Positions 1-64,000 of a DNA stretch of 64,000 nucleotides are shown here, one piece after another. The notes under the pieces were generated by a model. It ran no database searches. It was not told the DNA's origin and saw only the letters and a list, made by a program, of their open reading frames with translations. Source of the DNA: Flintibacter faecis. Its GTDB lineage: Bacteria > Bacillota > Clostridia > Oscillospirales > Oscillospiraceae. The stretch is taken from contig NZ_JACOPN010000006.1 in assembly GCF_014287875.1 (NCBI RefSeq), positions 157,993 to 221,992 of the forward strand. The letters are read 5' to 3'. The translations under genes were made by a program, and so were the position numbers. Position 1 is the first letter of the stretch. Each line of letters starts with the position of its first letter.

Positions 1-3000
1 GCCAGCCATGGCGTTCACGCTGAAGGTGAAGCCCACGCCAACGCCGGCGGTAAAGCCGCCGCCTACGGTGAAAACCTCCCACTCCTTTTTTTCGGCGTTA
101 TAGCGGATTTCCGCTTCGTAAAAGCCCTCCAACTGCAAGTTGAGATCCGTGCTGGTGACATTGTCGGCCAAGGAGTTGGCTTTGTATTCCCCCTTGGGAT
201 CATAGGTGCCCTGGGCCATCTGGCTCAGATCCCCGGTACCGGGCACGCCCACCTCCAGGTTCTGCGTCAGCACATTCGCACCCAACGCCACGCCGTCCTC
301 GGAATAGTCCATGTCCTCCATCTCCAGCGTATTGTACCCGGCCCAAATCATGGCACGGAACACGGAGGGATCTTCGCTGGGGGTGATGATCATTTTGAAC
401 ACGGAACTGTCCACCGGACCGCTCAGATCATCCAGCCGTCCGGTCAGCACCTTGAGAATGCTGCTATCGCCCACTCCGCCAAAGTCGACTTGATTCACTC
501 CACTGGAGGAGCTCATCGTCGCCAGAATACCGGTGACGCGCTCATCCTCTGTCACCTTGGGCACTCGGGTCAGATCAACGACCCGGAAGGGCATTATTTT
601 CTCCTGCAGCAGGCTGCCGTTCAGGCTCAGCTGCGTTTTCATACCCACATCCTTGCCGTCGGCGATCCATCCAGAGGTGGTCATGGTGGCCTCGGTGAGG
701 GTCAGATCGTTTTCCGCCACAGGGATGGATGAGAAGGGATACTGCTTGGTACTGCTGCTCTGGGCGGCAGGAAGAACGCCGTATTCGTCCGCCAGCTTGA
801 GACTGTAATTCTTCGCGTTGGCAATATCCTCGCCCCAGAGGAACATGGTGGTGTGCAGGGTTGCTGTTTTAAAGCTGCTGTTAGGGCCGATCTTCCCGGT
901 CGAGCTGCGGACATCCACCTTCTGACCGTTGGCAAGACCGTAATCAACGCTTTGCGCCACAATGAAGGGTTTGTTTTTCTCCTCCGCCGGCACGCCCTCC
1001 AGAGAGACAATGCCCTCTGCGGTGCGCATTACATCGTCCACGCCCAGCTTGCCGTTGACGGTCAGCAGCAGTGGACAGTAATTGTCGCCGTCAATTTCGC
1101 TGATTTCCAGAATGTACTCCAGCTGATCCAGAGCGGAAAGCGCCGTGGTGCTGCTCTCGCCCTTTTCGGCCGACCAGAACTGGGTGGAATCCAGATAGAC
1201 GGTTATAGTTCCCGCCGCATCCGTGGTATAGGTGTCGCCGGTGATGCCGCTGACAAGTGCTCCTGCCTTGGAGCCCAGCAGAGCTGTCTCGCAGTAGCCT
1301 CCGTTTTTATAAACGCCGCCGCGAACGGTCACCGTCTTGTTCGCCAGCGGATCGCCGCCCGGTGTGATGAGCGTCACAGATGCCCGGGCGACTTGCCGAA
1401 GGGTGAAGGTATTCAAGGGATAAAGCTGCAGTTTTGTGGCATCCCGCTCGCCGGAACGCAGATTTTCTTTATAGATGGTGCCCAGATAAATATCCTTGTC
1501 GGTGCCGGACCGCAGAGACACCTCACTGGCGATTCCGTTGGGTTCGTAAAGCGCCAGCACGCCATCACGGTTGGTCGTGACTGTTTTGGGCGCACCTGTG
1601 CCGTCGGTGTATTGCAGCGTAGTTTCCGCTGCAGGCGTCAGCTGGAAGAGATAGAACTTATTTTGCAGCGTCTCCGCTGTCACCTGTACGGAGGCGCTCA
1701 TGCCCGTGGCGGCATGGATAGCCGTGACGGTTGCGGTGCCGTTGGCCCGGCCGGACAGCGCCATTTTGGTTTCGGGAAGGTAGGAAGCAAAGGAGAAGTT
1801 TCTGATGTCCTCATACAGTCCGCCCTGCTTGTAGTTGACGGAAATGGCATTGTTGTTGCTGGAGACCCACTTGATGCCGTCTTTAAAGGAGTTCCAACCG
1901 TACTCGTTATAGTTGATGCCGATGTACTCGATCAGCCCCAGCTCCTGGCGCAGCTGCAAAATTTTAGCTGTATCGGTGGGCAGGGTGCCGCTGACCTTGG
2001 AGGTATTGTCCATGGTCAGCGCAGAAATCGGGTTTCCTTCGTCGTCCTGCACCTTCAGTGCGTCGGCATCGTAGACATACAGGGGGAAGGAGTCGGTGCT
2101 GGGAGATTCCTCACCAGGGTTCTCCACGCTCAAAACCACTTGATAGGTGTCCTTTAGATTGCCGGCTTTCACACTCTGTAATGGCAGGGAGAAACTTCCG
2201 GAGGGACCGGATAGGCGCTCACGGGCCACCTCTTGGGTGGTGTTGTCCTCTGTGACCCGGGTAATGGTCAGCGTGGGCTGCGGAGAGGCACCGGCAGTGG
2301 CGTTTTCCACCGACCAGTCGATATTGACGGCGCCGTCGGTATCCTTGAGGTAAATGCTCTGGGGCGGTGTCAGCTTGGCTGCGGCAGGCGGTGCCTGCAC
2401 GATGATCCAGGCAAGTGCTGACAGGCGGACGTCCTCACCCCCGGCGTTGGGGTGCGGCATGGAGACCAATACCGTGTAGGCAGGGGTATTGCCGTTGGAG
2501 AGCTTGGAGAGCACATTCTCCTCGATCCGCACGCTGTTTTTATCCTTGCCGACGGTATAAGTCGCAACGGGCTGGCTGGCGCTCAGTTCCGCCTCATTCG
2601 TGTAGTTGCCCTCATACAGGTCAATCCTGTAATGGAACTCTTTGTTCGGTGCCATCAGCGCGGCGTTGGAGCTCCACAGCACGGTGGCGGGTTGATTTAA
2701 CCGCGTCACGATGGACGCGTTGCCGGGAATCACCAGTGCCAGGGAATCGCCTGCCGTCACGGTATAGGGCTTTGACTCGCCCTTCACATCATCGGCAGTG
2801 TCCTCAGTCCCGTTGTCCGCCGTAAAGGTAAAGGTGACGGATCCCACCTTGGCTCCTGTGGTGGCAACAAGGCCGGTATTCTCGTTGATGGTGGCAATGA
2901 GCGGGTCACTGCTGCTCCATTTACCGGTGGTGTAGCTGGCCGTCTCACCGTTTTTCCCCAAAACCTTGGCCTGAAGCGTGGGGCGGACGGTTGTGGCGAG

Positions 3001-5286
3001 GGAAATCGTATAGTCGGCGTCATTCGCTTCCGGGACGACGTTCACCGTGCTCACGGAAACTTTCCTTTGCACCGTGAACTGCCGGGTCAGGGGAAGAACA
3101 TTCACCCAGTCAGGATCGTCTTTCGTGCCCTCGTTGGCCTGCAGCGTCACCGTATAGGTGCGGTTGGAAGCAGAGGGTGCGATTTCGTAGTCGCTAACGA
3201 TGAAACCTCCGCTCTTTGTATCCAGATAGACCTGCAGATAGGCTGGTGCTTCAACCGTGGAGTTGTCCCTCAGTTCGAGGCGGAAGGGGGCTTCCTTCGG
3301 CTCTGTTTCATCCGGGGTGTGATAATTGCTGTATACGGTCATGTAGGCCTCCGCCATGTTGGCGTTCATCGTGAACGATGCCTTGCCGTTGGCGTAGTCG
3401 GCGGTCAGTGCGGTGGGAGCGTTGCGCATCAAGACGCTCTTCAGCGCAACGTCGGCAATCGGCTTGCTTGGATAGTGTGCGGTATTCAGCTCATGGCCGA
3501 AAACATCTTCCACACCGGTCATACCATTGACGGTGACCGTGGTGGCATCCGCATCCTGCACCGGGTACCAGAGCATTGCCGTGACGCCGTAGTCGTTCAT
3601 GGAAAGTTCAGCGGCGGTATACTCTTCGCCATTGATGGTCACGCGGGCGTTTCTAAGATCCACGAACTCGTTAAAGGTAACTGTGATGGGCACGTGCTGT
3701 CCGCTGGCATAGGTTCCCTCCGGGGCCGTGACGCTTTGAATGGTGGGCTTGTCCGTGTCCACCAGCTTGGCGTGGACGCCGCTGGTCTTGGCGGTGGTGG
3801 TGGAATTATGGATATTATTATTTACATTCTTCAGATACAGTTCGAAGGGCAGATAGTACTTCTCATCCACTCTGTTTTTCGTGGTAGACTGCAGGGAGAT
3901 GCTGACCGTACTGCCCTTTTTAATCGTACAGTCCTCCGTTTTCTTTCCATCGACGATGGGCGTCAGAGGTGTTTCATCGAGCTTGTACTCCGTCAGACAG
4001 AACGGGGCATAGGGTCTCGGGTTTTTAGAATTATAATAGCCATACGGCGCAGGGCCATTATAGGCAGCTATGTCTCCGCTCCAGCTAAACTCGATGCTGG
4101 CGTCGATTTGGTATGGCTGATAAAATTGGGAGGAGCCGCTGGGAAGCACCAAGTTGCGGGCACCCTCCAAAATTCCGATGGTATTGCTTAGCGCAACAAA
4201 GTCCGAATTGTTGGCACTGCCGCCAGTGTAACTTTCTGTCAGCAAAGGAATAAACAAATCATCATATAATACGGTTGTATTTTTGACTTCTTCAACATAG
4301 CTCGGCGCGGTCATTGATCTTTTTATTGTGGGGACGGGAACCGTCTTTATTAGCTTGAGCTGACAGTGGTCGGCATAACTGTCACCGTCATAGAACACCA
4401 GATTTTCCGCATCGTAAAGTTCAATCATCCCCAGCAGGTCGCCATAGGAATAAGAATCCTTGCGCCAGTCTGGGTTCCCTCCTTTGGTTTTAACCTCGAC
4501 AGTGATTTTCTGATTACTTAAACTGAAAGTCGAGCCTACGTCATAGGTCAGCTTGTAGGACCCGTCGCTTTGCTCGACGACCTCACTCGTCTCGCCTATC
4601 GAGACCTCCACACCGGTGATATACTCGCTGAGCTGGCCTTTTTGAATGCGGTAGGAAAAGCCGACCGGTTTTCCGCCGTATACAGTAAAAGCCCCGGAGC
4701 TCCATTTGTTGTTTGCGAGATCCTCCAGCGTTTGGCTCATCATGCCGCGCATATCCACCGTCTCAACGCCCTCAGGCTTTGTGGCAGAGGCGGAATACTG
4801 CAAGCTGATGCCCTGCAGCTCCAGCTGCTCCATCAGGCTATTGAGATTCTCCAGAGCTTCCCCGGTAAACTCCCTGCCGGAGAAATAGGTGTCCTTGATC
4901 CGCTGCAGCTCCTGTTCGATTTGGATCATGGTCTTCAAATCGCCCAGCGCCACCGGAGTCCCATCCACGTCGGCTATGCGAGTGAGATCCGTGGCGGGAT
5001 TTTCCAGCAGCTCCATGACAGCCGCCAGTGTCAACACCTGGCCGTCCAGCGTGATGGTTTGATCCACCTTGAAATTGCCGTCTTCATCCAGCAGCCCCAA
5101 AGCGTTCAGCATGGAAAGCACTTGGTCGCTGCTGCCGCCGGTCAAGGCGGAGAGCTGCTCCAAAATCGCCTGATTTTCCCTGGGTGTGTTGCCCAGCGAA
5201 TCGCTCAGCGCTGCAAACGCCGCTGTCGGCAGCATGGTCAGCACCATGCAGCAGACGAGCAGTATGCTAAGTATTCGTTTTTTCAT
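1..5286 (-). CDS. giant secreted Ig-like surface protein (partial, C-terminus outside window)
   Basis: At least 1762 codons stay open from the ATG at 5286 to the left edge, so the stop lies outside the window. The N-terminus is a classic signal peptide (MKKR, hydrophobic stretch, then PTAAFA), so the product is exported. About residues 505-560 resemble a bacterial Ig/SbsA-type domain (TINGEEY region). About residues 750-830 resemble a BIG2 repeat (KWSSSDPLIATINENTGLV), and a weaker BIG2-like stretch lies near 1140-1190. No LPXTG or S-layer motif can be judged because the C-terminus is missing. The start overlaps the stop of the upstream two-TM gene (ATGA), so the two are translationally coupled. 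A surface adhesin or wall-associated role is inferred; no enzymatic motif was recognised. Confidence 0.88.
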   Translation of the reverse strand, partial: MKKRILSILLVCCMVLTMLPTAAFAALSDSLGNTPRENQAILEQLSALTGGSSDQVLSMLNALGLLDEDGNFKVDQTITLDGQVLTLAAVMELLENPATDLTRIADVDGTPVALGDLKTMIQIEQELQRIKDTYFSGREFTGEALENLNSLMEQLELQGISLQYSASATKPEGVETVDMRGMMSQTLEDLANNKWSSGAFTVYGGKPVGFSYRIQKGQLSEYITGVEVSIGETSEVVEQSDGSYKLTYDVGSTFSLSNQKITVEVKTKGGNPDWRKDSYSYGDLLGMIELYDAENLVFYDGDSYADHCQLKLIKTVPVPTIKRSMTAPSYVEEVKNTTVLYDDLFIPLLTESYTGGSANNSDFVALSNTIGILEGARNLVLPSGSSQFYQPYQIDASIEFSWSGDIAAYNGPAPYGYYNSKNPRPYAPFCLTEYKLDETPLTPIVDGKKTEDCTIKKGSTVSISLQSTTKNRVDEKYYLPFELYLKNVNNNIHNSTTTAKTSGVHAKLVDTDKPTIQSVTAPEGTYASGQHVPITVTFNEFVDLRNARVTINGEEYTAAELSMNDYGVTAMLWYPVQDADATTVTVNGMTGVEDVFGHELNTAHYPSKPIADVALKSVLMRNAPTALTADYANGKASFTMNANMAEAYMTVYSNYHTPDETEPKEAPFRLELRDNSTVEAPAYLQVYLDTKSGGFIVSDYEIAPSASNRTYTVTLQANEGTKDDPDWVNVLPLTRQFTVQRKVSVSTVNVVPEANDADYTISLATTVRPTLQAKVLGKNGETASYTTGKWSSSDPLIATINENTGLVATTGAKVGSVTFTFTADNGTEDTADDVKGESKPYTVTAGDSLALVIPGNASIVTRLNQPATVLWSSNAALMAPNKEFHYRIDLYEGNYTNEAELSASQPVATYTVGKDKNSVRIEENVLSKLSNGNTPAYTVLVSMPHPNAGGEDVRLSALAWIIVQAPPAAAKLTPPQSIYLKDTDGAVNIDWSVENATAGASPQPTLTITRVTEDNTTQEVARERLSGPSGSFSLPLQSVKAGNLKDTYQVVLSVENPGEESPSTDSFPLYVYDADALKVQDDEGNPISALTMDNTSKVSGTLPTDTAKILQLRQELGLIEYIGINYNEYGWNSFKDGIKWVSSNNNAISVNYKQGGLYEDIRNFSFASYLPETKMALSGRANGTATVTAIHAATGMSASVQVTAETLQNKFYLFQLTPAAETTLQYTDGTGAPKTVTTNRDGVLALYEPNGIASEVSLRSGTDKDIYLGTIYKENLRSGERDATKLQLYPLNTFTLRQVARASVTLITPGGDPLANKTVTVRGGVYKNGGYCETALLGSKAGALVSGITGDTYTTDAAGTITVYLDSTQFWSAEKGESSTTALSALDQLEYILEISEIDGDNYCPLLLTVNGKLGVDDVMRTAEGIVSLEGVPAEEKNKPFIVAQSVDYGLANGQKVDVRSSTGKIGPNSSFKTATLHTTMFLWGEDIANAKNYSLKLADEYGVLPAAQSSSTKQYPFSSIPVAENDLTLTEATMTTSGWIADGKDVGMKTQLSLNGSLLQEKIMPFRVVDLTRVPKVTEDERVTGILATMSSSSGVNQVDFGGVGDSSILKVLTGRLDDLSGPVDSSVFKMIITPSEDPSVFRAMIWAGYNTLEMEDMDYSEDGVALGANVLTQNLEVGVPGTGDLSQMAQGTYDPKGEYKANSLADNVTSTDLNLQLEGFYEAEIRYNAEKKEWEVFTVGGGFTAGVGVGFTFSVNAMAG

Positions 5287-5636
5287 TGGCTTTTCTCCTC
5301 CTGTTCGTGTCGGGCGGGCTTGTCCGTTCCGTCTTTTTTCTGGTTTTCTCTGATTCTGAGCCGGAAGCACAGTGCGGTGATGACTGCCGCTGCCGTAAAG
5401 GATACAACACCCACCAGTACATAGCCGCCCGTGTCCTCCCGCAGCAGCATCGCGCCGAACACGCCACACGCGGCGGTCTGCCCCGGCCCGACGACCGTGC
5501 CCGCCGTCTGCATCAGTGCCGCGAACAGCAGCATACACATAGCGCTCAGTCCATAGATGCCGCGCCGCTGTCTCCGGCGGGTGTTTTCCCGCACCCGCTG
5601 CTTGACGAGTGCGACCCGTTTTGCGGTATCGTACAT
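5283..5636 (-). CDS. small two-TM protein, paralogue of the gene at 7033
   Basis: 117 residues. The start at 5636 is chosen because AAAGGGGG precedes it; a longer frame to 5690 has no good ribosome site. It has a basic N-terminus (KQRVRENTRRRQRRG), TM1 at about 28-48, a short outside loop, TM2 at about 68-90 and a charged tail (ALCFRLRIREN). The same plan, including the T-x-LCFR-x-R signature after TM2, occurs in the protein at 7033-7395, so the two are paralogues. It directly precedes the giant surface protein with an ATGA overlap. A membrane anti-sigma or export-accessory role is inferred from context; there is no zinc anti-sigma motif. Confidence 0.75.
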   Translation of the reverse strand: MYDTAKRVALVKQRVRENTRRRQRRGIYGLSAMCMLLFAALMQTAGTVVGPGQTAACGVFGAMLLREDTGGYVLVGVVSFTAAAVITALCFRLRIRENQKKDGTDKPARHEQEEKSQ

Positions 5637-5751
5637 TTCGTTTGAACCCCCTTTCCGGTTTGTCTGAAACTGTGATAAAAACCCTTTCACTTATATAGGT
5701 ACAAAAAATCGAAAAAACTCTCACCCAAAACGAAAGATTTTTCAAAAAATT

Positions 5752-5775
5752 TGAGAGCCGCCAAAAAGCAGCTCT
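5752..5775 (-). terminator. Rho-independent terminator after the prsW-like gene
   Basis: On the minus strand, GAGAGC and GCTCTC form a stem about 20 bases past the prsW-like stop and are followed by AAATTTTTT. It separates the sigma/PrsW operon from the two-TM and surface protein genes, which therefore probably have their own promoter between about 5640 and 5750. Confidence 0.65.
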
Positions 5776-5793
5776 CAGGGAGTAAATATTCGG

Positions 5794-6423
5794 TTATTTC
5801 CTCTGTGATAAGCGGAAAGCAGACAATCTTCCCGCCGCCACCAGCAGCACCGGCAGGGCGTAGGCGATGTACTGCGCCGCGCCGCCGTAGGCGATGAGCA
5901 GATTGTAGATGGCGTGGAGGGTGATGGCCGCGCCCAGCAGCCCGCACGCGCCGGCTATTTTAAGCCACGTCCGCCGCCATGTGTAGGCAAGCCCGCCGCC
6001 CACGATCAGGCCGCAGAGGACGTGCATGGCTCCCGTGCCGAAGCCCCGGAAGAAGATGAAGGAGAAGCGGTCCGCGCCGTTCTGGATGAGATAGCAGACG
6101 TTTTCAAAGGTGGCGAAGGCGAGGGCGACCGTTATTGCCGCAGCCTTGATTTTATCCCCCTCCGGCTCGAATACCAGAAGATAGAACACCAGCGGCAGCA
6201 ACTTCATCATTTCCTCCACCACCGGCGCGATCTCCGCCGTGGCGGCAAGGGCGTCCGCCTGACATACCGCCGCGAGGAAGGTGTTGATATAGGCCGAAAG
6301 CAGGCACACCCCCATCCCGGCAATGCAGAACAGGAAGAAGCGAAGCTGCCGCCTGCCCATACACAGGGCGGCCACCAGCAGCGGGGACACCATGCAGATA
6401 AAAATATTTTCGATGTAGGTCAT
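5794..6423 (-). CDS. PrsW-family intramembrane metalloprotease
   Basis: 209 residues, nearly all membrane helices. PrsW hallmarks are present in order: an EE pair followed by K (VVEEMMKLLP, about residue 73), a second acidic helix (FATFENVCYL) and two later histidines (GAMHVLCG, TLHAIYNLL) able to bind zinc. In Bacillus and Clostridioides, PrsW makes the site-1 cut in membrane anti-sigma factors. Here it sits in one operon with an ECF-type sigma factor and two-TM proteins, so a similar proteolytic activation step is inferred. Its ATG overlaps the upstream stop (ATGA). The reading frame continues upstream but has no ribosome site there. Confidence 0.85.
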   Translation of the reverse strand: MTYIENIFICMVSPLLVAALCMGRRQLRFFLFCIAGMGVCLLSAYINTFLAAVCQADALAATAEIAPVVEEMMKLLPLVFYLLVFEPEGDKIKAAAITVALAFATFENVCYLIQNGADRFSFIFFRGFGTGAMHVLCGLIVGGGLAYTWRRTWLKIAGACGLLGAAITLHAIYNLLIAYGGAAQYIAYALPVLLVAAGRLSAFRLSQRK

Positions 6424-7046
6424 GCGTCCACCGCCTTTCTCGTGGCGGGCAGCAGCCCCAGAATCGCAAGGGTCAGCAGCATATCGCACCAGAAGGTGGG
6501 GCTGGCCGGGGAGGTGTTGGGCCAGAAGCAGCCCGCCGTCCAGAGCAGATACTCCGCGAACGCAAAGCAGAGCACGCCGATGTGGAAATACCGTATATTC
6601 CGCGCCGCGCCCGTCTGCCCATTGGCGTAGACCAGTCCTCGAATGGCGCAGAAGGAGAGCCATATCATCATGCCGCACCAGATCAGGTTGGAGAGAATAT
6701 CCCCGAAGATGCAGTAGTACGCCAGCAGCGGCACACCGAGCGCAGGCGCAAGCCATGCCCGGCGGCAGCGGAAGCTACGCTCATCTGCTCCCGCCAGAGT
6801 GGCCTGCAAAATGCGCAGGAAGATGAGGCTGGCCACCCAGCCGAACTCCGACACATAAAAGACCCGCGGTGTGGTATCGAACAGCAGCAGATACAGCGTC
6901 CAGTAGAGCGCGCCAAGGGCAAAGCAGCCGTAGAAGCACAGCAGCAGGAAATATGCCTGTCGCCCGCTTTTCCGGTAGGATATGCCCGAAAGCAGCGCGC
7001 CGACGAACGTGGTCAGCAATTGCAGCAGGTTCTCAATCAGCTCCAT
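6420..7046 (-). CDS. multi-TM membrane protein of unknown function
   Basis: 208 residues with about six hydrophobic helices and short polar loops; no catalytic motif was recognised. It overlaps the upstream two-TM gene by 14 bases and the downstream prsW-like gene by 3, so the four genes from the sigma factor to prsW form one tightly packed transcript. It may be a sensor or a partner of the protease, but that rests on position alone. Confidence 0.7.
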   Translation of the reverse strand: MELIENLLQLLTTFVGALLSGISYRKSGRQAYFLLLCFYGCFALGALYWTLYLLLFDTTPRVFYVSEFGWVASLIFLRILQATLAGADERSFRCRRAWLAPALGVPLLAYYCIFGDILSNLIWCGMMIWLSFCAIRGLVYANGQTGAARNIRYFHIGVLCFAFAEYLLWTAGCFWPNTSPASPTFWCDMLLTLAILGLLPATRKAVDA

Positions 7047-7395
7047 GAATCCCCTCGCTTTCCTCGTCCTGCCCGTCCTCCCGGTTCATCTGCCGGATGC
7101 GAAAGCACAGGATGGTCACGCACACGCCGAGTAAAAACGCCAGCAGCCCAATGACGATGTATCCCAAGGCAGCGCCGCCGTGAAAGATGCTTGCCGTCAT
7201 TTCAAAGCCGGAGTAATCCCCGGTCTGGATGTTTGCGGCAATGCCGGGCATGGCGAGGGACGCGCCTATGAGCAACACAAGGCATGCCGCCACGGCGGAA
7301 GCCATGGTGACCGTATTGCGCCGACGCCGTTTCTCTCGTTCCATTTTGGCGATGCGCCGCTTTGTCTCCGCGACGCGCTCCTCATGACTCCGCAT
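7033..7395 (-). CDS. small two-TM protein, candidate anti-sigma factor
   Basis: 120 residues: a basic cytoplasmic N-terminus (VAETKRRIAKMEREKRRRR), TM1 at about 31-51, an extracytoplasmic loop of about 25 residues, TM2 at about 74-96, then CFRIRQMNRED. It starts inside the end of the sigma gene (14-base overlap), the usual place for an anti-sigma factor. It lacks the zinc-binding HxxxCxxC of ZAS anti-sigma factors, so the assignment is inferred from location, topology and the neighbouring PrsW protease. Confidence 0.7.
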   Translation of the reverse strand: MRSHEERVAETKRRIAKMEREKRRRRNTVTMASAVAACLVLLIGASLAMPGIAANIQTGDYSGFEMTASIFHGGAALGYIVIGLLAFLLGVCVTILCFRIRQMNREDGQDEESEGIHGAD

Positions 7396-7930
7396 TTGTG
7401 ATTCCCTCCCGTTCTAAGAGCCTTCGCAGGCTCTCTTTTCCGCGATACACCATGTTGGTGATCTGTTTTACCGTTTTCCCCGTGACCTCCGCCGCCTGCG
7501 CGTAGCTCATATCCTCGAAATAGGTGAGGTACAAAACCTCCCGGTAGTCCGGGTTCATTTCATCCATGCAGAAGTGCAAGACGCGGTTTCGCTCCTCTGT
7601 CCGTATGACCTCCTCCGCCAGCAGCTGTCCGTCCGGCTCGCCGGTCAGCGCATCAAGGCTGAACAGAGGCTTTCGTCTGCTCTTGTGGCGCAGCGCCATG
7701 TGCCGTGCCGCCTTATAGAGATACGCCTTGAAGCCGCCGTCCCGGATGCGGGGCTTTTTCGTGAACAGATAGGCGAAAACATCCAGCATCAGCTCCTCCG
7801 CCTCGTGAACGTCATGCAGATAGCCGTCAATATACAGGGTCAGGGGGTCGCCGTATTTTTTCATCAGGGCATTGAGCCCTTCGTCGTCACCGCTCAGATA
7901 TTGGCGGTATAGGGTTTCGTCGCACGCCAT
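7382..7930 (-). CDS. ECF-type sigma-70 family RNA polymerase sigma factor
   Basis: 182 residues. The start at 7930 follows AAGGAAGTG; the frame is open further upstream but overlaps the HTH gene. Region 2 lies at about residues 10-80 (YLHDVHEAEELMLDVFAYLF and GFKAYLYKAARHMAL). Region 4 lies at about 125-175 (PDYREVLYLTYFEDMSYAQA, then a helix-turn-helix through NMVYRGKESLRRLL). It is first in the operon with the two-TM, multi-TM and PrsW genes and probably directs that operon and the surface-protein genes. A typical ECF promoter could not be assigned by eye. Confidence 0.88.
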   Translation of the reverse strand: MACDETLYRQYLSGDDEGLNALMKKYGDPLTLYIDGYLHDVHEAEELMLDVFAYLFTKKPRIRDGGFKAYLYKAARHMALRHKSRRKPLFSLDALTGEPDGQLLAEEVIRTEERNRVLHFCMDEMNPDYREVLYLTYFEDMSYAQAAEVTGKTVKQITNMVYRGKESLRRLLEREGITNAES

Positions 7931-7977
7931 GCCGTTCACTTCCTTTTTGCGGATGCTAAAATGCAGAGGGGTATCCG

Positions 7978-8202
7978 TCAGGTGCTTGTCCTTCTGGGAT
8001 CGCGGCGCTGTTCCTGAAAGCGCGGGTCGGACGGCTTTTCCGCGTTTTCCGGGATCGCCCATGAGCGCCCGAACCGGGACGCGCCGGGGATCCGCCCCTC
8101 GGCGCAATATTGGTTGCCCCGCCGCTCTGACACGCCCCAACGGTAGGACGCCTCCCGAATGGAGATATAGCCCTTGATCCCGTTCGTACTGCACCTCCGC
8201 AT
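7978..8202 (-). CDS. small helix-turn-helix DNA-binding protein
   Basis: 74 residues. The core (GYISIREASYRWGVSERR ... CAEGRIPGASRFGRSWAIP) is the winged-helix/MerR-Xis-like domain common in Clostridia mobile elements. The sequence after SWAIP is low in complexity. The ATG at 8202 has only a weak ribosome site. It lies 47 bases upstream of the sigma gene on the same strand; whether it belongs to that operon or to the neighbouring element remnant cannot be told. Confidence 0.65.
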   Translation of the reverse strand: MRRCSTNGIKGYISIREASYRWGVSERRGNQYCAEGRIPGASRFGRSWAIPENAEKPSDPRFQEQRRDPRRTST

Positions 8203-8462
8203 GGATAATACTCAAGATGATACATTATATACGAATATCCGAAGAAACGCAAGGCATCTGGCGAAGTGTTCAGAGAAAAGTTACGGATAAGGTTGATGTT
8301 TTTTGAAAAAATCCTCCGAAATCTGGCCAAAACGCCCTATTCGGATTGTAGTATGGGTAGAGGGGGAAATATGGGGGAACGAAGTAATCAGCAAGCACAG
8401 CAAGCGAGTACCCGCTTGCGGATTTTGCGCTGTTCAGGTCCCTTGCCCGAACAGTCAAAATT

Positions 8463-8494
8463 GCTTGCTGGGGTGCGGGTCTCCGGTGGAGACC
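8463..8494. other. oriT-like region upstream of mobC
   Basis: Contains GCTTGCTGGGGT (8463-8474), also found at 11008, followed by the inverted repeat GGTCTCC / GGAGACC (8478-8494), about 80 bases before mobC. A nic region next to mobC is expected for mobilizable elements; the assignment is inferred. Confidence 0.35.
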
Positions 8495-8576
8495 TCAAAG
8501 CGTGAAGCGCTTTGAAGCGCCGACCGAGCCGACAGGCGAGACCATCCCAGACCCTTATGAAGAACGGAGGCGGCGC

Positions 8577-8906
8577 ATGGCAAACCGAAAGCGGAATATC
8601 CAAATGAAATTCTATGTTACGGAGGACGAAAAGCGACTCATAGATGAAAAGATGGCGCAGCTCCCCACACGGCGGTATGGCGCCTACCTCCGCAAAATGG
8701 CGATCAACGGATATATCATCTATACGGACACAGCAGATATCAAGGCGTTCACCAAAGAACTGTCCGCCATCGGCCGGAACATCAACCAGATCGCCAAACG
8801 GGTCAACGCCGAAGGGAGCGCGTACAAAGCGGATATGCGGGAGATACAGGAGAGGCTGGATGAGATATGGCAGTTACAAAGACGCATCCTATCAAGCGGG
8901 CGCTGA
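8577..8906 (+). CDS. mobC: MobC-like relaxosome protein
   Basis: 109 residues from the ATG after GGAGGCGGCGC; the frame is open upstream to 8502. The N-terminus is a ribbon-helix-helix (RKRNIQMKFYVTEDEKRLI), followed by the bacterial mobilisation signature YLRKMAINGYI and NINQIAKRVN. MobC assists the relaxase at oriT. The protein looks intact, but the relaxase that follows (overlapping start) is cut to about 27 codons, so this is a leftover of a mobilizable element. Confidence 0.85.
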   Translation: MANRKRNIQMKFYVTEDEKRLIDEKMAQLPTRRYGAYLRKMAINGYIIYTDTADIKAFTKELSAIGRNINQIAKRVNAEGSAYKADMREIQERLDEIWQLQRRILSSGR

Positions 8907-8947
8907 AAGCGGCCATTGACTATATCTGCAACCCGGAAAAGACGGAT
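8867..8947 (+). pseudogene. relaxase remnant (first 27 codons)
   Basis: Starts with the typical relaxase N-terminus MAVTKTHPIKRALKAAIDYI and CNPEKTD, overlapping the mobC end as in intact elements. After CNPEKTD the reading frame runs into antisense TrbL sequence. The HxH catalytic region and the rest of the gene are absent. A deletion joined it to the gene fragment on the other strand. Confidence 0.8.
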
Positions 8948-9118
8948 GCCGGCGATGGGGACGATGACCGTTTCAGAGAGGCCGCGGATCATGTTGAAGA
9001 TGCCGCCATTCCAACCGGCCGGCGTCATGCCCACCTCGCCGGCGATCTCGCCCACCTTCGTATTCACGGTACCACCAACCGTACCAAGGATCAGGGAAAC
9101 AAAACTTTTCTTAGACAT
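8945..9118 (-). pseudogene. TrbL/VirB6-like gene remnant (N-terminus only)
   Basis: Begins at 9118 with a good ribosome site (GGAGGTCTTTCAA). It encodes about 58 residues that match the N-terminus of the ICE TrbL protein at 60674-61540 (VGEIAGEVGMTPAGWNGGIF against VGEIATQVGTTPADWNAGVF, then SETVIVPIAGI). It stops matching at 8945, where the relaxase remnant begins on the other strand. Confidence 0.8.
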
Positions 9119-9229
9119 TTGAAAGACCTCCATGTATTTTTCCTCATCGGATGACTGTATGATACATCAGCTTTGTTGGCTGGATGTTTGAGTTCTGTTT
9201 GCGAAATATTAAAATGATGATGTCCAAAT

Positions 9230-10062
9230 TCACGGAGATAAACGGCGGTTGATAAAGGGCATTTCCTCCAGCCCCGCCAGTTCACTGCCGTGGGTACGGC
9301 GATGGCCCGCTACAATTTCATAGCCGTTTCCATCTTTCTCCGGGCGGGCAAGACCGGGAACCATTACACCGTTTACGCGGATAGAAGCAACGATTTCCTG
9401 CATCTTCGCATCGTCCCGTACCTTAAAGGGGTGCGGACGGAATGTGTGAAACGGATGAACCTCGGAAAGTTTCAGATAAACCAGCTTGCCTTCCTCAACC
9501 GGGCGGGGCGGTGTAGTCGGCTCGGGAGCCGTCTGTTCCACAGCAGCAGTTTCCTTCAGTGCCGTATCCTGTGCGGGCTTAATGGGCTCCTTGGCATCCG
9601 GGGCCTTTCCATCGCTTCGGGACACTTTGTCTCGTTTGGACGGCTTGGGCTTGTCAGGGGCCGCCTTATCCGCCTTGGGTGGGCGGCCCTTGCGGGCCCC
9701 AGCCGATTTCTCCGCTTTCTGATTTTCAGTCGCAGCCTTTTCCGCTTTCGGCGGACGGCCACGGCGCGGCTTTTTCGGTTCCTTCGTATTGGCGGGCTGC
9801 GGTGTTTCTCCGGGGGCTGCCGCCTCTGGCGTTTCGGGGGGTTCCGCCTTTTCGACTTCGGCGCGGGCGTTCTGCCTCTTTTCCGCCATAAGTTCAGTGA
9901 TTTTGTCAAAGGACACAACCACATCGCCGGACCAGGTATGGCAGGCCCGGTCTGTTCCTGCTGGGGCTCAGACGCTGCGGCCTGTTCGGGTGTGGTGATA
10001 GGCTCGGCGGCCTCCGGGGAAATATTCTCCGCAGGGCCAGTATTCAATTTTTCATCGGCCAT
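9230..10062 (-). pseudogene. parB: ParB/Spo0J-like partition protein, frameshifted and truncated
   Basis: The first part (10062 to about 9945, MADEKLNTGPAENISPEAAE) and the second part (about 9940 to 9230, DVVVSFDKITELMAEKR) are in different frames; a one-base deletion near 9935-9945 would join them. A long Lys/Pro/Ala-rich linker follows, then the ParB N-terminal domain (KLSEVHPFHTFRPHPFKV ... GYEIVAGHRRTHGSELAGLE). The protein ends right after EEMPFI, so the DNA-binding HTH is missing. It is a relic of the partition module of a conjugative element. Confidence 0.75.
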
Positions 10063-10145
10063 TTGCGATCCTCCTTTTCGTTAAAGTTGCACAAATTTGA
10101 ACGCTAAAATTTTGTAGTTATTTTTGCACCTCCTTTCCGTCTATC

Positions 10146-10188
10146 CACGCAAAAAAGCCGCCCGTTTTTCATGCCGGACGGCTTTTTG
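10146..10188. terminator. hairpin terminator upstream of parB remnant
   Basis: AAAAAGCCG and CGGCTTTTT form a stem flanked by A and T runs, usable in both directions. It isolates the parB remnant's promoter region (10063-10145) from sequence to its right. Confidence 0.55.
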
Positions 10189-10199
10189 CGTAATGTGAT

Positions 10200-10880
10200 A
10201 GATCAAATATTGTTTTTTCTGGTTTGTAGGCTCCGAAAAGCCTTGTATTTACAGTGTTCCTAATAGGAAGTAATCATATGTGCTTGACGCCATCAGGGAA
10301 CCTCATGGAATCCCTTATATTCTTATTCCTTATCCGCTCCTTTCTCACCGCTCGTCGGCTAGTGTCCACTAACTGCCGACAAAATATATTGCCGCCCCGC
10401 AGCCTCTCTGCGTATTATGCGCAAGGATGTCAGGCGGCTCGACAAGTGTACTAATAATCACTAACACTTCGAGGTTTACTTACATAAGTTAGAGTCATCT
10501 AACCGCTGTGAATAGACTCACACTGGTTTCTGGTAAAACTCCAGCGCGAGTTAGATGCAACTAACTCACATCTTAAAGGTACTCCCTGTTTATTGCGGCA
10601 TCTGTTCTCGCGCAATACGCAGGGAGAATACTTTACAATCAAAGTTGTTCTTTAATCGAAATGATTTACCGTGCAGTCAGTTCATTCTCTAAAGAAAGAT
10701 TGCAGAGGGGAATTGTCCCACAGGGGAATCCTGTGGGACAAGGGTGCGCACCCTTGTCTCTGTTTTGATTGTGAGTTTAATTATATCAGTATCTTTTAAA
10801 AAGTCAATCGTTCTGGGGAATGAACTATAAATGTAGGCATGCTTAGGTGGGAGTGATATTAACTCTGTTGGAGCAAAGAT
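10200..10880. other. non-coding region rich in short dyads
   Basis: No convincing gene. Contains small inverted repeats built on GTTAG/CTAAC (10488-10503 and 10548-10567), an imperfect hairpin with CTCCCTG/CAGGGAG arms (10582-10626), a perfect 12-bp-arm hairpin (10713-10741) and an 18-bp palindrome CAAGGGTGCGCACCCTTG (10739-10756). Next to a parB relic, this could be a former centromere or replication region (inference). Confidence 0.45.
10713..10756. repeat. perfect hairpin plus overlapping 18-bp palindrome
   Basis: TTGTCCCACAGG, five bases, then its exact complement, overlapping CAAGGGTGCGCACCCTTG. There is no T tract immediately after, so a simple terminator is unlikely. Confidence 0.7.
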
Positions 10881-11007
10881 TCAAGTCTTTACGGATTCTT
10901 TCTGGCCTTTGGATACCGGCTTTGGTCAACAGCACGGATTGGCGGGGCCAAAGTCAACGCCGCCTATGGCGGCATTGACGCAAGCATAGCGTTTGTATGA
11001 CAAACGC

Positions 11008-11027
11008 GCTTGCTGGGGTAGACCCCA
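11008..11027. other. oriT-like motif
   Basis: GCTTGCTGGGGTAGACCCCA: the first 12 bases repeat the motif at 8463, and TGGGGT/ACCCCA is palindromic. Upstream, 10952-10979 has an inverted repeat (GTCAACGCCGCC against GGCGGCATTGAC). This layout resembles an origin of transfer but no relaxase gene is attached here. Confidence 0.3.
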
Positions 11028-11089
11028 GTCCCCCATGCCGCCCGCGGGCGGAAACTTCTCGGCAGCACTGCCGGAAAGTAGCATATAAA

Positions 11090-11267
11090 ATCGGGTTGGC
11101 AATATGGCCGAACCCGATCACAGTGGACCGCTCTAAAGCGCTTCAGACAATCTTGTCAAAAGCGGTAGACGCTGAAAACCGGGTTCGGTGAATTCACCGA
11201 ACCCGGTCAGACCTTTTGACGCGCTTGTCTAAAAGTAAGGGTTGGCAATCTTGCCAACCCTTACTTT
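11090..11267. repeat. cluster of perfect hairpins
   Basis: ATCGGGTT...AACCCGAT (11090-11118), a stem around 11135-11164 (CGCTT/AAGCG with GACAA/TTGTC), a 30-bp perfect palindrome centred on GGTGAATTCACC (11178-11207), and a hairpin with 17-bp perfect arms at 11232-11267 that overlaps the stop of the TM gene and may terminate it. Confidence 0.7.
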
Positions 11268-11502
11268 ACCAGATCATCTCCCGCACCGCTCGAATCAGCG
11301 TCACCATCCATGACAGCGCCACAAGCCCCACCAGAGCAAAGAAAATCCCGTCCGCCAGAGCGGTATGGGCCAGATACCACGGGCGGAATACCGTGATAAC
11401 CAATGCCCCGTACAGCAGCGGTACGGACAGCCGCAGCGTCTGCGCCAGACAGATGATCCCTCCCAGCAGCGCCAGCCCCAGCGATAAAACAGCAGCCATC
11501 AT
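11266..11502 (-). CDS. small two/three-TM protein of a mobilizable element
   Basis: 78 residues from the ATG at 11502, preceded by AAGGAGG; an in-frame ATG at 11541 has no ribosome site. It is almost wholly hydrophobic (MMAAVLSLGLALLGGIICLA, then WYLAHTALADGIFFALVGLV). No family was recognised. It lies between terminator-like hairpins at both ends and upstream of the tnpW-tnpX pair, so it is probably an accessory gene of that transposon. Confidence 0.55.
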   Translation of the reverse strand: MMAAVLSLGLALLGGIICLAQTLRLSVPLLYGALVITVFRPWYLAHTALADGIFFALVGLVALSWMVTLIRAVREMIW

Positions 11503-11543
11503 GTTCCATGCCTCCTTCTTCGATTTGCGGTATGTTACCATCG

Positions 11544-11582
11544 GCAGACAGACTTTACAAGAGCCTGTCTGCCGATTTTTTC
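11544..11582 (+). terminator. strong Rho-independent terminator
   Basis: ATCGGCAGACAG pairs with CTGTCTGCCGAT and is followed by TTTTTT. It is oriented for plus-strand transcripts and lies just upstream of the minus-strand TM gene. Confidence 0.7.
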
Positions 11583-11583
11583 G

Positions 11584-11769
11584 CCTTGGGTGTCAATAAG
11601 ACACCCAAGGTTGGACGGCGAGGGTGTCTATTGCACACCCTTGACCTTAAATCTTTTGCAGGAACTTTTGATTCCGGGGTATTCACCACGCTATTTTTTC
11701 GGGAGGAGTAGTGAGGGGGTATCTGAAAAAACAGAAAACCGCTTTCGGCAACATTGTCGAAAGCGGTTT
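11584..11769. repeat. three more inverted repeats
   Basis: CCTTGGGTGTC/GACACCCAAGG with five-base loop (11584-11610), AGGGTGT/ACACCCT (11621-11641), and AAACCGCTTTCG/CGAAAGCGGTTT (11736-11769). They precede tnpW. Confidence 0.7.
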
Positions 11770-11928
11770 AAAAGTTCAAAGCCGTTGGTAAATACCCGCC
11801 CGTTCGCCCCGTGCCGCACCGTGCGGCGTTCTTCCGCACCGGGCAGCGTCCCTGCCCATCCCCTCTGGCAGAGGCCCCCACAGGCGGCGTGTGGGCAAAA
11901 CCAGTAAACAATAGTAAAAGGAGAGCCT

Positions 11929-13894
<1,966 letters not shown>

Positions 13895-14194
13895 ATCCCA
13901 GGAATCACTTGTTACCCCTGTGAGGGGGGAACAAATGGTTTCCGGGGTTTTTCTTTTTCTTTGGCCAACTTTTGACCACAGATTTTCTTCTGCTCTCCCT
14001 CTATTTTGCCCCTTATTTTTAATCATTCCACTTATCAAGTTTTAAAACAAGGGGTAAACTATAAAAAACAGTTCAACATATGAGGTTCATGTGATGCGTG
14101 CTGACACAAAAAAGGCGATCTGCGACTTATTCTTGACCTTCGATATTTCATCCTCAAATGCATTACCGTACCTGGAGCTACACTTGGTTTGTCG

Positions 14195-14771
14195 TGTCAG
14201 GATGAAGAAGTATCGTTCTTACAAGGGTGAAGTTGGCAAAATTGCGCCAAATCTCTTAAACCGGGACTTCCGCGCCGAAAAGCCAAACCAGAAGTGGGTC
14301 ACCGATGTGACAGAGTTCAGTTTGTTTGGCCAGAAACTGTATCTGTCTCCAATTCTCGATCTGCACAGCAGCGATCTGGTCAGCTATACCATATCGGATC
14401 GCCCTGTGCTCAGCATGGTGACGACCATGCTGAACGAGGCATTTGCAAAAATTCCAGACGGAACAAACCTCATTCTCCATTCTGATCAAGGCTGGCAGTA
14501 CCAACATAAACAGTATCAACGGATGCTCCGAGAGAAAGGCATCCGGCAGAGCATGAGCCGAAAAGGAAACTGTCTAGACAATGCTGTGATAGAAAATTTC
14601 TTTGGGCTGCTCAAGAGCGAACTGCTGTACTTGCAGGAATTTCAGTCCATGGAACACTTCAAGCAGGAACTCGTTGCATATCTGGATTACTACAACAACC
14701 GCAGGATCAAGGCAAAACTGAAGGGCTTGCCGCCTGCAATTCACAGACAACAAGCCCTTTCGGCTGCTTGA
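14195..14771 (+). pseudogene. IS3-family (IS150-like) transposase OrfB, 5' truncated
   Basis: Recognisable from about [19 protein letters not shown] to the end. The DDE integrase core is complete: WVTDVTEF (D), LHSDQGWQY (D) and [12 protein letters not shown] (E). OrfA and the N-terminal HTH of OrfB are missing, replaced by unrelated sequence before about 14190. The downstream end at about 14792-14817 (TGTCTAACTTTTCGGGGTCA) looks like an IS150-type terminal repeat. It cannot move without a helper. Confidence 0.85.
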
Positions 14772-14791
14772 ACAATTTTTACTTCAAAATA

Positions 14792-14817
14792 TTGTCTAAC
14801 TTTTCGGGGTCACTTCA
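14792..14817. repeat. IS3-type right end
   Basis: The terminal repeat-like sequence begins TGTCTAACTTTTCGGGGTCA, 20 bases after the transposase stop. No matching left end was seen. Confidence 0.55.
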
Positions 14818-14866
14818 TCCATGCCAGTGCTGACTTTTTCATCATAACCGATTCGCCTGTCATGGC

Positions 14867-15766
14867 TCACCGCTGTTCTTCCCAGTTGGAGGGTTCTTCA
14901 GGGGCGTAGATTTGCCGCTGATTGATGAACTCCCCTTCCATCCTGCCATAGCAATTGCGACATTTCGCAGCGGGGTATTTCGCCCCACTGCATCGGTTTT
15001 TACAATCAGGCGGACAGTAGTCCTCCCAATTCGCCGCCAGTAATATCCACTTTGGCACAAAAGTCTTCATTGTGCCGTTGTCCATTTCTTTTCTGCGGTA
15101 CAATTTAGTCCGAACGCCGTCAAATGCCTCATCTTCACGGAAGTGCAGTACCAGCAGTTTCTTATCCCACCCATGCTCTGAATGGTATAGGCACTTCAGA
15201 AACAGCTTTTTTCCTTCGGCATATATCCCATCCACTCTGCACTGTATCACCCTCGTTCCGGTGACCTTCCCTCTACGCCATATATTGGCGGACTTGTTCG
15301 AAATCAAAGTGTCTTGAAGCCGTCCCGAACCCAAATGGGTCAGGCCGCCCATGTAGATGTACCCCTCTTGCCACATCTGCTCCAGTGTACTCACGGGCTT
15401 TTCGTCTTCGTTCTGTTCTCCCGGCACCGGTTCCTTCCCGGGGACACCTCCTTTTTTCGTTCCTCCTGCGGGTCCATGTCCTCCCGTTCTCTTCTGCTGT
15501 TCTCTCAAAATATGAGAAAAAAACGCATCTTTATCAAACTTTTCCATGCTGTGAGGCCGCTTATCTTGGCTCGATAGCTTACGACAATACGGATCTCCAT
15601 GTTCCGTATCAGGGTAACACACAAAAAAAGATACTCCATTCCGGGTCATCAATTGCAGCCCCACTCCGCACATCGCGCAGAAATATCGCTTTCCGGGTTC
15701 TGCATTTTCAGCATAGATAACATCTCCCGCCGCACCATTTCTTTGTTTGTGTGCTTTGCGTATCAC
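14867..15766 (-). CDS. uncharacterised protein with two cysteine clusters
   Basis: 299 residues from a GTG at 15766 placed 8 bases after GGAGGTG; a TTG 18 bases upstream is less likely. The N-terminal CAMCGVGLQL with later cysteines suggests a zinc ribbon. A Pro/Gly/Lys-rich linker at about 95-125 is followed by a central domain (THLGSGRLQDTLISNK, VTGTRVIQCRVDGIYAE). The C-terminus is cysteine-rich (DYCPPDCKNRCSGAKYPAAK, then CRNCYGR). No family was recognised. It sits 53 bases downstream of an XRE regulator in an integrase island, so it may be cargo. Confidence 0.65.
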   Translation of the reverse strand: MIRKAHKQRNGAAGDVIYAENAEPGKRYFCAMCGVGLQLMTRNGVSFFVCYPDTEHGDPYCRKLSSQDKRPHSMEKFDKDAFFSHILREQQKRTGGHGPAGGTKKGGVPGKEPVPGEQNEDEKPVSTLEQMWQEGYIYMGGLTHLGSGRLQDTLISNKSANIWRRGKVTGTRVIQCRVDGIYAEGKKLFLKCLYHSEHGWDKKLLVLHFREDEAFDGVRTKLYRRKEMDNGTMKTFVPKWILLAANWEDYCPPDCKNRCSGAKYPAAKCRNCYGRMEGEFINQRQIYAPEEPSNWEEQR

Positions 15767-15819
15767 AGCGTTCACCTCCGTCAATTTTAGTTATATTATA
15801 CCATTTTTCAGCATAATGG

Positions 15820-16179
15820 TCAATTTTCATGCTTACCGCGCACCCATTCCCGTACTACAATCTTCTTTAGCTCAATCAGCATTTCCAGCAGTACAGCCTC
15901 CTGCTCCACGGTACACCCTTCGAGAATTTTCCGTTCTTTCGATCGGTTAACCTGTTCTCGCTTCAGTCCAAGCAGCTCGTCCAAACCAATATTCAATGCG
16001 TCCGCAACACGGAGCAACGTCGAAAGACTTGGCTCCTTCTCACCTCGCTCTACTCGGCTGACGTAAGGAACGGAAAGGTCGGCTCGTTCCGCCAAGGTCT
16101 GCTGGGTCATGCCCTGTGCGATCCGTGCTGACCAGATGTTTACACCTAACCTGCTGTCCTTATATCTATCTTTCGACAC
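15820..16179 (-). CDS. XRE-family transcriptional regulator
   Basis: 119 residues from a GTG with an upstream GGAGTGAGGG. The HTH is at about 13-67 (IWSARIAQGMTQQTLAERAD, SVPYVSRVERGEKEPS), followed by a short helical tail. It probably represses its own and neighbouring genes in the island. Confidence 0.85.
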   Translation of the reverse strand: MSKDRYKDSRLGVNIWSARIAQGMTQQTLAERADLSVPYVSRVERGEKEPSLSTLLRVADALNIGLDELLGLKREQVNRSKERKILEGCTVEQEAVLLEMLIELKKIVVREWVRGKHEN

Positions 16180-16277
16180 GACACCCTCACTCCTCGCTGT
16201 TTTTCTTCAGCATAACAGGTCGCTTTCAAATTTCCATGGCCTCCCGGCAGGGAATCTTGCTCGCAGGCTATGACGCA

Positions 16278-16318
16278 AAACGCCGGAGAAGAACCGTGTC
16301 AGGTTCTCTCCGGCATTT
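16278..16318. terminator. bidirectional terminator between two XRE genes
   Basis: GCCGGAGA pairs with TCTCCGGC, with inner ACC/GGT pairing, flanked by AAAA and TTTTC. Confidence 0.55.
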
Positions 16319-16331
16319 TCTTACTGTCGAT

Positions 16332-16688
16332 TTACACGTTTTTTGTCAAGCTTCGCTGCGCCGTTTGGAGCAAGTCCGCAATCACACTAAGTTCTCCCGG
16401 CGTAAACCCATTCAGCAGGGATCGAGCTGTCAGCAGTGCAGCATCCTCGGCCGGTTCTGGCGTTCCAACCAGTTCGCCCAGAGACACCTCCAGCACACGA
16501 CACAGTGCATACACCGTCGTCAGCTTGCTGTTGGCATAGCCATGTTTCAGTTTACTCACCTGTGTGGCCTCTATTCCAATTGCCTCCGCCAGCTTCTCCT
16601 GGCTCATATTCCGCATCCGCCGCAGTTTTGCGATTCGCAAACCGACCTGCTTCAAATCTACTTTCGGCGGCATCTCAATTTCACGCAT
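16332..16688 (-). CDS. XRE-family transcriptional regulator
   Basis: 118 residues from the ATG at 16688 (GGAGACAGAAC before it), overlapping the stop of the upstream RHH gene. The HTH lies at about 12-65 (VGLRIAKLRRMRNMSQEKLA, IGIEATQVSKLKHGYANSK). It is co-transcribed with the RHH gene and the integrase on the minus strand. Confidence 0.85.
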   Translation of the reverse strand: MREIEMPPKVDLKQVGLRIAKLRRMRNMSQEKLAEAIGIEATQVSKLKHGYANSKLTTVYALCRVLEVSLGELVGTPEPAEDAALLTARSLLNGFTPGELSVIADLLQTAQRSLTKNV

Positions 16689-17028
16689 GTTCTGTCTCCT
16701 GTTCTCCAAATTTCATCAAGTCATGGTACAATCGTGCAGCATACTTCACCGCTTCCCAAAATTCCGGGGACTCCTCGGAACAACCGTTCAGCTCCAGCAG
16801 CCGTTTGCTGATACGGCACATATCTTCCCGCAGTGCCCGAAATACTCTGGGATTTCCGACAACTACTACATCCTGTTCCAGACTCCGTCGGCACAGATAG
16901 TCCTGCTTTGTCAGTCCAGACAGCCGCACCCGCTCATTGATCGCTGCATTCTCCTCCGGCGATACCCGGAATGCAATCGTCACCCTTCGAAGCCGTCCGT
17001 GGCAGTCTAAATTCTTCTGTGACATCAT
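16681..17028 (-). CDS. MobC/RHH-type plasmid mobilization-like protein
   Basis: 115 residues. An N-terminal ribbon-helix-helix pattern (RLRRVTIAFRVSPEENAAI) and SGLTKQDYLCRR resemble the MobC-like proteins of Clostridia elements. It overlaps the integrase stop by four bases and the XRE start by eight. No relaxase is nearby, so it is either a regulator or the residue of a transfer module. Confidence 0.6.
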   Translation of the reverse strand: MMSQKNLDCHGRLRRVTIAFRVSPEENAAINERVRLSGLTKQDYLCRRSLEQDVVVVGNPRVFRALREDMCRISKRLLELNGCSEESPEFWEAVKYAARLYHDLMKFGEQETEHA

Positions 17029-18109
17029 ATTTCCCCCTGTTCCGCCAGCTCCAACTGTCTCGCCATCTCCTGCTGTACCGTGGGAAAGAGATGGGCATAA
17101 CGATACGTGATGTCAATGCTCTCATGGCCCATCCGTTCTGCAATAGCCGCAGCGCTGAACCCCAAATGGATCAGTAACGACACATGAGAATGCCTCAAAT
17201 CGTGAACCCGGATGCGCGGCAAGCTCTGTCTGTCTCCGAATTTGTGAAGATGATTTGCCAAAAAGTGCTTCGTCACAGGAAACAGCCGATCCGTCCGTTG
17301 CAGATCATAACACATCTTTTGATAGTCCCGCAGTTCGTCGCAGAGGAATTTCGGCATGGTGATTACCCGCGTACTTTTGGGTGTCTTCGGCAAAGTAACG
17401 ATGTCCCGCCCATGAATATGCTGGAATGTCTTAGAAATCGAGAGCTTCCGCTTCTCCAAATCCACATCCTCCGGCGTTAGGGCCAGCAATTCGCCCTCCC
17501 GGATGCCACACCAATAGAGAACCTGGAAACAGTAATAGGCAAGAGGAATTTCCATCGCCGCCTGCGAAAACTTCTGATACATCTCCTGCGTCCAGAACCG
17601 CATTGGCTCTGCCGGCTTTTCTTTTCCCATATTCCCTGCTCTCTGCGCCGGGTTGCTCTGGAGATCATAAAATCGGACCGCATGGTTGAAAATGGCGCTG
17701 AGTTGATTGTGAACCGTCTTCAGATAAACCTGGGAGTAAGGCTTTCCCGTTACCGGGTCCCGATAGCGCAGCAGTTCATTCTGCCACTGAACCACATCTG
17801 TGGAACTAATATCGCAGACCGCCATATGACCGAAGTAGGGCAGAATCTTGTTGTTAATAATGTTTTTCTTTGTGCTGCAGGTGCTCTCTTTCAGTCTCGG
17901 AGTCCGGTCCTCACGATAGACGTCCACAAAAGCACGGAAGGACATGGACAAGTCCTTGCTTCTTCTCTGGTGAAAGTCCCGCTCCCACTGCGTCGCCTCC
18001 CGCTTGGTGGAAAAGCCGCGCTTGGTTGCCCAATGGACCTCCCCCTTCCAATCCCGGTAACGGAGTTTAGAGTACCACGTGCCGCGCTGGGGGCCTTATA
18101 AACAGACAT
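17025..18109 (-). pseudogene. int: tyrosine integrase with N-terminal frameshift
   Basis: The catalytic part is complete: Arg in YWCGIREGELLAL, HDLRHSHVSLL, and GHESIDITYRYAHL with the nucleophile Tyr. The N-terminal arm-binding domain (RGTWYSKLRYRDWKGEVHWA, TKRGFSTKREATQWERDF) is in frame with this part but not with the start MSVYKAP at 18109. The break is in a run of five C (minus strand, about 18089-18093). A sixth C would give one continuous protein of about 360 residues. Translation from an internal start near 17951 would lose the arm-binding domain. Xis lies just upstream. Confidence 0.8.
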
Positions 18110-18121
18110 ATCGCTCCCCCC

Positions 18122-18307
18122 TCACGCAGACTGGCCGCTGTAGATTTTCTCTTCGAAGTAAACTCTGTTCACCCGGCCGGCCACAGTAAGATACCCCTTG
18201 GCCCGCAGCTCTGCGTTCAGTCCTCGGATGATTTTGTATGCCATCGTTTCCGACACCTCCATCATCGCCGCTACATCGCTGACCTTCAGAAATTTTTTGT
18301 TTTCCAT
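18122..18307 (-). CDS. xis: excisionase-like HTH protein
   Basis: 61 residues from the ATG after AAGGAGTGTGCAGC. The compact HTH (FLKVSDVAAMMEVSETMAYK, RGLNAELRAKGYL) ends in AGRVNRVYFEEKIY. It precedes the integrase by 13 bases, the standard place for an excisionase in this family of islands. Confidence 0.75.
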   Translation of the reverse strand: MENKKFLKVSDVAAMMEVSETMAYKIIRGLNAELRAKGYLTVAGRVNRVYFEEKIYSGQSA

Positions 18308-18316
18308 GCTGCACAC

Positions 18317-18704
18317 TCCTTATGCGCCCGTTCACAGTAGGCCGAGCAATGTTTTGGAAAACAAAGCACCGTGCAGGGCAGAAGCCTACACGGTGACCGT
18401 CAGTCATGGATCGTACTCTCAACTCCCACAGGATTTTTCTTGCCTACTGGCCGAAAAAAGTGTATACTAAATCTGCGGTGCGGAGATTTCCGTTGTGTAG
18501 GTGGTAAGGCACCTGCGTAGGTGTAAAAGAGTGCCAGTTCTTTTACACTGCCGCTGTTTCATTTTCTGATGCTATTATATAATATAGGGGCCCCTATTTC
18601 AATTGAAATTTCTCACAAATATAAGGACCCCTATATATCTATTTTGCTATTTACTTTGATTTCATTGTACACACATCCCCCATTTAGCTAGGAGGTCAAG
18701 CTTT
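18317..18704. promoter_or_regulatory. island end / regulatory region with dyads
   Basis: No gene. Contains a hairpin with 10-bp perfect arms GTGTAAAAGA/TCTTTTACAC (18521-18548), AGGTG/CACCT (about 18500-18515), the 14-bp palindrome ATAGGGGCCCCTAT (18584-18597) and the related ATAAGGACCCCTAT (18621-18634). This is the likely attachment-site and operator region upstream of xis-int and of the RHH gene. Confidence 0.5.
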
Positions 18705-18902
18705 ATGCCACCATCAGAGGCCCAGAAAAAGGCAACCGCAAAATGGCAGAAGGAAAAGGTCGAAGAAATCAAATTCCGTGTTCCCAAAGGGAAAAAGGAG
18801 ATTATCCAGGCCTTTGCACAGAAGCACGGGGAATCCGTCAATGGACTTCTGTATCGCCTTGTAGAGGAAGCTATGCAGGCAGAAGATTTTCGCTTGGATT
18901 GA
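18705..18902 (+). CDS. ribbon-helix-helix (Arc/CopG-like) DNA-binding protein
   Basis: 65 residues after GGAGGTCAAGCTTT. The RHH core is VEEIKFRVPKGKKEIIQAFA followed by GESVNGLLYRLVEEAM. The two GGGGCCCC-type dyads at 18584 and 18621 lie just upstream and are plausible autoregulatory sites. No toxin partner follows, because an IS-like element begins 73 bases downstream. Confidence 0.7.
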   Translation: MPPSEAQKKATAKWQKEKVEEIKFRVPKGKKEIIQAFAQKHGESVNGLLYRLVEEAMQAEDFRLD

Positions 18903-18975
18903 ATGACACAACGCCCAATAGAAACAGCCGTGTTGGCTGGGTCTGTTGGGCGTTGCTCATAGGGCATGGATAATG

Positions 18976-19957
18976 GGTGCCGTCAAGATTTGGACCTGTT
19001 GACAAAGTGGTGCGCAAATCCTTTCTGTGGAACAATAGTTATAGGAAGGATGCAGCATGATGGGACACCAAAGCAGACAAATGGCAATGATTTTCGTGGG
19101 TATAGAGTCACTGATTCCAGAAACCCACCTGCTGCGGAAGATCGAGCGGATGGTATCCTTTGATTTCATCTATGATCTTCTGGCGCCATATTATCCGGCA
19201 ACAGGCCGTCCATCTGTGGACCCTGTCAGTATGTTCAAAATGCTCTTGATCGGATACCTGTATGGCATCAAATCAGAGCGGCGGTTGGTGGAGGAAGTTC
19301 AGCTCAACATCGCCTACCGATGGTTTTGCGGATTTGAACTGGATGACACGATCCCAAATCACTCCACATTCAGCAAGACCAGAACACGAAAATGGCAACA
19401 GAGCAGCCTTTTATGAAATAGTCAAGCAATGCATAGACAGCGGGCTGATCGACGGAGAAGCTATGGCTGCGGATGGAAGCTACATTCCGGCCAACGTATC
19501 AAGAGAAAGCTGGATCAATGTAGAAACAGAAGTTGAACAGAGTACCAGGTCGAGGGCGATGCCTGTATGCGCTGTCCAAAACGGCCGAGCTGTTTTGACA
19601 AGGCTGGAATTCGGCGCAGAGTGTTGGCCAGCAGCTGTTATCCGGCATTTTTCAGAGGGCATCAGCGCGTGGGAACTCCTGAATTCCTGTCCATGATGCG
19701 GCTTCGTAAAATCTGGGCCGAGGGCAGTTTCTCCGTCTTGAAACGGGAACACTGTATTTCAAAGATTCGAAAAAGGGGCATTCTTGCAGCTACGGAAGAA
19801 TGCCTCCTTGCCGCCATGGCCCTAAATCTTAAGCGGATGGCAAAATGTCATCTTTCTGCCATCTTTCGCTATCTCCCAATTTATTATTCTGCTGGGGCCA
19901 CGATGGGTTTCAGCTGAATTTTTATGTTTGTCAACAGGTCCAAATCTTGACGGCACC
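18976..19957 (+). mobile_element. IS1182-like element, internally deleted, with perfect 31-bp ends
   Basis: The outermost 31 bases (18976-19006 and 19927-19957, starting GGTGCCGTCAAGATTTGG) are exact inverted repeats. Inside are pieces of one transposase in shifted frames: an N-terminal part from 19057 (FDFIYDLLAPYYPATGRPS, MFKMLLIGYLYGIKSERRLV), a middle part (GEAMAADGSYIPANVSRESW) and a C-terminal part (ACMRCPKRPSC, FSVLKREHCISKIRKRG). At about 0.98 kb it is well short of a full-length element, so it is a non-autonomous derivative. It lies 32 bases beyond the end of glf. Confidence 0.85.
19057..19917 (+). pseudogene. IS1182-like transposase remnant
   Basis: The N-terminal DUF772-type domain reads to about 19390, then the frame changes (NRAAFYEIVKQCIDSGLIDG), and it changes again near 19545 before the C-terminal DDE_Tnp_1-like segment (MRLRKIWAEGSFSVLKREH). 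The central catalytic core is largely deleted. Confidence 0.8.
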
Positions 19958-19989
19958 GGCTGGACTACCACAGTGGTCATATGGAGCCC

Positions 19990-21123
19990 TTAGATGTTTT
20001 CACAAACGTTGAGCGCCTGCTCCAACGCCTGGTCCATGTTATAGTACTTGAAATCCGCCAGACGTCCGCAGCAGATCAGGTTGGGAACGGCCTCGGCGGC
20101 GCGGCGGTACTGTTCATACTGCTGCTTGCTCTGCTCGGTCAGTACGGGGTAATAGGGCTCCTGCTGGGTGCCCTCCTGATAGGTCAGCGGGTACTCCAGG
20201 GCGTAGCTGGTCCCGGTGCCGGTCTGGACGGGCAGCTTTTTATACTCGGTGATTCGGGTATAGCCCGCTTCCTGAGGATACGCGACGACGGGCGCATCTT
20301 GCAAGCTCTCCTTGTCCTCATACTTCCACTCGAACCGCAGGGAACGATAGGGCAGGCGGCCATAGATGCCGCCAAACAACTCGTCCAGCGCGCCGGTATA
20401 CACCACGGGAATCTCCAGTGGAACACCGTCCAGGAAGATACGGTCATTTCGAATTTGAATGTGGTCCAGGGCCTCAACACCCAGTTCAACGTGAATGTTG
20501 GGGTGATCCAGCAGGTTCTGGAAAAAGTGCGTGAACGACTGCTCCGGCATCACCTGGTAGGGGTCGTCGAAGTACCCCTCCTCATAGGAGAACCGCAGCG
20601 GCACCCGCTTCAGCACGCTGGGGTCGATCTCACTGGGAGACACTCCCCACTGCTTCGCGGTGTAGGGCGCGTAGTCGTTCTGGAACAGGAATTCCGCATA
20701 GCCCCGGATGTCCTCGTCGGGGTGCGCCAGGACCTCCACCACCGTGGCGGTATCCCGGCCAGAAAAGGCTTTTTTGAGCTTTTCTTTCAGCAGCTCCGCC
20801 TTTTCCGCCGGATAGAAGGTGTCGATGGTGGTGAAATTGAAGGGCGTCGGCGTGTACTTCCCGCCCCAGGCCGCGCCGCAGGTCAGCTTATAGTCCTGCC
20901 ACCGGCCGAATCGGCACATATAGTCATACAGTTCCTTTTTCTTCGTGTGGAACGTGTGCGGGCCGTACTTCTGAACCAGAAAGCCGTGCTCGTCCACATA
21001 GTCATACATATTGCCGCCGATGTGGTCCCGGCGCTCCCAAATGGTGACCTGCTTTCCATGTTCCGCAAGGTGGCGGGCTACGACGGCCCCGGAAAGGCCG
21101 CAGCCAATTACAAGGTAGTCCAT
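19990..21123 (-). CDS. glf: UDP-galactopyranose mutase
   Basis: 377 residues, normal for the family. It begins with the FAD-binding motif MDYLVIGCGLSGAVVARHLA and continues with ERRDHIGGNMYDY and GPHTFHTK (conserved substrate/flavin region). Catalytic-site arginines occur in FGGIYGRLPYRSLRF. It converts UDP-galactopyranose to UDP-galactofuranose, so the polysaccharide probably contains Galf. It is the last gene of the minus-strand operon, starting two bases after the epimerase stop, with GGCGGA as ribosome site. Confidence 0.93.
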   Translation of the reverse strand: MDYLVIGCGLSGAVVARHLAEHGKQVTIWERRDHIGGNMYDYVDEHGFLVQKYGPHTFHTKKKELYDYMCRFGRWQDYKLTCGAAWGGKYTPTPFNFTTIDTFYPAEKAELLKEKLKKAFSGRDTATVVEVLAHPDEDIRGYAEFLFQNDYAPYTAKQWGVSPSEIDPSVLKRVPLRFSYEEGYFDDPYQVMPEQSFTHFFQNLLDHPNIHVELGVEALDHIQIRNDRIFLDGVPLEIPVVYTGALDELFGGIYGRLPYRSLRFEWKYEDKESLQDAPVVAYPQEAGYTRITEYKKLPVQTGTGTSYALEYPLTYQEGTQQEPYYPVLTEQSKQQYEQYRRAAEAVPNLICCGRLADFKYYNMDQALEQALNVCENI

Positions 21124-21124
21124 A

Positions 21125-21700
21125 TTAAAATCCGCCATAGCTGTCCATGAACTGTGCAAACGTCTGCAAGTTCTGATCCTTATCCGCCAAAATCACCTTT
21201 TCCGGTCCGCCGACCTGCTCCAGCGGCCAGGCAACGCCAATATCCGGGTCGTTCCACAGGATGCCGTCGTCATACTCGCCGTAGAATTTCTCGCCGCACT
21301 TGTAGGAGACAATGGAATCCTCCAGCACCAGGTAGCCGTGCGCGCAGCCGGCAGGTACGAGGATCTCATTGTGCTTATCCCCAATCAGGTCAAATGCCAG
21401 CCACTTCTGAAAGGTCGGGCTGTCCTTGCGGAGATCGACGACCACGTCCCACACATGGCCCCAAATACAGCGCACCAGCTTCGGCTGCTGCTTGACGCGC
21501 TGGAAGTGCAGGGCGCGAATGACGCCCTTGTGGCTGGTCGTGTAAAACACCTCGGCCAGGTCGTGATGAATTCCGTTGGCCTCAAACACCTCTTTAGAAT
21601 AATCCTTCGTAAAGCAGCCACGGATGTCGTCCGCATTAAAGGGTGTCACCTCGATCAGCCCTGCGATCTCCGTCTCGTGAAATTCAAATTTCTGAATCAT
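21125..21700 (-). CDS. dTDP-4-dehydrorhamnose 3,5-epimerase-like cupin
   Basis: 191 residues from the ATG at 21700 (MIQKFEFHETEIAGLIEVTP). The RmlC fold signatures are present: RGCFTKDYS, GVIRALHFQ with the catalytic His, LVRCIWGHVWDVVVDLR and ILVPAGCAHGYLV. The neighbours make a CDP-linked 4-keto-6-deoxysugar (RfbF, RfbG) and no dTDP pathway genes are present. It may therefore epimerise a CDP sugar rather than dTDP-4-keto-rhamnose. It overlaps the upstream SDR gene end. Confidence 0.85.
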   Translation of the reverse strand: MIQKFEFHETEIAGLIEVTPFNADDIRGCFTKDYSKEVFEANGIHHDLAEVFYTTSHKGVIRALHFQRVKQQPKLVRCIWGHVWDVVVDLRKDSPTFQKWLAFDLIGDKHNEILVPAGCAHGYLVLEDSIVSYKCGEKFYGEYDDGILWNDPDIGVAWPLEQVGGPEKVILADKDQNLQTFAQFMDSYGGF

Positions 21701-22629
21701 CCTTCTTCCTCCTTCGCCAGTACTTTGTGCCACCAGTCACAGGTCCGCTTGCAGCCTTCCGCAAAGCTGACCTCTGCCCGGAATCCAGTATCCCGTTCTG
21801 TCTCCGTGCAATCAAAGCGGGAGAGCGGCAGGTCCACCCCGGTAAAGGGCACATCGCCAAAGGCGAAGGTCAGCTCCGGTGCGATGGCCTGCTGCATTTC
21901 CTCCAAAAACTGCCGCAGGGGCCGGGCGGAGGAGCTGCCGATCAGATACTCGTGGAAGGGCTTGCCCTTCTCGCCGATGAGCCGGAAGGCTCTGGCTACA
22001 TCGTCGATGTATACAAAGTCATAGTTCTGCGTCCCTGCGGTAAACTGGGGGACTTCTCCTCGGATACACTTTTGGATCGTGGTGTTCACCAGGCGGGGAC
22101 TGCGTTCCCCGATGCCATACGCGTTGGTGATTTCCGGCCAGACCAGTTCGATCCCGATGTTGGCCGCCACGGACATACACATGGTATGGGCCGCCAGCTT
22201 TCCGCTGCCATAAATATAGCCCATTCCGGGCCGGTTCCCCTGGGTATAGGCCGCCGCCATCGTTTCGTGCTCGACGATGCTGCCGGCGCACACAAAACGG
22301 CGGCAGCCTAGCTCCTTGGCGGCCCGGAGCGCATCCACGGTCCACTGCACATTGTTCAGCTGGAGCGCCGTGTCCGCTCTCGCCGGACCGGCAGAACCGG
22401 CCCAGGCAAAGTGATAAAACAGGTCGTATTCTCCGGTCGGTATCTTCTCCGGGAGTGTCTTCATCTCCGCCAAATCGCAGGAGACTTTATGCACGTTGGG
22501 GTCCTCCGGCACATTGGAGAAGTGGTCCTGATGGCCCACGGCCCACACCTCATAGCCATGGTGCAGCAGCTCCCGCAGGGTCGCGCCGCCGACGAAGCCG
22601 TTGGCGCCGGTCACGATTGCCTTTTTCAT
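21697..22629 (-). CDS. NAD(P)-dependent nucleotide-sugar reductase/epimerase (extended SDR)
   Basis: 310 residues: Rossmann motif TGANGFVG near the start, then a YxxxK pair in GYIYGSGKLAAH (about 150-160) and NYDFVYIDDVARAF near the C-terminal substrate domain. Its place after RfbG, with ATGA overlaps on both sides, suggests it reduces the 4-keto group of a CDP-6-deoxyhexose (RfbJ-like step). The exact product cannot be read from sequence. Confidence 0.85.
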   Translation of the reverse strand: MKKAIVTGANGFVGGATLRELLHHGYEVWAVGHQDHFSNVPEDPNVHKVSCDLAEMKTLPEKIPTGEYDLFYHFAWAGSAGPARADTALQLNNVQWTVDALRAAKELGCRRFVCAGSIVEHETMAAAYTQGNRPGMGYIYGSGKLAAHTMCMSVAANIGIELVWPEITNAYGIGERSPRLVNTTIQKCIRGEVPQFTAGTQNYDFVYIDDVARAFRLIGEKGKPFHEYLIGSSSARPLRQFLEEMQQAIAPELTFAFGDVPFTGVDLPLSRFDCTETERDTGFRAEVSFAEGCKRTCDWWHKVLAKEEEG

Positions 22630-23684
22630 CTGACACCCTCCTCAAACTCCCGAATCTGCTTCCGCATCACCGCCGGCACATCCCCGCCGTCCATCCAGAC
22701 CTTGGACCACTCCACCGTCTTCTGGATGGCCTCCTGCATATGCCAGCGGGGGGTCCAGCCGAAGGTCGTTTTGATTTTGGAGCAGTCCAGCTTCAGGAAG
22801 TTCGCCTCATGGGGGGCGTTGACCTCGGAGCGGTTCTCCCAGGTCATGCCGTCGCCCCAGGCCTGGCAGAACAGGGTGGTCAGCTCTCCGGTGGTCACGC
22901 AGTCGCAGTCGTCGGGACCCACGTTGTACCAACCGGCGAAGGACGGGTCCTCATACTGCTTCTGGGCGATCATCAGGTAGGCCATCACCGGCTCCAGCAC
23001 GTGCTGATAGGGCCGGGTGGAGTAGGGATTGCGGACAATGATAGGCTGCTTGTCCGCCGCCGCACGGACGCAGTCCGGGATGATGCGATCCCGGGCGAAG
23101 TCGCCGCCGCCGATGACATTGCCCGCCCGGGCCGTGGAGATGGCGGTCCGCCCGTCCTGGAAAAAGCTGCTCTTGTAGCTGTGGGTCACCAGCTCCGAGC
23201 AGGACTTGGAGTTGGAGTAGGGGTCGTAGCCGTCCAGAGGCTCGTTCTCCCGATAACCCCAGGCCCACTCCTTATTCTCATACACTTTATCCGTGGTCAC
23301 GTTCAGAAAGGACTTGACGCAGGGGTGGGTCCGCACGCACTCCAGAATGTTGACCGTGCCCATCACATTGGTCTCGTAGGTATAGACCGGCTGCTCATAG
23401 CTGGTCCGCACGATGGGCTGGGCGGCCAGGTGCAGCACCAGCTCCGGCTGGGTCTGGTCGAACACCTCCATCAGGTGGGCCAGGTCCCGCACGTCGCCGA
23501 TGATGCTGGTCATGTTGTCCTCCACACCCGCCAGCGCAAACAGGTTGGGCTGGGTGGGGGCCTCCAGCGAGTAGCCCGTCAGAATCGCCCCGGCGTCCAC
23601 CAGGACCCGGCACATCCACGCGCCCTTGAACCCGGTATGGCCGGTGACCAGCACCCGCTTGTCTTTATAGAAGCTCAAGTCCAT
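22626..23684 (-). CDS. rfbG: CDP-glucose 4,6-dehydratase
   Basis: 352 residues from the ATG at 23684, which overlaps the RfbF stop. It shows VLVTGHTGFKGAWMCRVL (the GHTGFKG form is characteristic of RfbG), LAAQPIVRTSY, NVTTDKVYENKEW (the TDK dehydratase triad element) and YDPYSNSKSCSELV (YxxxK). It makes CDP-4-keto-6-deoxyglucose from the RfbF product. Confidence 0.93.
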   Translation of the reverse strand: MDLSFYKDKRVLVTGHTGFKGAWMCRVLVDAGAILTGYSLEAPTQPNLFALAGVEDNMTSIIGDVRDLAHLMEVFDQTQPELVLHLAAQPIVRTSYEQPVYTYETNVMGTVNILECVRTHPCVKSFLNVTTDKVYENKEWAWGYRENEPLDGYDPYSNSKSCSELVTHSYKSSFFQDGRTAISTARAGNVIGGGDFARDRIIPDCVRAAADKQPIIVRNPYSTRPYQHVLEPVMAYLMIAQKQYEDPSFAGWYNVGPDDCDCVTTGELTTLFCQAWGDGMTWENRSEVNAPHEANFLKLDCSKIKTTFGWTPRWHMQEAIQKTVEWSKVWMDGGDVPAVMRKQIREFEEGVR

Positions 23685-24466
23685 CAGTCGGCCCACACTT
23701 TCCAGGGGGCCTGTCCGGTGGCCCACATTTTTTCCAGGGTCTCCTTCTCCCGCACGGTGTCCATGCACTGCCAGAAGCCGTTGTGCTTATAGGCCATCAG
23801 CTGGCCCAGCTTGGCCACCGTCTCCAGGGGGGCCTTCTCCAGGACCGTGTCGTCACCCTCAATGTAGTCGATGAACTCCGGCTGGCAGACCATAAAGCCG
23901 ATGTTGATCATGTTGCCGTCGCCCTTGGTCTTCTCCCGGAACTCGCTGATCTGGCCGTCGGGGCCGATGTCCAGCACGCCGAAGCGCTGCCCGGCGTTAT
24001 AGGCGGACATGGTCACCAGCTTGCCGTGGGACTGGTGGAACTTCACCAGCTCGGTGATGTTCACGTCGGACACACCGTCGCCATAGGTCAGCATAAACGG
24101 CTCGTTGCCCACAAACTCTCGGACCCGCTTCACCCGGCCCCCGGTCATGGTGTTCAGGCCGGTATCCACCACCGTGACCTTCCACCGCTCCGAGGCGTTG
24201 TGGTGGACGATCATTTCGTTGGTGCCCTTGGTAAAATCGTATGTAATGTCGGAGGTGTGCAGGAAGTAGTCTGCGAAATACTCCTTAATGACGTGCTGCT
24301 TATAGCCCGCGCAGATGATAAATTCGTTGAAGCCGTGGGCGGAGTACAGCTTCATAATGTGCCACAGAATGGGCATCCCGCCCAGCTCCACCATGGGCTT
24401 GGGCTTGAATTGGGATTCTTCCGAGATCCGGGTGCCGAAGCCACCGGCTAAAATAATGACTTTCAT
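23684..24466 (-). CDS. rfbF: glucose-1-phosphate cytidylyltransferase
   Basis: 260 residues, the usual length. It has the nucleotidyltransferase signature MKVIILAGGFGTRISEESQF, KPKPMVELGGMPILWHIM, YGDGVSDVNI (metal-binding Asp) and AYNAGQRFGVLDI. It makes CDP-glucose, the first committed step of the CDP-sugar branch. It follows the long glycosyltransferase gene by 12 bases. Confidence 0.94.
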   Translation of the reverse strand: MKVIILAGGFGTRISEESQFKPKPMVELGGMPILWHIMKLYSAHGFNEFIICAGYKQHVIKEYFADYFLHTSDITYDFTKGTNEMIVHHNASERWKVTVVDTGLNTMTGGRVKRVREFVGNEPFMLTYGDGVSDVNITELVKFHQSHGKLVTMSAYNAGQRFGVLDIGPDGQISEFREKTKGDGNMINIGFMVCQPEFIDYIEGDDTVLEKAPLETVAKLGQLMAYKHNGFWQCMDTVREKETLEKMWATGQAPWKVWAD

Positions 24467-24478
24467 GTATGCTCTCCT

Positions 24479-26527
24479 TTATTCTTCCGTATCTTCGTCT
24501 GTTTTTACTTTGACGGGCCGATATTGCGGTTTGAAAATGTAATAAATCTGCTTGCAGAATTGCCAGCGAATAGAGCCTTTCGGGAGAATTTTCTTCGCAA
24601 ACTCGCGGCGGCGTGTGCCTTTGGGGAGCAGCTTGTCGGCAAGCTTGCGGGCACCGGATCGGGTGTCGAAAATTCCTGCTCGACATTGTAAATCGTAAAC
24701 TGCAGGATGGAGTTGCCCCAACTTTGTATCTACCATTCGTGAAATTATTGTTCCAAAAAAAGGAGTGTGTATTGCAACCTTCCACCACTCATACCCATAA
24801 TCCATTTCTGGAAAAACCCATGGTTTTGGTTGTGCCGCCCAATGCAGCAAAAAAGGTCGTTCATGAGCATCATGATAGTCTCTTTTAGCAGCTATAGGCG
24901 CAAAGCTATCAATCGTATCTTTGATATTTGGAGCAACCATTGCATACATATTCCATGCTATATCTATAAACTTAATTTTTCCATCAAATACCAAATTCAG
25001 GACATCCTGTTCCTGCACGATAAACTTATGACTTTGAGCTATTTTTAGTAGTTCTTCTTTACAAATTGTTTTTCGACACTTTTCAAGATTAAAAAGAACC
25101 ACACCAGTGTTTACATACTCATACGGATTTGAAAGTGTCAAAATTTTCTTGCAATACTTTTGAATTTCTTTGTCGCCGTTATACCAGCCTTGCCAAACGA
25201 CATCTAATGCAGCAGCCATACAGTAGTCTTTAACATCGATTGCATACAATTTTGCAATATCAGTTTTTGCAACAATATCACAATCCATTACGATTGCCTT
25301 ATCGTAGTGTTTCAGAATATATGGAGCAAGCAAACGGTAATAGGCAACTATTGATTGATTTGCCGAGTTTACAAAAAGGTCGACATTTTTTAAGAGTGGT
25401 TGCGCGTTATAGAAGCGAATTGATACATTTGTATATCCTTCTGCCATCTTCTTCATTAGCCGTTTGTTATCGTCTGTAATATCATGTTCAAATATAATAA
25501 TGTCATAATTATTTATAGACGCAGAATTATTGATTACCGATTTTATGAAAACACTTGCATAGGGCACAAAATAATTACTGGAGCTTATTACAACAGGAAC
25601 GTTATTTTCCTTGAACGCAGGCAACAAGTCTGTAATTGGTTCGCTTTTAGTATCGGAAAAATATACTAAATCTTTTTCACAGCATTTGTATCTCGAAGAC
25701 CGGAGAAGATGCAGGTAGAAAATACCGAACAAATTCTCTGCCATAAACCCAGGCATTCGCATTTTCCATGTTCCATAATGCGTTGTATCTAGATGCTTTT
25801 CCAATTCGAAAAGAACATCAAAAAGCATTGAGCAAAATTCATCAAAGACCGTTTTTTTCATGACAAAACAGTTGTAATATTTTGCGAAATGCCCCTCAAA
25901 ATATTGATCTACATCGCTTGAATAATCCGGATATTTTTCTTTTATTATTTTTATAAAAGAATCTACACCGTTCATATCAAAGTCTCGGATTCGAGATTTA
26001 CACAGTTCATACATAGACGAATGTTTACCGTCCCAAGCGTAATAGACATTTTCACTCGGTGTGGTTATTAAATCATGTTGCAAAATCTCTTCCTTCATGA
26101 CTTCGATGTTTTGTAACGAAAACTTTTTTAAATTGCTCTTTGATAGTTTATCAGTTACCAAAAAACCACTCTTATCATTTTTCGGACGAAAAGACTTTTT
26201 CGCAAAAGAAATATACCTTCTGTAATGACACAGTCCATAGTAATCTGCCTTCACATTTTTCCAGGCCCAGTATAAGACTGTCAATTCACAGAAACTATTC
26301 CGTTTCTCCGAAATATTATCCCCCGTATCATCCCCCAGCATATCCACGTTTTCCCGCTCGTCATACACCGCGCCGCAGCGAACCGGGATATACAGCGGAT
26401 TATCAATGGTCTCACTGTCCAAATCAATTCGGTGGGACACAAAAATCTTGATATCCGGCTTTTCCGGGGTCCCATGATATTTCAGGCATTCCACATCAGG
26501 GACCGGTTTGTACGCTTTTTTCTCCAC
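24479..26527 (-). CDS. DUF4422 - GT8 fusion glycosyltransferase
   Basis: 682 residues from a GTG at 26527 placed after GGAGAAAGAGAC; an open frame continues upstream without a start signal. Residues about 25-260 are a DUF4422 domain (IKIFVSHRIDLDSETIDNPL, YYGLCHYRRYISF). Residues about 330-590 are a GT8-like domain (VPVVISSSNYFVPYASVFIK, AIVMDCDIVAKTDI with the DxD metal site, HWAAQPKPW). The C-terminal 90 residues are basic. The middle is clearly more AT-rich than its neighbours, suggesting a recently imported segment. Two transferase activities on one chain are inferred. Confidence 0.85.
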   Translation of the reverse strand: MEKKAYKPVPDVECLKYHGTPEKPDIKIFVSHRIDLDSETIDNPLYIPVRCGAVYDERENVDMLGDDTGDNISEKRNSFCELTVLYWAWKNVKADYYGLCHYRRYISFAKKSFRPKNDKSGFLVTDKLSKSNLKKFSLQNIEVMKEEILQHDLITTPSENVYYAWDGKHSSMYELCKSRIRDFDMNGVDSFIKIIKEKYPDYSSDVDQYFEGHFAKYYNCFVMKKTVFDEFCSMLFDVLFELEKHLDTTHYGTWKMRMPGFMAENLFGIFYLHLLRSSRYKCCEKDLVYFSDTKSEPITDLLPAFKENNVPVVISSSNYFVPYASVFIKSVINNSASINNYDIIIFEHDITDDNKRLMKKMAEGYTNVSIRFYNAQPLLKNVDLFVNSANQSIVAYYRLLAPYILKHYDKAIVMDCDIVAKTDIAKLYAIDVKDYCMAAALDVVWQGWYNGDKEIQKYCKKILTLSNPYEYVNTGVVLFNLEKCRKTICKEELLKIAQSHKFIVQEQDVLNLVFDGKIKFIDIAWNMYAMVAPNIKDTIDSFAPIAAKRDYHDAHERPFLLHWAAQPKPWVFPEMDYGYEWWKVAIHTPFFGTIISRMVDTKLGQLHPAVYDLQCRAGIFDTRSGARKLADKLLPKGTRRREFAKKILPKGSIRWQFCKQIYYIFKPQYRPVKVKTDEDTEE

Positions 26528-26568
26528 GTCTCTTTCTCCTCTGTCTATTTTGTATTGGTATTTTTTCG

Positions 26569-27534
26569 CTAAACTACGGACTTTATTGTGCGGACCATAC
26601 TTTTCAGCCGCTCCCGCCGCAGACTCCCTTTGGGGAACAGCGGGTCCAGCAGCATCCGAAGCACACGGTCTCCACGGCGTTTCATCTTTCGGAGCCACAG
26701 GTCACATGTTCCCCGGACGGGCCGCGTATCCAGGAATTTGACCAGCTGCAGCTCTTTGATTTTCCAGTCCTCAAAGTGGATGATGTGGTAGAGGAATATC
26801 CCGAATAAAATCTCTCCCACATACCCCGGGACCCGCTGTAATCTTCCGCTGGGGTGCTGCTCCAATTCAAACAGGATGGGGAACTGAAACTGACACATCC
26901 GGTCAAACAATTCCCGCTTGAACACATAGCAGTTATAGCCCCGGTGCTCGGTGCTGTTCAGGTACTCCCGTGCCGCGCGGCTGTACTGCGGGGCCTTTTG
27001 GTCGATCAGTGCAAGCATCCGGTCTATGGTGTCCGATTCGATCAAGACCCCGGCGTTTGCCCGCCAGACATCCCCCACGTTGGACTGGGGCCCTTTTGGT
27101 GTCGTGATCAAATGTACTGGGGCGGGCTGGGGGATGACCGCGTCATATTCCGAAATGATCTGGCTCATGTGGTCTGGTGATAAGAGACCATATTTTTCCA
27201 TAGTCTCCTGATTCAAAAAGTCCTCCTCCACCAGCCCCTGGGTGTCCACGGGGTAGGTGAGGTCAGAGAAGGACAGGTAGCGCCGATAGTGGCACAGCCC
27301 ATAGTAGTCGGCGGTTTGGTTTTTCCACGCCCAATAGGCCACCGTGAACTCGCTCAGGTGAGACCGCTGTTCCGAAATATTCTCTCCCGTGTCGTCTCCT
27401 GCGATATTCATAGGATTCTCTTTATCAAACACTGCGCCGCAGCGAACGGGAATGTACAGCGGATTATTGACCAGTTCACTGGTTATATCGATCCTATGTG
27501 ACACAAAAATCTTGATTTCCGGTTTCTCAGTCAA
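26569..27534 (-). CDS. DUF4422 family glycosyltransferase
   Basis: 321 residues from a TTG at 27534, chosen for the AAGGGGGG about ten bases before it; an in-frame ATG at 27555 lacks a site. Its first 60 residues (EIKIFVSHRIDITSELVNNP, YIPVRCGAVFD) closely match the N-terminus of the next gene's DUF4422 domain, so the two are paralogues. CHYRRYLSF and NCYVFKRELFDRMCQF are also shared. The start overlaps the stop of the upstream GT2 gene. Confidence 0.8.
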   Translation of the reverse strand: MTEKPEIKIFVSHRIDITSELVNNPLYIPVRCGAVFDKENPMNIAGDDTGENISEQRSHLSEFTVAYWAWKNQTADYYGLCHYRRYLSFSDLTYPVDTQGLVEEDFLNQETMEKYGLLSPDHMSQIISEYDAVIPQPAPVHLITTPKGPQSNVGDVWRANAGVLIESDTIDRMLALIDQKAPQYSRAAREYLNSTEHRGYNCYVFKRELFDRMCQFQFPILFELEQHPSGRLQRVPGYVGEILFGIFLYHIIHFEDWKIKELQLVKFLDTRPVRGTCDLWLRKMKRRGDRVLRMLLDPLFPKGSLRRERLKSMVRTIKSVV

Positions 27535-28369
27535 AATGAGCACACCCCCCTTCAAGCCGACGTTTTATGTTCTGAAGCAGCCCGGCAGGCAGCAGCCCCA
27601 CCGCCAATGGCTTCAATACGAAGGGCCACGCCAACGGCAATCGTCCCAGGTCCCGGAATCTTTCGTACCGCGTAACGCTCTCGTTCCACCTATGCCGCAT
27701 CCTTCGCCGCTCCTTTGCCGTGGATGGCAGAGAATATGTCAGTAAATTTTCTTGCAGATTCATGCCGCGAAATCCGTTCGCGTAAAGCCGCAGAAGTAAG
27801 TCGTAATCTTCGCATAAGACCTGGCTCTTGCGTTCGGAATATCCGCCGACAGTGTCTAATGCTTCTTTGCGGAACATCAGTGCGGGATGGATAAAAGGCT
27901 GCGTGATATAAAAATCCTTCACATCAGGGAATTTCGGAAGCCGCCGTTCCCCGCAGTCCTTCCCGTCCCGACATAGGGCAACATTACTGCCCACAAACGC
28001 GATATTCCGGTCATCCTCCAACGCCTGAATCTGCGTTTCAAATCGCTGCGGTTCAGACCAGTCATCATCATCCATCCGTGCAATATACGCGCCTCTTGCT
28101 CGACGGAAGCAGGCGTTCAATTTTGAGGCAAGGTCTGTGGCCGGAACGCCCCGGACCAATTGAATGCGGCCATCTTGCCTTGCGAATCGTGCAAGCGTTG
28201 TAAGGGCCTCTTGGCTCGATCCATCATCGCAGATCAAAAATTCCCAATTTTTATAGGTCTGCTGCAAAATCGACCGGACGCTTCGTTCCAAGGGTGTTGT
28301 ATCTGCTTTCCGATAGAGAACACCCATGATCACGGAAATCTGCGGTTCCTTAACTCTGTTCATAAGCAT
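27527..28369 (-). CDS. GT2 family glycosyltransferase
   Basis: 280 residues: SVIMGVLYRKADTTPLERSV opens a GT-A fold, with FLICDDGSSQE and YIARMDDDDWSEPQRFE providing the DxD-type nucleotide and metal site. A C-terminal membrane-proximal stretch (LAWPFVLKPLAVGLLPAG) follows. The start ATG (28369 or 28363) lies inside the end of the ABC ATPase gene, so the genes are coupled. Confidence 0.85.
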   Translation of the reverse strand: MLMNRVKEPQISVIMGVLYRKADTTPLERSVRSILQQTYKNWEFLICDDGSSQEALTTLARFARQDGRIQLVRGVPATDLASKLNACFRRARGAYIARMDDDDWSEPQRFETQIQALEDDRNIAFVGSNVALCRDGKDCGERRLPKFPDVKDFYITQPFIHPALMFRKEALDTVGGYSERKSQVLCEDYDLLLRLYANGFRGMNLQENLLTYSLPSTAKERRRMRHRWNESVTRYERFRDLGRLPLAWPFVLKPLAVGLLPAGLLQNIKRRLEGGCAHFD

Positions 28370-29138
28370 CACAGAGTTCTTTTGTGGCCCCCACCATCTG
28401 CACCTCCCCATGCTCCAGCCACACCACCCGGTCACACATCTCCCGAATCTGCTGCAAGCTGTGGGACACAAACAGCACCGTCGTTCCGCCGCTCATCAAT
28501 TCCAGCATCCGCTTGCGGCTTTTTTCCTGAAAGTCCGCATCGCCCACAGACAGAATCTCGTCCACGATCAGAATCTCGGGATTCACCACCGTGGCGATGG
28601 AGAAGGCCAGCCGGGCCAGCATACCGGAGGAGTAGTTGCGGATGGGCACCTCGATAAACTGCCCCAGCTCGGAGAAGGCCACGATCTCGTCATATTTGGA
28701 CTGCAAAAATTCCTCGCTGTACCCCAAGATCGCGCCGTTGAGGAAAATGTTCTCATGTCCCGTCAGGTCCATATCAAAGCCGGAGCCCAGCTCCAGCATG
28801 GGGACAATGTTGCCGTGGCTGGTCACGCTGCCCTCGGTGGGCTTTAAAATGCCGGAGATCACCTTCAAAATGGTGCTCTTGCCGGCTCCGTTGTGGCCGA
28901 TGATGCCCATGACCTCGCCCTTGTACACGTCGAAGCTGGCGCGCTTCAGCGCCCAGAACTCGTTGATTTTCAGCTTGCCGCTGAGCTTGCGGGTAACGAA
29001 TTCCTTCAGGGACATGATCTTGTCGTCCGTCAGGCGGAAGCGCATGGACACGTCCCGGACCTCGATCATTTTCTTTCGCTGGCGCTCGGCATCCCGGGCC
29101 TGTCGCTCCCGCAGTTCTTTTTTCGTTTCTTTCCTCAT
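28350..29138 (-). CDS. polysaccharide ABC exporter ATP-binding protein (Wzt/TagH type)
   Basis: 262 residues from the ATG after AGGTGGCGAGC. Walker A GHNGAGKS, a Q-loop region, signature YSSGMLARLAFSI, Walker B ILIVDEILSVGD and the switch His in LFVSHSLQQI are all present. A charged N-terminal extension (RKETKKELRERQARDAERQR) precedes the ATPase core. It pairs with the ABC-2 permease immediately upstream to export the finished glycan. No C-terminal glycan-binding domain is present. Confidence 0.92.
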   Translation of the reverse strand: MRKETKKELRERQARDAERQRKKMIEVRDVSMRFRLTDDKIMSLKEFVTRKLSGKLKINEFWALKRASFDVYKGEVMGIIGHNGAGKSTILKVISGILKPTEGSVTSHGNIVPMLELGSGFDMDLTGHENIFLNGAILGYSEEFLQSKYDEIVAFSELGQFIEVPIRNYSSGMLARLAFSIATVVNPEILIVDEILSVGDADFQEKSRKRMLELMSGGTTVLFVSHSLQQIREMCDRVVWLEHGEVQMVGATKELCDAYEQS

Positions 29139-29150
29139 GCTCGCCACCTG

Positions 29151-30629
29151 TTACAGATAGAGGACAAACTTGTCCTGAGATTTTTTGAAGACAACCGCGC
29201 CGATCACCAGCGTCACCAGCGCAATGACCGCACACTGGGCGTACATCACCGGCTCCGGGGAGATACCGTCGATGATGCAGCTGCGGACGAAGGTCACATA
29301 GAGGTACAGCGGGTTCATTTTCACCACCGCCTGTACGCCCTCCGGCAGGGCGCTCACGGGGTAGAAAATCGGGGTCAGGTACATCCAGATGGTGGTCAGC
29401 ACGCCCCACAAGAACTGAATATCCCGGAAGAACACCATGGCCGCAGCCAGCAGCATCCCCAGCCCCAGGCAGAACAGCGCCAGCAGGAACAGGGGGATGG
29501 GCAGCAGCAGATACGCCTTGGTGGGGACCAGCCCGGAGAACAGCGCCACCGCAAACAGCGGGATCAAGGAAATCAGCAGATTTACCATGGAGGACATGAT
29601 GCGCGTCAGCGGGTAGATATACTTGGGCACATAGACCTTAGTGATCAGCCCCGCATTGCCCACGATGGAGGTCAGCGCCATGCCGCAGGACTCGGAAAAA
29701 TAGCTGAACACCACGTTGCCGCACAGCAGATACACCGGGAAATTCGGGATATCGAACTTGAACATATTGGAGAACACCACATACTGCACCAGCATATTCA
29801 GCAGCGGGTTCAGGAAACTCCAAAACACGCCCAGCACCGAGCGCTTATACTTGGCCTTAAAATCCCGGTCCACCAGCTGCTTGATGAGGAAGCGGTACTT
29901 CTGCACCGCCACCAGGGCGTTGGCCAGAACGCTGTGTTCGCCCCGCTTCCACTTCCGGTAAACCAGCAGCAGATACAGAGCGATGACCGCACCCAAAGCG
30001 GCAGTGAACTCCCAGTAGTGCAGGCCAGTCCAGATGTAGTCCTCGCCGGTGACAGAGAAGCAGAGAACCCCCTCGGCGGGCTGGCCGTTCATGGTCAGGG
30101 AGAAGGGGGTCTGGCCCTCTTTCAGGTCCTCGTTCAAGGCCGCTGCGCCGCTGACGGACATCAGGGGCGAGGCCGCCGTGCCGGGGGCGGAGTCGGCGTA
30201 CACCCGCAGGAGCAGGGGCGTGTTGCACAGCCCCTCGATGGGTTCGTCCGCCGTCATGGTGGTCAGGCCGCCCTCCTGGATCTGGGACACGTCGAAGGTC
30301 TTGGACAGCACCAGGGACCCGTCATTCTGGTTGTACAGCTCCATGGTCGCCGTGCCGCTGTTGGGGCGGTAGTAGGTCCCCCACTGGACGCTGATTTCCT
30401 GCAAGCGCTGGACCTCCATGGAGAAGGTCTGTTCGAGCACCGCCCCCTGCACAAGCTCCACGGTGCCGGACTCAGCGACGGGCAAAGCAATATCCCCCCG
30501 GGACTCCCGGAAGTGCAACTGGTGGCCCATGAGAAAATAAAGGAGAATGACCAGCGCCACATACACTGCGATGCAGAGGGCGCAGATGCGTTTCAGGTTA
30601 AAACTTGGCTGTTGTTTGTTTGATTTCAT
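29151..30629 (-). CDS. ABC-2 type polysaccharide exporter permease with N-terminal ectodomain
   Basis: 492 residues from the ATG at 30629 (AGGAACG upstream); open frame extends to 30707. Residues about 12-34 form a first TM helix. Residues about 40-205 form an outside, beta-rich domain (TFSMEVQRLQEISVQWGTYY, TFDVSQIQEGGL), followed by a second helix. Residues about 245-490 are a standard ABC-2 permease (DFKAKYKRSVLGVFWSFLNP; YLTPIFYPVSALPEG; MNPLYLYVTFVRSCI). The ectodomain is not usual for Wzm/TagG permeases and may contact the glycan or wall. It is the first intact gene of the minus-strand operon, next to the recB remnant and switch. Confidence 0.88.
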   Translation of the reverse strand: MKSNKQQPSFNLKRICALCIAVYVALVILLYFLMGHQLHFRESRGDIALPVAESGTVELVQGAVLEQTFSMEVQRLQEISVQWGTYYRPNSGTATMELYNQNDGSLVLSKTFDVSQIQEGGLTTMTADEPIEGLCNTPLLLRVYADSAPGTAASPLMSVSGAAALNEDLKEGQTPFSLTMNGQPAEGVLCFSVTGEDYIWTGLHYWEFTAALGAVIALYLLLVYRKWKRGEHSVLANALVAVQKYRFLIKQLVDRDFKAKYKRSVLGVFWSFLNPLLNMLVQYVVFSNMFKFDIPNFPVYLLCGNVVFSYFSESCGMALTSIVGNAGLITKVYVPKYIYPLTRIMSSMVNLLISLIPLFAVALFSGLVPTKAYLLLPIPLFLLALFCLGLGMLLAAAMVFFRDIQFLWGVLTTIWMYLTPIFYPVSALPEGVQAVVKMNPLYLYVTFVRSCIIDGISPEPVMYAQCAVIALVTLVIGAVVFKKSQDKFVLYL

Positions 30630-30690
30630 AAAATGCGTTCCTGATTCCATAGATTTTTCTTGGAAGCCCGTCGGGCTTCCAGAGTGAGAG

Positions 30691-30972
30691 TTATTCCCAC
30701 CCCACACTCAACTGCTCCGTCTCCAGCTGCCGCTCATACGCCTGCCGCACCAGCAAATCAAAGTTCGCCTCAATGCCCGAGATGGTGGTTTTGTAGAGCT
30801 GCCGCAGAGCGCGGATATTGCCCTTTTCGGCGGGCACCTTGGCCTCCAGCGCCAGCTTTTGGATGAACAGGCTGACCTGGGTTCGGGCGATGGCGGAGCC
30901 GTCCTTCTTGGTAAAAATCATGCCGGAGGGGTGGCCGTTTTCTTGGGCGTAGCGAAGTAAATCCGCGCTCAA
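30691..30972 (-). pseudogene. recB-like recombinase remnant (C-terminal third)
   Basis: The frame from a TTG at 30972 encodes the last ~93 residues of the protein at 33404-34255 with few changes (ENGHPSGMIFTKKDGSA, NIRALRQLYKTTISGIEANF). The 5' leader up to GGGGTTGAGC is kept and then joins directly to the codon for residue ~190, so about 570 bases were deleted. It precedes the permease gene exactly as recB precedes the glycosyltransferase gene on the right. Confidence 0.85.
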
Positions 30973-31010
30973 CCCCGTTCGTTTTGGACGTAATTGTTGT
31001 TTTGTACTTC

Positions 31011-31038
31011 AAAAAAGCTGCACCACGAAAAAGGTGCA
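31011..31038 (-). terminator. possible attenuator in the left leader
   Basis: Read leftward, TGCACC pairs with GGTGCA and is followed by GCTTTTTT. It lies between the leftward promoter and the recB remnant/permease operon and is not conserved in the right copy. The six-pair stem is weak, so it may reduce rather than stop transcription. Confidence 0.35.
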
Positions 31039-31051
31039 AAAATTCACCGTT

Positions 31052-31080
31052 AGAATACCACTTCCGGCGGAAAAAGGCAA
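31052..31080 (-). promoter_or_regulatory. leftward promoter inside the left switch
   Basis: Minus strand: TTGCCT (31080-31075), 17-base spacer, TATTCT (31057-31052) with the TGG extended -10 element. The conserved counterpart is at 33189-33217. In this copy it points out of the segment towards the exporter/CDP-sugar operon. Confidence 0.6.
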
Positions 31081-31160
31081 GCATTCTGTAAAATTTTACA
31101 GCCGAAAACAGAGCCGATTCCTAGGAATTTGAACCGGCTCAATCATTTTTTATCACTTTT

Positions 31161-31191
31161 CGCCCTGCAAATGACTTGCAGGGCGTTTTTT
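31161..31191 (+). terminator. rightward terminator inside the left switch
   Basis: CGCCCTGCAA pairs with TTGCAGGGCG and is followed by TTTTTT. It blocks rightward transcripts, here towards the recA remnant. Confidence 0.85.
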
Positions 31192-31246
31192 ATGCTGTTT
31201 TCAGACAAGAATCGCCTGTTGCATTACAAAATAGAAATTATGTAAA

Positions 31247-31605
31247 TCATTGGACCAATCCCAGCTTATCCAGTTGCCGGAGGTACTCTTTCCCCGTGGA
31301 CATGAGGTAAATTCGGGTGGTCTCAATGCTGCTGTGCCCCAGCACGTCGGCCAGCCGGACCACGTCGTGACAGGAGCCGTAGAAGGACCGGGCGAACAGG
31401 CTGCGGAGGTTGTGAGGGAACACTTTGCTCCGCTCTACGCCCGCCGCTTCGCAGAGGGCCTTCATGCGGGTCCAGATAGATTGCCGGGAAACGGGGAGAC
31501 CGTCTTGGGTGAGAAATAGCTTGCCCGAGGCGATTTTTTGCTGTTTGGCGTACTTTTGCAGCTTCCGGCAGAGCCGATGGGGGAGCAGGATGGTGCGGAT
31601 TTTGC
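31247..31605 (-). pseudogene. recA-like recombinase remnant (C-terminal half)
   Basis: An inverted copy of 32763-33121 encodes the last ~118 residues of the intact recombinase (KIRTILLPHRLCRKLQKYAK, FPHNLRSLFARSFYGS, LGHSSIETTRIYLMSTGKEY). The match ends at about 31605, where the coding sequence of the next feature begins on the other strand. The apparent extension of this frame to 32047 is antisense to that gene and not real. Confidence 0.88.
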
Positions 31606-32206
31606 CCTCCCCCGCAACTATGAGGAGTGGGTGCTGTATTTCCGGCATTACAAGACCTACTGCGAGATGCTGGCCAAGCGGGGAAACGTGCAGAGGAAGG
31701 TGGAATTGCGTAGAATTGCCCTGCCGTATTTGGCGGAGGTGTGCGGCCATGCGGAGGAGCTGAGCAAGGAGGAGCAGCGGGCCATCGTCATTGCCCAGAC
31801 GCTCTCCTGCATGGGTCCCAAAGAAATCGGGAATGCGCTGTTGCTGCTGAACACCTGCCAGGGCCAGCTGTTTGGCTTCGTGCCGGAGCAGCTGGGGGTT
31901 CGGAACGCAAAGGAGTTGCGGACGGTTTTCGGTATCCTCTGTGAGGTCGTCCGCCTCGCACCGGCAGAGTTTTACTTCCCCTTGACAGTGCGGATGGAGC
32001 GTGAAATTTACAAGGCAGTGTCCGCATGGACGGGCAATACACACCACGAAAGCACGACAGTTTTGCAGCGGATCTGGGAAGAAAAGCGCTGGATGAAGGA
32101 AAACGGAAAACAGGCTTCGCCGGAAATTACAGGATTATTGAAGCTGCATCACTACTACATGAAGACGCTGAACGGAGACGGCCAGCCGGAGTGGGACGAG
32201 TTGTAA
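31606..32206 (+). pseudogene. uncharacterised gene of the recombinase cassette, 5' truncated
   Basis: Open from the inversion junction to the stop at 32206, about 200 residues (NYEEWVLYFRHYKTYCEMLA, LSKEEQRAIVIAQTLSCMGP, TGLLKLHHYYMKTLNGDGQP). It is mostly helical with no recognised domain. No start signal is visible, and the available upstream ATG at 31538 lies in antisense recombinase sequence, so the true start was probably lost. It ends 66 bases before recA on the same strand, so it may once have been a regulatory gene of the switch. Confidence 0.55.
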
Positions 32207-32272
32207 GTCAATACTGCCAAATCCGCCGGTCACTGCTACAATGATGCAAATATCAGCATTGGAGGAAGAATC

Positions 32273-33121
32273 ATGAAAAAGAAAATGCAGCTGACCCAGC
32301 GGGAATTCGACCAGTTCGAGGACTACCTGCGCCACGACGAGCGGGAGGAGAGCACTATCGAGGCCTACCTCCGTTCCCTGACCCGCTTTGCGGAGTGGGC
32401 GGATGGCCGGGCCGTGACCAAGGAGCTGGCCATGGAGTGGAAAACGGCGCTGTCCGAGGCCGGCTACCGCCCCATCTCTGTGAACGCCATGCTGGCGGCG
32501 GTGAACAAGTTTTTCACTTGCATGGGGCGGGAGGACTGCAAAGTCAAATATCTCAAGCTCCAGCGGCAGATGTTTCGCAAATCCGAAAAGGACCTGTCGA
32601 AAGAGGAGTACCAGCGTCTGGTCCAGGCGGCCCACGAGAAGGGCGATTTGCGGATGGAGCTGATTTTAGAAACCATCTGCGCCACCGGCATCCGGGTGGG
32701 CGAGCTGAAGTACATCACCGTGGAGGCGGTACGGGCTGGCGTGGCGGAAATCGCCTTGAAGGGGAAAATTCGCACGATTTTGCTGCCTCATCGACTGTGC
32801 CGCAAGCTGCAAAAGTACGCCAAAAAGCAAAAAATCGCCTCGGGCAAGCTGTTTCTCACCCAAGACGGTTTACCTGTTTCAAGACAATCTATCTGGACCC
32901 GCATGAAGGCCCTCTGCGAAGCGGCGGGCGTGGAGCGGAGCAAGGTGTTCCCCCACAACCTCCGCAGTCTGTTCGCCCGGTCCTTCTACGGCTCCTGCCA
33001 CGACGTGGTGCGCCTGGCCGATGTGCTGGGGCACAGCAGCATTGAGACCACCCGAATTTACCTCATGTCTACGGGAAAAGAGTACCTCCGGCAGCTGGAC
33101 AAGCTGGGTCTGGTCCGATGA
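32273..33121 (+). CDS. tyrosine recombinase, candidate invertase (recA of the cassette)
   Basis: 282 residues after GGAGGAAGAATC. The SAM-like N-terminal domain covers about 5-95 (FEDYLRHDEREESTIEAYL). The catalytic domain has all residues: Arg in ATGIRVGELKYI, Lys near ALKGKIRT, HNLRSLFAR, GHSSIETTRIYLM with His and the nucleophile Tyr. It lies immediately beside the inverted repeats at 33128-33378, with the left repeat starting six bases after its stop. It is the best candidate for flipping both switch segments. The label recA is local and unrelated to RecA. Confidence 0.9.
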   Translation: MKKKMQLTQREFDQFEDYLRHDEREESTIEAYLRSLTRFAEWADGRAVTKELAMEWKTALSEAGYRPISVNAMLAAVNKFFTCMGREDCKVKYLKLQRQMFRKSEKDLSKEEYQRLVQAAHEKGDLRMELILETICATGIRVGELKYITVEAVRAGVAEIALKGKIRTILLPHRLCRKLQKYAKKQKIASGKLFLTQDGLPVSRQSIWTRMKALCEAAGVERSKVFPHNLRSLFARSFYGSCHDVVRLADVLGHSSIETTRIYLMSTGKEYLRQLDKLGLVR

Positions 33122-33188
33122 TTTGCATAATTGTTGTTTAGCAGTCTTACAGAGTCACACCCCGAAAAAGGTACAAAAATCCACCGTT

Positions 33189-33217
33189 AGGATACCACTT
33201 CCCACGCAAAAAGGCAA
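33189..33217 (-). promoter_or_regulatory. leftward promoter inside the right switch
   Basis: Minus strand: TTGCCT (33217-33212), 17-base spacer, TATCCT (33194-33189) with TGG extended -10. In this orientation it fires into the 3' end of recA. Inversion of the segment would point it at recB and the heptose operon. Confidence 0.6.
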
Positions 33218-33297
33218 GCATTCTGTAAAATTTTACAGCCAAAAACAGAGCCGATTCCTAGGAATTTGAACCGGCTCAATCATTTTTTATCACTTTT

Positions 33298-33329
33298 CGC
33301 CCTGCAAATGTCTTGCAGGGCGTTTTTTT
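33298..33329 (+). terminator. rightward terminator between recA and recB
   Basis: CGCCCTGCAA, five-base loop, TTGCAGGGCG, then TTTTTTT. In the present orientation it stops transcripts coming from recA before recB. Confidence 0.88.
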
Positions 33330-33403
33330 ATGCTGTTTTCAGACAAGAACCGCCCATTGCATTACAAAACAACAATTACGTCCAGAACGAACGGGGTTGA
33401 GCA

Positions 33404-34255
33404 ATGGGACGGCTACACGTTGAGACAATTCAAATCGACCCGGCGCTGCTCCGCCGGACGGCGGACGGCACGGTGCTGACACCGGAGATTCTGGCCGACT
33501 ACGCCGCCAGGCTCCGTGCCCAGGGGCGGCGAGAGGACAGCGTCCGCAGCTGCGAACGAGTTTTAAGGCAGTTCTATGACTTTCTCTCGGCGGACAAACT
33601 GGTAGGAAAAAACACACTCTCCGACTGGCGGGACCAGCTATTGGCGGAGAATTACGCCGTCCGCAGCGTGAACAGCAAGGTCTCCACCGTCAACGCCCTG
33701 CTGGAGAGCATGGGCTGCCGGGAATTTCAGGTGACCAAGCAGCTCCCCGCCGAGGACTTCGACACCCCGGAGCTGACCCGGCAGGAGTACGTCCGAATGC
33801 TCCAGACCGCCAAGATTTTAGAGGATGAGCGGGCCTATGTCCTGACCAAGCTCTTCGCCACCACAGGAATCGCCGTGCTGGACTTACCGGCGGTGACGGT
33901 GGAAGCCGTCCAGACCGGCCACGCCGTTCTGAAATCTGGCAAGAAACTGGAAATCGTTCGTTTTCCGGCCAGTCTGCAAGCGGATTTGCTGCGCTACGCC
34001 CGAGAGAACGGCCACCCCTCCGGCATGATTTTTACCAAGAAGGACGGCTCCGCCGTCGCCAGGACTCAGGTCAGCCTGTTCATCCAAAAGCTGGCGCTGG
34101 AGGCCAAGATACCGGCCGAAAAGGGCAATATCCGAGCTCTGCGGCAGCTCTACAAGACGACCATTTCCGGCATCGAGGCCAACTTCGACCTTCTGGTGCG
34201 GCAGGCCTATGAGCGGCAGCTGGAGACGGAGCAGTTGAGTGTGGGGTGGGAGTGA
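33404..34255 (+). CDS. catalytically degenerate tyrosine recombinase-like protein (recB of the cassette)
   Basis: 283 residues. The N-terminal SAM-like fold (LADYAARLRAQGRREDSVRS ... VNSKVSTVNALLESMGC) and the overall plan follow the intact neighbour, but active-site residues are replaced. ATGIRVGEL is here TTGIAVLDL (Arg lost), HNLR is RALR (His lost), and the GHSS...TTRIYL region is missing. It is therefore unlikely to cut DNA and may bind the switch as a partner or regulator. It is first in the plus-strand operon, with four bases between its stop and the GT2 start. The ribosome site is weak (GGGGTTGAGCA). Confidence 0.8.
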   Translation: MGRLHVETIQIDPALLRRTADGTVLTPEILADYAARLRAQGRREDSVRSCERVLRQFYDFLSADKLVGKNTLSDWRDQLLAENYAVRSVNSKVSTVNALLESMGCREFQVTKQLPAEDFDTPELTRQEYVRMLQTAKILEDERAYVLTKLFATTGIAVLDLPAVTVEAVQTGHAVLKSGKKLEIVRFPASLQADLLRYARENGHPSGMIFTKKDGSAVARTQVSLFIQKLALEAKIPAEKGNIRALRQLYKTTISGIEANFDLLVRQAYERQLETEQLSVGWE

Positions 34256-34259
34256 GACA

Positions 34260-35249
34260 ATGAAAATCAGTGTCATTGTCCCTGTTTATAACGTAGCACC
34301 ATATCTGGCTATATGCTTGAACTCGCTGCTGCCCGCACTGGCCCCCGGGGATGAGTTGCTGTTGGTGCAGGGAGCATCTACGGATAAGAGTAAAGAAATT
34401 TCGCTTCACTATAAAGCAGAACATACCCAGGTGATGGTGCTGGAACAGAATGGAACAGGCCTGTCCAATGCTAGAAATTGTGGATTGCAGGCAGCCACAG
34501 GAGACTATGTTTTATTTATTGACAGTGACGATTTTGTTGAAACAGGTACACTATCTCAACTACTGTCCTCTATCCGCAAAAATGGAACTTCAGTGGACGT
34601 GTGGATGACGGACTATTACAAGCATTTTGAAGCAAATGAAACGGATCAGCTTGTGGAGCAGATTGGTTCGCAACATGTGAGTCAGGTGCAAGAGCTTGCA
34701 AAAATTCTCCCAAGTCATCAGTGCTTCTGGAATGTTTGGAAGAATGTATATCGTCGGAGTTTTTTGCTGGAGAACATGCTGCTTTTTACAGAAAATACCT
34801 ACGCGGAAGATATTGATTTCATGACGAGGCTGTATTTAGCAGGACCAAAAATCCGAACCGCACCTTTGCCATTTTATTATTACCGAATTGGACGCAGTGG
34901 TTCATTGATGAATGAGGTCCCATTAAAACGTGTACAGGATACAGTTTCCGTGCTGGAAAATAGTATCCAACGCTTAAGGTACTCTGGTTTTGCGTGGATA
35001 GGACCTGTTGTTGCCGGATTCCAGTTCGAGTACCTCTTGAATTTGGCATTATTGTGTGAAGTAAGTACACCACATCAAAGGGAAGCACAAAAAGCATATC
35101 GAGATTACCGAAAAATTCTGAGACCCACGACGGATTTTGCTGTAATGGCATGTACTGCTGCCATGTATTTGATTGGTGTGAAAGGAATGTCAAGGCTACT
35201 GTGGTTTGCAAAGTATATGAAACGAAAAAAAGAGCACAGGACAATTTGA
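34260..35249 (+). CDS. GT2 family glycosyltransferase
   Basis: 329 residues. KISVIVPVYNVAPYLAICLN opens the GT-A fold, ARNCGLQAATGDYVLFIDSD carries the DxD site, and ENTYAEDIDFMTRLYLAG is the usual ED acceptor-side motif. It follows recB by four bases, so its expression depends on the switch. GC content drops here relative to recB. Confidence 0.88.
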   Translation: MKISVIVPVYNVAPYLAICLNSLLPALAPGDELLLVQGASTDKSKEISLHYKAEHTQVMVLEQNGTGLSNARNCGLQAATGDYVLFIDSDDFVETGTLSQLLSSIRKNGTSVDVWMTDYYKHFEANETDQLVEQIGSQHVSQVQELAKILPSHQCFWNVWKNVYRRSFLLENMLLFTENTYAEDIDFMTRLYLAGPKIRTAPLPFYYYRIGRSGSLMNEVPLKRVQDTVSVLENSIQRLRYSGFAWIGPVVAGFQFEYLLNLALLCEVSTPHQREAQKAYRDYRKILRPTTDFAVMACTAAMYLIGVKGMSRLLWFAKYMKRKKEHRTI

Positions 35250-35262
35250 ACGGGAGACCGCA

Positions 35263-36357
35263 ATGCCAAGAGTAACTGTACTGTTGCCGACATATCAGTC
35301 TGAAAAATATCTTCACGAAACCATGAAGAGCATATTTTCTCAGAGCTTTCAGGATTTTGAAGTGTTGATCGTAGACGATCATTCAACGGACGATACGCTG
35401 AAAATAATCCAGAGCTTTCCTGACTCACGGGTCAGATTATTGAGTGGCCCGCAAAAAGGTCTGGCTGAAGCATTGAATTGCGGGATGTGTCAGGCTGCAG
35501 GAGAGTACATTGCCCGAATCGATGCAGACGATTTGATGGTCCCATCGCGGTTAGAAAAACAGGTGGCATATATGGACAGTCACCCGGAGGTGGCAGTCTG
35601 CGGAGGATGGCAGCAATACTTTGGCCTTAGCACATATCTTCACGCACCACCGGAGACTTCCGAACAATGCCGGGCAAATTTGCTATTTCGCTGTGATCTA
35701 TGTCACTCCACACTTATGCTGCGGAGAGATGTGTTTTTAGGAAACAGCCTATTTTATGACGATTCCTTTGCTGCGGAGGATTTTGAACTGTGGACCAGGG
35801 TGCTGGACCATGGAGAAATCAGCAACCTTCCCGAGGTGTTGGGATACTACCGAGAGGATGGCAGGAGCATCACAACAGCAAAGAAGGAGCAGCTGATTGT
35901 ACAGCAGAGTGAAATTGTAGCTGCAACCCTAAAACGAAACCTAAATATTGAATTGACACCGGCGCAGACCATGTATTTTCGTGGATGGATCAATCCTTTC
36001 TTTGATACACAATACGGGCTTCCAATTGAAGAACGGGAAAGTGCCTGGCGGGACCTCCGCAGGATATTAGCCCAAATTTATGAACGGAATCGGGAAGCCG
36101 GATATTACGACGAAAAAGCGTTGTTGAAAGCCTTGGCCTCCGAATGGGCCGTATTGCGCTATAATGCTCCGTTTGAGTTGCCCAGAGAGGAAATCCCTAC
36201 CTTGGAGTCCGTGTTTGTAGGGCAAAAGCGAAGTCAAGTTTTGTTGCGAAAAGCACTGAGCTTTTGCAGAAATTACAGGGGGATAAGAAGAAAATACTGG
36301 AAGCTGAAATCTCTGCTAGACAGACGACAGAAGAACAGACACAGAGGAGAAAGATAA
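35263..36357 (+). CDS. GT2 family glycosyltransferase
   Basis: 364 residues. RVTVLLPTYQSEKYLHETMK, LIVDDHSTDDT and YIARIDADDLMVPSRLEKQV (DxD) define a GT2 enzyme; AAEDFELWTRVL is the catalytic-base region. The C-terminal 100 residues are helical and basic. It lies 13 bases after the previous transferase and one base before hddA. Confidence 0.88.
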   Translation: MPRVTVLLPTYQSEKYLHETMKSIFSQSFQDFEVLIVDDHSTDDTLKIIQSFPDSRVRLLSGPQKGLAEALNCGMCQAAGEYIARIDADDLMVPSRLEKQVAYMDSHPEVAVCGGWQQYFGLSTYLHAPPETSEQCRANLLFRCDLCHSTLMLRRDVFLGNSLFYDDSFAAEDFELWTRVLDHGEISNLPEVLGYYREDGRSITTAKKEQLIVQQSEIVAATLKRNLNIELTPAQTMYFRGWINPFFDTQYGLPIEERESAWRDLRRILAQIYERNREAGYYDEKALLKALASEWAVLRYNAPFELPREEIPTLESVFVGQKRSQVLLRKALSFCRNYRGIRRKYWKLKSLLDRRQKNRHRGER

Positions 36358-36358
36358 C

Positions 36359-37345
36359 ATGATCATTACGAAGACACCGTTTCGCATTAGCTTTGCTGGT
36401 GGCGGAAGTGACTTAGCAGATTTTTATGAACAGTACGGCGGGTGTGTGTTAAGCACCTCCATCAACCGCTATTGTTACATCTCTATCCATCCTTATTTTA
36501 ACGAGCGATATACCATGCTGAAGTACTCTGAGAACGAGTTGGTGGAGAGCTTGTCCGAAATCAAACACCGCATTTTTAACTGTGTGCTGAATGAAGCGAA
36601 TCTTCATGGCGTTGAGATCACCTCTACCGCTGATATTCCCGGAGGAACTGGGCTCGGGTCTTCCAGCACGTTTACGGTCGGCTTGTTGAATACAGTGAAT
36701 TGCTATCGCGGAAAGTATATGTCTAAGAGTGCCTTGGCGGAGAAGGCCTGTGAAGTGGAGATTCAGAAGCTGGGCAGTCCCATTGGCAAGCAGGACCAGT
36801 ACGCGGCGGCCTTCGGTGGGCTGAACTTTATTCAGTTCCACAAAGACGGCACGACATCGGTTGCGCCCATTGTAATGCAGCCGGAAACGTACCGAAAGCT
36901 GCAGAAAAATCTGGTGATGTTCTATACCGGCGATGTCCGCTCGGCCAATTCGATTTTGGCAGAGCAGAAAAAGAATATGAGTTCAGAGGAGAAGGCGAAG
37001 AACCTTCAACAGATGTGTGGCTTGGCAGAAGATATGAAGCAGGCGTTGGAGCATGATGACCTTTCTTCGTTCGGAGATTTGCTGAATGAGGGCTGGAAGC
37101 TGAAACGAACGCTGGCATCTGGAATTTCGAACCCTGTCATCGACGAGGCGTATGAGACAGCTATGTCTAACGGAGCCCTTGGCGGCAAACTGCTGGGTGC
37201 AGGCGGCGGCGGTTTCCTGCTGTTCTACTGTGAGCCGGAGAAACAGGAGCAGCTGCGGGTGGCTCTGAAGATGCGCCCCTTCCCCTTCAAGTTTGAAAAG
37301 GACGGAACTTCTGTTGTTTATATTGGCGATAAATATTGGGATTAA
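36359..37345 (+). CDS. hddA: D-glycero-alpha-D-manno-heptose 7-phosphate kinase
   Basis: 328 residues, GHMP kinase fold: TPFRISFAGGGSDLADFYEQ (substrate end), GGTGLGSSSTFTVGLL (ATP motif), GSPIGKQDQYAAAFGGLN and LLGAGGGGFLLF. These match HddA, which phosphorylates C1 of heptose 7-phosphate. All other steps to GDP-heptose are encoded within the next 3 kb, which supports the assignment over other sugar kinases. Confidence 0.9.
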   Translation: MIITKTPFRISFAGGGSDLADFYEQYGGCVLSTSINRYCYISIHPYFNERYTMLKYSENELVESLSEIKHRIFNCVLNEANLHGVEITSTADIPGGTGLGSSSTFTVGLLNTVNCYRGKYMSKSALAEKACEVEIQKLGSPIGKQDQYAAAFGGLNFIQFHKDGTTSVAPIVMQPETYRKLQKNLVMFYTGDVRSANSILAEQKKNMSSEEKAKNLQQMCGLAEDMKQALEHDDLSSFGDLLNEGWKLKRTLASGISNPVIDEAYETAMSNGALGGKLLGAGGGGFLLFYCEPEKQEQLRVALKMRPFPFKFEKDGTSVVYIGDKYWD

Positions 37346-37360
37346 GAAAGGAAGACGATT

Positions 37361-38293
37361 ATGAAGGTTTTAGTGGCAGGCGGAGCCGGTTTTATTGGCA
37401 GCCATCTGATCGATGCCCTGCTGGCAGAAGGCAACGATGTGGTCTGCGTGGATAACTTCTTTATTGGCACCAAAGAAAATATTGCCCATTTGAAGGATAA
37501 CGCACATTTTAAGTTCTATGAGCAGGACCTGACGGACCTGGACAAGGTACTGGAGATTTTCAAAAAGGAACATGTAGAGTATGTGTTCCATCTGGCAGCG
37601 AATTCTGATATTCAGGCCAGTGCCCAGAGCCCCATGATCGAGTACAAAAACACTTATTCCACCACGTTCATTCTGCTGGAGTGCATGCGCCAGTGCGGTG
37701 TGAAGAAGCTGTTCTTTGCTTCCACTTCTGCTGTGTATGGGGAGCAGATGGGGGCCGAAGTCAGTGAGGAGGCCGTCGCTTTGAAGCCCATTTCCTACTA
37801 CGGCGGTGCCAAACTGGGGTCTGAGGGGATTATTTCCTCCTTTGCCTATATGAACGACATGAGTGTACTGGTATTTCGCTTCCCCAATGTAATCGGTCCT
37901 CGGTTGACCCATGGCGTGATTTATGACTTTGTCAAGCGACTGAAAGATGACCCCTCTCATCTGAAAATTCTGGGCGATGGCCGACAGAGCAAGCCTTATA
38001 TCTATGTGTTGGATTTGGTTGATGCGATTATGCACTTCAAGGATGCTCCCAAGGGTGTAACGCTATATAACGTCGGCGTTGAGACGCAGACCTCAGTGAC
38101 GCGGATTGCGGAGATCGTCTGCGAAAAAATGGGCCTGTCCGGGATTCCCTTTGAGTATACCGGCGGCCGTGGCGGCTGGAAGGGCGATGTGCCTGTGTTT
38201 GCTTACAATCTGGAGAAAATCCATGCCACCGGTTGGACGGCGCACATGACCAGCGATGAAGCGGTTGCCAAGACCGTAGAAATGGTGCTGTGA
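37361..38293 (+). CDS. NAD-dependent nucleotide-sugar epimerase/dehydratase
   Basis: 310 residues, extended SDR: VAGGAGFIGSHLIDALL, FHLAANSDIQAS, FFASTSAVYGEQMG and SYYGGAKLGSEGII (YxxxK). The Thr/Ser-rich active-site strand without Asp-Glu favours a C4-epimerase type over a dehydratase. Between hddA and hddC it probably modifies GDP-heptose or another activated sugar of this glycan; the substrate is inferred only. Confidence 0.8.
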   Translation: MKVLVAGGAGFIGSHLIDALLAEGNDVVCVDNFFIGTKENIAHLKDNAHFKFYEQDLTDLDKVLEIFKKEHVEYVFHLAANSDIQASAQSPMIEYKNTYSTTFILLECMRQCGVKKLFFASTSAVYGEQMGAEVSEEAVALKPISYYGGAKLGSEGIISSFAYMNDMSVLVFRFPNVIGPRLTHGVIYDFVKRLKDDPSHLKILGDGRQSKPYIYVLDLVDAIMHFKDAPKGVTLYNVGVETQTSVTRIAEIVCEKMGLSGIPFEYTGGRGGWKGDVPVFAYNLEKIHATGWTAHMTSDEAVAKTVEMVL

Positions 38294-39591
38294 TGCAGGC
38301 GGTCATTATGGCAGGCGGGAAAGGGACCCGTCTGCGTGCAATTACAAATGATGAGATTCCAAAGCCCATGGCACCCGTGGCCGGAAAGCCCATTTTGGAG
38401 TGGCAGATAGAATGTCTGCGCCGTCAGGGGATTACGGATATTGTGATGATTACCGGACATTTAGGTCATAAAATCCGTGAATATTTCGAGAACGGGGCCC
38501 GTTTTGGCGTAGCGATTCAGTATATCGAAGAAACAACCCCACTGGGAACGGCGGGCGCACTTTCCATGGTGCCGCAGCTTCTGACCGGGAACAGCTTTTT
38601 CCTGGTCTTTGGCGATGTCTTGTTTGATATTGACCTGATCCGCATGGAACGCTTCCACAGGGAGCGAAAGGCGCTTGCTACGCTGTTTGTCCATCCGAAT
38701 GTCCATCCGTTTGACTCAGACCTTGTGGTTTGCGACGAGAATGGGAAAGTGCTGAAATTTGACTCCAAGCACAATGTGCGGAATTACTGGTATCACAACT
38801 GCGTCAATGCGGGTTTTTATCTCATGAACCGGTCCATTTGTGAGAAAGTTCCTGACAATACAAAGGTAGACCTGGAAAAAGAGTTGCTCAGCAGCTTAAT
38901 TTCAGAAGGGCAACCAATTTATGGTTATCATTCTCCAGAATATATCAAAGACGTCGGAACTGTGGAGCGCATTCAAAAAGCGGAAGGTGAACTGACCAGC
39001 GGATTTATCCGTGGCCGCTGTCTGAACCAGAAGCAAAAAGCGATTTTTCTGGATCGAGACGGTACGATCAACAAGAAAAACGGGTTGGTCTATCAGGAGG
39101 ACCAGTTTGAGCTGGAAGACTGTGCAGTAGAAGCAATTCGGAAGATCAATGCCTCCGGTTACCTGGCAATCGTGGTGACCAATCAGCCTGTGGTGGCGAG
39201 AGGCCTTTGTGAGGTAGCGGATGTGGAACGAATCCATCAGAAAATGGAAACGCTGCTAGGGCAGAAAGGTGTCTATTTGGATGAGATTCGCTTCTGCCCC
39301 CATCACCCGGACAGGGGGTATCCCGAGGAAAATCCGGCCTATAAAATTCCGTGTCATTGCCGAAAGCCGGATATTGGAATGCTGGAGGACTGTGCCGCAG
39401 CGTACAACATCGCGCTGGAAGAATCCTGGATGATTGGCGATACAACGGTAGATATTCAGACTGGCAAGAATGCCGGGACAAAGACGGCATTAGTGCTGAC
39501 CGGCGATGCCGGGAACGATAAAAAGTACAATGTGACTCCAGATTTGGTCTGCCAGGACTTGCTGGAGGCCGTGAACAAAATTTTGACATAA
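38293..39591 (+). CDS. HddC-GmhB fusion: heptose-1-P guanylyltransferase plus heptose bisphosphate phosphatase
   Basis: 432 residues. Residues about 1-240 are a nucleotidyltransferase (VIMAGGKGTRLRAITNDEIP, KPMAPVAGKPILEWQIE, FGDVLFDIDL). Residues about 250-430 are a HAD-IIIA phosphatase (AIFLDRDGTINKK with DxD nucleophile; VVTNQPVVARGL; CPHHPDRGYP; CHCRKPDIGML; SWMIGDTTVDI). The Cys/His zinc loop is typical of GmhB. The two steps are usually on separate proteins. The ATG overlaps the previous stop. Confidence 0.9.
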   Translation: MQAVIMAGGKGTRLRAITNDEIPKPMAPVAGKPILEWQIECLRRQGITDIVMITGHLGHKIREYFENGARFGVAIQYIEETTPLGTAGALSMVPQLLTGNSFFLVFGDVLFDIDLIRMERFHRERKALATLFVHPNVHPFDSDLVVCDENGKVLKFDSKHNVRNYWYHNCVNAGFYLMNRSICEKVPDNTKVDLEKELLSSLISEGQPIYGYHSPEYIKDVGTVERIQKAEGELTSGFIRGRCLNQKQKAIFLDRDGTINKKNGLVYQEDQFELEDCAVEAIRKINASGYLAIVVTNQPVVARGLCEVADVERIHQKMETLLGQKGVYLDEIRFCPHHPDRGYPEENPAYKIPCHCRKPDIGMLEDCAAAYNIALEESWMIGDTTVDIQTGKNAGTKTALVLTGDAGNDKKYNVTPDLVCQDLLEAVNKILT

Positions 39592-39603
39592 TTGGGGGAC
39601 GAC

Positions 39604-40188
39604 ATGAATTATATTGCCGACATTAAAAGCTACATTGCACTGGAACAAGAAATTCTGTCTAAGTTGGACATAGACACGATCAACGAAGCATTGAATCTGC
39701 TGGATGAGACCCGTTTGAAGAAAGGCAGAATCTATATCTGCGGCAACGGCGGCAGTGCAGCAACGGCATCCCATTTCCAGAACGACTTTAACAAGGGCGT
39801 TTCTGAATACATCGATATTCCGTTCCGCTTTGACTGCCTGAACGATAATATGGCCACGATTATGGCCATTGCGAATGACATTGGTTATGAAGAGGTGTTC
39901 CGCTTCCAACTGCGGGGGAACCTGGAGCCAAACGACATTTTAGTAGCGATTTCCGGCAGCGGCAATTCGAAAAACGTCATTAACGCGGTGGAGTATGCGA
40001 AAGAGCAAGGGAACAAGATCATTGGATTAACGGGCTACTCCGGTGGAAAACTGAAAAAGCTTGCCGATATTTCCCTCCATGTGCCGGTGAATAGTATGCA
40101 GGTGACGGAAGATATACACATGGTGTTCGATCATCTGATGATGAGTATGTTTTATAAGTATTTGTGCGGGAAAGAGCATTTGAAGTAA
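39604..40188 (+). CDS. gmhA: sedoheptulose 7-phosphate isomerase
   Basis: 194 residues from the ATG after GGGGGACGAC. SIS domain: ICGNGGSAATASHFQNDFNK, VAISGSGNSKNVINAVEYAK, and HMVFDHLMMSMF near the end, as in GmhA. It starts the heptose pathway by converting sedoheptulose 7-phosphate to D-glycero-D-manno-heptose 7-phosphate. It lies 12 bases after the hddC-gmhB fusion. Confidence 0.93.
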   Translation: MNYIADIKSYIALEQEILSKLDIDTINEALNLLDETRLKKGRIYICGNGGSAATASHFQNDFNKGVSEYIDIPFRFDCLNDNMATIMAIANDIGYEEVFRFQLRGNLEPNDILVAISGSGNSKNVINAVEYAKEQGNKIIGLTGYSGGKLKKLADISLHVPVNSMQVTEDIHMVFDHLMMSMFYKYLCGKEHLK

Positions 40189-40217
40189 AAATACATATAC
40201 CATTTGGGGGTGAGACT

Positions 40218-41423
40218 GTGAAAAAGACAGCGCTAATGTTAGCAGATACAAGGCCAGCGCTAATTGGACAAATGCTGCTTCAAATTGAAAAGACAAATAG
40301 AGATGTATTTGATGAAGTGATAGTTTTTGATACGGGTTTAAATGACAATGACAAGGCACTAATGCAAAAGTTAATGCCCTGTCGCTTTATAAAATATGAA
40401 TCTCCCATTTCTAACGAGTTACTAAAGCGTGATAGATTTAAAAGATTTTCGCTAATTATGTTTGCTCGATATGAAATGTTTCGACTGCTAAATGATTACA
40501 GCCTGATCATGTGGATGGATACGGACATGGTGATACAAGGCAGCCTAAAAGAACTTTTAGACGAAACAGCTGGGTATGGATTTTCTATATTATGTGAAGA
40601 CCCGCATAATAAATCAGCAAAAAAAGTTGATTACATGAGGACCAATTTCTTTCATGCAATATCCAAATATAATATGAACACGTACTTGTACTGCACGGGT
40701 ATGATAATTGTTCGCGACTGCTTGGAACAATCATGCGATTTTACAGAGTGGTGCTATCAAAAAACATTGGAGTGGGCAGATAATTTAAATCTCCCCGACC
40801 AAGGTGTATTGAATGCATTAACACAGGAATTCAAGTTAAACGTCAAACCATTCGGGAACAATGGAAAATATGGTTGCTATCCATTTATTGGCCGAAATTG
40901 TGAGGACGCGATTACTGTACATAGTTGGGGAACAAATAAATTCTGGAATAATTGGTACCTGAATTGTAAATTCCCGTTTTGGGAGGAATGCTATCGTGAA
41001 TGGATAGATATGGGGGGGAGCACATTAGACAGGACAATTAGCCCAGAGATTTCCGTAATAATTCCAACATATAAGCCGGACACTGGGTACTTTAAGCAAT
41101 GTATTGATAGTCTTATAAATCAAGAACAAAACGGATACGAATCATACTCGAATTATGAAGTAATTATTGTCGCGGAACCATTCGACGTTGAAAAAATCAA
41201 AGAGTTTGTTGAAAGCTATCATGATCCGCGTATATCGGTTTATTTTAACGAGGAAAGACTTGGAATTGCCGCAAGTTTGAATCGAGGCCTGCGGTTAGCA
41301 AGGGGAACATACATTGCAAGAATTGATGATGACGATATTGCAGCTCCTACACGATTTGAGAAACAGGTCAATTATTTAAACACTCATCCAAACATCGGTG
41401 TACAAGGGGTACAAACGAGATAA
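40218..41423 (+). pseudogene. GT8-like/GT2 fusion glycosyltransferase truncated by ICE insertion
   Basis: 401 codons remain, from a GTG after GGGGGTGAGACT. Residues about 1-265 are GT8-like (SLIMWMDTDMVIQGSLKELL with DxD; LPDQGVLNALTQEFKL; ITVHSWGTNKFW). From about 275 a GT2 domain begins (ISVIIPTYKPDTGYFKQCID, YIARIDDDDIAAPTRFEKQV) but stops at NIGVQGVQTR, far short of a full GT2. The sequence turns into the ICE end with its serine recombinase gene 31 bases on. The gene is AT-rich. Confidence 0.8.
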
Positions 41424-41440
41424 AATAGAAATGAGGGGCG
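41405..41440. other. ICE end / attachment junction
   Basis: The glycosyltransferase similarity stops within this interval, which contains two copies of GGTACAA or GTGTACAA-like sequence. The exact crossover cannot be fixed without the uninterrupted gene or the other ICE end. Confidence 0.5.
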
Positions 41441-41454
41441 ATAGAGCGGAAATA

Positions 41455-42963
41455 TCAGATTTTCCACTCTATCTGAACACGGTCGCTGGTGGCCTTGATT
41501 GTAGAGATCAAACCATCGGCGGCTTTTCTTTTGTCGTCAAAATCTATGCTGTCCCAGTTGTCGAGATAATAGGATAACTTCTTTATCTGCTGGGGAGATA
41601 TGGTTTCAACGCTCAATTCAGCGATTGCCTTTGAAATGGTCTGGCGTCGGGTGTCCAGTTCTTCAATTTTTTTGTTAGCGTAGGCAAGCAAGGTCGCATT
41701 GGCTCCGGTTAGCGTATCCAGCAGCTTTTCAATTTCTGCCTCCACCTGTGCCAGCTCCACTTGATAGGCGGTCAGTTTCGGATTGACTTTTTCCTCTCTG
41801 CCGTGGAGTATCTGAAAGTCTTTGAACTTTTCCTGCATGGCCGAGAAAATGAATTGCTCAAATTCTTCTTTGCGGATTTTCCCACAGCCCGGACAGCCTT
41901 TGTTTTCCGTCCGTTTGGTACAGCGGAAATATCCGGTGCTATTTGGTACATGGGTGGCTTTCAGAGCATACCCACAATGCCCGCATTTGATTTTTCCAGC
42001 CAGCCAAGTGTTCTTCGGTTTCCGTCCCTGCTGGAAGGTGGTATTTGCCATAAGTTTTTTCCGGCATTTCAGCCATGTGTCAGAGGAAATGAGTGCTTCA
42101 TGGGGAGCGATAACAAGTATCTGGTCTTTTAAGCACCTGTCCTTGTCCTCCTTCACATCCCGCCCCTGATAGAGATAGCAGCCGTTTGTTCCGGCAAAGT
42201 CGGAAGCGTCATTGACAATCGCTGCGCCCTGGCTCTTGAAAAATTCGTACAGCTCCAAATCGGCCTGTGCGTAAACGGGGTTTCTTAAAAGCTGGGAAAG
42301 AAATGTACGGAACATGGATTTGCCATAAATTTTTATGTCATGTTCCTCGAAGTATCGGGTAATATCTCCGAAGGAGGTTTCCGGTTCAGCGTACATTTCA
42401 AACATCAGCCGAACATGGTCGGCGGCTACGGGGTCGGCAACCATTTTCTTTGTGCGGATACCCTCTACCACAGTAGGCTCTAACTGATAACCGTATGGTG
42501 CCTGTCCGCTCATGTGAAAGCCTTTCAGGCACCGTGAATAGTAGGCGTCTGTGACACGCTTCTGAATTGTCTCACGTTCAAGCTGGGCGAATACAATGCA
42601 GATATTCAGCATGGCCCGGCCCATCGGGGTCGAAGTATCAAACTTTTCTGTGGATGATACAAACTCCACATCATACTCTTGAAACAGCTCCATCATCGTT
42701 GCAAAGTCCAGAATAGAGCGGCTTATACGGTCCAGTTTATACACGATGACCCGCCTGACCTTTCCCTTGCGGATCTCGCCCAGCAGCTTTTGAAACTCCG
42801 GCCTGTCCGTATTTTTACCGGAATAGCCTTTGTCCTTGAATACCCGGCAGCTCCCACCTTTCAATTCATACTTGCAAAAGTCGATCTGACTTTCAATGCT
42901 GATACTGTCCTTGCGGTCTACTGACTGTCTTGCGTAAATACAATCTTCTCTGATAAATTCCAT
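41455..42963 (-). CDS. large serine recombinase (ICE integrase)
   Basis: 502 residues from the ATG at 42963 after AAAGGAGCCC. Resolvase domain about 1-150: nucleophile in IYARQSVDRKDS (Ser14), YKLDRISRSILDFA. Recombinase domain about 160-300 (APYGYQLEP), zinc ribbon CGHCGYALKA with later CPGC, then a coiled coil. It is the terminal gene of the ICE and should catalyse its integration and excision. The promoter at 43012-43040 lies just upstream. The leader contains TTGG...CCAA and GCTCC that can pair near the ribosome site. Confidence 0.92.
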   Translation of the reverse strand: MEFIREDCIYARQSVDRKDSISIESQIDFCKYELKGGSCRVFKDKGYSGKNTDRPEFQKLLGEIRKGKVRRVIVYKLDRISRSILDFATMMELFQEYDVEFVSSTEKFDTSTPMGRAMLNICIVFAQLERETIQKRVTDAYYSRCLKGFHMSGQAPYGYQLEPTVVEGIRTKKMVADPVAADHVRLMFEMYAEPETSFGDITRYFEEHDIKIYGKSMFRTFLSQLLRNPVYAQADLELYEFFKSQGAAIVNDASDFAGTNGCYLYQGRDVKEDKDRCLKDQILVIAPHEALISSDTWLKCRKKLMANTTFQQGRKPKNTWLAGKIKCGHCGYALKATHVPNSTGYFRCTKRTENKGCPGCGKIRKEEFEQFIFSAMQEKFKDFQILHGREEKVNPKLTAYQVELAQVEAEIEKLLDTLTGANATLLAYANKKIEELDTRRQTISKAIAELSVETISPQQIKKLSYYLDNWDSIDFDDKRKAADGLISTIKATSDRVQIEWKI

Positions 42964-43011
42964 ATTGGGCTCCTTTCCTTGTTGGAATGGAGCTACCAAC
43001 CTTACAACTAT

Positions 43012-43066
43012 ATTATACCATCAGCAGCCCCGGACAACAATGTTGCGAATGATTAGGGAAATCTGT
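43012..43066 (-). promoter_or_regulatory. promoter and shared operator box of the serine recombinase
   Basis: Minus strand: TTGTTG (43040-43035), 17 bases, TATAAT (43017-43012) with TGG before it. Overlapping and upstream is a sequence (CTAATCATTCGCAACATTG) nearly repeated at the promoter of the relaxase operon near 50510-50550. Confidence 0.65.
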
Positions 43067-43229
43067 CCCCATATTTGCTGAACACCTCAAAAAGACAGCG
43101 CTCAATTTCTTTTTTGCGCTGTTCTTTCTCCTTCGGGGGAAGTACCGGCGTGAGGCTTTCCAGCACAATGATCTTCCCTTGAAATGCGACAGACTTTGTT
43201 TCTCGTTCATAAGTGACAGCTTGCGTCAT
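43053..43229 (-). CDS. small conserved ICE protein
   Basis: 58 residues from the ATG after AAAGGAGGTTTTCA. TYERETKSVAFQGKIIVLES followed by KEKEQRKKEIERCLFEVFSK is a pattern seen in small ICE proteins with a beta hairpin and helix. It ends just where the recombinase promoter box begins. Function unknown. Confidence 0.6.
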   Translation of the reverse strand: MTQAVTYERETKSVAFQGKIIVLESLTPVLPPKEKEQRKKEIERCLFEVFSKYGDRFP

Positions 43230-43339
43230 TGAAAACCTCCTTTGCGAAAGTGCGTGTATATGCCTGCCTTTCCCGCTTGTCCTGTGGGGAAATGTCAAAA
43301 GGCGACACCCAGCAGGTGCCGCCCTTTGAGCTTTCTCCA

Positions 43340-43362
43340 CTTCGGGTCGATATGGCCCGAGC
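43340..43362. repeat. ICE palindrome copy 1
   Basis: Degenerate copy of the 23-bp palindrome CTTCGGGCCA/TGGCCCGAAG, ending exactly at the stop codon of the gene at 43363. Confidence 0.75.
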
Positions 43363-43566
43363 TCAGTAAGGACTGGAATGGTACTTTTCTTTGGCGTCCT
43401 CCACGCTGTTGAGGTCAAATACTTCATAAAGCTGCCCCACAACACGCCGTATATCCTTCTTTGAAAATCCGCAGTCCTCCATTGCCATAATGACATAACC
43501 GCGGCAGGCGTCATTGCTCCATTCGTCCGTTTTCAAGCCGGGGATCATTCCAAACGCATTTCCCAT
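43363..43566 (-). CDS. small conserved ICE protein
   Basis: 67 residues from the ATG after AGAGGAGCACTTT (an in-frame ATG further upstream lacks a site). NDACRGYVIMAMEDCGFSKK and IRRVVGQLYEVFDLNSVEDA suggest a compact helical protein. No known domain. It is in line with the next small gene and the recombinase. Confidence 0.6.
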   Translation of the reverse strand: MGNAFGMIPGLKTDEWSNDACRGYVIMAMEDCGFSKKDIRRVVGQLYEVFDLNSVEDAKEKYHSSPY

Positions 43567-43659
43567 AAAGTGCTCCTCTTTTGAAAAGATGGGGAGCCAC
43601 GCCGGATCGGTTGGCCTATCATCAGACAGCATTGCCGGGGGCTCCCCATAGGTTTTCAC

Positions 43660-44000
43660 TTCATTTCAGACACATCGGACGGACATAGGCTTCATGCCCC
43701 ATAGTATTTCAACTCTCCCCATTCTGATGGCAAGGCGTTCTCATTGCCTGCGACGGCTCACGGCTTGCAAGGCCGCTTCAACGCTCGGACTGTGACTAAA
43801 CGCAAGTATCCGGGTTCTGCGCCTGTTCCGGTGGAGCCAGCCTTGCCCCACCTATGGCATGGACCTGTTCGCTCGCTCAGTTTTACAAAGACTGTATTCT
43901 CTGAAATCCGAGGTCATGGCGGGTCTGTCACACAGCGCGTTTCCCTTCGTATCCGGGTGTCTTTTTATTCAATTTTCAATCTGCATGAGGCTTATCTGAA
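43660..44000. other. non-coding stretch between ICE genes
   Basis: About 340 bases without a credible gene on either strand; no hairpin with a T run was noticed. It may carry the promoter of the small genes at 43363 and 43053. Confidence 0.4.
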
Positions 44001-44023
44001 CCTCGGACCATTGTGACCCGAAG
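44001..44023. repeat. ICE palindrome copy 2
   Basis: CCTCGGACCA...TGACCCGAAG, 50 bases after the sigma-like gene's stop. Confidence 0.7.
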
Positions 44024-44073
44024 TGTTTTGCCTCTCATAAGCCATTTCATTTTCCGGCCTAAATCGGTACGCC

Positions 44074-44496
44074 TTACAAAGAATTTTTCAAAATTTTTTC
44101 TAAGTGCCGCAGACCTCGCTCGATTGCGACACGAACCACTTTTTCATGGACGCCCTCTGCCCGGGCAATATCCTGTTTGGTCATGCCGAGAATGAAATGA
44201 GCGTAAATCCGTTTTGCCTGTTTGTTCGGCAGACTGGCAATCGCCGCATGAAGCTCCTGCATGGTCACTTTCCGCTCATACAGTTCATGGGGAGATAAGG
44301 CGACAAAGACAGCCTCATGCTCCAGCCCGTCATCCCGATCAAGGGAATAGTAGGCTTTGTGGCGGTATGTACGCAGCCGATAAGCAGCCTCTTTACGATC
44401 AAACTCTTTGAACATTTCTGCAACTTCTTCCGATACTTCCATGAAGCAATCCGATGTATAGAATGGGTAATAGTCCCGCAAATTGATAATAGCCAT
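44074..44496 (-). CDS. sigma-70 region 4-like ICE regulator
   Basis: 140 residues from the ATG after CGGAGGTCAAT. The N-terminus (INLRDYYPFYTSDCFMEVSE) is typical of sigma-like ICE proteins, and residues about 75-135 form a region-4 HTH (LHAAIASLPNKQAKRIYAHF, GMTKQDIARAEGVHEKVVRV). No region 2 is present, so it may act with another factor. It could be the regulator of the shared promoter box (inference). Confidence 0.8.
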   Translation of the reverse strand: MAIINLRDYYPFYTSDCFMEVSEEVAEMFKEFDRKEAAYRLRTYRHKAYYSLDRDDGLEHEAVFVALSPHELYERKVTMQELHAAIASLPNKQAKRIYAHFILGMTKQDIARAEGVHEKVVRVAIERGLRHLEKILKNSL

Positions 44497-44569
44497 ATTG
44501 ACCTCCGTTTCGGTTGTTGGTTGACGAGTGACCGAAACGAAGGCGGCGGGGAGCGGCACCGGGGAATGA

Positions 44570-44592
44570 CTTCGGGCCAACATGACCCGAAG
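44570..44592. repeat. ICE palindrome copy 3
   Basis: CTTCGGGCCA...TGACCCGAAG, upstream of the sigma-like gene. Confidence 0.8.
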
Positions 44593-44649
44593 CAGCCCCA
44601 TAAGAACACAAAAGCGCCCGGGCGGCATGAAGCCACACGGACGCATGAA

Positions 44650-44951
44650 ATGACATGATAGTTAAGGTTCCAACAAATTTCGCATACATAGCCGGAATAA
44701 CCCGGAGGGGGAGCTACGCTTTTTTTAGCTGGTGCAGATCATGGGTACTGTGAAAAAAGGCAAAAATAGACACGGCGGCAATCCTCCTATATGCCGCCGT
44801 GGATTTACACGGTGTTAGGTCGTCGTTGGTTTAGGATAGACGAAAAGAAACGGCGGCTCTGAAAATCAAAGCCGCCGCTTCATAGGCGCGTGAAAATGTG
44901 TCTGCTTTACGACGGCTTTTTTTCTTTTGCCGTCGTCCGGCAATTCACAAG
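44650..44951. other. non-coding stretch with terminator-like hairpins
   Basis: Holds CACGGCGGC/GCCGCCGTG (44772-44802), CGGCGGCT/AAGCCGCCG (about 44852-44878) and GACGGC/GCCGTC flanking a T-rich loop (about 44918-44936). The last lies just after the lipoprotein stop and could serve both strands. No gene seen. Confidence 0.5.
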
Positions 44952-45755
44952 TTATTTCACAAACTGTTCTAATTCTCCCTTATCCACAGAAACCAGCTTT
45001 TCAATGTTGCCGGCCTTGTCACGAACAACATTCAAGCTAATGCCATCACTCACACCTTTGTCGCAAAAAGTGTAATGCTCCTTGTCGTAAAGGATATAGA
45101 TAGGCTTCTCGCCGTACATCCAATGATTAGAAGTCTTGTCATAAGAAACGCCAAATTCGGTGTATGCGTCCAGACTGTCATCACGATAATTCGGATCGCC
45201 TTGTTCAAAGCTACCACTTCCGGCCGTAATTCCCGCCTTTTCCAATTCGGCTTTCAATGCCTCCTGCTCTTTGGTGCGAGCATTAAAGTCAGCGTCCGAG
45301 GATTGCTTTAGACCTGTCAGAGTTCCATCTTCATCTCTAATGGGTTCAACGTCTATCACGCCGTCATCATAGGAAAAGCCATTCGTTTCATTAGAATTGA
45401 TCTGATCCTTGAAGTAACGCACGACTTGCCCGTTATAGAAGAAACGATCCTTTTCCGTGTCGTATGTCATACCATACGGTTCATAGATAGAACACTTTTC
45501 AGCAATCTCAGCCCGGCGTTCTTGCTCCGCTTTGGCCTGTTCCTCAGAGGAAAGGACTTCATCATTCTCGTAGGCTTGCACCGAGGAAGCCTCGTCAGAG
45601 GAAATGGAAGTGCCGCTATCTTTCGCCTCCTCAAAAGGCGTTGAGCTGGTAGTTGACTGGTTGGGTTCCGTCTGGCTTGCCGCACAGCCACTTAAAACGG
45701 CCGATGCACAAAGCACCATTGTGAGTAAAAGAGTTGTGATTTTTTGTTTTTTCAT
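44952..45755 (-). CDS. putative lipoprotein linked to a two-component system
   Basis: 267 residues. A lipoprotein signal peptide (MKKQKITTLLLTMVLCASAV, LSGCAAS lipobox) is followed by a Ser/Thr/Glu-rich linker and a repeated unit: YEPYGMTYDTEKDRFFYNGQ and YTEFGVSYDKTSNHWMYGEK. This points to two related domains facing the outside. It probably binds or senses something at the surface for, or under control of, the adjacent kinase. It is more AT-rich than the ICE backbone. Confidence 0.75.
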   Translation of the reverse strand: MKKQKITTLLLTMVLCASAVLSGCAASQTEPNQSTTSSTPFEEAKDSGTSISSDEASSVQAYENDEVLSSEEQAKAEQERRAEIAEKCSIYEPYGMTYDTEKDRFFYNGQVVRYFKDQINSNETNGFSYDDGVIDVEPIRDEDGTLTGLKQSSDADFNARTKEQEALKAELEKAGITAGSGSFEQGDPNYRDDSLDAYTEFGVSYDKTSNHWMYGEKPIYILYDKEHYTFCDKGVSDGISLNVVRDKAGNIEKLVSVDKGELEQFVK

Positions 45756-45883
45756 ATTCTGAAACACTCCTTTCTGTTTCTGAATATATAGTAGCAGAAC
45801 TGTTTGGGATACCATTGTGGCGAATATGTTTTTTATGTGTAGTTAAAAATACGGGGCGATCAAATTTGACCGTCCCGCATTTT

Positions 45884-47302
45884 TCAAAACCGGATTGAAA
45901 ACAATACCCCTCTGTCTGTGTTTTTCAAGCTGTATATTATATTGTGCTGTTCTAAAATAGTTTTGACGATATAAAGTCCTAAGCCGCTACCCCCTGTTTT
46001 TCGATTGCGTGATTGCTCCATCCTATAGAAAGCATCAAATATTTTTGGAATTTCTGCTTCTGGAATATGCACACCAGTATTTTCTATCTGGAAAACTACC
46101 GATCCATTTTTAGAAAATGCGTCCATATAGATTGAACTGCCTCTCGGAGAATACAAGATGGCATTAGAAACAATATTGTTAATTGCTTTTTGTATCAGCA
46201 TTTTGTCTACGACGATTTGCAGGGCGGGAGAAATATTCTCGTTCCAGTCAATTTCCTTTTGTACAATCAGATCCTCAAATAAAGCATATTCCCGTTTCAG
46301 AAGATCAGAAAAATCCATTTTTTCTTTTCGCAGACCTACTTTAGATGATTTCATACGCGAAACCGTCAGTATTTCTTGTACCATGCTCTCCATTGTATTG
46401 ATGATTTCAAGGGAGCGCGATAGATATTTATTGCGATCCTGATAATCGCCCACATTCAAAATCATCCCCTCTGTCTGCCCCTTGATAATTGTAATAGGCG
46501 TTTTTAATTCGTGAGAAACAGCAGAGAAAAAATCAAGTTGTGCCTGTTCTAATTCTTTTTCGTGCTCTATGTCTGCCTGCAATTTTATATTTGCTGCCTG
46601 TAGATTTTCCAAAGCGGCAGATAGCTTTTTAGACATTTCATTCAAGCTATGCGCCAGGACACCAAGCTCGTCTGTCCGACTTTCTTCACACCTCCAGCTA
46701 AAGTTTAGTTCAGACATATTTTTTGATACTGCGCTCAGTCGTAATACGGGCCTTGTAACATAGCGGGAGTAAATCATTGAAGCAAGCGTAGCAATAATAA
46801 GAATAACAAAAAATAGAATGATAAAAACATTTGCCAGAGTATTCCTAAGCAGGTCAACCTCATGCGCGCTACCGGCAACTGTCAATGTATAAACAGTGTC
46901 CGATCCTGTGAAAGAGAACAGGTAGCTATGTGTTGCCCGATACGCCGCCGGATCAGTATTTTCAGTTGCTATTCCTCCATCAAGAAAACGAGGAAATTCT
47001 TTTACCCCCTGTGAGGGCAGTTCGATTGCGTTACCGTCATCGTCGGATAGTTGAAGCAATACCCCGTTATTGTTCAAAAGAAACTCATCAAAAAGCGTTC
47101 CGCTTTCCAACGGGGACATGGTTTGCAACTCCGCAATAAAAGAGGAAACCGTATTTTCCAAGCTTGCGTCAAGTGTTGTGCTATATGTTTTGGGAACGAG
47201 CCACGAAATGACGGTATATGTCAGAACACAGCAAATACTGGTCAGCAAAAAAGTGATTGCAAATATTTTTGCAAATAGACTTCCTTTAATTTTCTTTATC
47301 AA
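45884..47302 (-). CDS. sensor histidine kinase (VanS-like)
   Basis: About 472 residues if the TTG at 47302 (after GGGGTGGG) is the start; no ATG occurs near. TM1 at about 10-32, outside domain about 35-150, TM2 about 155-178, HAMP (SRYVTRPVLRLSAVSKNMSE), HisKA with FFSAVSHELKTPITIIKGQT, N box NNIVSNAILYSPRG, and GSGLGLYIVKTIL. The start overlaps the regulator's end, so the pair is coupled. Confidence 0.9.
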   Translation of the reverse strand: MIKKIKGSLFAKIFAITFLLTSICCVLTYTVISWLVPKTYSTTLDASLENTVSSFIAELQTMSPLESGTLFDEFLLNNNGVLLQLSDDDGNAIELPSQGVKEFPRFLDGGIATENTDPAAYRATHSYLFSFTGSDTVYTLTVAGSAHEVDLLRNTLANVFIILFFVILIIATLASMIYSRYVTRPVLRLSAVSKNMSELNFSWRCEESRTDELGVLAHSLNEMSKKLSAALENLQAANIKLQADIEHEKELEQAQLDFFSAVSHELKTPITIIKGQTEGMILNVGDYQDRNKYLSRSLEIINTMESMVQEILTVSRMKSSKVGLRKEKMDFSDLLKREYALFEDLIVQKEIDWNENISPALQIVVDKMLIQKAINNIVSNAILYSPRGSSIYMDAFSKNGSVVFQIENTGVHIPEAEIPKIFDAFYRMEQSRNRKTGGSGLGLYIVKTILEQHNIIYSLKNTDRGVLFSIRF

Positions 47303-47957
47303 TTTTATATCCCACCCCTCTGATTGTCTGGATGAAGTCAATCCCCAACTTTTTGCGAAGATTTTTGATGTGAGTATCTACAACCCTTTCATCGCCATAA
47401 AAGTCATATTTCCATAGCTTATCCAGCAGATTTTGCCGCGTAAGTACACGACCTTGATTTAGCAGAAGCTCCCTTAACACCTCAAATTCTCGCTGGGTAA
47501 GGTCAAAAGAAACACCGTCTACCACAGCGGTATAACTGTCCATATCCAAAACAAGATTTTTATAGGTAATCGTTTGGTGTTCCTGCTCCGGTATCATGGA
47601 ACTTCTGCGGAGAACAGCTCCGATTTTGCGAACCAATATTGGCATGGAGAATGGCTTTGTAATATAATCGTCAACCTGTAAATCTAAGCCTCGGATTTGT
47701 TCCTCCTCTCCGTTTAGGGCAGTTAGCATAATGATAGGAACCTGTGATTGCTTACGGATTAGCTCGCAGACTGTAAATCCATCAATTTTAGGCAACATTA
47801 TATCCAATAATATCAAGTCAAAATGAGCGGATGAAAACAGTGCAATAGCCTCCATGCCATCACTTGCAATCGTAATTTCATATCCGACTTCTTGCAAAAA
47901 ATTTCTTAAAAGATCTTGAATATCTAAATCGTCCTCAACAATTAAAATGTGCTGCAT
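47286..47957 (-). CDS. OmpR-family response regulator (VanR-like)
   Basis: 223 residues. Receiver domain 1-115 with acidic pocket VEDDLDIQD, phospho-acceptor in LILLDIMLPKIDG, TAL and KPF motifs. Winged-helix domain about 130-220 (TQREFEVLRELLLNQGRVLT, VDTHIKNLRKKLG). First gene of the regulator-kinase-lipoprotein group transcribed away from the XRE gene. Confidence 0.93.
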   Translation of the reverse strand: MQHILIVEDDLDIQDLLRNFLQEVGYEITIASDGMEAIALFSSAHFDLILLDIMLPKIDGFTVCELIRKQSQVPIIMLTALNGEEEQIRGLDLQVDDYITKPFSMPILVRKIGAVLRRSSMIPEQEHQTITYKNLVLDMDSYTAVVDGVSFDLTQREFEVLRELLLNQGRVLTRQNLLDKLWKYDFYGDERVVDTHIKNLRKKLGIDFIQTIRGVGYKIDKEN

Positions 47958-48138
47958 AAAACCACCTCCACTGGTATAGTAGCATAAAATTTTGTGATTC
48001 GTGTGTAGTTCCTATCTAAATTATAATTGAAGCCATCAAATCTTTCAAATTTCAGAGTATGAAACAAAATACTACCTAACCTCAAATTTCATTACATTCT
48101 CATAATCTAACGCGAAATGTAGAATGATATAGGGTGAT
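47958..48138. promoter_or_regulatory. divergent promoter region
   Basis: AT-rich 181-base gap between the response regulator (leftward) and an XRE gene (rightward). It must hold both promoters; no operator dyad could be assigned with certainty. Confidence 0.4.
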
Positions 48139-48504
48139 ATGAGAATGAACCAAGATGAAAGAAGGTTTGACTTTCACGGCCTCGGGGCGGCTCTCAAAAG
48201 AGCTAGAGAAGAAAAGGGCTGGACACAAGCCTATGTTGCGGAATTAGTAGACCGTGACTCCCGTACCATTATGAATATTGAGAACAAGGGGCAGTATCCC
48301 AGCTTCGACCTTTTTGTTAAACTCATTACTATGTTTGACGTCTCAGTTGACCAGTTTATTCATGCGGATGGAGGGGCAAGGTCAAGCTCTTGCAGAAAGC
48401 ACATTGATGTACTTCTAAACTCCATGAATGAAAAAGAGCTTGTCGTGATAGAAGCCACAGCCGAGGGCATTAAGAAAGCCAGAGAAACGGAGGTTCCAGA
48501 ATAA
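48139..48504 (+). CDS. XRE-family transcriptional regulator
   Basis: 121 residues after AGGGTGAT. HTH at about 14-68 (GAALKRAREEKGWTQAYVAE, DRDSRTIMNIENKGQYPS), then a helical C-terminus (NEKELVVIEATAEGIKKARE). One of only two plus-strand genes in the ICE backbone. It is a candidate repressor of transfer or of the adjacent two-component genes. Confidence 0.87.
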   Translation: MRMNQDERRFDFHGLGAALKRAREEKGWTQAYVAELVDRDSRTIMNIENKGQYPSFDLFVKLITMFDVSVDQFIHADGGARSSSCRKHIDVLLNSMNEKELVVIEATAEGIKKARETEVPE

Positions 48505-48587
48505 GGGCCTCTGTTTTTTTGCGCCATTTTAGGGGCTGCCGCTAAGTGGCAAGCAATGCCTCTGTGGCCACAAGTGGCACAAAGGCG

Positions 48588-48608
48588 GCTTGTTGGGGCT
48601 CGCCCCAA
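48588..48608. other. palindromic motif resembling the oriT-like sites
   Basis: Starts GCTTGTTGGGG and contains the palindrome TTGGGGC/GCCCCAA. It resembles the motifs at 8463 and 11008 and lies 65 bases beyond the relaxase gene. Confidence 0.3.
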
Positions 48609-48616
48609 ACCCGTAT

Positions 48617-48639
48617 CTTCGGGCCAACATGGCCCGAAG
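48617..48639. repeat. ICE palindrome copy 4
   Basis: CTTCGGGCCA/TGGCCCGAAG, perfect 10-bp arms, 34 bases after the relaxase stop. Confidence 0.88.
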
Positions 48640-48673
48640 TGTCAGCGTCGCTTTGCTCCTTATTTTCATAACC

Positions 48674-50089
48674 TTAACGCTCCTTTTCCTGCTTTCTTCC
48701 CGGCTCGGTGTAGCCCATCAGAGTGTCAATGTTCGCCTTGATCGTGACGATCTCCTGCATATCCCGTCGTGCCTTCTGGTATTCTCCATAGAGCTGTTTT
48801 TTCTTTGCTGTGAGCTTGCGGCCTTCCTCCTTCAGCACATCCATTTTAGGGAGCTTCGCCCCACCCAGCAGAGAGCGCATTTCCGCTTGTGCAGCCCGGT
48901 ACAGTTCAAGGTCGGCCTCATGCTCCGCAAGGAATTTCCGGCTGTACTTCGTCGCCTTATACTGCTCAAAGACTGGGCGGGTTTTGGCATACTGAACCGT
49001 TGTGGCCTTTAGCCCGGCATTGGTTTTCATGGCCTGTTCCGTCTGCTTGACCTGTTCGGAAATAACATGGAAACGGTCTGCCGCCTCGGTGGCTTTCTTC
49101 GCCAACTGCTCATAATCGGTCAGGTTATTGTCCTGTATATAGGCAAGAGCGGCGGCCATCTGCTTAATGTTAAATACCTTCGCCCAGCGTTCATATCCCG
49201 GTCCCTTACCGGCAGCCAGTTTTGCTTGAATATCCACCGCCAGACTGATTTTCCGCTCCGAGCGCCCGGGGCGTTTTTCTTTGCCCTCAATGGCGGACAG
49301 AACATCTTGCAAGTCGTAGCCGTCCCCCAGCGTGGAGGCACGCAGACGGGTGAAGCGTTCCTGTCCCTGCCCGGTCAGCCGGAAGCTGATACCGCCGCCC
49401 CGAACCGTCTTGACCTCATACCCGGCCCGCTTCATCAAATTGAGAAATTCGTCCAGATCAGCGGGGCGTTCCGCCAGCGCAGTATCAATAGCAAGGCGCA
49501 GTCGGTCCTGATAGGAAAGCGGTCCTTTCCGGTCTTTCTGCCACTCCCCATAGTTCCGATACTTGCTCTTGCTCCGGGGCTTCGGGTTCTCCACGATGGA
49601 CAGCCCGTTTTCAAGGCACAGCCTGTCAGAGAGCCGCCGAAGGGCGAAGCTGGAGCCCCAAAAATTTCGGAATTTCCGGGTGCAGTCAAGGGTGGTGGAG
49701 TTGTAATAAATGTGACAATGGATGTGCTGCTTATCGGTGTGCGTGGTAACGATAAAAGCGTGCCGCCCCTTTGTCCAGCGCATAGCCAGCTCATAGCCGA
49801 TACGGTTCGCCTCCTTCGGGGTGATCTCGCCCGGATAGAAGGATTGTCGTATCTGATAGCACAGCACATTATTTTCTTTCTTCTGTTCCCGGCCCGTCAT
49901 AGCGGCATAGCTGGCCTTTGCCAAAAGGAACTCGTCCGCCACGGTGGCCGGATCACATTCATAAGCGGAGATATACTTTCCGCTTTCTGTTTTCTCCGGG
50001 TCCTTGCCATAGTCCAGACAATCCCGGATAGCCTCAGCAATCGTTTCGCCTTCGCCCGCATGGCGCTGTAACAAAGTTGTGGTAGCCAA
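48674..50089 (-). CDS. relaxase/mobilization nuclease (MOBP type)
   Basis: 471 residues. The N-terminal nuclease domain carries TESGKYISAYECDPATVADE and the histidine triad THTDKQHIHCHIYYNS (about 120). A long helical C-terminus follows (YERWAKVFNIKQMAAALAYI ... EEGRKLTAKKKQLYGEYQKA). It nicks oriT and pilots the strand during conjugation. In many related elements it directly follows mobC; here a TM gene and the caspase gene lie between. Confidence 0.92.
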   Translation of the reverse strand: MATTTLLQRHAGEGETIAEAIRDCLDYGKDPEKTESGKYISAYECDPATVADEFLLAKASYAAMTGREQKKENNVLCYQIRQSFYPGEITPKEANRIGYELAMRWTKGRHAFIVTTHTDKQHIHCHIYYNSTTLDCTRKFRNFWGSSFALRRLSDRLCLENGLSIVENPKPRSKSKYRNYGEWQKDRKGPLSYQDRLRLAIDTALAERPADLDEFLNLMKRAGYEVKTVRGGGISFRLTGQGQERFTRLRASTLGDGYDLQDVLSAIEGKEKRPGRSERKISLAVDIQAKLAAGKGPGYERWAKVFNIKQMAAALAYIQDNNLTDYEQLAKKATEAADRFHVISEQVKQTEQAMKTNAGLKATTVQYAKTRPVFEQYKATKYSRKFLAEHEADLELYRAAQAEMRSLLGGAKLPKMDVLKEEGRKLTAKKKQLYGEYQKARRDMQEIVTIKANIDTLMGYTEPGRKQEKER

Positions 50090-50141
50090 AAATCATTCCT
50101 CCTTTCCATGAGAAAGGGGCGGCCCATTCAGACCGCCCCGA

Positions 50142-50164
50142 CTTCGGGCCAGTATGGCCCGAGG
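50142..50164. repeat. ICE palindrome copy 5
   Basis: CTTCGGGCCA...TGGCCCGAGG, four bases after the stop of the TM gene at 50169. A GGGGCGG/CCGCCCC hairpin lies beside it at about 50117-50139. Confidence 0.85.
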
Positions 50165-50168
50165 CTGC

Positions 50169-50462
50169 TTAACTTGCCAGAAACCGGTACAGAGCGGATT
50201 TGCCTCCGTCCAGCGCCCAAAGAAGGGAGCCCGCCGCCGCTTGCAGTCCATACGGCGAAAGAAGGAAGGCAAGAAACAGAAATACAATCCCGCCGATGGG
50301 GGTCGGCGTGAAAAAGAGGACGATACCGAGCACTGCCAGGATCACGGAGGCAATCGTCAGCAGGAAGGCGCAAATATCAAGCAGAAATACCAGCAGAGCC
50401 GTCAGAAGGGACAGCGCCAGAGCGAAGGGCGCAACCAATATTTTCAGCAGTATCTTCATCAT
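50169..50462 (-). CDS. small CD1845-like membrane protein
   Basis: 97 residues from the double ATG after AAAGGAGG. Hydrophobic segments (LVAPFALALSLLTALLVFLL, LTIASVILAVLGIVLFF, GGIVFLFLAFLLSPYG) suggest three TM helices. It is first in the TM-relaxase transcript, under the promoter at 50491-50519. Confidence 0.75.
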   Translation of the reverse strand: MMKILLKILVAPFALALSLLTALLVFLLDICAFLLTIASVILAVLGIVLFFTPTPIGGIVFLFLAFLLSPYGLQAAAGSLLWALDGGKSALYRFLAS

Positions 50463-50490
50463 CAAAACCTCCTTTATCTTTTCTATCTTC

Positions 50491-50550
50491 ATTTTACCAT
50501 GCCTGTCCGGGGACATAAATGTTGCGAAAGATTAGTAAATCCTGTCCCGT
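50491..50550 (-). promoter_or_regulatory. promoter and shared operator box of the relaxase operon
   Basis: Minus strand: TTTATG (50519-50514), 17 bases, TAAAAT (50496-50491) with TGG before it. The upstream box (CTAATCTTTCGCAACATT) repeats that at 43035-43066, with TGTCC on both sides. Confidence 0.65.
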
Positions 50551-50651
50551 AGGCTCAGACAAAAAAATTGAAAGTTCTGGTATTCTTGTTGCCCAACACC
50601 CAAAAATCAAATATAATTTAATCATTCAATATTCAGAATATGGAGGTAAAT

Positions 50652-52007
50652 ATGGAAAAACGAGCTATTCTATTTGGGATGTTTCATTACGCAAACAGTC
50701 GTTCGATTTCGGCAGATGAATTGCCAAGTACAGCATTTGATGTAATGATTTTAGAGAAAAAATTGAAACAGCTTCAATTCAAAACTTCCTCTTATATAGA
50801 TTTAGGGTTAAAAGATGTAGAACAAAAGATTCTCGAATTTGCAATCACTGCCCCATGTGATTCGCTAAATGTAATATATTTTTCTGGGCATGGAGGACAC
50901 AGCAAGGGAGAAAACTATTTATACCCAGTTGACTTTGGCATCAATTTGGATATGGGATTGTCGGTTGATAAGAGCGCATTAAATCTAAACAGGATATATC
51001 CTTGCTTCACAAGAAAGGTAAAACTACTAATAATTGTAGATGCATGTCGGGATAATCTTACGCCAAAATATGCAGGTGACTTTTCAGAAATGGTGGCACC
51101 TCAAAATACATATATTGCCTATGCTACACAATTTGGAGACTACTCTGGTTGTACAGCACAAATTAGCTATTTCACAGAAGCACTATGCGAAAATATCCTA
51201 ACCCCTAATATTTCAATTGACCAGTTATTTACAAATGTTCGTGCATCACTTTACTTAAAACATGGGAAACAAATATCAAACAGTGTGAATGGTCTTATGA
51301 GTTATGTAACACTAAATGAACAAGTAGAAACCGATGATGTTGGACAATTAGTTTTACAATTTGTAGATAAATATGGAGATATGTATATTGACAAATATGG
51401 TTTTTTTGCGGGAGATGATTTAGTATTTATAGATGCAGCCCAATATTGTGATATTAGTGTATTAGATGCGATTTATAAGTATTTGAAACTTGATGCTGAA
51501 CGGTGCCATGTCATCAGAGGTCTTTCGGAAAGTCATGAAAAGTTAATTGCCTTTTGGGGGATGTTAAGTCATGGGTTAAAGCAGGATGAATTCTACACAT
51601 GGCAATATCGTGGCCGTCCTATAAGGTTGGGAGAAATCCCTCCGTTGCCATTAGATATGCAAAAACCAATGCCCGATACCGGAAAAGAAATTGTAGTTGA
51701 TATAAAACTTGAGATTAGAGATGACGGAATATATATTTTAACGAACCTGCCAGATAAATATCAATTCTATGGCAAGATAAACGATAAAATTTCTGTTAGA
51801 AATATAATTGTAAAAGATGGAAGTGCCAAAATATCACTTTCTGATAATACAATAGATGTTCAATCGGTTGATTTGTATTCTGTTTTGGCCACAGTTTCAG
51901 GCGTTGATATTTCTATTGTAGGAGATAGATGTCGCAATCTTATAGGACAGTATGTAAAGTTCAATCCGATTAACGGAAATTCTATTGAATTCCATTATAA
52001 AAAATAA
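50652..52007 (+). CDS. caspase-like (C14 family) cysteine protease
   Basis: 451 residues from the ATG after GGAGGTAAAT. The caspase-hemoglobinase fold is at about 1-200: ILFGMFHYANSRSISADELP, the catalytic His in IYFSGHGGHSKGENYLYPVD, the catalytic Cys in LLIIVDACRDNL, and YATQFGDYSGC. Residues about 220-310 (DKYGDMYIDKYGFFAGDDL) and a beta-rich C-terminus about 350-450 are unassigned. No TM or signal peptide. The gene is strongly AT-rich and opposite in strand to the backbone genes on both sides, so it is recent cargo. A role in defence or cell death is inferred from known bacterial caspase systems. Confidence 0.85.
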   Translation: MEKRAILFGMFHYANSRSISADELPSTAFDVMILEKKLKQLQFKTSSYIDLGLKDVEQKILEFAITAPCDSLNVIYFSGHGGHSKGENYLYPVDFGINLDMGLSVDKSALNLNRIYPCFTRKVKLLIIVDACRDNLTPKYAGDFSEMVAPQNTYIAYATQFGDYSGCTAQISYFTEALCENILTPNISIDQLFTNVRASLYLKHGKQISNSVNGLMSYVTLNEQVETDDVGQLVLQFVDKYGDMYIDKYGFFAGDDLVFIDAAQYCDISVLDAIYKYLKLDAERCHVIRGLSESHEKLIAFWGMLSHGLKQDEFYTWQYRGRPIRLGEIPPLPLDMQKPMPDTGKEIVVDIKLEIRDDGIYILTNLPDKYQFYGKINDKISVRNIIVKDGSAKISLSDNTIDVQSVDLYSVLATVSGVDISIVGDRCRNLIGQYVKFNPINGNSIEFHYKK

Positions 52008-52041
52008 CAGAGGGGGGGCCATGCAAAGGCCCCCCTAAATA

Positions 52042-52383
52042 CTATTTTCTTATCAGCTCAGAGAGCTCCCGCAGCACCTTTGACACCTCGCCCCACAGTT
52101 TTTCATAGTCCCGCTTCAATCCGTCGATTTCCTCCGGGTACACGCCATAGGTATGTGCGTGTATGGCAACCTGATTGAGATTGTTAGAACAGCGCCGTTG
52201 CAGAGAGATCAACTCTTTTACAGGTGCAAGGTCGATGTGCAGGATATATCCATTCAGAGCCATTTTCCGCACATAAGCCCCGGCGTTGGAAATGCCCGCC
52301 TCAGCCATCCGTTCATGGATGGCTGCCAGCTCGTCCGGCGTTACCATAACGTGCAGATGGACATTCCGCTTGCGGTTCTCCAT
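52042..52383 (-). CDS. mobC: MobC relaxosome protein
   Basis: 113 residues. RHH N-terminus (RKRNVHLHVMVTPDELAAIH), SNAGAYVRKMALNGYI signature and NNLNQVAIHAH. Overlaps the end of the upstream DUF4316-like gene by three bases. The copy at 8577 is a distant relative. Confidence 0.88.
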   Translation of the reverse strand: MENRKRNVHLHVMVTPDELAAIHERMAEAGISNAGAYVRKMALNGYILHIDLAPVKELISLQRRCSNNLNQVAIHAHTYGVYPEEIDGLKRDYEKLWGEVSKVLRELSELIRK

Positions 52384-52565
52384 CAGCGTTCCAACTCCCG
52401 GCCTTTCCGGCGCTCTTTGGGCTCCTTTACCTTATCAAGCGGTTTTGCGTCCAACTCCGGGGGCGTGGGTGGGATAGGCGTGTTGTTGGGTACGCCGTCG
52501 ATCATGTTGCAGTTCTGCTCCGTGGAGAGCTCGGCGGTTTTCAGATAGTTGTCTTTTTCGTGCAT
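52383..52565 (-). CDS. DUF4316-like small ICE protein
   Basis: 60 residues; TAELSTEQNCNMIDGVPNNT and the Pro-rich PTPPELDAKPLDK are typical of the short C-terminal form of this family in Clostridia ICEs. Function unknown. Confidence 0.65.
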   Translation of the reverse strand: MHEKDNYLKTAELSTEQNCNMIDGVPNNTPIPPTPPELDAKPLDKVKEPKERRKGRELER

Positions 52566-52577
52566 GGCGATCCTCCT

Positions 52578-53168
52578 TTATCGTTCCTCATGGTTTTTAT
52601 GGCTCCGCTTCTGGCCGGGCTCCTTCGGGGGTTCCTGCCCTCTGGTTCCTTCTTTGAGCCGGGCGGTAATGGATGGGCGCACCCGGTCAGGATTGCCCGG
52701 TGCTGGTTTCAGTTCATAATCCTCTATCTGCTTTTCGGTCAGCGGCTTTGCGTAGGTCAGTTCGCCCCATGCCATCAGCCTGCCGTCTGCCACAGGACGC
52801 CGCCTGTCGTCATCGTAGTTGACGATGGAAAGAGGCTGGTTATCCGGCGGCTTCGGGTAAGTTCCTATGTCCACGGGCCGCTGGGTGGAATAATAGCGGT
52901 AAACGCCCTCCGGTCCCAGCTCGGTATGCTTGACCGCCGCATGGTAAAACTGCTGATAGTCGTCCACCCGGCGATCAAAGTCCCGCTGCGCCCACGCCTG
53001 ACTGGTTCCATAGCGGCCCCAGTAGTAATCCCGATGGCCGTTTTCCCCCTCGGTAAACTGCCAGGTCACAAAGGGGCTCGGCGCTCCCGGATTATGCCCC
53101 AGCGCAAAGCCGTGTCCGGTTTCAAAGGTGGCAGCTTTCAAAATCACATATCCTTGTACTGTCTCCAA
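52578..53168 (-). CDS. YodL/DUF4316-type ICE protein
   Basis: 196 residues from a TTG at 53168 after AAAGGAGGGATCTC; the gene reads LETVQGYVILKAATFETGHG, then FVTWQFTEGENGHRDYYWGR and YRYYSTQRPVDIGTYP. This is the conserved ICE family annotated as YodL-like. The C-terminus is basic. Function unknown. It is followed closely by the small gene at 52383. Confidence 0.75.
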   Translation of the reverse strand: METVQGYVILKAATFETGHGFALGHNPGAPSPFVTWQFTEGENGHRDYYWGRYGTSQAWAQRDFDRRVDDYQQFYHAAVKHTELGPEGVYRYYSTQRPVDIGTYPKPPDNQPLSIVNYDDDRRRPVADGRLMAWGELTYAKPLTEKQIEDYELKPAPGNPDRVRPSITARLKEGTRGQEPPKEPGQKRSHKNHEER

Positions 53169-53187
53169 GAGATCCCTCCTTTCTATG

Positions 53188-53210
53188 CCTCGGGTCAACA
53201 TGACCCGAAG
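53188..53210. repeat. ICE palindrome copy 6
   Basis: CCTCGGGTCA...TGACCCGAAG, directly upstream of the ribosome site of the gene at 52578. Confidence 0.85.
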
Positions 53211-53300
53211 TGCTGGATGTTACGAAATAAGAGGGCAGACCGGGGAGGAATGTAATAAGATATTCCCACCCCAGAAACACCCTCAAAAAAGCCCGGAATG

Positions 53301-53702
53301 TCAAGCCTTTGGAGGCGGCAAATCGTAACAGCCGCCCGGCCTTTTCTCCCGCATTTTCCTCATGCGTTCCCGGCTTTTCCGACGGTTTCCTTCGGCCTTG
53401 CAGACGTCGGAGCAGTAGGCTTGACGCCCCTCGGGCCAAAATGCCTTTCCGCAGACCGCACAGGCCCGCAGTTCCGGGGAGATTCCTTCCGTTGTCAGCG
53501 CCGCTTGAAGCTCCGGGTCAAGGGGCAGGACAGCCTCACGGAAGTAACGGCAGTACGCCCCTGTCCAGCACTTGTGCAGCATATAACAGGCACAGTCCAG
53601 AGGAAGGCACAGGCCGCTTTCCCTGTCATAGTTGGCACACATCCCCGTGACCAGAGTGCGGATTTTCTTCTTCTCGTCACGGGTCAGCTCCCGGGCGTCC
53701 AT
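53301..53702 (-). CDS. cysteine-rich VLP-type ICE protein
   Basis: 133 residues, eleven cysteines in two groups: CANYDRESGLCLPLDCACYM with CWTGAYCRYF, then ACAVCGKAFWPEGRQAYCS (zinc ribbon). This is the Cys_rich_VLP family of Clostridia ICEs. The ATG overlaps the preceding stop. Probably a metal-binding DNA or protein adaptor. Confidence 0.85.
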   Translation of the reverse strand: MDARELTRDEKKKIRTLVTGMCANYDRESGLCLPLDCACYMLHKCWTGAYCRYFREAVLPLDPELQAALTTEGISPELRACAVCGKAFWPEGRQAYCSDVCKAEGNRRKSRERMRKMREKRPGGCYDLPPPKA

Positions 53703-53894
53703 TTAAGACTTCGGGCCACGATGGCCCGAAGGGCGGGGCTCCACGATCAGCGCCCGAAACTTCTTCCGGCACTGTTTTTTCTTTCCTTTGCACTCCTTGT
53801 AGTAACGGCATCCCTTACAAGGGTTGTCATTGTCCCAGCCGGGGTGCGGTACTTCCTTCATCATTCGTTCAAAAGGGCTGCTTGTAAAATTCAT
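53703..53894 (-). CDS. small cysteine-rich ICE protein with palindrome-encoded tail
   Basis: 63 residues from the ATG after GGAGGAATGAGA. PCKGCRYYKECKGKKKQCRK looks like a metal-binding knot. The last codons (PSGHRGPKS) are encoded by palindrome copy 7, so the repeat has become part of the protein. Confidence 0.7.
   Translation of the reverse strand: MNFTSSPFERMMKEVPHPGWDNDNPCKGCRYYKECKGKKKQCRKKFRALIVEPRPSGHRGPKS
53709..53731. repeat. ICE palindrome copy 7 (inside a gene)
   Basis: CTTCGGGCCA...TGGCCCGAAG within the 3' end of the gene at 53703. Confidence 0.88.
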
Positions 53895-53896
53895 TC

Positions 53897-54544
53897 TCAT
53901 TCCTCCGTATCTTCCTCCCACGGCGGGGTATCTTCGTCCTCGGGTTCCTCTGCGATCTCCTCCAGCTCCCCGTCCTCATATTCGCAGTAATCATCTTCCA
54001 AATCCGGGGCCTCATGCTTCGGCTTGTAAATCTTGAAATAGTAACCAATTCCACCGCCGGCCAGCACCACCGCACCAATCAGGAGCAGAGAGAGAAGGGG
54101 GCTGTCCTTTTTCTCCGGCTCGGGTTCCGGTACTTCCTCCACCGGTTCAGTGGGCTTTGGCTCTGGCTCCGGGGTCACTTCTTTGGGCGGTTCCTTACCC
54201 TGTTCGGCAAGAGGCAGAAGGTCGTCTGTGGTAACGGTATTGAGGAAATAGACGTTCTCGCTGGTTTTCTGTTTGTCGATCACCAGATAAAACACGCTCT
54301 CGTCTGCGGTGGTGATGGTGTAGAACTCCTTTCCATCCTCGTCGGTGGCGTTGTCCACCACGGTTCCCGTCCCGTCCGGGGTAAAGGGGTTCTGGGTTTC
54401 CGGCTCTGCTTCGGTTTCTGCCGGGGAGGGAGCTGTCTCCGGCTGCGGCTCGCTGCTCTGTGCATAAGCCGGGACTGTAAAGATCAGGCAACACAAAAGG
54501 CTGGCAGCCATCGCCGCCAGCCTGCGGTATTTAATTTTCTTCAT
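53897..54544 (-). CDS. CD1107/DUF4366-family cell-surface ICE protein
   Basis: 215 residues from the ATG after AGGAGGACACAGCCC. Signal peptide (MAASLLCCLIFTVPAYAQS), a Glu/Pro-rich stalk, a small conserved domain (GKEFYTITTADESVFYLVID), one C-terminal TM helix (SLLLIGAVVLAGGGIGYYF) and an acidic tail. This is the CD1107 family, probably a wall-side component of the conjugation machine. Confidence 0.85.
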   Translation of the reverse strand: MKKIKYRRLAAMAASLLCCLIFTVPAYAQSSEPQPETAPSPAETEAEPETQNPFTPDGTGTVVDNATDEDGKEFYTITTADESVFYLVIDKQKTSENVYFLNTVTTDDLLPLAEQGKEPPKEVTPEPEPKPTEPVEEVPEPEPEKKDSPLLSLLLIGAVVLAGGGIGYYFKIYKPKHEAPDLEDDYCEYEDGELEEIAEEPEDEDTPPWEEDTEE

Positions 54545-54797
54545 GGGCTGTGTCCTCCTTTTCGGGTGCCTCCGGCTTCGGGGCAGTATGGCCCGAAGCG
54601 GTAAGGCTGTTTTTGGGGTCATTCAGAAAAGCCATAAGCTGGGCGGGCGTCAATTTGAGGGAGCGCACCGCCTGCACGATCTGGCTGTTTTCTTCCTCCT
54701 GTTTCTGCTTTTCCAGCTCCCGGATTTTGGCCTGCCACTCGGCAGCCTTCTCCCGGGCTTTTTCCAGTTCCTTATCGAGCTTGTCGATCTTGTTCAT
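54531..54797 (-). CDS. DUF4315-family coiled-coil ICE protein
   Basis: 88 residues. IDKLDKELEKAREKAAEWQA forms a coiled coil, followed by LKLTPAQLMAFLND. The C-terminal TASGHTAPKPEAP is encoded by palindrome copy 8. Overlaps the start of the CD1107-like gene by 14 bases. Confidence 0.8.
   Translation of the reverse strand: MNKIDKLDKELEKAREKAAEWQAKIRELEKQKQEEENSQIVQAVRSLKLTPAQLMAFLNDPKNSLTASGHTAPKPEAPEKEDTAHEEN
54576..54598. repeat. ICE palindrome copy 8 (inside a gene)
   Basis: One base off the consensus (GGGGCA in place of GGGCCA); encodes part of the DUF4315 protein's tail. Confidence 0.8.
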
Positions 54798-54819
54798 GCA
54801 AGGACTCCTTTCCTCTGGC

Positions 54820-56721
54820 TCACAAACGCCCGAAGGCATAGAAATGTGTCTGCCAGTAGCTTGAATTGATGTTTGCGTATTGGATGGGCGAACCACAATG
54901 AAGCATCATCCCGTCGCCCACATAAATCCCCACATGGGACACAGGGCCGGGGCTGTCATAGGTTCCCGTGAAAAAGATAATATCGCCGGGCTTTGCCTCG
55001 GAGGGGGAAATGATAGCACACTGGTTGTAAATGCCCTGCGCCGTGGTACGGGGCAGGTTGTGGACGCCGCTGGCCGTGTACACCCAGCAGACAAAGCCCG
55101 AACAGTCAAAGGAGGTGGACGGGCTGGAGCCGCCCCACACATAGGGCCAGCCGATGTACTTTGCGGCTTCTTCCATGAGCGCCGCAAAAGCCGGGTCATC
55201 CAGTGCCTCGCCGGGTATCTCATAGCTGGGGCCGGTATCTTCGCCGCCGTTGTAAATCCCCTCCCACAGATAGGGCTTGTTGCCTTTGAGCTGCTGCATA
55301 ACGGTGTATATCTGCCTCTGCTGTTCGTCAAGCCTCGGCAGGATCACGGCGGGCAGCGTCTTGTTTGTGAGGGTCACATTTAAGATGTAATACTCATAGG
55401 GGACTTCCTCGGTGGTGGTTTCCCCGGTCTCCGGGTCGGTGCTGGTTTCGGTGCGGTAGCGTATCTCGACTTCCTCCGTCAAGGTCAGCTCATACTGTGC
55501 CTTGAAGATCTCCCGCAGTTCGTCCTGCACCTGTTCCCGGAAATACACATGGTACTTTGCAGAGAGATAGGACGCCAGCTCATAGGGGTTATGGCCGATC
55601 TCGTCCACGGAATAGCGGTACTCGTCATAGCCGGGATGGGTGCTTTCGATGTTCGTTACCGTCTGCGCCAGCTCGTTTTCCAGCGCTGTGTAGTCCTCGT
55701 CCGCCCCCAGCAGGTCCGTATCCTCCGAGGCGTAGGAGGTGCCGGATAACGCATTGGCAAGGCCGCTGCCAAGCGTGGGGAAAATGGAACTTACCGCCGA
55801 CACAAGAAAACAGAGCAGCAACAGCAGGAGCAGGATCAGCACCGCCACGGGATGACGGGTCACAAACTGCGCCGCCCGACGGGTCGCAGTTCCCGAAGCG
55901 GCAGCGGTTTTCTTTGCGGTCTTTGCGCCCTGTTTTGCAGCCGCCTTTGCTTCTTTGGAATACCGGCGTTTCAGTTTCCATTTCTGCTGCACACGGGAAA
56001 GCGGATTGCTGGCAAGCTCCGGGTGCTCGGAGGCCATCTTCTGAAAATCCATATTGGCCCGGGCTTTTATGTCCTTCCGTTCCCATTTTGCCACCTTCCG
56101 GGCCGGGTGCTCCCGCCAGCGGCGTTTGGCATACCGGGTCAGTTTCCGGGCTCCGGCCTCGGTCACAAGTTCCGACTTATGGGCTCCTTCCACACCCACA
56201 TTTTCATGCTCAACTTCGTGGATCTTGTTGTGGACATAGAACCATGCTTCTGTACGGGCTCCCCGGACAGCTTTCTTCGCAAGCCCCGGCGGCTTCTGCG
56301 CCGCCCGTTTCGCCTCGACCTTATCCAGCTTCTCCCGGGCCTTTCCCAGCTTTTCCCCGGCGCGCTCCGCTTTGGCCTGCGCCTTCTGGTACTTGTCCTT
56401 TTTACTCCCGGCCTTCTCGGCGGAGCCCTTCGGCTCCTGTGCCCTGCCGGTATCCTGCGGCCTGCTCGCTTCATCCTCCTGCCTCATGCGGTCAGAGGGA
56501 CGGCTTTTGCGGCTGTCCTCTTGAAACTTGCCGCTTTTGGACTTCGGGCCATCATGGCCCGAAGGACTGTCCTGCCCGGCATCCTCGTCCTCAAACCGCA
56601 GACGTCGGGACGGTGCGGGGGAAGGTCCTTCCCGTTCTGCCGGTCCGGGGCGATTGTCCCCGGTATCCTCCGTCGGCCCCGGCCTTTGAAAATTCCGTTT
56701 GTCCGGTTTCTTTCCGATAAT
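54820..56721 (-). CDS. CD1108-family conjugation protein with NlpC/P60 hydrolase domain
   Basis: 633 residues if translation begins at the ATT at 56721, eight bases after GGAGG. The first standard start is the ATG at 56487, which lacks a ribosome site. Arg/Lys/Ala-rich cytoplasmic half (about 80-285), TM helix (HPVAVLILLLLLLLCFLVSA), then an outside VirB8-like region and a C-terminal NlpC/P60 domain with FDCSGFVCWVY (Cys) and PVSHVGIYVGDGMMLHC (His). It should open the peptidoglycan for the mating channel. Palindrome copy 9 lies in frame near residue 53 (PSGHDGPKS). Confidence 0.85.
   Translation of the reverse strand: MIGKKPDKRNFQRPGPTEDTGDNRPGPAEREGPSPAPSRRLRFEDEDAGQDSPSGHDGPKSKSGKFQEDSRKSRPSDRMRQEDEASRPQDTGRAQEPKGSAEKAGSKKDKYQKAQAKAERAGEKLGKAREKLDKVEAKRAAQKPPGLAKKAVRGARTEAWFYVHNKIHEVEHENVGVEGAHKSELVTEAGARKLTRYAKRRWREHPARKVAKWERKDIKARANMDFQKMASEHPELASNPLSRVQQKWKLKRRYSKEAKAAAKQGAKTAKKTAAASGTATRRAAQFVTRHPVAVLILLLLLLLCFLVSAVSSIFPTLGSGLANALSGTSYASEDTDLLGADEDYTALENELAQTVTNIESTHPGYDEYRYSVDEIGHNPYELASYLSAKYHVYFREQVQDELREIFKAQYELTLTEEVEIRYRTETSTDPETGETTTEEVPYEYYILNVTLTNKTLPAVILPRLDEQQRQIYTVMQQLKGNKPYLWEGIYNGGEDTGPSYEIPGEALDDPAFAALMEEAAKYIGWPYVWGGSSPSTSFDCSGFVCWVYTASGVHNLPRTTAQGIYNQCAIISPSEAKPGDIIFFTGTYDSPGPVSHVGIYVGDGMMLHCGSPIQYANINSSYWQTHFYAFGRL
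56542..56564. repeat. ICE palindrome copy 9 (inside a gene)
   Basis: Perfect-armed copy inside the 5' part of the CD1108-like gene. Confidence 0.88.
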
Positions 56722-56739
56722 GTATCCCTCCTTTCCAAA

Positions 56740-56762
56740 CCTCGGGCCATCATGGCCCGAAG
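56740..56762. repeat. ICE palindrome copy 10
   Basis: CCTCGGGCCA...TGGCCCGAAG, four bases after the virB4 stop and just before the ribosome site of the CD1108-like gene. Confidence 0.88.
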
Positions 56763-56766
56763 TGTG

Positions 56767-59160
56767 TTACGCCCGGTTCATTTCCTGTTTTTTGTCCTCC
56801 GGGCGGGTGGTCATAATGGCGTACAGCTCGGTATTCTGCGGGAAGCGGTCAACAAACGGGATGGTGGTATTCCCGAAGAACAGCAGCCCTTCGCCGGAAT
56901 TGGTATGGGTCACATAGGAAAGCTGGTGGGGGCTGATCCCAAGCTGTTTGGCTAAAATCTGCCGGTCCCCCTGTGCCTGCGAGAGCAGCACAAGGAAGTC
57001 CGAGTTTTCAAAGATGTTCTCGATCTCCGGGCTTGCCAGAAAATCCTTTACATTCTGCGTTAAAGCACTCGGAACGCACCCTTTTTTTCGCAGCATTTTC
57101 CAGATCGCCACACAATAGCTTGCCGTCAGACGGTCACGGAGCAGCACATGAAATTCGTCAAAGTAACACCATGTGGCGATACCGCGGAGGAAATTCATGG
57201 ACACCTGCGAGTTTACCAAGTCCTGCATAATGAGCATGGCAATCGTCCGAAGCCCGGCCCCCAGCTTTTTTAAGTCAAGGCATACCAGACGGCGGTTTAA
57301 GTCCACATTGGTTTCATGGTTGAACACGTTAAGGGAGCCCGACACATAAATTTCAAGGGCCGTCGCCAGCCGCACCGCCTCGCCCTCCGGCTGGGAACAG
57401 AGCAGGTCATACAGGGTTTGGAGGGTCGGCATTTTGCTTGTTTCCGGGTCCTGCAAGTGTTCCCGGTACATCTGGCGCACACAGCGGTCAATGACGGTAC
57501 GCTCCACCGGCTGCAAGCCGTCCTTGCCGCCGACGATCAGCTCCATCAGCGACAGGATAAAGTCGGCTTTCAGTGCCATCGGGTTTTCCTCGTCAAAGCT
57601 CAAATCAATGTCCATCGGATTGATGTGGTGGGGGCTGTCCGGTGCAATCTCGATGACCTGTCCGCCCAGCCGCCTGATAAGGGGCGAGTATTCGCCCATC
57701 GGGTCCACCACGATAATGCGGTCTTTTGTGGCAAGGAACACGTTCACAAGCTCCCGCTTTGCGGCGAAGGATTTACCGGAGCCCGGCACACCGAGGAACA
57801 GGCCGTTGGGGTTTTTGAGCTTTTTCCGGTTTGCCATGATGACGTTATGGGAAAGGGCGTTGAGCCCGTAATAGACGGCTTCGCCATCCATGCGGAGCTC
57901 CTGCGTCATAAAGGGAACGAAAATGGCCGTGGAGCTGGTGGTCATGCCGCGCTTGATCTCAATGCCGTTATGGCCCAGCGGAAGGCTGGAAAGAAAACCG
58001 TCCTCCTGCTGGAAGTCCAGCCGCTTCAAGGTGCAGTTGTATTTCTGGACGATACCGGACACCGTGAACAGGTCGTTGTCCAGCTCCCGGCGGGTCGGGG
58101 CCATGTTTACCACAAGGAAGGTCAGAAGGAACATTCTTTCATTCCGGCTCTGTAAATCTTCCAAGAGGGTCTTTGCGTCGTTGCTGTACGTTACAAGGTC
58201 AGGCGGGAGTATGTCCATGTCGTACCCTGACCGGGCTGCCTTTTTTTGTTCCTCCACTTTCATCTTGTCAATGTCGGAGACTTTGGCCTTGATGGATTTT
58301 ACGGCGGCGGCCTGATCGACGGTCTGGATATGGAGGGTAATGGTCATTTCCGCATCCATTTCCAAAAGCTCCGCCAGCAGCTTGTCCGAGAGCTCCGAGG
58401 CCAAAATCTGCAAGTAAGAGGCAGCGCCCCAGGTCGTCCCCACCCGGAACAGTCGGCTGAAACGGAAATCGAAGCTGTCCGGGGCGATAAAGTCTTTGGT
58501 GGAAAGCCCGGTTTTGGGGATCATATCCCATGAAAACCGGAAGGGGGAGCCGCTGCCGGGGTGGAGTTGCCCGTGAAGAAGCTCCAGCCGTTCCAGCCCC
58601 GAAAGGGAACGGCACTTGACGCCCAGCTTTTTGAAGTTCCCGCAAATGTCCGCCTCTACACGTTCCAGCCTTGCCCTGGCGGTGGGAAGGTCGTCCACGT
58701 TCACGCCGAAGGTCAGGAGCTTTGTGCGGACAATGCCGTTGTTGCTTTTGGCGATCTGGTTTTCCAGCATTTCCACATACTCACACCGGACGCTGTTGTA
58801 ATCATCGTCCTGCATGGGGATGTTCACGCTGTACCGGCTGCCCGGGCGGCTCCGGTGGTTGAGGAAGGAAAGCTGGAACGGAAGGCTGCTGTCAAAGTAG
58901 TTGAGGCAGGCGCTCCACCCGTCAAAGATGGCTGCCTGATCTTCGGACTGTGCGAGCTGGTAGTTGATGTCCTCGTATTCAATGGTTTTGGTGTAATAGC
59001 GGTCCGCTACCCGGCACACCCCGTCCCGGTACATTTCCCGGTAAGGGAGGGTCTGCTGGGCGGTGGTGGGAATGTTCTTTCCTTTCGTGAACAGGCCGGT
59101 AAGGCCCTGCTTTTCAGGCTTTCTGCCTGCGGGCTTTCCGGCCCTTCTGCTGTTTCGCAA
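56767..59160 (-). CDS. VirB4-family conjugation ATPase
   Basis: 797 residues from a TTG at 59160 nine bases after AGGAGG; it overlaps the PrgI-like gene. Walker A GLFLGVPGSGKSFAAKRE (about 460), Walker B in ATWCYFDEFHVLLRD (about 680), plus the N-terminal VirB4 domain (YYTKTIEYEDINYQLAQSED). It energises type IV secretion for ICE transfer. Confidence 0.93.
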   Translation of the reverse strand: MRNSRRAGKPAGRKPEKQGLTGLFTKGKNIPTTAQQTLPYREMYRDGVCRVADRYYTKTIEYEDINYQLAQSEDQAAIFDGWSACLNYFDSSLPFQLSFLNHRSRPGSRYSVNIPMQDDDYNSVRCEYVEMLENQIAKSNNGIVRTKLLTFGVNVDDLPTARARLERVEADICGNFKKLGVKCRSLSGLERLELLHGQLHPGSGSPFRFSWDMIPKTGLSTKDFIAPDSFDFRFSRLFRVGTTWGAASYLQILASELSDKLLAELLEMDAEMTITLHIQTVDQAAAVKSIKAKVSDIDKMKVEEQKKAARSGYDMDILPPDLVTYSNDAKTLLEDLQSRNERMFLLTFLVVNMAPTRRELDNDLFTVSGIVQKYNCTLKRLDFQQEDGFLSSLPLGHNGIEIKRGMTTSSTAIFVPFMTQELRMDGEAVYYGLNALSHNVIMANRKKLKNPNGLFLGVPGSGKSFAAKRELVNVFLATKDRIIVVDPMGEYSPLIRRLGGQVIEIAPDSPHHINPMDIDLSFDEENPMALKADFILSLMELIVGGKDGLQPVERTVIDRCVRQMYREHLQDPETSKMPTLQTLYDLLCSQPEGEAVRLATALEIYVSGSLNVFNHETNVDLNRRLVCLDLKKLGAGLRTIAMLIMQDLVNSQVSMNFLRGIATWCYFDEFHVLLRDRLTASYCVAIWKMLRKKGCVPSALTQNVKDFLASPEIENIFENSDFLVLLSQAQGDRQILAKQLGISPHQLSYVTHTNSGEGLLFFGNTTIPFVDRFPQNTELYAIMTTRPEDKKQEMNRA

Positions 59161-59500
59161 TCGGCTGCGCCTCCTTTCTGGCGCTAAGCAGCGCATAGAA
59201 GTTTTCGGTTTTGTAAGGCCGCACACGGGGATAGAGGAACCGGGTGCGGATGATGTTTTTCAGCACTTTTTCCAGCGGCAGACCGTCTCGTTCATACATA
59301 GCCAGAAAGAAGAACGGGAGCATGAGGCCGATCATCAGGAACATGGCGGCACTGTTCCCGATACTGCCACGGGAAAACAGGTAAGCCGGGAGGCCCACCG
59401 CCGCTGCGCTGGAAAAACAAACAAGCTGGCGCTTCGTTAGGTTGAAGGCCAGCTTTGTCTTGATTTTGGAAAGGTCTTTTGGTACTGGCACATAGGCCAT
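59114..59500 (-). CDS. PrgI-family membrane protein (VirB3-like)
   Basis: 128 residues after AAGGAGGTGTACCAAA. VPVPKDLSKIKTKLAFNLTK, two TM helices (LVCFSSAAAVGLPAYLF, AAMFLMIGLMLPFFFLAMYE) and RDGLPLEKVLKNIIRTRFLY match PrgI/VirB3-like proteins that precede VirB4 in Gram-positive systems. Confidence 0.88.
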   Translation of the reverse strand: MAYVPVPKDLSKIKTKLAFNLTKRQLVCFSSAAAVGLPAYLFSRGSIGNSAAMFLMIGLMLPFFFLAMYERDGLPLEKVLKNIIRTRFLYPRVRPYKTENFYALLSARKEAQPIAKQQKGRKARRQKA

Positions 59501-59521
59501 TTTGGTACACCTCCTTTATTG

Positions 59522-59544
59522 CTTCGGGCCAGCATGGCCCGAGG
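59522..59544. repeat. ICE palindrome copy 11
   Basis: CTTCGGGCCA...TGGCCCGAGG, abutting the stop codon of the gene at 59545. Confidence 0.88.
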
Positions 59545-60165
59545 TTATCTTGCGGCCTCTTTGGCCGGGGCTGTGCTGCGGGCAGCTTCGGCGGCCTCTC
59601 GTCCGCTCTGCCTTGCCCGCCAGTATTCGGGGTGATACTGCCGGATGGACTGATTGAGTTTTTCTTCAAACTGTCCTTTGTCCTTAATGCGGTCAGGGAT
59701 TTTCCACAGCTTTTTGTCCAGCAGCTCCCGGAGCACTACGCTTTCCTGTGCGTCCTCCTCATAGCAAATATAGCCCTTGTCCTTGAAGCCGCATTTTTTG
59801 GCCGCTGGGGAGAGAACGGCGGCTACCTCGTTTGCCACCATCGTTCCGCCGTGGCTGGCGGTAGATACCAAAAACACCCCCGGACAGAGGGTTTCACAAT
59901 TCTGCACCTCGCCCCACGGGGAGCTTTTCGGCGCATGGAACATTCCGCCCGTCCGGCTCCGGTCTGCCTGCATGAGCGCCGCATTTTCCAATATGGCGCG
60001 AAGTTCCGGGGAAAAATAGGCATATTCCCGCAGGACCCGGGCGGCGTCCCCACCACAGGCGTTCATCAACAGGGTATAGGCATCGCTGTCCGCTTTGGTA
60101 CAGCGGCCCAGCAGTTTTCCGTCGTAATAGCAGGCCGCGTCATAGCCCGTCCGTTTGCGTGGCAT
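59545..60165 (-). CDS. conserved ICE protein of unknown function
   Basis: 206 residues from the ATG after AAGGAGGCGGAAACC. Helical N-terminus (RKRTGYDAACYYDGKLLGRC), middle GGTMVANEVAAVLSPAAKKC, and C-terminal NQSIRQYHPEYWRARQ. It is a regular member of this ICE cluster between spoVG-like and prgI-like genes. No domain recognised. Confidence 0.6.
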   Translation of the reverse strand: MPRKRTGYDAACYYDGKLLGRCTKADSDAYTLLMNACGGDAARVLREYAYFSPELRAILENAALMQADRSRTGGMFHAPKSSPWGEVQNCETLCPGVFLVSTASHGGTMVANEVAAVLSPAAKKCGFKDKGYICYEEDAQESVVLRELLDKKLWKIPDRIKDKGQFEEKLNQSIRQYHPEYWRARQSGREAAEAARSTAPAKEAAR

Positions 60166-60184
60166 GGTTTCCGCCTCCTTTCTG

Positions 60185-60207
60185 CTTCGGGCCAGCATGG
60201 CCCGAGG
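60185..60207. repeat. ICE palindrome copy 12
   Basis: CTTCGGGCCA...TGGCCCGAGG, abutting the stop of the SpoVG-like gene. Confidence 0.88.
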
Positions 60208-60630
60208 TCAACGCTCTGCGCTGCGGCTGGGCTTTTCCTTCGGAGGCCGTTCTGCCTTTGCCTGTTCGGCAGCCGCTTTTCCGGCTTTAAGCTGGTCGCT
60301 GATGGACGCACGCCCCACAGAGCCGCGCTCCGCCATCTGTTCCAGCTTTGCCTCATAGGCTTGCAGAACAGCGGTGTTGAGCTGTTCCCGGAACTCCTTT
60401 GTGACAGGGTAGGCCATATCCCGGTAGCCGCCTTTGCCGTCTGGCTGGCTGGGCATCCCAAGAAAGAGCCCCTTGCTGCCCTGTACGATTTTCAGATTTT
60501 CCACCACAAAGCAGTCATTGAATTTCACGCTGGCAAAGCCCATGAGGTTTTTCACAGGTTCGATGACCCGCACGCTTACATCCAGCTTTATAGGGGCGGC
60601 TGGTGTTCCGCCCGCAGTTTTTTCCTGCAT
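60208..60630 (-). CDS. SpoVG-family ICE protein
   Basis: 140 residues from the ATG after AAAGGAGAAATCC. Residues about 15-85 match SpoVG (VRVIEPVKNLMGFASVKFND, FVVENLKIVQGSKGLFLGMP, YPVTKEFREQLNTAVL); a charged C-terminal tail is added. SpoVG proteins bind nucleic acids and influence transcription. Here it probably regulates ICE genes. Confidence 0.85.
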   Translation of the reverse strand: MQEKTAGGTPAAPIKLDVSVRVIEPVKNLMGFASVKFNDCFVVENLKIVQGSKGLFLGMPSQPDGKGGYRDMAYPVTKEFREQLNTAVLQAYEAKLEQMAERGSVGRASISDQLKAGKAAAEQAKAERPPKEKPSRSAER

Positions 60631-60646
60631 GGATTTCTCCTTTCCG

Positions 60647-60669
60647 CTTCGGGTCAGCATGGCCCGAAG
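60647..60669. repeat. ICE palindrome copy 13
   Basis: CTTCGGGTCA...TGGCCCGAAG, four bases after the TrbL stop. Confidence 0.86.
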
Positions 60670-60673
60670 TCTC

Positions 60674-61540
60674 TTAATGGCAGCCGAAGATGGATTTTGC
60701 AAGACTGCCTGTTTTGAATAAGGTAAAACACAGCAGCACCGTATATCCCACACAGCCCCAGATCGCCCCGATGGGGTCGCCGTCGGTGGCGATACTCTGG
60801 ATCAGCACCGCATAGATGGCGACACAGACTAAAATCAATAGGCCTTGAAAGCCTACTGCAAAGAGGGAGCGGAAATAGTTCTGCCCCATGTGTCCGGTTT
60901 CCCTGTTGGGGACTGTGGCAAACGGGATAGGCGCTAAACTTGTGAGTAAATAAATTTCAATCATACGGCCATATACGATGACGAAGATCACGATGTTTAA
61001 GGCAATCATGGTAAGCTGGATCAGGAAGGATTGTAGCCAGAGTCCGAACAGAGGACCTAACTCCATCGCCTCAAGCTCTGTCCGCAAACTGTCCAGCACA
61101 TCCGGCGTGATCTCTGTCCCGTTCTGGATAATGCCCGCTGACTGCTGTATCACATGCTGGCTCACATCAAAGACCGCCAGCACGATATTGAAGGTGTTCG
61201 TCAGGATCATCACAGCCACAAAGGTTTTGAACACCCACTTAAAAAACATCCATGTGTCAACTTCATGGAGGTTGTTGCGTTCTATGAGCATCTGTATCAG
61301 CTCATAAGTCATTACAAAAGTGAGGATGACCCCGGCGATTGGCAGGATGGCAGTTTCAGAGATCTGTCGTATCATGGAAAAGACCCCGGCGTTCCAGTCC
61401 GCCGGGGTCGTGCCTACCTGTGTGGCGATCTCGCCAACGCTCTGATTGACGTTATCGAAAAGGCCATCCAGATTTCCCATGATACCATCGACGAGCAGAC
61501 CTTTCAGCCATTCAACGATTGCGTCGATGATAAAGTCCAT
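60674..61540 (-). CDS. TrbL/VirB6-like conjugation channel protein
   Basis: 288 residues with about six TM helices (AILPIAGVILTFVMTYELIQ; MIALNIVIFVIVYGRMIEIY; GLLILVCVAIYAVLIQ) after an amphipathic N-terminus. The N-terminal region is the intact counterpart of the fragment at 8945-9118. Confidence 0.88.
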   Translation of the reverse strand: MDFIIDAIVEWLKGLLVDGIMGNLDGLFDNVNQSVGEIATQVGTTPADWNAGVFSMIRQISETAILPIAGVILTFVMTYELIQMLIERNNLHEVDTWMFFKWVFKTFVAVMILTNTFNIVLAVFDVSQHVIQQSAGIIQNGTEITPDVLDSLRTELEAMELGPLFGLWLQSFLIQLTMIALNIVIFVIVYGRMIEIYLLTSLAPIPFATVPNRETGHMGQNYFRSLFAVGFQGLLILVCVAIYAVLIQSIATDGDPIGAIWGCVGYTVLLCFTLFKTGSLAKSIFGCH

Positions 61541-61580
61541 ACATCAGCTCCTTTTCTGGAAAAGGGACAACGGGTGACAC

Positions 61581-61796
61581 TTAGCTGAACAGGCCGGACA
61601 GCAGAGGGATAAGCTGAAGACCGATCAGAACGACACCGCCGCCAGCCATGAGCTGCTTAATGCCCTGTGATTTTGCCGCAGGGTTGTCCGACCCGTAACC
61701 TTCCAGAAGGTTGATGACGCCCCATACCGCCAGACCGGCACCAAGAGCCATAACCAGAATTTTGAGAATGTCGATTGCCTGATTGAAAAATTCCAT
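61581..61796 (-). CDS. Maff2-family small membrane protein
   Basis: 71 residues after GGAGGAACGTAT. MEFFNQAIDILKILVMALGA and GGGVVLIGLQLIPLLSGLF give two TM helices, typical of Maff2 proteins located before TrbL in Clostridia ICEs (VirB2-like position). Confidence 0.85.
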   Translation of the reverse strand: MEFFNQAIDILKILVMALGAGLAVWGVINLLEGYGSDNPAAKSQGIKQLMAGGGVVLIGLQLIPLLSGLFS

Positions 61797-61862
61797 ATAC
61801 GTTCCTCCATTTTGTTTGTTTGATGGTTTTGGGTACAAAAAAAGCCGCCCACATCGGCGGCG

Positions 61863-61885
61863 CTTCGGGTCATCATGGCCCGAAG
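61863..61885. repeat. ICE palindrome copy 14
   Basis: CTTCGGGTCA...TGGCCCGAAG, abutting the stop codon of traG. Confidence 0.87.
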
Positions 61886-62773
61886 TTACACGAACTCGTC
61901 GCTGTCCAGATCATCGAAGTTCAATAGGTCAGCTTCTTCGTCTGTGTCGGAGCCATCCACTTCGTACACCGTGTATTCGTCCTCCGGCTTTAGTCTCAAT
62001 GGCCGGTGGCGGAACAGGCTTTCCAAGCGGAAGGCGTTTTTCTTTTTATCAAATTCGGCTGTGTACTTGTAATTCGGGTGCTTTTTCAAGTCATACTTCG
62101 GGGACAGGAAGGGCGGGAGCCCCCGAAGCTGCAAGATACATTTATCCCCGGGCATGGTGGTGATCTCGCTGGTGGTCATCAGCTCCCGGCCAAGCCGCTG
62201 CATATTCTGGCTGTAACTTTCAGACTGTCCACGGCTTCGGCCCTCGGTCTGCATAGAGATGGTGGCCTTGCCCAGCCAGTTTTCCGAAATATCCTTTAGG
62301 GTGGAAGCCTCCCGGCCTCCGAGGAATACGATACTGTCCATGTTGCCCATGATGGTTTCGGAATGGTCTTTGTACAATGCCTTGCACTGGCTCATAGCCT
62401 GATAAAAGAGCGTCAGGCTAATCTCCCGGGAGCGGATGACGGCCACAATTTTTTCCAGCCCCGGCACCTGCCCGGTGTTGGCAGCCTCGTCCCACAGCAC
62501 CCGCACATGGTAGGGCAGACGCCCGCCATAGGTGTTGTCAGCACGTTCACACAGAAGGTTGAACATCTGCGAGAAAGCAAGGGCAACCAAAAAGTTGTAG
62601 GTGGTGTCCGTGTCGCTGATAAGGAAGAACAGCGCCGATTTTTCGTCCCCCAGCTTATCAAGCTCCAGCTCGTCATAAGACATGATCTCCCGAAGCTGGG
62701 GAATATCAAAGGGAGCCAGTCTTGCACCGCAGGAAATCAAGATGCTTTTGGCTGTCTTGCCAGAGACGAAAAG
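61886..62773 (-). pseudogene. TraG/VirD4 coupling protein, 5' portion missing
   Basis: Only the C-terminal ~295 codons remain, beginning VSGKTAKSILISCGARLAPF. It includes the Walker B-type VRVLWDEAANTGQVPGLEK and SREISLTLFYQAMSQCKALY. In frame, a stop codon lies at 62774-62776 and the N-terminal Walker A half is absent. Immediately upstream is unrelated sequence with a tnpW-like gene, so another element has cut traG. The missing half may lie beyond the right edge. Confidence 0.85.
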
Positions 62774-62800
62774 TCAAGGACTTTTTCATCAAATTCACAA
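62774..62800. other. junction of nested element in traG
   Basis: TraG similarity ends at about 62773 and the tnpW-like gene stops at 62806, so the end of the inserted element lies in this interval. The exact base cannot be set without the second end. Confidence 0.5.
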
Positions 62801-62805
62801 AGAAG

Positions 62806-62964
62806 TCACATTTTGCGGACTTCCTCACGGAGCAGACGCTTGATTTTGTCCTCCATCGTCTCTTTTGCGGTCTGGCTGAAATGGACACGGACGATATAGG
62901 TTGTCTTGCCGATCTGCTTTCTGACAGTCGGGCAAGTGGCGGTGTTAGTTGCGGTATTGTTCAT
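62806..62964 (-). CDS. TnpW-like transposon protein
   Basis: 52 residues from the ATG after AGGAGGATTTTGA. RKQIGKTTYIVRVHFSQTAK and ETMEDKIKRLLREEV match the TnpW-like pattern of the gene at 11929 (ERTQTACGREIRVISVF ... [11 protein letters not shown]). It marks the end of the nested element; the expected serine recombinase was not seen in the window. Confidence 0.7.
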   Translation of the reverse strand: MNNTATNTATCPTVRKQIGKTTYIVRVHFSQTAKETMEDKIKRLLREEVRKM

Positions 62965-62985
62965 TCAAAATCCTCCTGTAAATGA

Positions 62986-63025
62986 AAAATGCCCGGTGAC
63001 TGTTCATCATCGGGCGGTGTCAGTA
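62986..63025 (-). terminator. hairpin between repA-like gene and tnpW-like gene
   Basis: On the minus strand GCCCGATGA... pairs with ...TCACCGGGC and is followed by ATTTTTCATTT, giving a probable terminator after the ATPase gene and before the tnpW-like ribosome site. Confidence 0.55.
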
Positions 63026-63106
63026 TGAGGGAACAAGGCAAGGCGGCAACATTAAGGTATCTATAAAAACCTTGCCCTCTTTGCCACGCTTGCCGTGTTC
63101 CTGTTG

Positions 63107-64000
63107 TCAGTTTCGGAGATAGCAGACCCATGCTGTGCCGTCTTTCTCGGTCACAAGTCTGTCCCCGATACGGCTCTTTGCCGTTCTCATGGTGCGTGAA
63201 GAAATCCCACGCTCATTGACTGCCTTTTCCAACTCTGCGCTTGGCATACGCTTTCCGTCCGCAAGCAGTTCCAGAATGAGCATTTGCGCCTGTGCGGTCT
63301 TGCTCTCGGTCTTGGCGGTGTCTGTCCCGGCAAGAAGCTCGTCAGCGGTAATGTCATAAGCCCCTATCCACTCAAAACCTTTCTCGTCTCCCAGAGAAAA
63401 TGCAAGGGACTGTCCGGGCGGCGCAAGGGAGCTTTTCTCATGGATAAGCACCCTCGTTGTGGGGCTGTCCTTCAGCTTGCCGATAAAAAGCAGGCTGCGG
63501 ACTGCCGCCGTAATGTCGATAGACCCCAATCCCCGGTAGGTGCTTTGCGTTCCTGCGGCTTTATTAAGGTGTCCAATCAGCACGATAGCGCACCCGGTAG
63601 CCTGTGCAATGTCTCCCAGACTGCGAAATATCGGGCGCACCTCGTTTGCTCTGTTCATGTCCACATCTGCACCCAGAAAAGCCTGTACTGGGTCAATGAT
63701 AACCAGCCTTGCGCTGTTTTCCCGGATTGCCCTTGCTATGCGTTCATCGGCAAGGGTCAGCGGCGTGTCTCTATCGTCAATGACAAGCACTCGTTCAAGG
63801 TCTGCGTCTGCTTCTATCAGTCGGGGCTTGACGGTATCACCCAGACCGTCCTCGGCGGTCTGATAGATGATATTGAAAGGTTCAAGTGTCTCCATACCGG
63901 GCAAAGGCTTTCGATTGGTGCAAGCCGCCGCAAGGCGCATGGCAAAGTAGGTCTTGCCCTCGCCGGGATTGCCCTGGATAATTGTCAGCTTTCCAAATGG
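63107..64000 (-). CDS. RepA-type AAA ATPase/helicase (partial, N-terminus outside window)
   Basis: 298 codons to the right edge; the start is beyond it. Walker A GNPGEGKTYFAMRLAA at the edge, Walker B RLVIIDPVQAFLGAD, then CAIVLIGHLNKAAGTQSTYR (RecA-like motif), and a winged-helix C-terminus (SKTAQAQMLILELLADGKRM, RGISSRTMRTAKSRIG). This matches the RepA/AAA_25 family used for replication by mobilizable elements, belonging to the nested element rather than the ICE. Confidence 0.85.
   Translation of the reverse strand, partial: PFGKLTIIQGNPGEGKTYFAMRLAAACTNRKPLPGMETLEPFNIIYQTAEDGLGDTVKPRLIEADADLERVLVIDDRDTPLTLADERIARAIRENSARLVIIDPVQAFLGADVDMNRANEVRPIFRSLGDIAQATGCAIVLIGHLNKAAGTQSTYRGLGSIDITAAVRSLLFIGKLKDSPTTRVLIHEKSSLAPPGQSLAFSLGDEKGFEWIGAYDITADELLAGTDTAKTESKTAQAQMLILELLADGKRMPSAELEKAVNERGISSRTMRTAKSRIGDRLVTEKDGTAWVCYLRN

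Follow-up and report, generated by a model that had tools for sequence, protein, structure and literature searches.

A putative recombinase-flipped promoter switch with a catalytically dead sister recombinase behind it, in front of a surface-glycan operon of Flintibacter faecis

Two near-identical segments of about 250 bp lie between mirror-image genes in the 64,000-nucleotide stretch of Flintibacter faecis DNA analysed here (the window). The locus raises the question of whether these segments are invertible promoters, as the original prediction had claimed, and of what the second recombinase-like gene beside them might do. The features discussed below are collected in Table 1.

Table 1. Features of the two units and of the outer repeats, with positions in the window.
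Feature	Position	Strand	Basis
recA, intact XerD-like tyrosine recombinase, proposed invertase	32273..33121	+	Pfam PF00589, XerD 1a0p, catalytic residues
Right segment including both repeats, putatively OFF	33128..33378	.	12/12-bp inverted repeats spaced by 227 bp; predicted minus-strand promoter
Right segment repeat, recA side, TAATTGTTGTTT	33128..33139	+	
Right segment repeat, operon side	33367..33378	-	
Right segment predicted promoter TTGCCT-17-TATCCT, toward recA (OFF)	33189..33217	-	8/12 consensus bases
Right segment predicted intrinsic-terminator-like hairpin and T run, toward right operon in OFF	33298..33322	+	
recB, tyrosine-recombinase fold without catalytic residues, right operon gene 1	33404..34255	+	
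Right glycan operon, heptose-nucleotide-like set	34239..41423	+	
Outer inverted repeat, left arm, 46 nt, 93%	30967..31012	+	
Outer inverted repeat, right arm	33357..33402	-	
Left segment, putatively ON relative to own operon	30991..31243	.	
Left segment predicted promoter TTGCCT-17-TATTCT, toward left operon (ON)	31052..31080	-	8/12 consensus bases
Left segment predicted terminator-like hairpin, away from own operon	31161..31185	+	
Weaker predicted terminator-like hairpin, between left promoter and left operon	31018..31039	-	7 pairs, 4 GC, loop of 8
Left segment repeat, recA' side, altered core: TTCTATTT in place of TGTTGTTT	31226..31243	-	
recA' remnant, residues 160-282, 96% identical to recA	31250..31618	-	
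recB' remnant, residues 190-283, 95% identical to recB	30694..30975	-	
Left glycan operon	19990..30707	-	

The right unit is intact and has the order recA, segment, recB and glycan operon. Here recA is a label for a XerD-like recombinase, not the repair protein. Its product matches Pfam PF00589 (E 1.3e-24) and the XerD structure 1a0p (E 1.7e-24), and its catalytic R, K, H, R, H and Y are complete. As predicted, this intact tyrosine recombinase ends six bases before a repeat, and the right segment is bounded, like an inverton, by perfect inverted repeats (12/12 bp). Each window segment holds one predicted promoter and a terminator-like hairpin of opposite direction. Both promoters, with 8/12 consensus bases, were absent from a separate prediction that listed the hairpins; a promoter inside the segment that faces the operon in one orientation, a second mark of invertons, is found by sequence prediction only. 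In the right segment this promoter points away from the operon (glycosyltransferases, GHMP kinase, epimerase, nucleotidyltransferase/HAD, SIS isomerase and GT8-GT2), and we infer that the unit was OFF at sampling.

Repeat comparison within the window showed that the two segments run in the same direction (30991-31191 and 33128-33328, 201 nt, 90%; 31186-31243 and 33324-33381, 58 nt, 88%), whereas their flanks form inverted repeats, both at the recA end (31216-31608 and 32760-33152, 393 nt, 89%) and at the recB end (30695-30966 and 33980-34251, 272 nt, 92%). Since the segments are direct and the flanks inverted, one of the two segments must lie the other way round with respect to its own genes. 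The predicted arrangement therefore stands: near-identical segments in the same plus-strand direction, gene flanks inverted between the copies, and a segment in opposite orientations with a predicted promoter inside and glycan operons on both sides. The claim that a recA end and a recB start flank each copy holds overall, but the left "recB start" is leader sequence only, because recB' retains residues 190-283.

The left unit looks different. Its two repeats agree at 13 of 16 positions, as had been noted, with three core bases differing between them. Its predicted promoter points into its own glycan operon (ABC-2 exporter, ATPase, glycosyltransferases, CDP-glucose pathway and UDP-galactopyranose mutase), which suggests that it was ON at sampling; the weaker hairpin in between could attenuate this operon. 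The left unit is decayed and probably stuck in the ON state. Of the original reading of a two-copy invertible promoter with phase variation, the switch itself is supported, but the left copy is probably not an active switch but a remnant fixed in ON. A 222-aa ORF (31538-32206) matched nothing in Pfam or NCBIfam, nor in the other loci compared.

We consider it very likely that the right unit is a self-contained on/off promoter switch flipped by recA, with RecB as its putative governor, beside a left unit that has decayed and probably no longer leaves the ON state. In such a switch, recA would be the flipping enzyme and would invert the 227-bp segment between the two 12-bp inverted repeats of the right unit. 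In the ON orientation, the predicted promoter, if functional, would drive the surface-glycan operon. In the OFF orientation, it would point away, and the terminator-like hairpin, presumably functional too, would face the operon. As the first gene behind the switch, recB is expected to be expressed mainly in ON cells. RecB would then bind the same or similar sites and restrain the next flip, transcription from the ON promoter, or both, acting as a built-in governor.

The same arrangement was found in relatives. Among 42 recA-gap-recB loci from 28 genomes, the gap is bounded by inverted repeats in 39. Repeats at the gap edges reached a score of at least 9 in these 39/42 loci versus 3.0% of shuffles, and of at least 12 in 31/42 versus 0.05%; an earlier, narrower pass had given 33/42 at the lower threshold. 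The wider pass detected no repeat at a score of at least 9 in three loci (L071, L093 and L113), of which L093 (also as L064) has 27-nt arms, outside the range searched in that pass. The repeats share a family motif, cross-locus pairings reaching 12 or more in 3.7% of cases, and a locus's own pair was better than every cross pairing in only 17/42 loci. As a control, recB genes without an adjacent recA were scored in the same way, and in 0/26 rows did the score exceed the highest of that row's 60 shuffles. Repeats at recA loci without recB nearby exceeded their own 30 shuffles in nine of the ten testable distinct loci, which indicates that the basic unit is recA plus segment; in the same 30-shuffle comparison, 5/18 recB-bearing recA loci did not exceed their shuffles. 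Among the genes carried as cargo are glycan operons and those for S-layer-homology proteins and for pili. From these loci, the unit is read as a family-wide cassette.

The original prediction had proposed a comparison of orientations across strains of the species; among relatives, the cassette occurs in both. In one assembly (G372), two cassette copies have near flanks that are 99.2-100% identical, and their 218-bp segment is 100% identical and exactly inverted between the copies. The closest relative found (L001) has a homologous segment in the opposite orientation to the right segment of the window (68% over 161 nt, minus). Together with the window copies, both orientations are therefore present across copies and species, as in invertons.

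Promoter-based orientation calls for 48 segments gave 13 ON, 32 OFF and 3 undecided. The best promoter site lay on one strand in 45/48 segments, which makes these callable, by prediction from sequence alone. The calls agreed with the alignment-based relative orientation in 27/27 comparable alignment rows; the winning promoters of two loci (L083 and L148) fell under the 95% shuffle level. A terminator-like hairpin ran against the promoter direction in 15/39 segments and along it in 1/39, and a strict terminator rule detected none in 23/39. Cassettes with recB were 12 ON and 25 OFF, and recA-only cassettes 1 ON and 7 OFF (small numbers).

The unexpected part is RecB. It has the core-binding and catalytic domains of the tyrosine-recombinase fold and lacks the R-K-H-R-H/W-Y set of an active enzyme: in the window protein, the catalytic Tyr, His-II, His-III and Arg-I are all missing. 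Compared by sequence with solved structures, it had no match at E<=1. Among 55 distinct RecB-type proteins, Y, His-II and His-III are each present in 0/55 and Arg-I in 18/55, whereas the 44 distinct RecA-type proteins have R, K, H, R and H in 44/44 and Y in 43/44. The invertible-switch reading of the original prediction is supported, with the amendment that recB is not a second working recombinase. RecB is under purifying selection (dN/dS 0.07-0.68 in the 60 pairs, out of 63, that gave a finite ratio; pairs not independent). A decaying pseudogene was also considered, and was rejected on these ratios below 1.

RecB may limit flipping, transcription or both. That it is instead a recombinase-derived transcription regulator, acting on promoters and not on inversion, is a serious alternative, though we hold it to be somewhat below even chances. 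The model here is MrpR/YopR, the repressor of prophage SPbeta, which by the available text of its description has a tyrosine-recombinase fold with lost catalytic residues, as RecB has (PMC10516654). According to the same text, MrpR, which represses phage genes, still has the tyrosine and lysine, whereas RecB is without the tyrosine and lies behind a putative DNA switch. Orphan recB genes exist, so RecB may have another role.

The two units might also be coupled. No inverted repeat that contains a pair of segment ends is longer than the outer pair, which encloses both segments and recA. Inversion of this 2.4-kb block, swapping the promoters of the two operons, is possible from the sites present. 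As an either/or toggle, recombination between the sites at 30991 and 33367 would invert the block, recA included. The always-outward promoter carried by the left segment would then serve the right operon instead of the left one, and if the right segment flips as well, there would be no state in which both operons are OFF. The 46-nt outer pair (93%), with a site identical over 21 bases compared with the 12-bp pair of the right segment, is consistent with such a toggle, and inversion in silico directs one promoter into the right operon and turns the other one inward. However, leader duplication explains the length of the outer repeat, and a facing cassette pair occurs in no relative among the loci examined; we regard the toggle as unlikely. 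Unlikely, too, is a fuller proposal, in which RecB would be made only in ON, occupy the sites and set the duration of ON in a family-wide cassette of Gram-positive gut Oscillospiraceae. In the window, a single enzyme would serve both cassettes, and 2.4-kb block inversion would make the pair an either/or glycan selector, with at least one glycan always made.

It is improbable that recA depends on RecB as a non-catalytic partner within a hetero-tetramer. XerC and XerD operate as a pair and provide a precedent. Recombinases in a trio also exist, according to the accessible part of one report (PMC8138268). recA/recB distances correlate overall (r 0.378, 0/2000 permutations; 31 of 42 cassettes usable), but the test of recA-recB pairing within genomes was not significant, 526/2000 relabellings reaching the observed value in these cassettes. 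Moreover, the existence of recA-only cassettes, with clear repeats in 9/10, indicates that RecB is dispensable for the switch. Finally, it is very improbable that both window segments are fossils whose orientation difference is old, with nothing flipping today: the left unit is decayed, with recA' and recB' truncated and the core changed, but the right unit is intact, with perfect repeats and complete recA catalytic residues, and L001 carries its segment in the other orientation.

The proposed recA-flipped switch with RecB as governor can be set beside known systems. Surface-glycan phase variation is well known in Bacteroides, where promoters between inverted repeats, several per genome, control surface polysaccharide operons of the capsule. 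The cassette likewise places a predicted promoter between inverted repeats before such operons, but most cassettes bring along an adjacent tyrosine recombinase of their own, and the hosts are Gram-positive Clostridia. In E. coli fim, as here, two recombinase-like genes lie beside one invertible promoter; FimB and FimE are both active enzymes, whereas RecB is without an active site. The CwpV switch of Clostridioides difficile resembles the proposed cassette switch in recombinase-mediated inversion (by RecV), a proposed terminator role in OFF and surface cargo, there a surface protein; in the available text, its promoter is external to the segment and recV lies away from cwpV, whereas in the cassette the predicted promoter is inside and the recombinase adjacent (PMC2784873). 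The promoter predicted within the segment led us to put a terminator-only, CwpV-like model to one side without rejecting it; a further promoter may lie outside the segment.

Recombinase-linked invertons of Clostridia are already published. In the accessible text of a 2025 Microbiome paper (PMC11892184), inverton group 139 (invertase group 35) comprises 33 invertons, 32 of them from Clostridia, with a tyrosine-type recombinase nearby. An example from Intestinimonas butyriciproducens has 14-bp repeats about 227 bp apart by the printed coordinates, and its orientation changed in culture. Compared by geometry alone, the group and the cassette are alike in the adjacent tyrosine-type recombinase and in repeat spacing; that text describes no paralog of the recombinase that is catalytically dead and follows the switch. 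The same source places invertases near invertons generally outside inverton promoter control, with group 145 as a possible exception, counts the group 139 recombinases among non-regulatable genes, and puts the median number of invertons per genome at 3 for Clostridia-like strains and 8.5 for Bacteroidota. Among the matches listed in our literature search, no title or abstract described a dead recombinase behind an invertible promoter, which is weak evidence of absence, subscription papers being largely outside the search.

The cassette is compact and repeated, usually has its own enzyme, and stands before glycan operons, S-layer-homology proteins and pili. It also allows a direct test of a switch that has an inactive version of its own enzyme among its products. 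Should RecB set an ON-state memory, nature would here provide a simple case in which DNA inversion is under feedback, and RecB might serve as a component of engineered memory circuits.

Scans of viral contigs gave 22 RecB and 5 RecA pattern hits, with 0 confirmed, and the 56 matches in phage records were all under 60% identity. A genome-contig scan with RecB gave two loci only, and among plasmids a single record matched, from Pusillibacter faecalis, which carries a recA-only cassette.

Two units are arranged back-to-back in the window, each with a short segment that carries a promoter-like site, flanked by the genes recA and recB, or by their truncated remnants (recA', recB'), and followed by a glycan operon. 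The labels recA and recB are those of the original prediction; both genes are tyrosine-recombinase-like, and neither is related to the similarly named DNA-repair proteins, RecA and RecBCD. The mirror-image genes of the two units are inverted repeats (89-92%) and their segments are direct repeats (88-90%), so one segment is inverted relative to its own genes, as the original prediction had claimed. A recA 99% identical to that of the window is carried under the label Lawsonibacter sp. DFI.6.74.

Features of the two units and of adjoining sequence, in window coordinates
Feature	Position	Strand	Remark
right-unit recA	32273-33121	+	
right-unit segment	33128-33378		between recA and recB
right-unit recB	33404-34255	+	
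right-unit glycan operon	34239-41423	+	
left-unit recA' remnant	31618-31250	-	
left-unit segment	31243-30991		between recA' and recB' remnants
left-unit recB' remnant	30975-30694	-	
left-unit glycan operon	30707-19990	-	
left promoter-like site	31080-31052	-	TTGCCT-17-TATTCT; one per segment
right promoter-like site	33217-33189	-	TTGCCT-17-TATCCT; one per segment
left intrinsic-terminator-like hairpin	31161-31185	+	
right intrinsic-terminator-like hairpin	33298-33322	+	
weaker terminator-like hairpin	31039-31018	-	between left promoter and left operon
large serine recombinase	41455-42999	-	Resolvase, Recombinase, zinc-ribbon domains
222-aa open frame	31538-32206	+	between units, overlapping recA' remnant

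The left promoter-like site is directed into the left operon, and this unit would be ON (promoter towards the operon). The right site is directed back to recA, with the hairpin facing the right operon, and this unit would be OFF. Both sites score 8/12 consensus bases and were hence unlisted by a scan with a threshold of 9/12. The simple ON reading of the left operon is weakened by the additional hairpin downstream of its promoter, which could attenuate the operon. The large serine recombinase adjoins the distal end of the right operon, is oriented towards it, and is possibly a mark of its horizontal acquisition. The 222-aa frame had no family match and no match among the other loci compared.

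The core TAATTGTTGTTT is common to three of the four repeat sites of the window; the left recA'-side site differs from it at 3 positions. Tyrosine recombinases require equal cores for strand exchange, and because these are unequal the left segment is predicted not to flip alone. Exchange between the outer sites could invert the entire block; done in silico, this turns the right unit ON and the left OFF. Since the core is shared, the interval from 30991 to 33128 could also be deleted, with loss of recA. Neither event was seen in any relative.

RecB matches occurred in 96 of 400 sampled genomes from the family of one relative (E<=1e-20; cross-hits to the active recombinase included) and in 14 of 86 genomes of one genus (E<=1e-35). 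Among 77 RecB rows read, from 68 sources, recA followed after 200 to 450 nt by recB was found at 42 loci, identical ones removed; their 28 sources are the window, a Blautia-labelled MAG and 26 genomes of the family. Inverted repeats bounded the gap at a score of at least 9 in 33/42 loci with narrow end windows, and in 39/42 with windows reaching the recA stop region (31/42 at 12 or more). The background was 3.0% and 0.05% at these two scores for shuffled ends, and 18.3% and 3.7% for ends cross-paired between loci; the own pair was superior to every cross pairing in 17/42. The wider search missed L071, L093 and L113, and L093 has 27-nt arms beyond the end window used (seen under handle L064). 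The 39 loci have a median inner length of 238 nt, and their left repeat begins a median of 5 nt past the stop of recA. Of 26 control rows with recB but no adjoining recA (cross-hits and tandem copies among them), none exceeded the best of 60 shuffles.

Twelve genomes chosen for having RecB matches gave 52 recA-type matches, of which 30 were read together with a Pusillibacter plasmid. Without recB within 1.5 kb, repeats exceeded their own 30 shuffles in 9 of 10 distinct testable loci (all but L151); two further loci fell outside the test owing to a contig end and an N stretch. With recB nearby, 13/18 exceeded shuffles (L069, L137, L145, L149 and L155 did not). Since recA loci lacking recB also carry repeats, the basic unit, judged from these sequences, is recA plus segment, and recB is an addition. 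Tandem recB-like copies or fragments follow recA in L087, L096 and L104 (genomes G296 and G218); among four recA loci read with such copies, L144 had a repeat above shuffles and L137, L145 and L155 had none.

The recA-segment part is likely already known in kind, because a survey of a defined gut community published in 2025 (PMC11892184) describes inverton group 139 (33 invertons, 32 from Clostridia) with tyrosine-type recombinases of invertase group 35 nearby. There, an Intestinimonas example changes orientation in culture, its printed coordinates giving 14-bp repeats about 227 bp apart. The literature search returned nothing on a RecB-like protein among the matches listed.

Both orientations were found among relatives. 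Genome G372 carries two copies on opposite strands of one contig (L085 and L086, at ~536 kb and ~1,330 kb). Their upstream flanks are 100% identical over 960 nt and their downstream flanks 99.2% over 4,347 nt; the 218-bp segment is 100% identical and oppositely oriented. The downstream flanks differ at 33 positions, which argues for two real copies; an assembly error at the segment may account for its orientation. Were the copies to recombine, a chromosome stretch of about 0.8 Mb could be inverted. Homologous segments are also oppositely oriented between L001 and the right unit (68% over 161 nt), between L094 and L130 (79% over 160 nt) and in further pairs. When orientation was called from the highest-scoring promoter under hand-set weights, 48 segments (39 with recB, 9 recA-only) divided into 13 ON, 32 OFF and 3 undecided. 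These calls agreed with alignment orientation in 27/27 rows (at least 70 nt, decided segments); the winning sites in L083 and L148 do not reach the 95% shuffle level. Terminator-like hairpins pointed against the promoter in 15/39, along it in 1/39 and neither way in 23/39; the rate in shuffles was 1.4% per strand. This set omits the left copy of the window, and the two undecided G372 copies were placed in it according to where their promoter lies.

Of the relatives found, L001, on contig JALERH010000018.1 of the Blautia-labelled MAG, is closest to the right unit, with 90% at the recA end and 76% in recB. The MAG's other contigs gave weak recA matches only, and this contig is probably mis-binned or transferred. 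In G402, exchange between cassettes L110 and L116 is conceivable, because their repeat core AATCAACATT is identical.

Chaining of downstream ORFs (100 aa or longer) gave 63 ORFs in 25 of 38 cassettes, and Pfam was run on 30 of these ORFs, from 21 of the 25 loci. Cargo comprised glycan genes at 6 loci (window, L001, L072, L073, L074, L077), S-layer-homology (SLH) proteins at 6 (L092, L094, L101, L116, L118, L122), an ABC-2 exporter at 3 (L079, L081, L085), pilus genes at 2 (L114, L117), DUF4379 at 2 (L109, L123) and a VWA protein at 1 (L075); L106 cargo had no Pfam match at E<=1e-6. An SLH-VWA protein gene follows the recA-only Pusillibacter cassette. The gene immediately after recB in L079, L081, L085/L086 and L071 shares 57-60% identity with the left operon's ABC-2 exporter, the G372 pair thus carrying the same exporter type. 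Because its exporter matches genes directly behind recB at other loci, the best reading of the left unit is a cassette that has decayed here and is intact elsewhere.

The recA product, which adjoins the segment and has intact catalytic residues, would for these reasons be the enzyme that works on both repeats and flips the segment. In the ON orientation recB and the operon would be made; in the OFF orientation the terminator-like hairpin, where present, would be interposed between recA and the operon. RecB would thus take effect mainly in ON cells. We favour RecB as a governor that would occupy the repeats and restrain the next flip and/or transcription, on two grounds: the repeat on the operon side is located between the promoter and recB, and Arg-II is largely retained. 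A repressor role is a serious rival given the MrpR precedent (PMC10516654). Orphan recB genes, located after genes for flagellin (L108), an SLH protein (L103) and FIVAR-domain proteins (L088, L090), fit a repressor at least as well as the favoured governor; at these four loci repeats were not detected and an adjoining recA was absent. The flagellin locus (L108, 63-3280) belongs to genome G405; the second contig of that genome matches the Pusillibacter faecalis plasmid that carries the recA-only cassette. Finally, the metagenomic protein P0120 looks chimeric in alignment, joining the N-terminal part of recA to the C-terminal part of recB, which suggests that the sister genes recombined.
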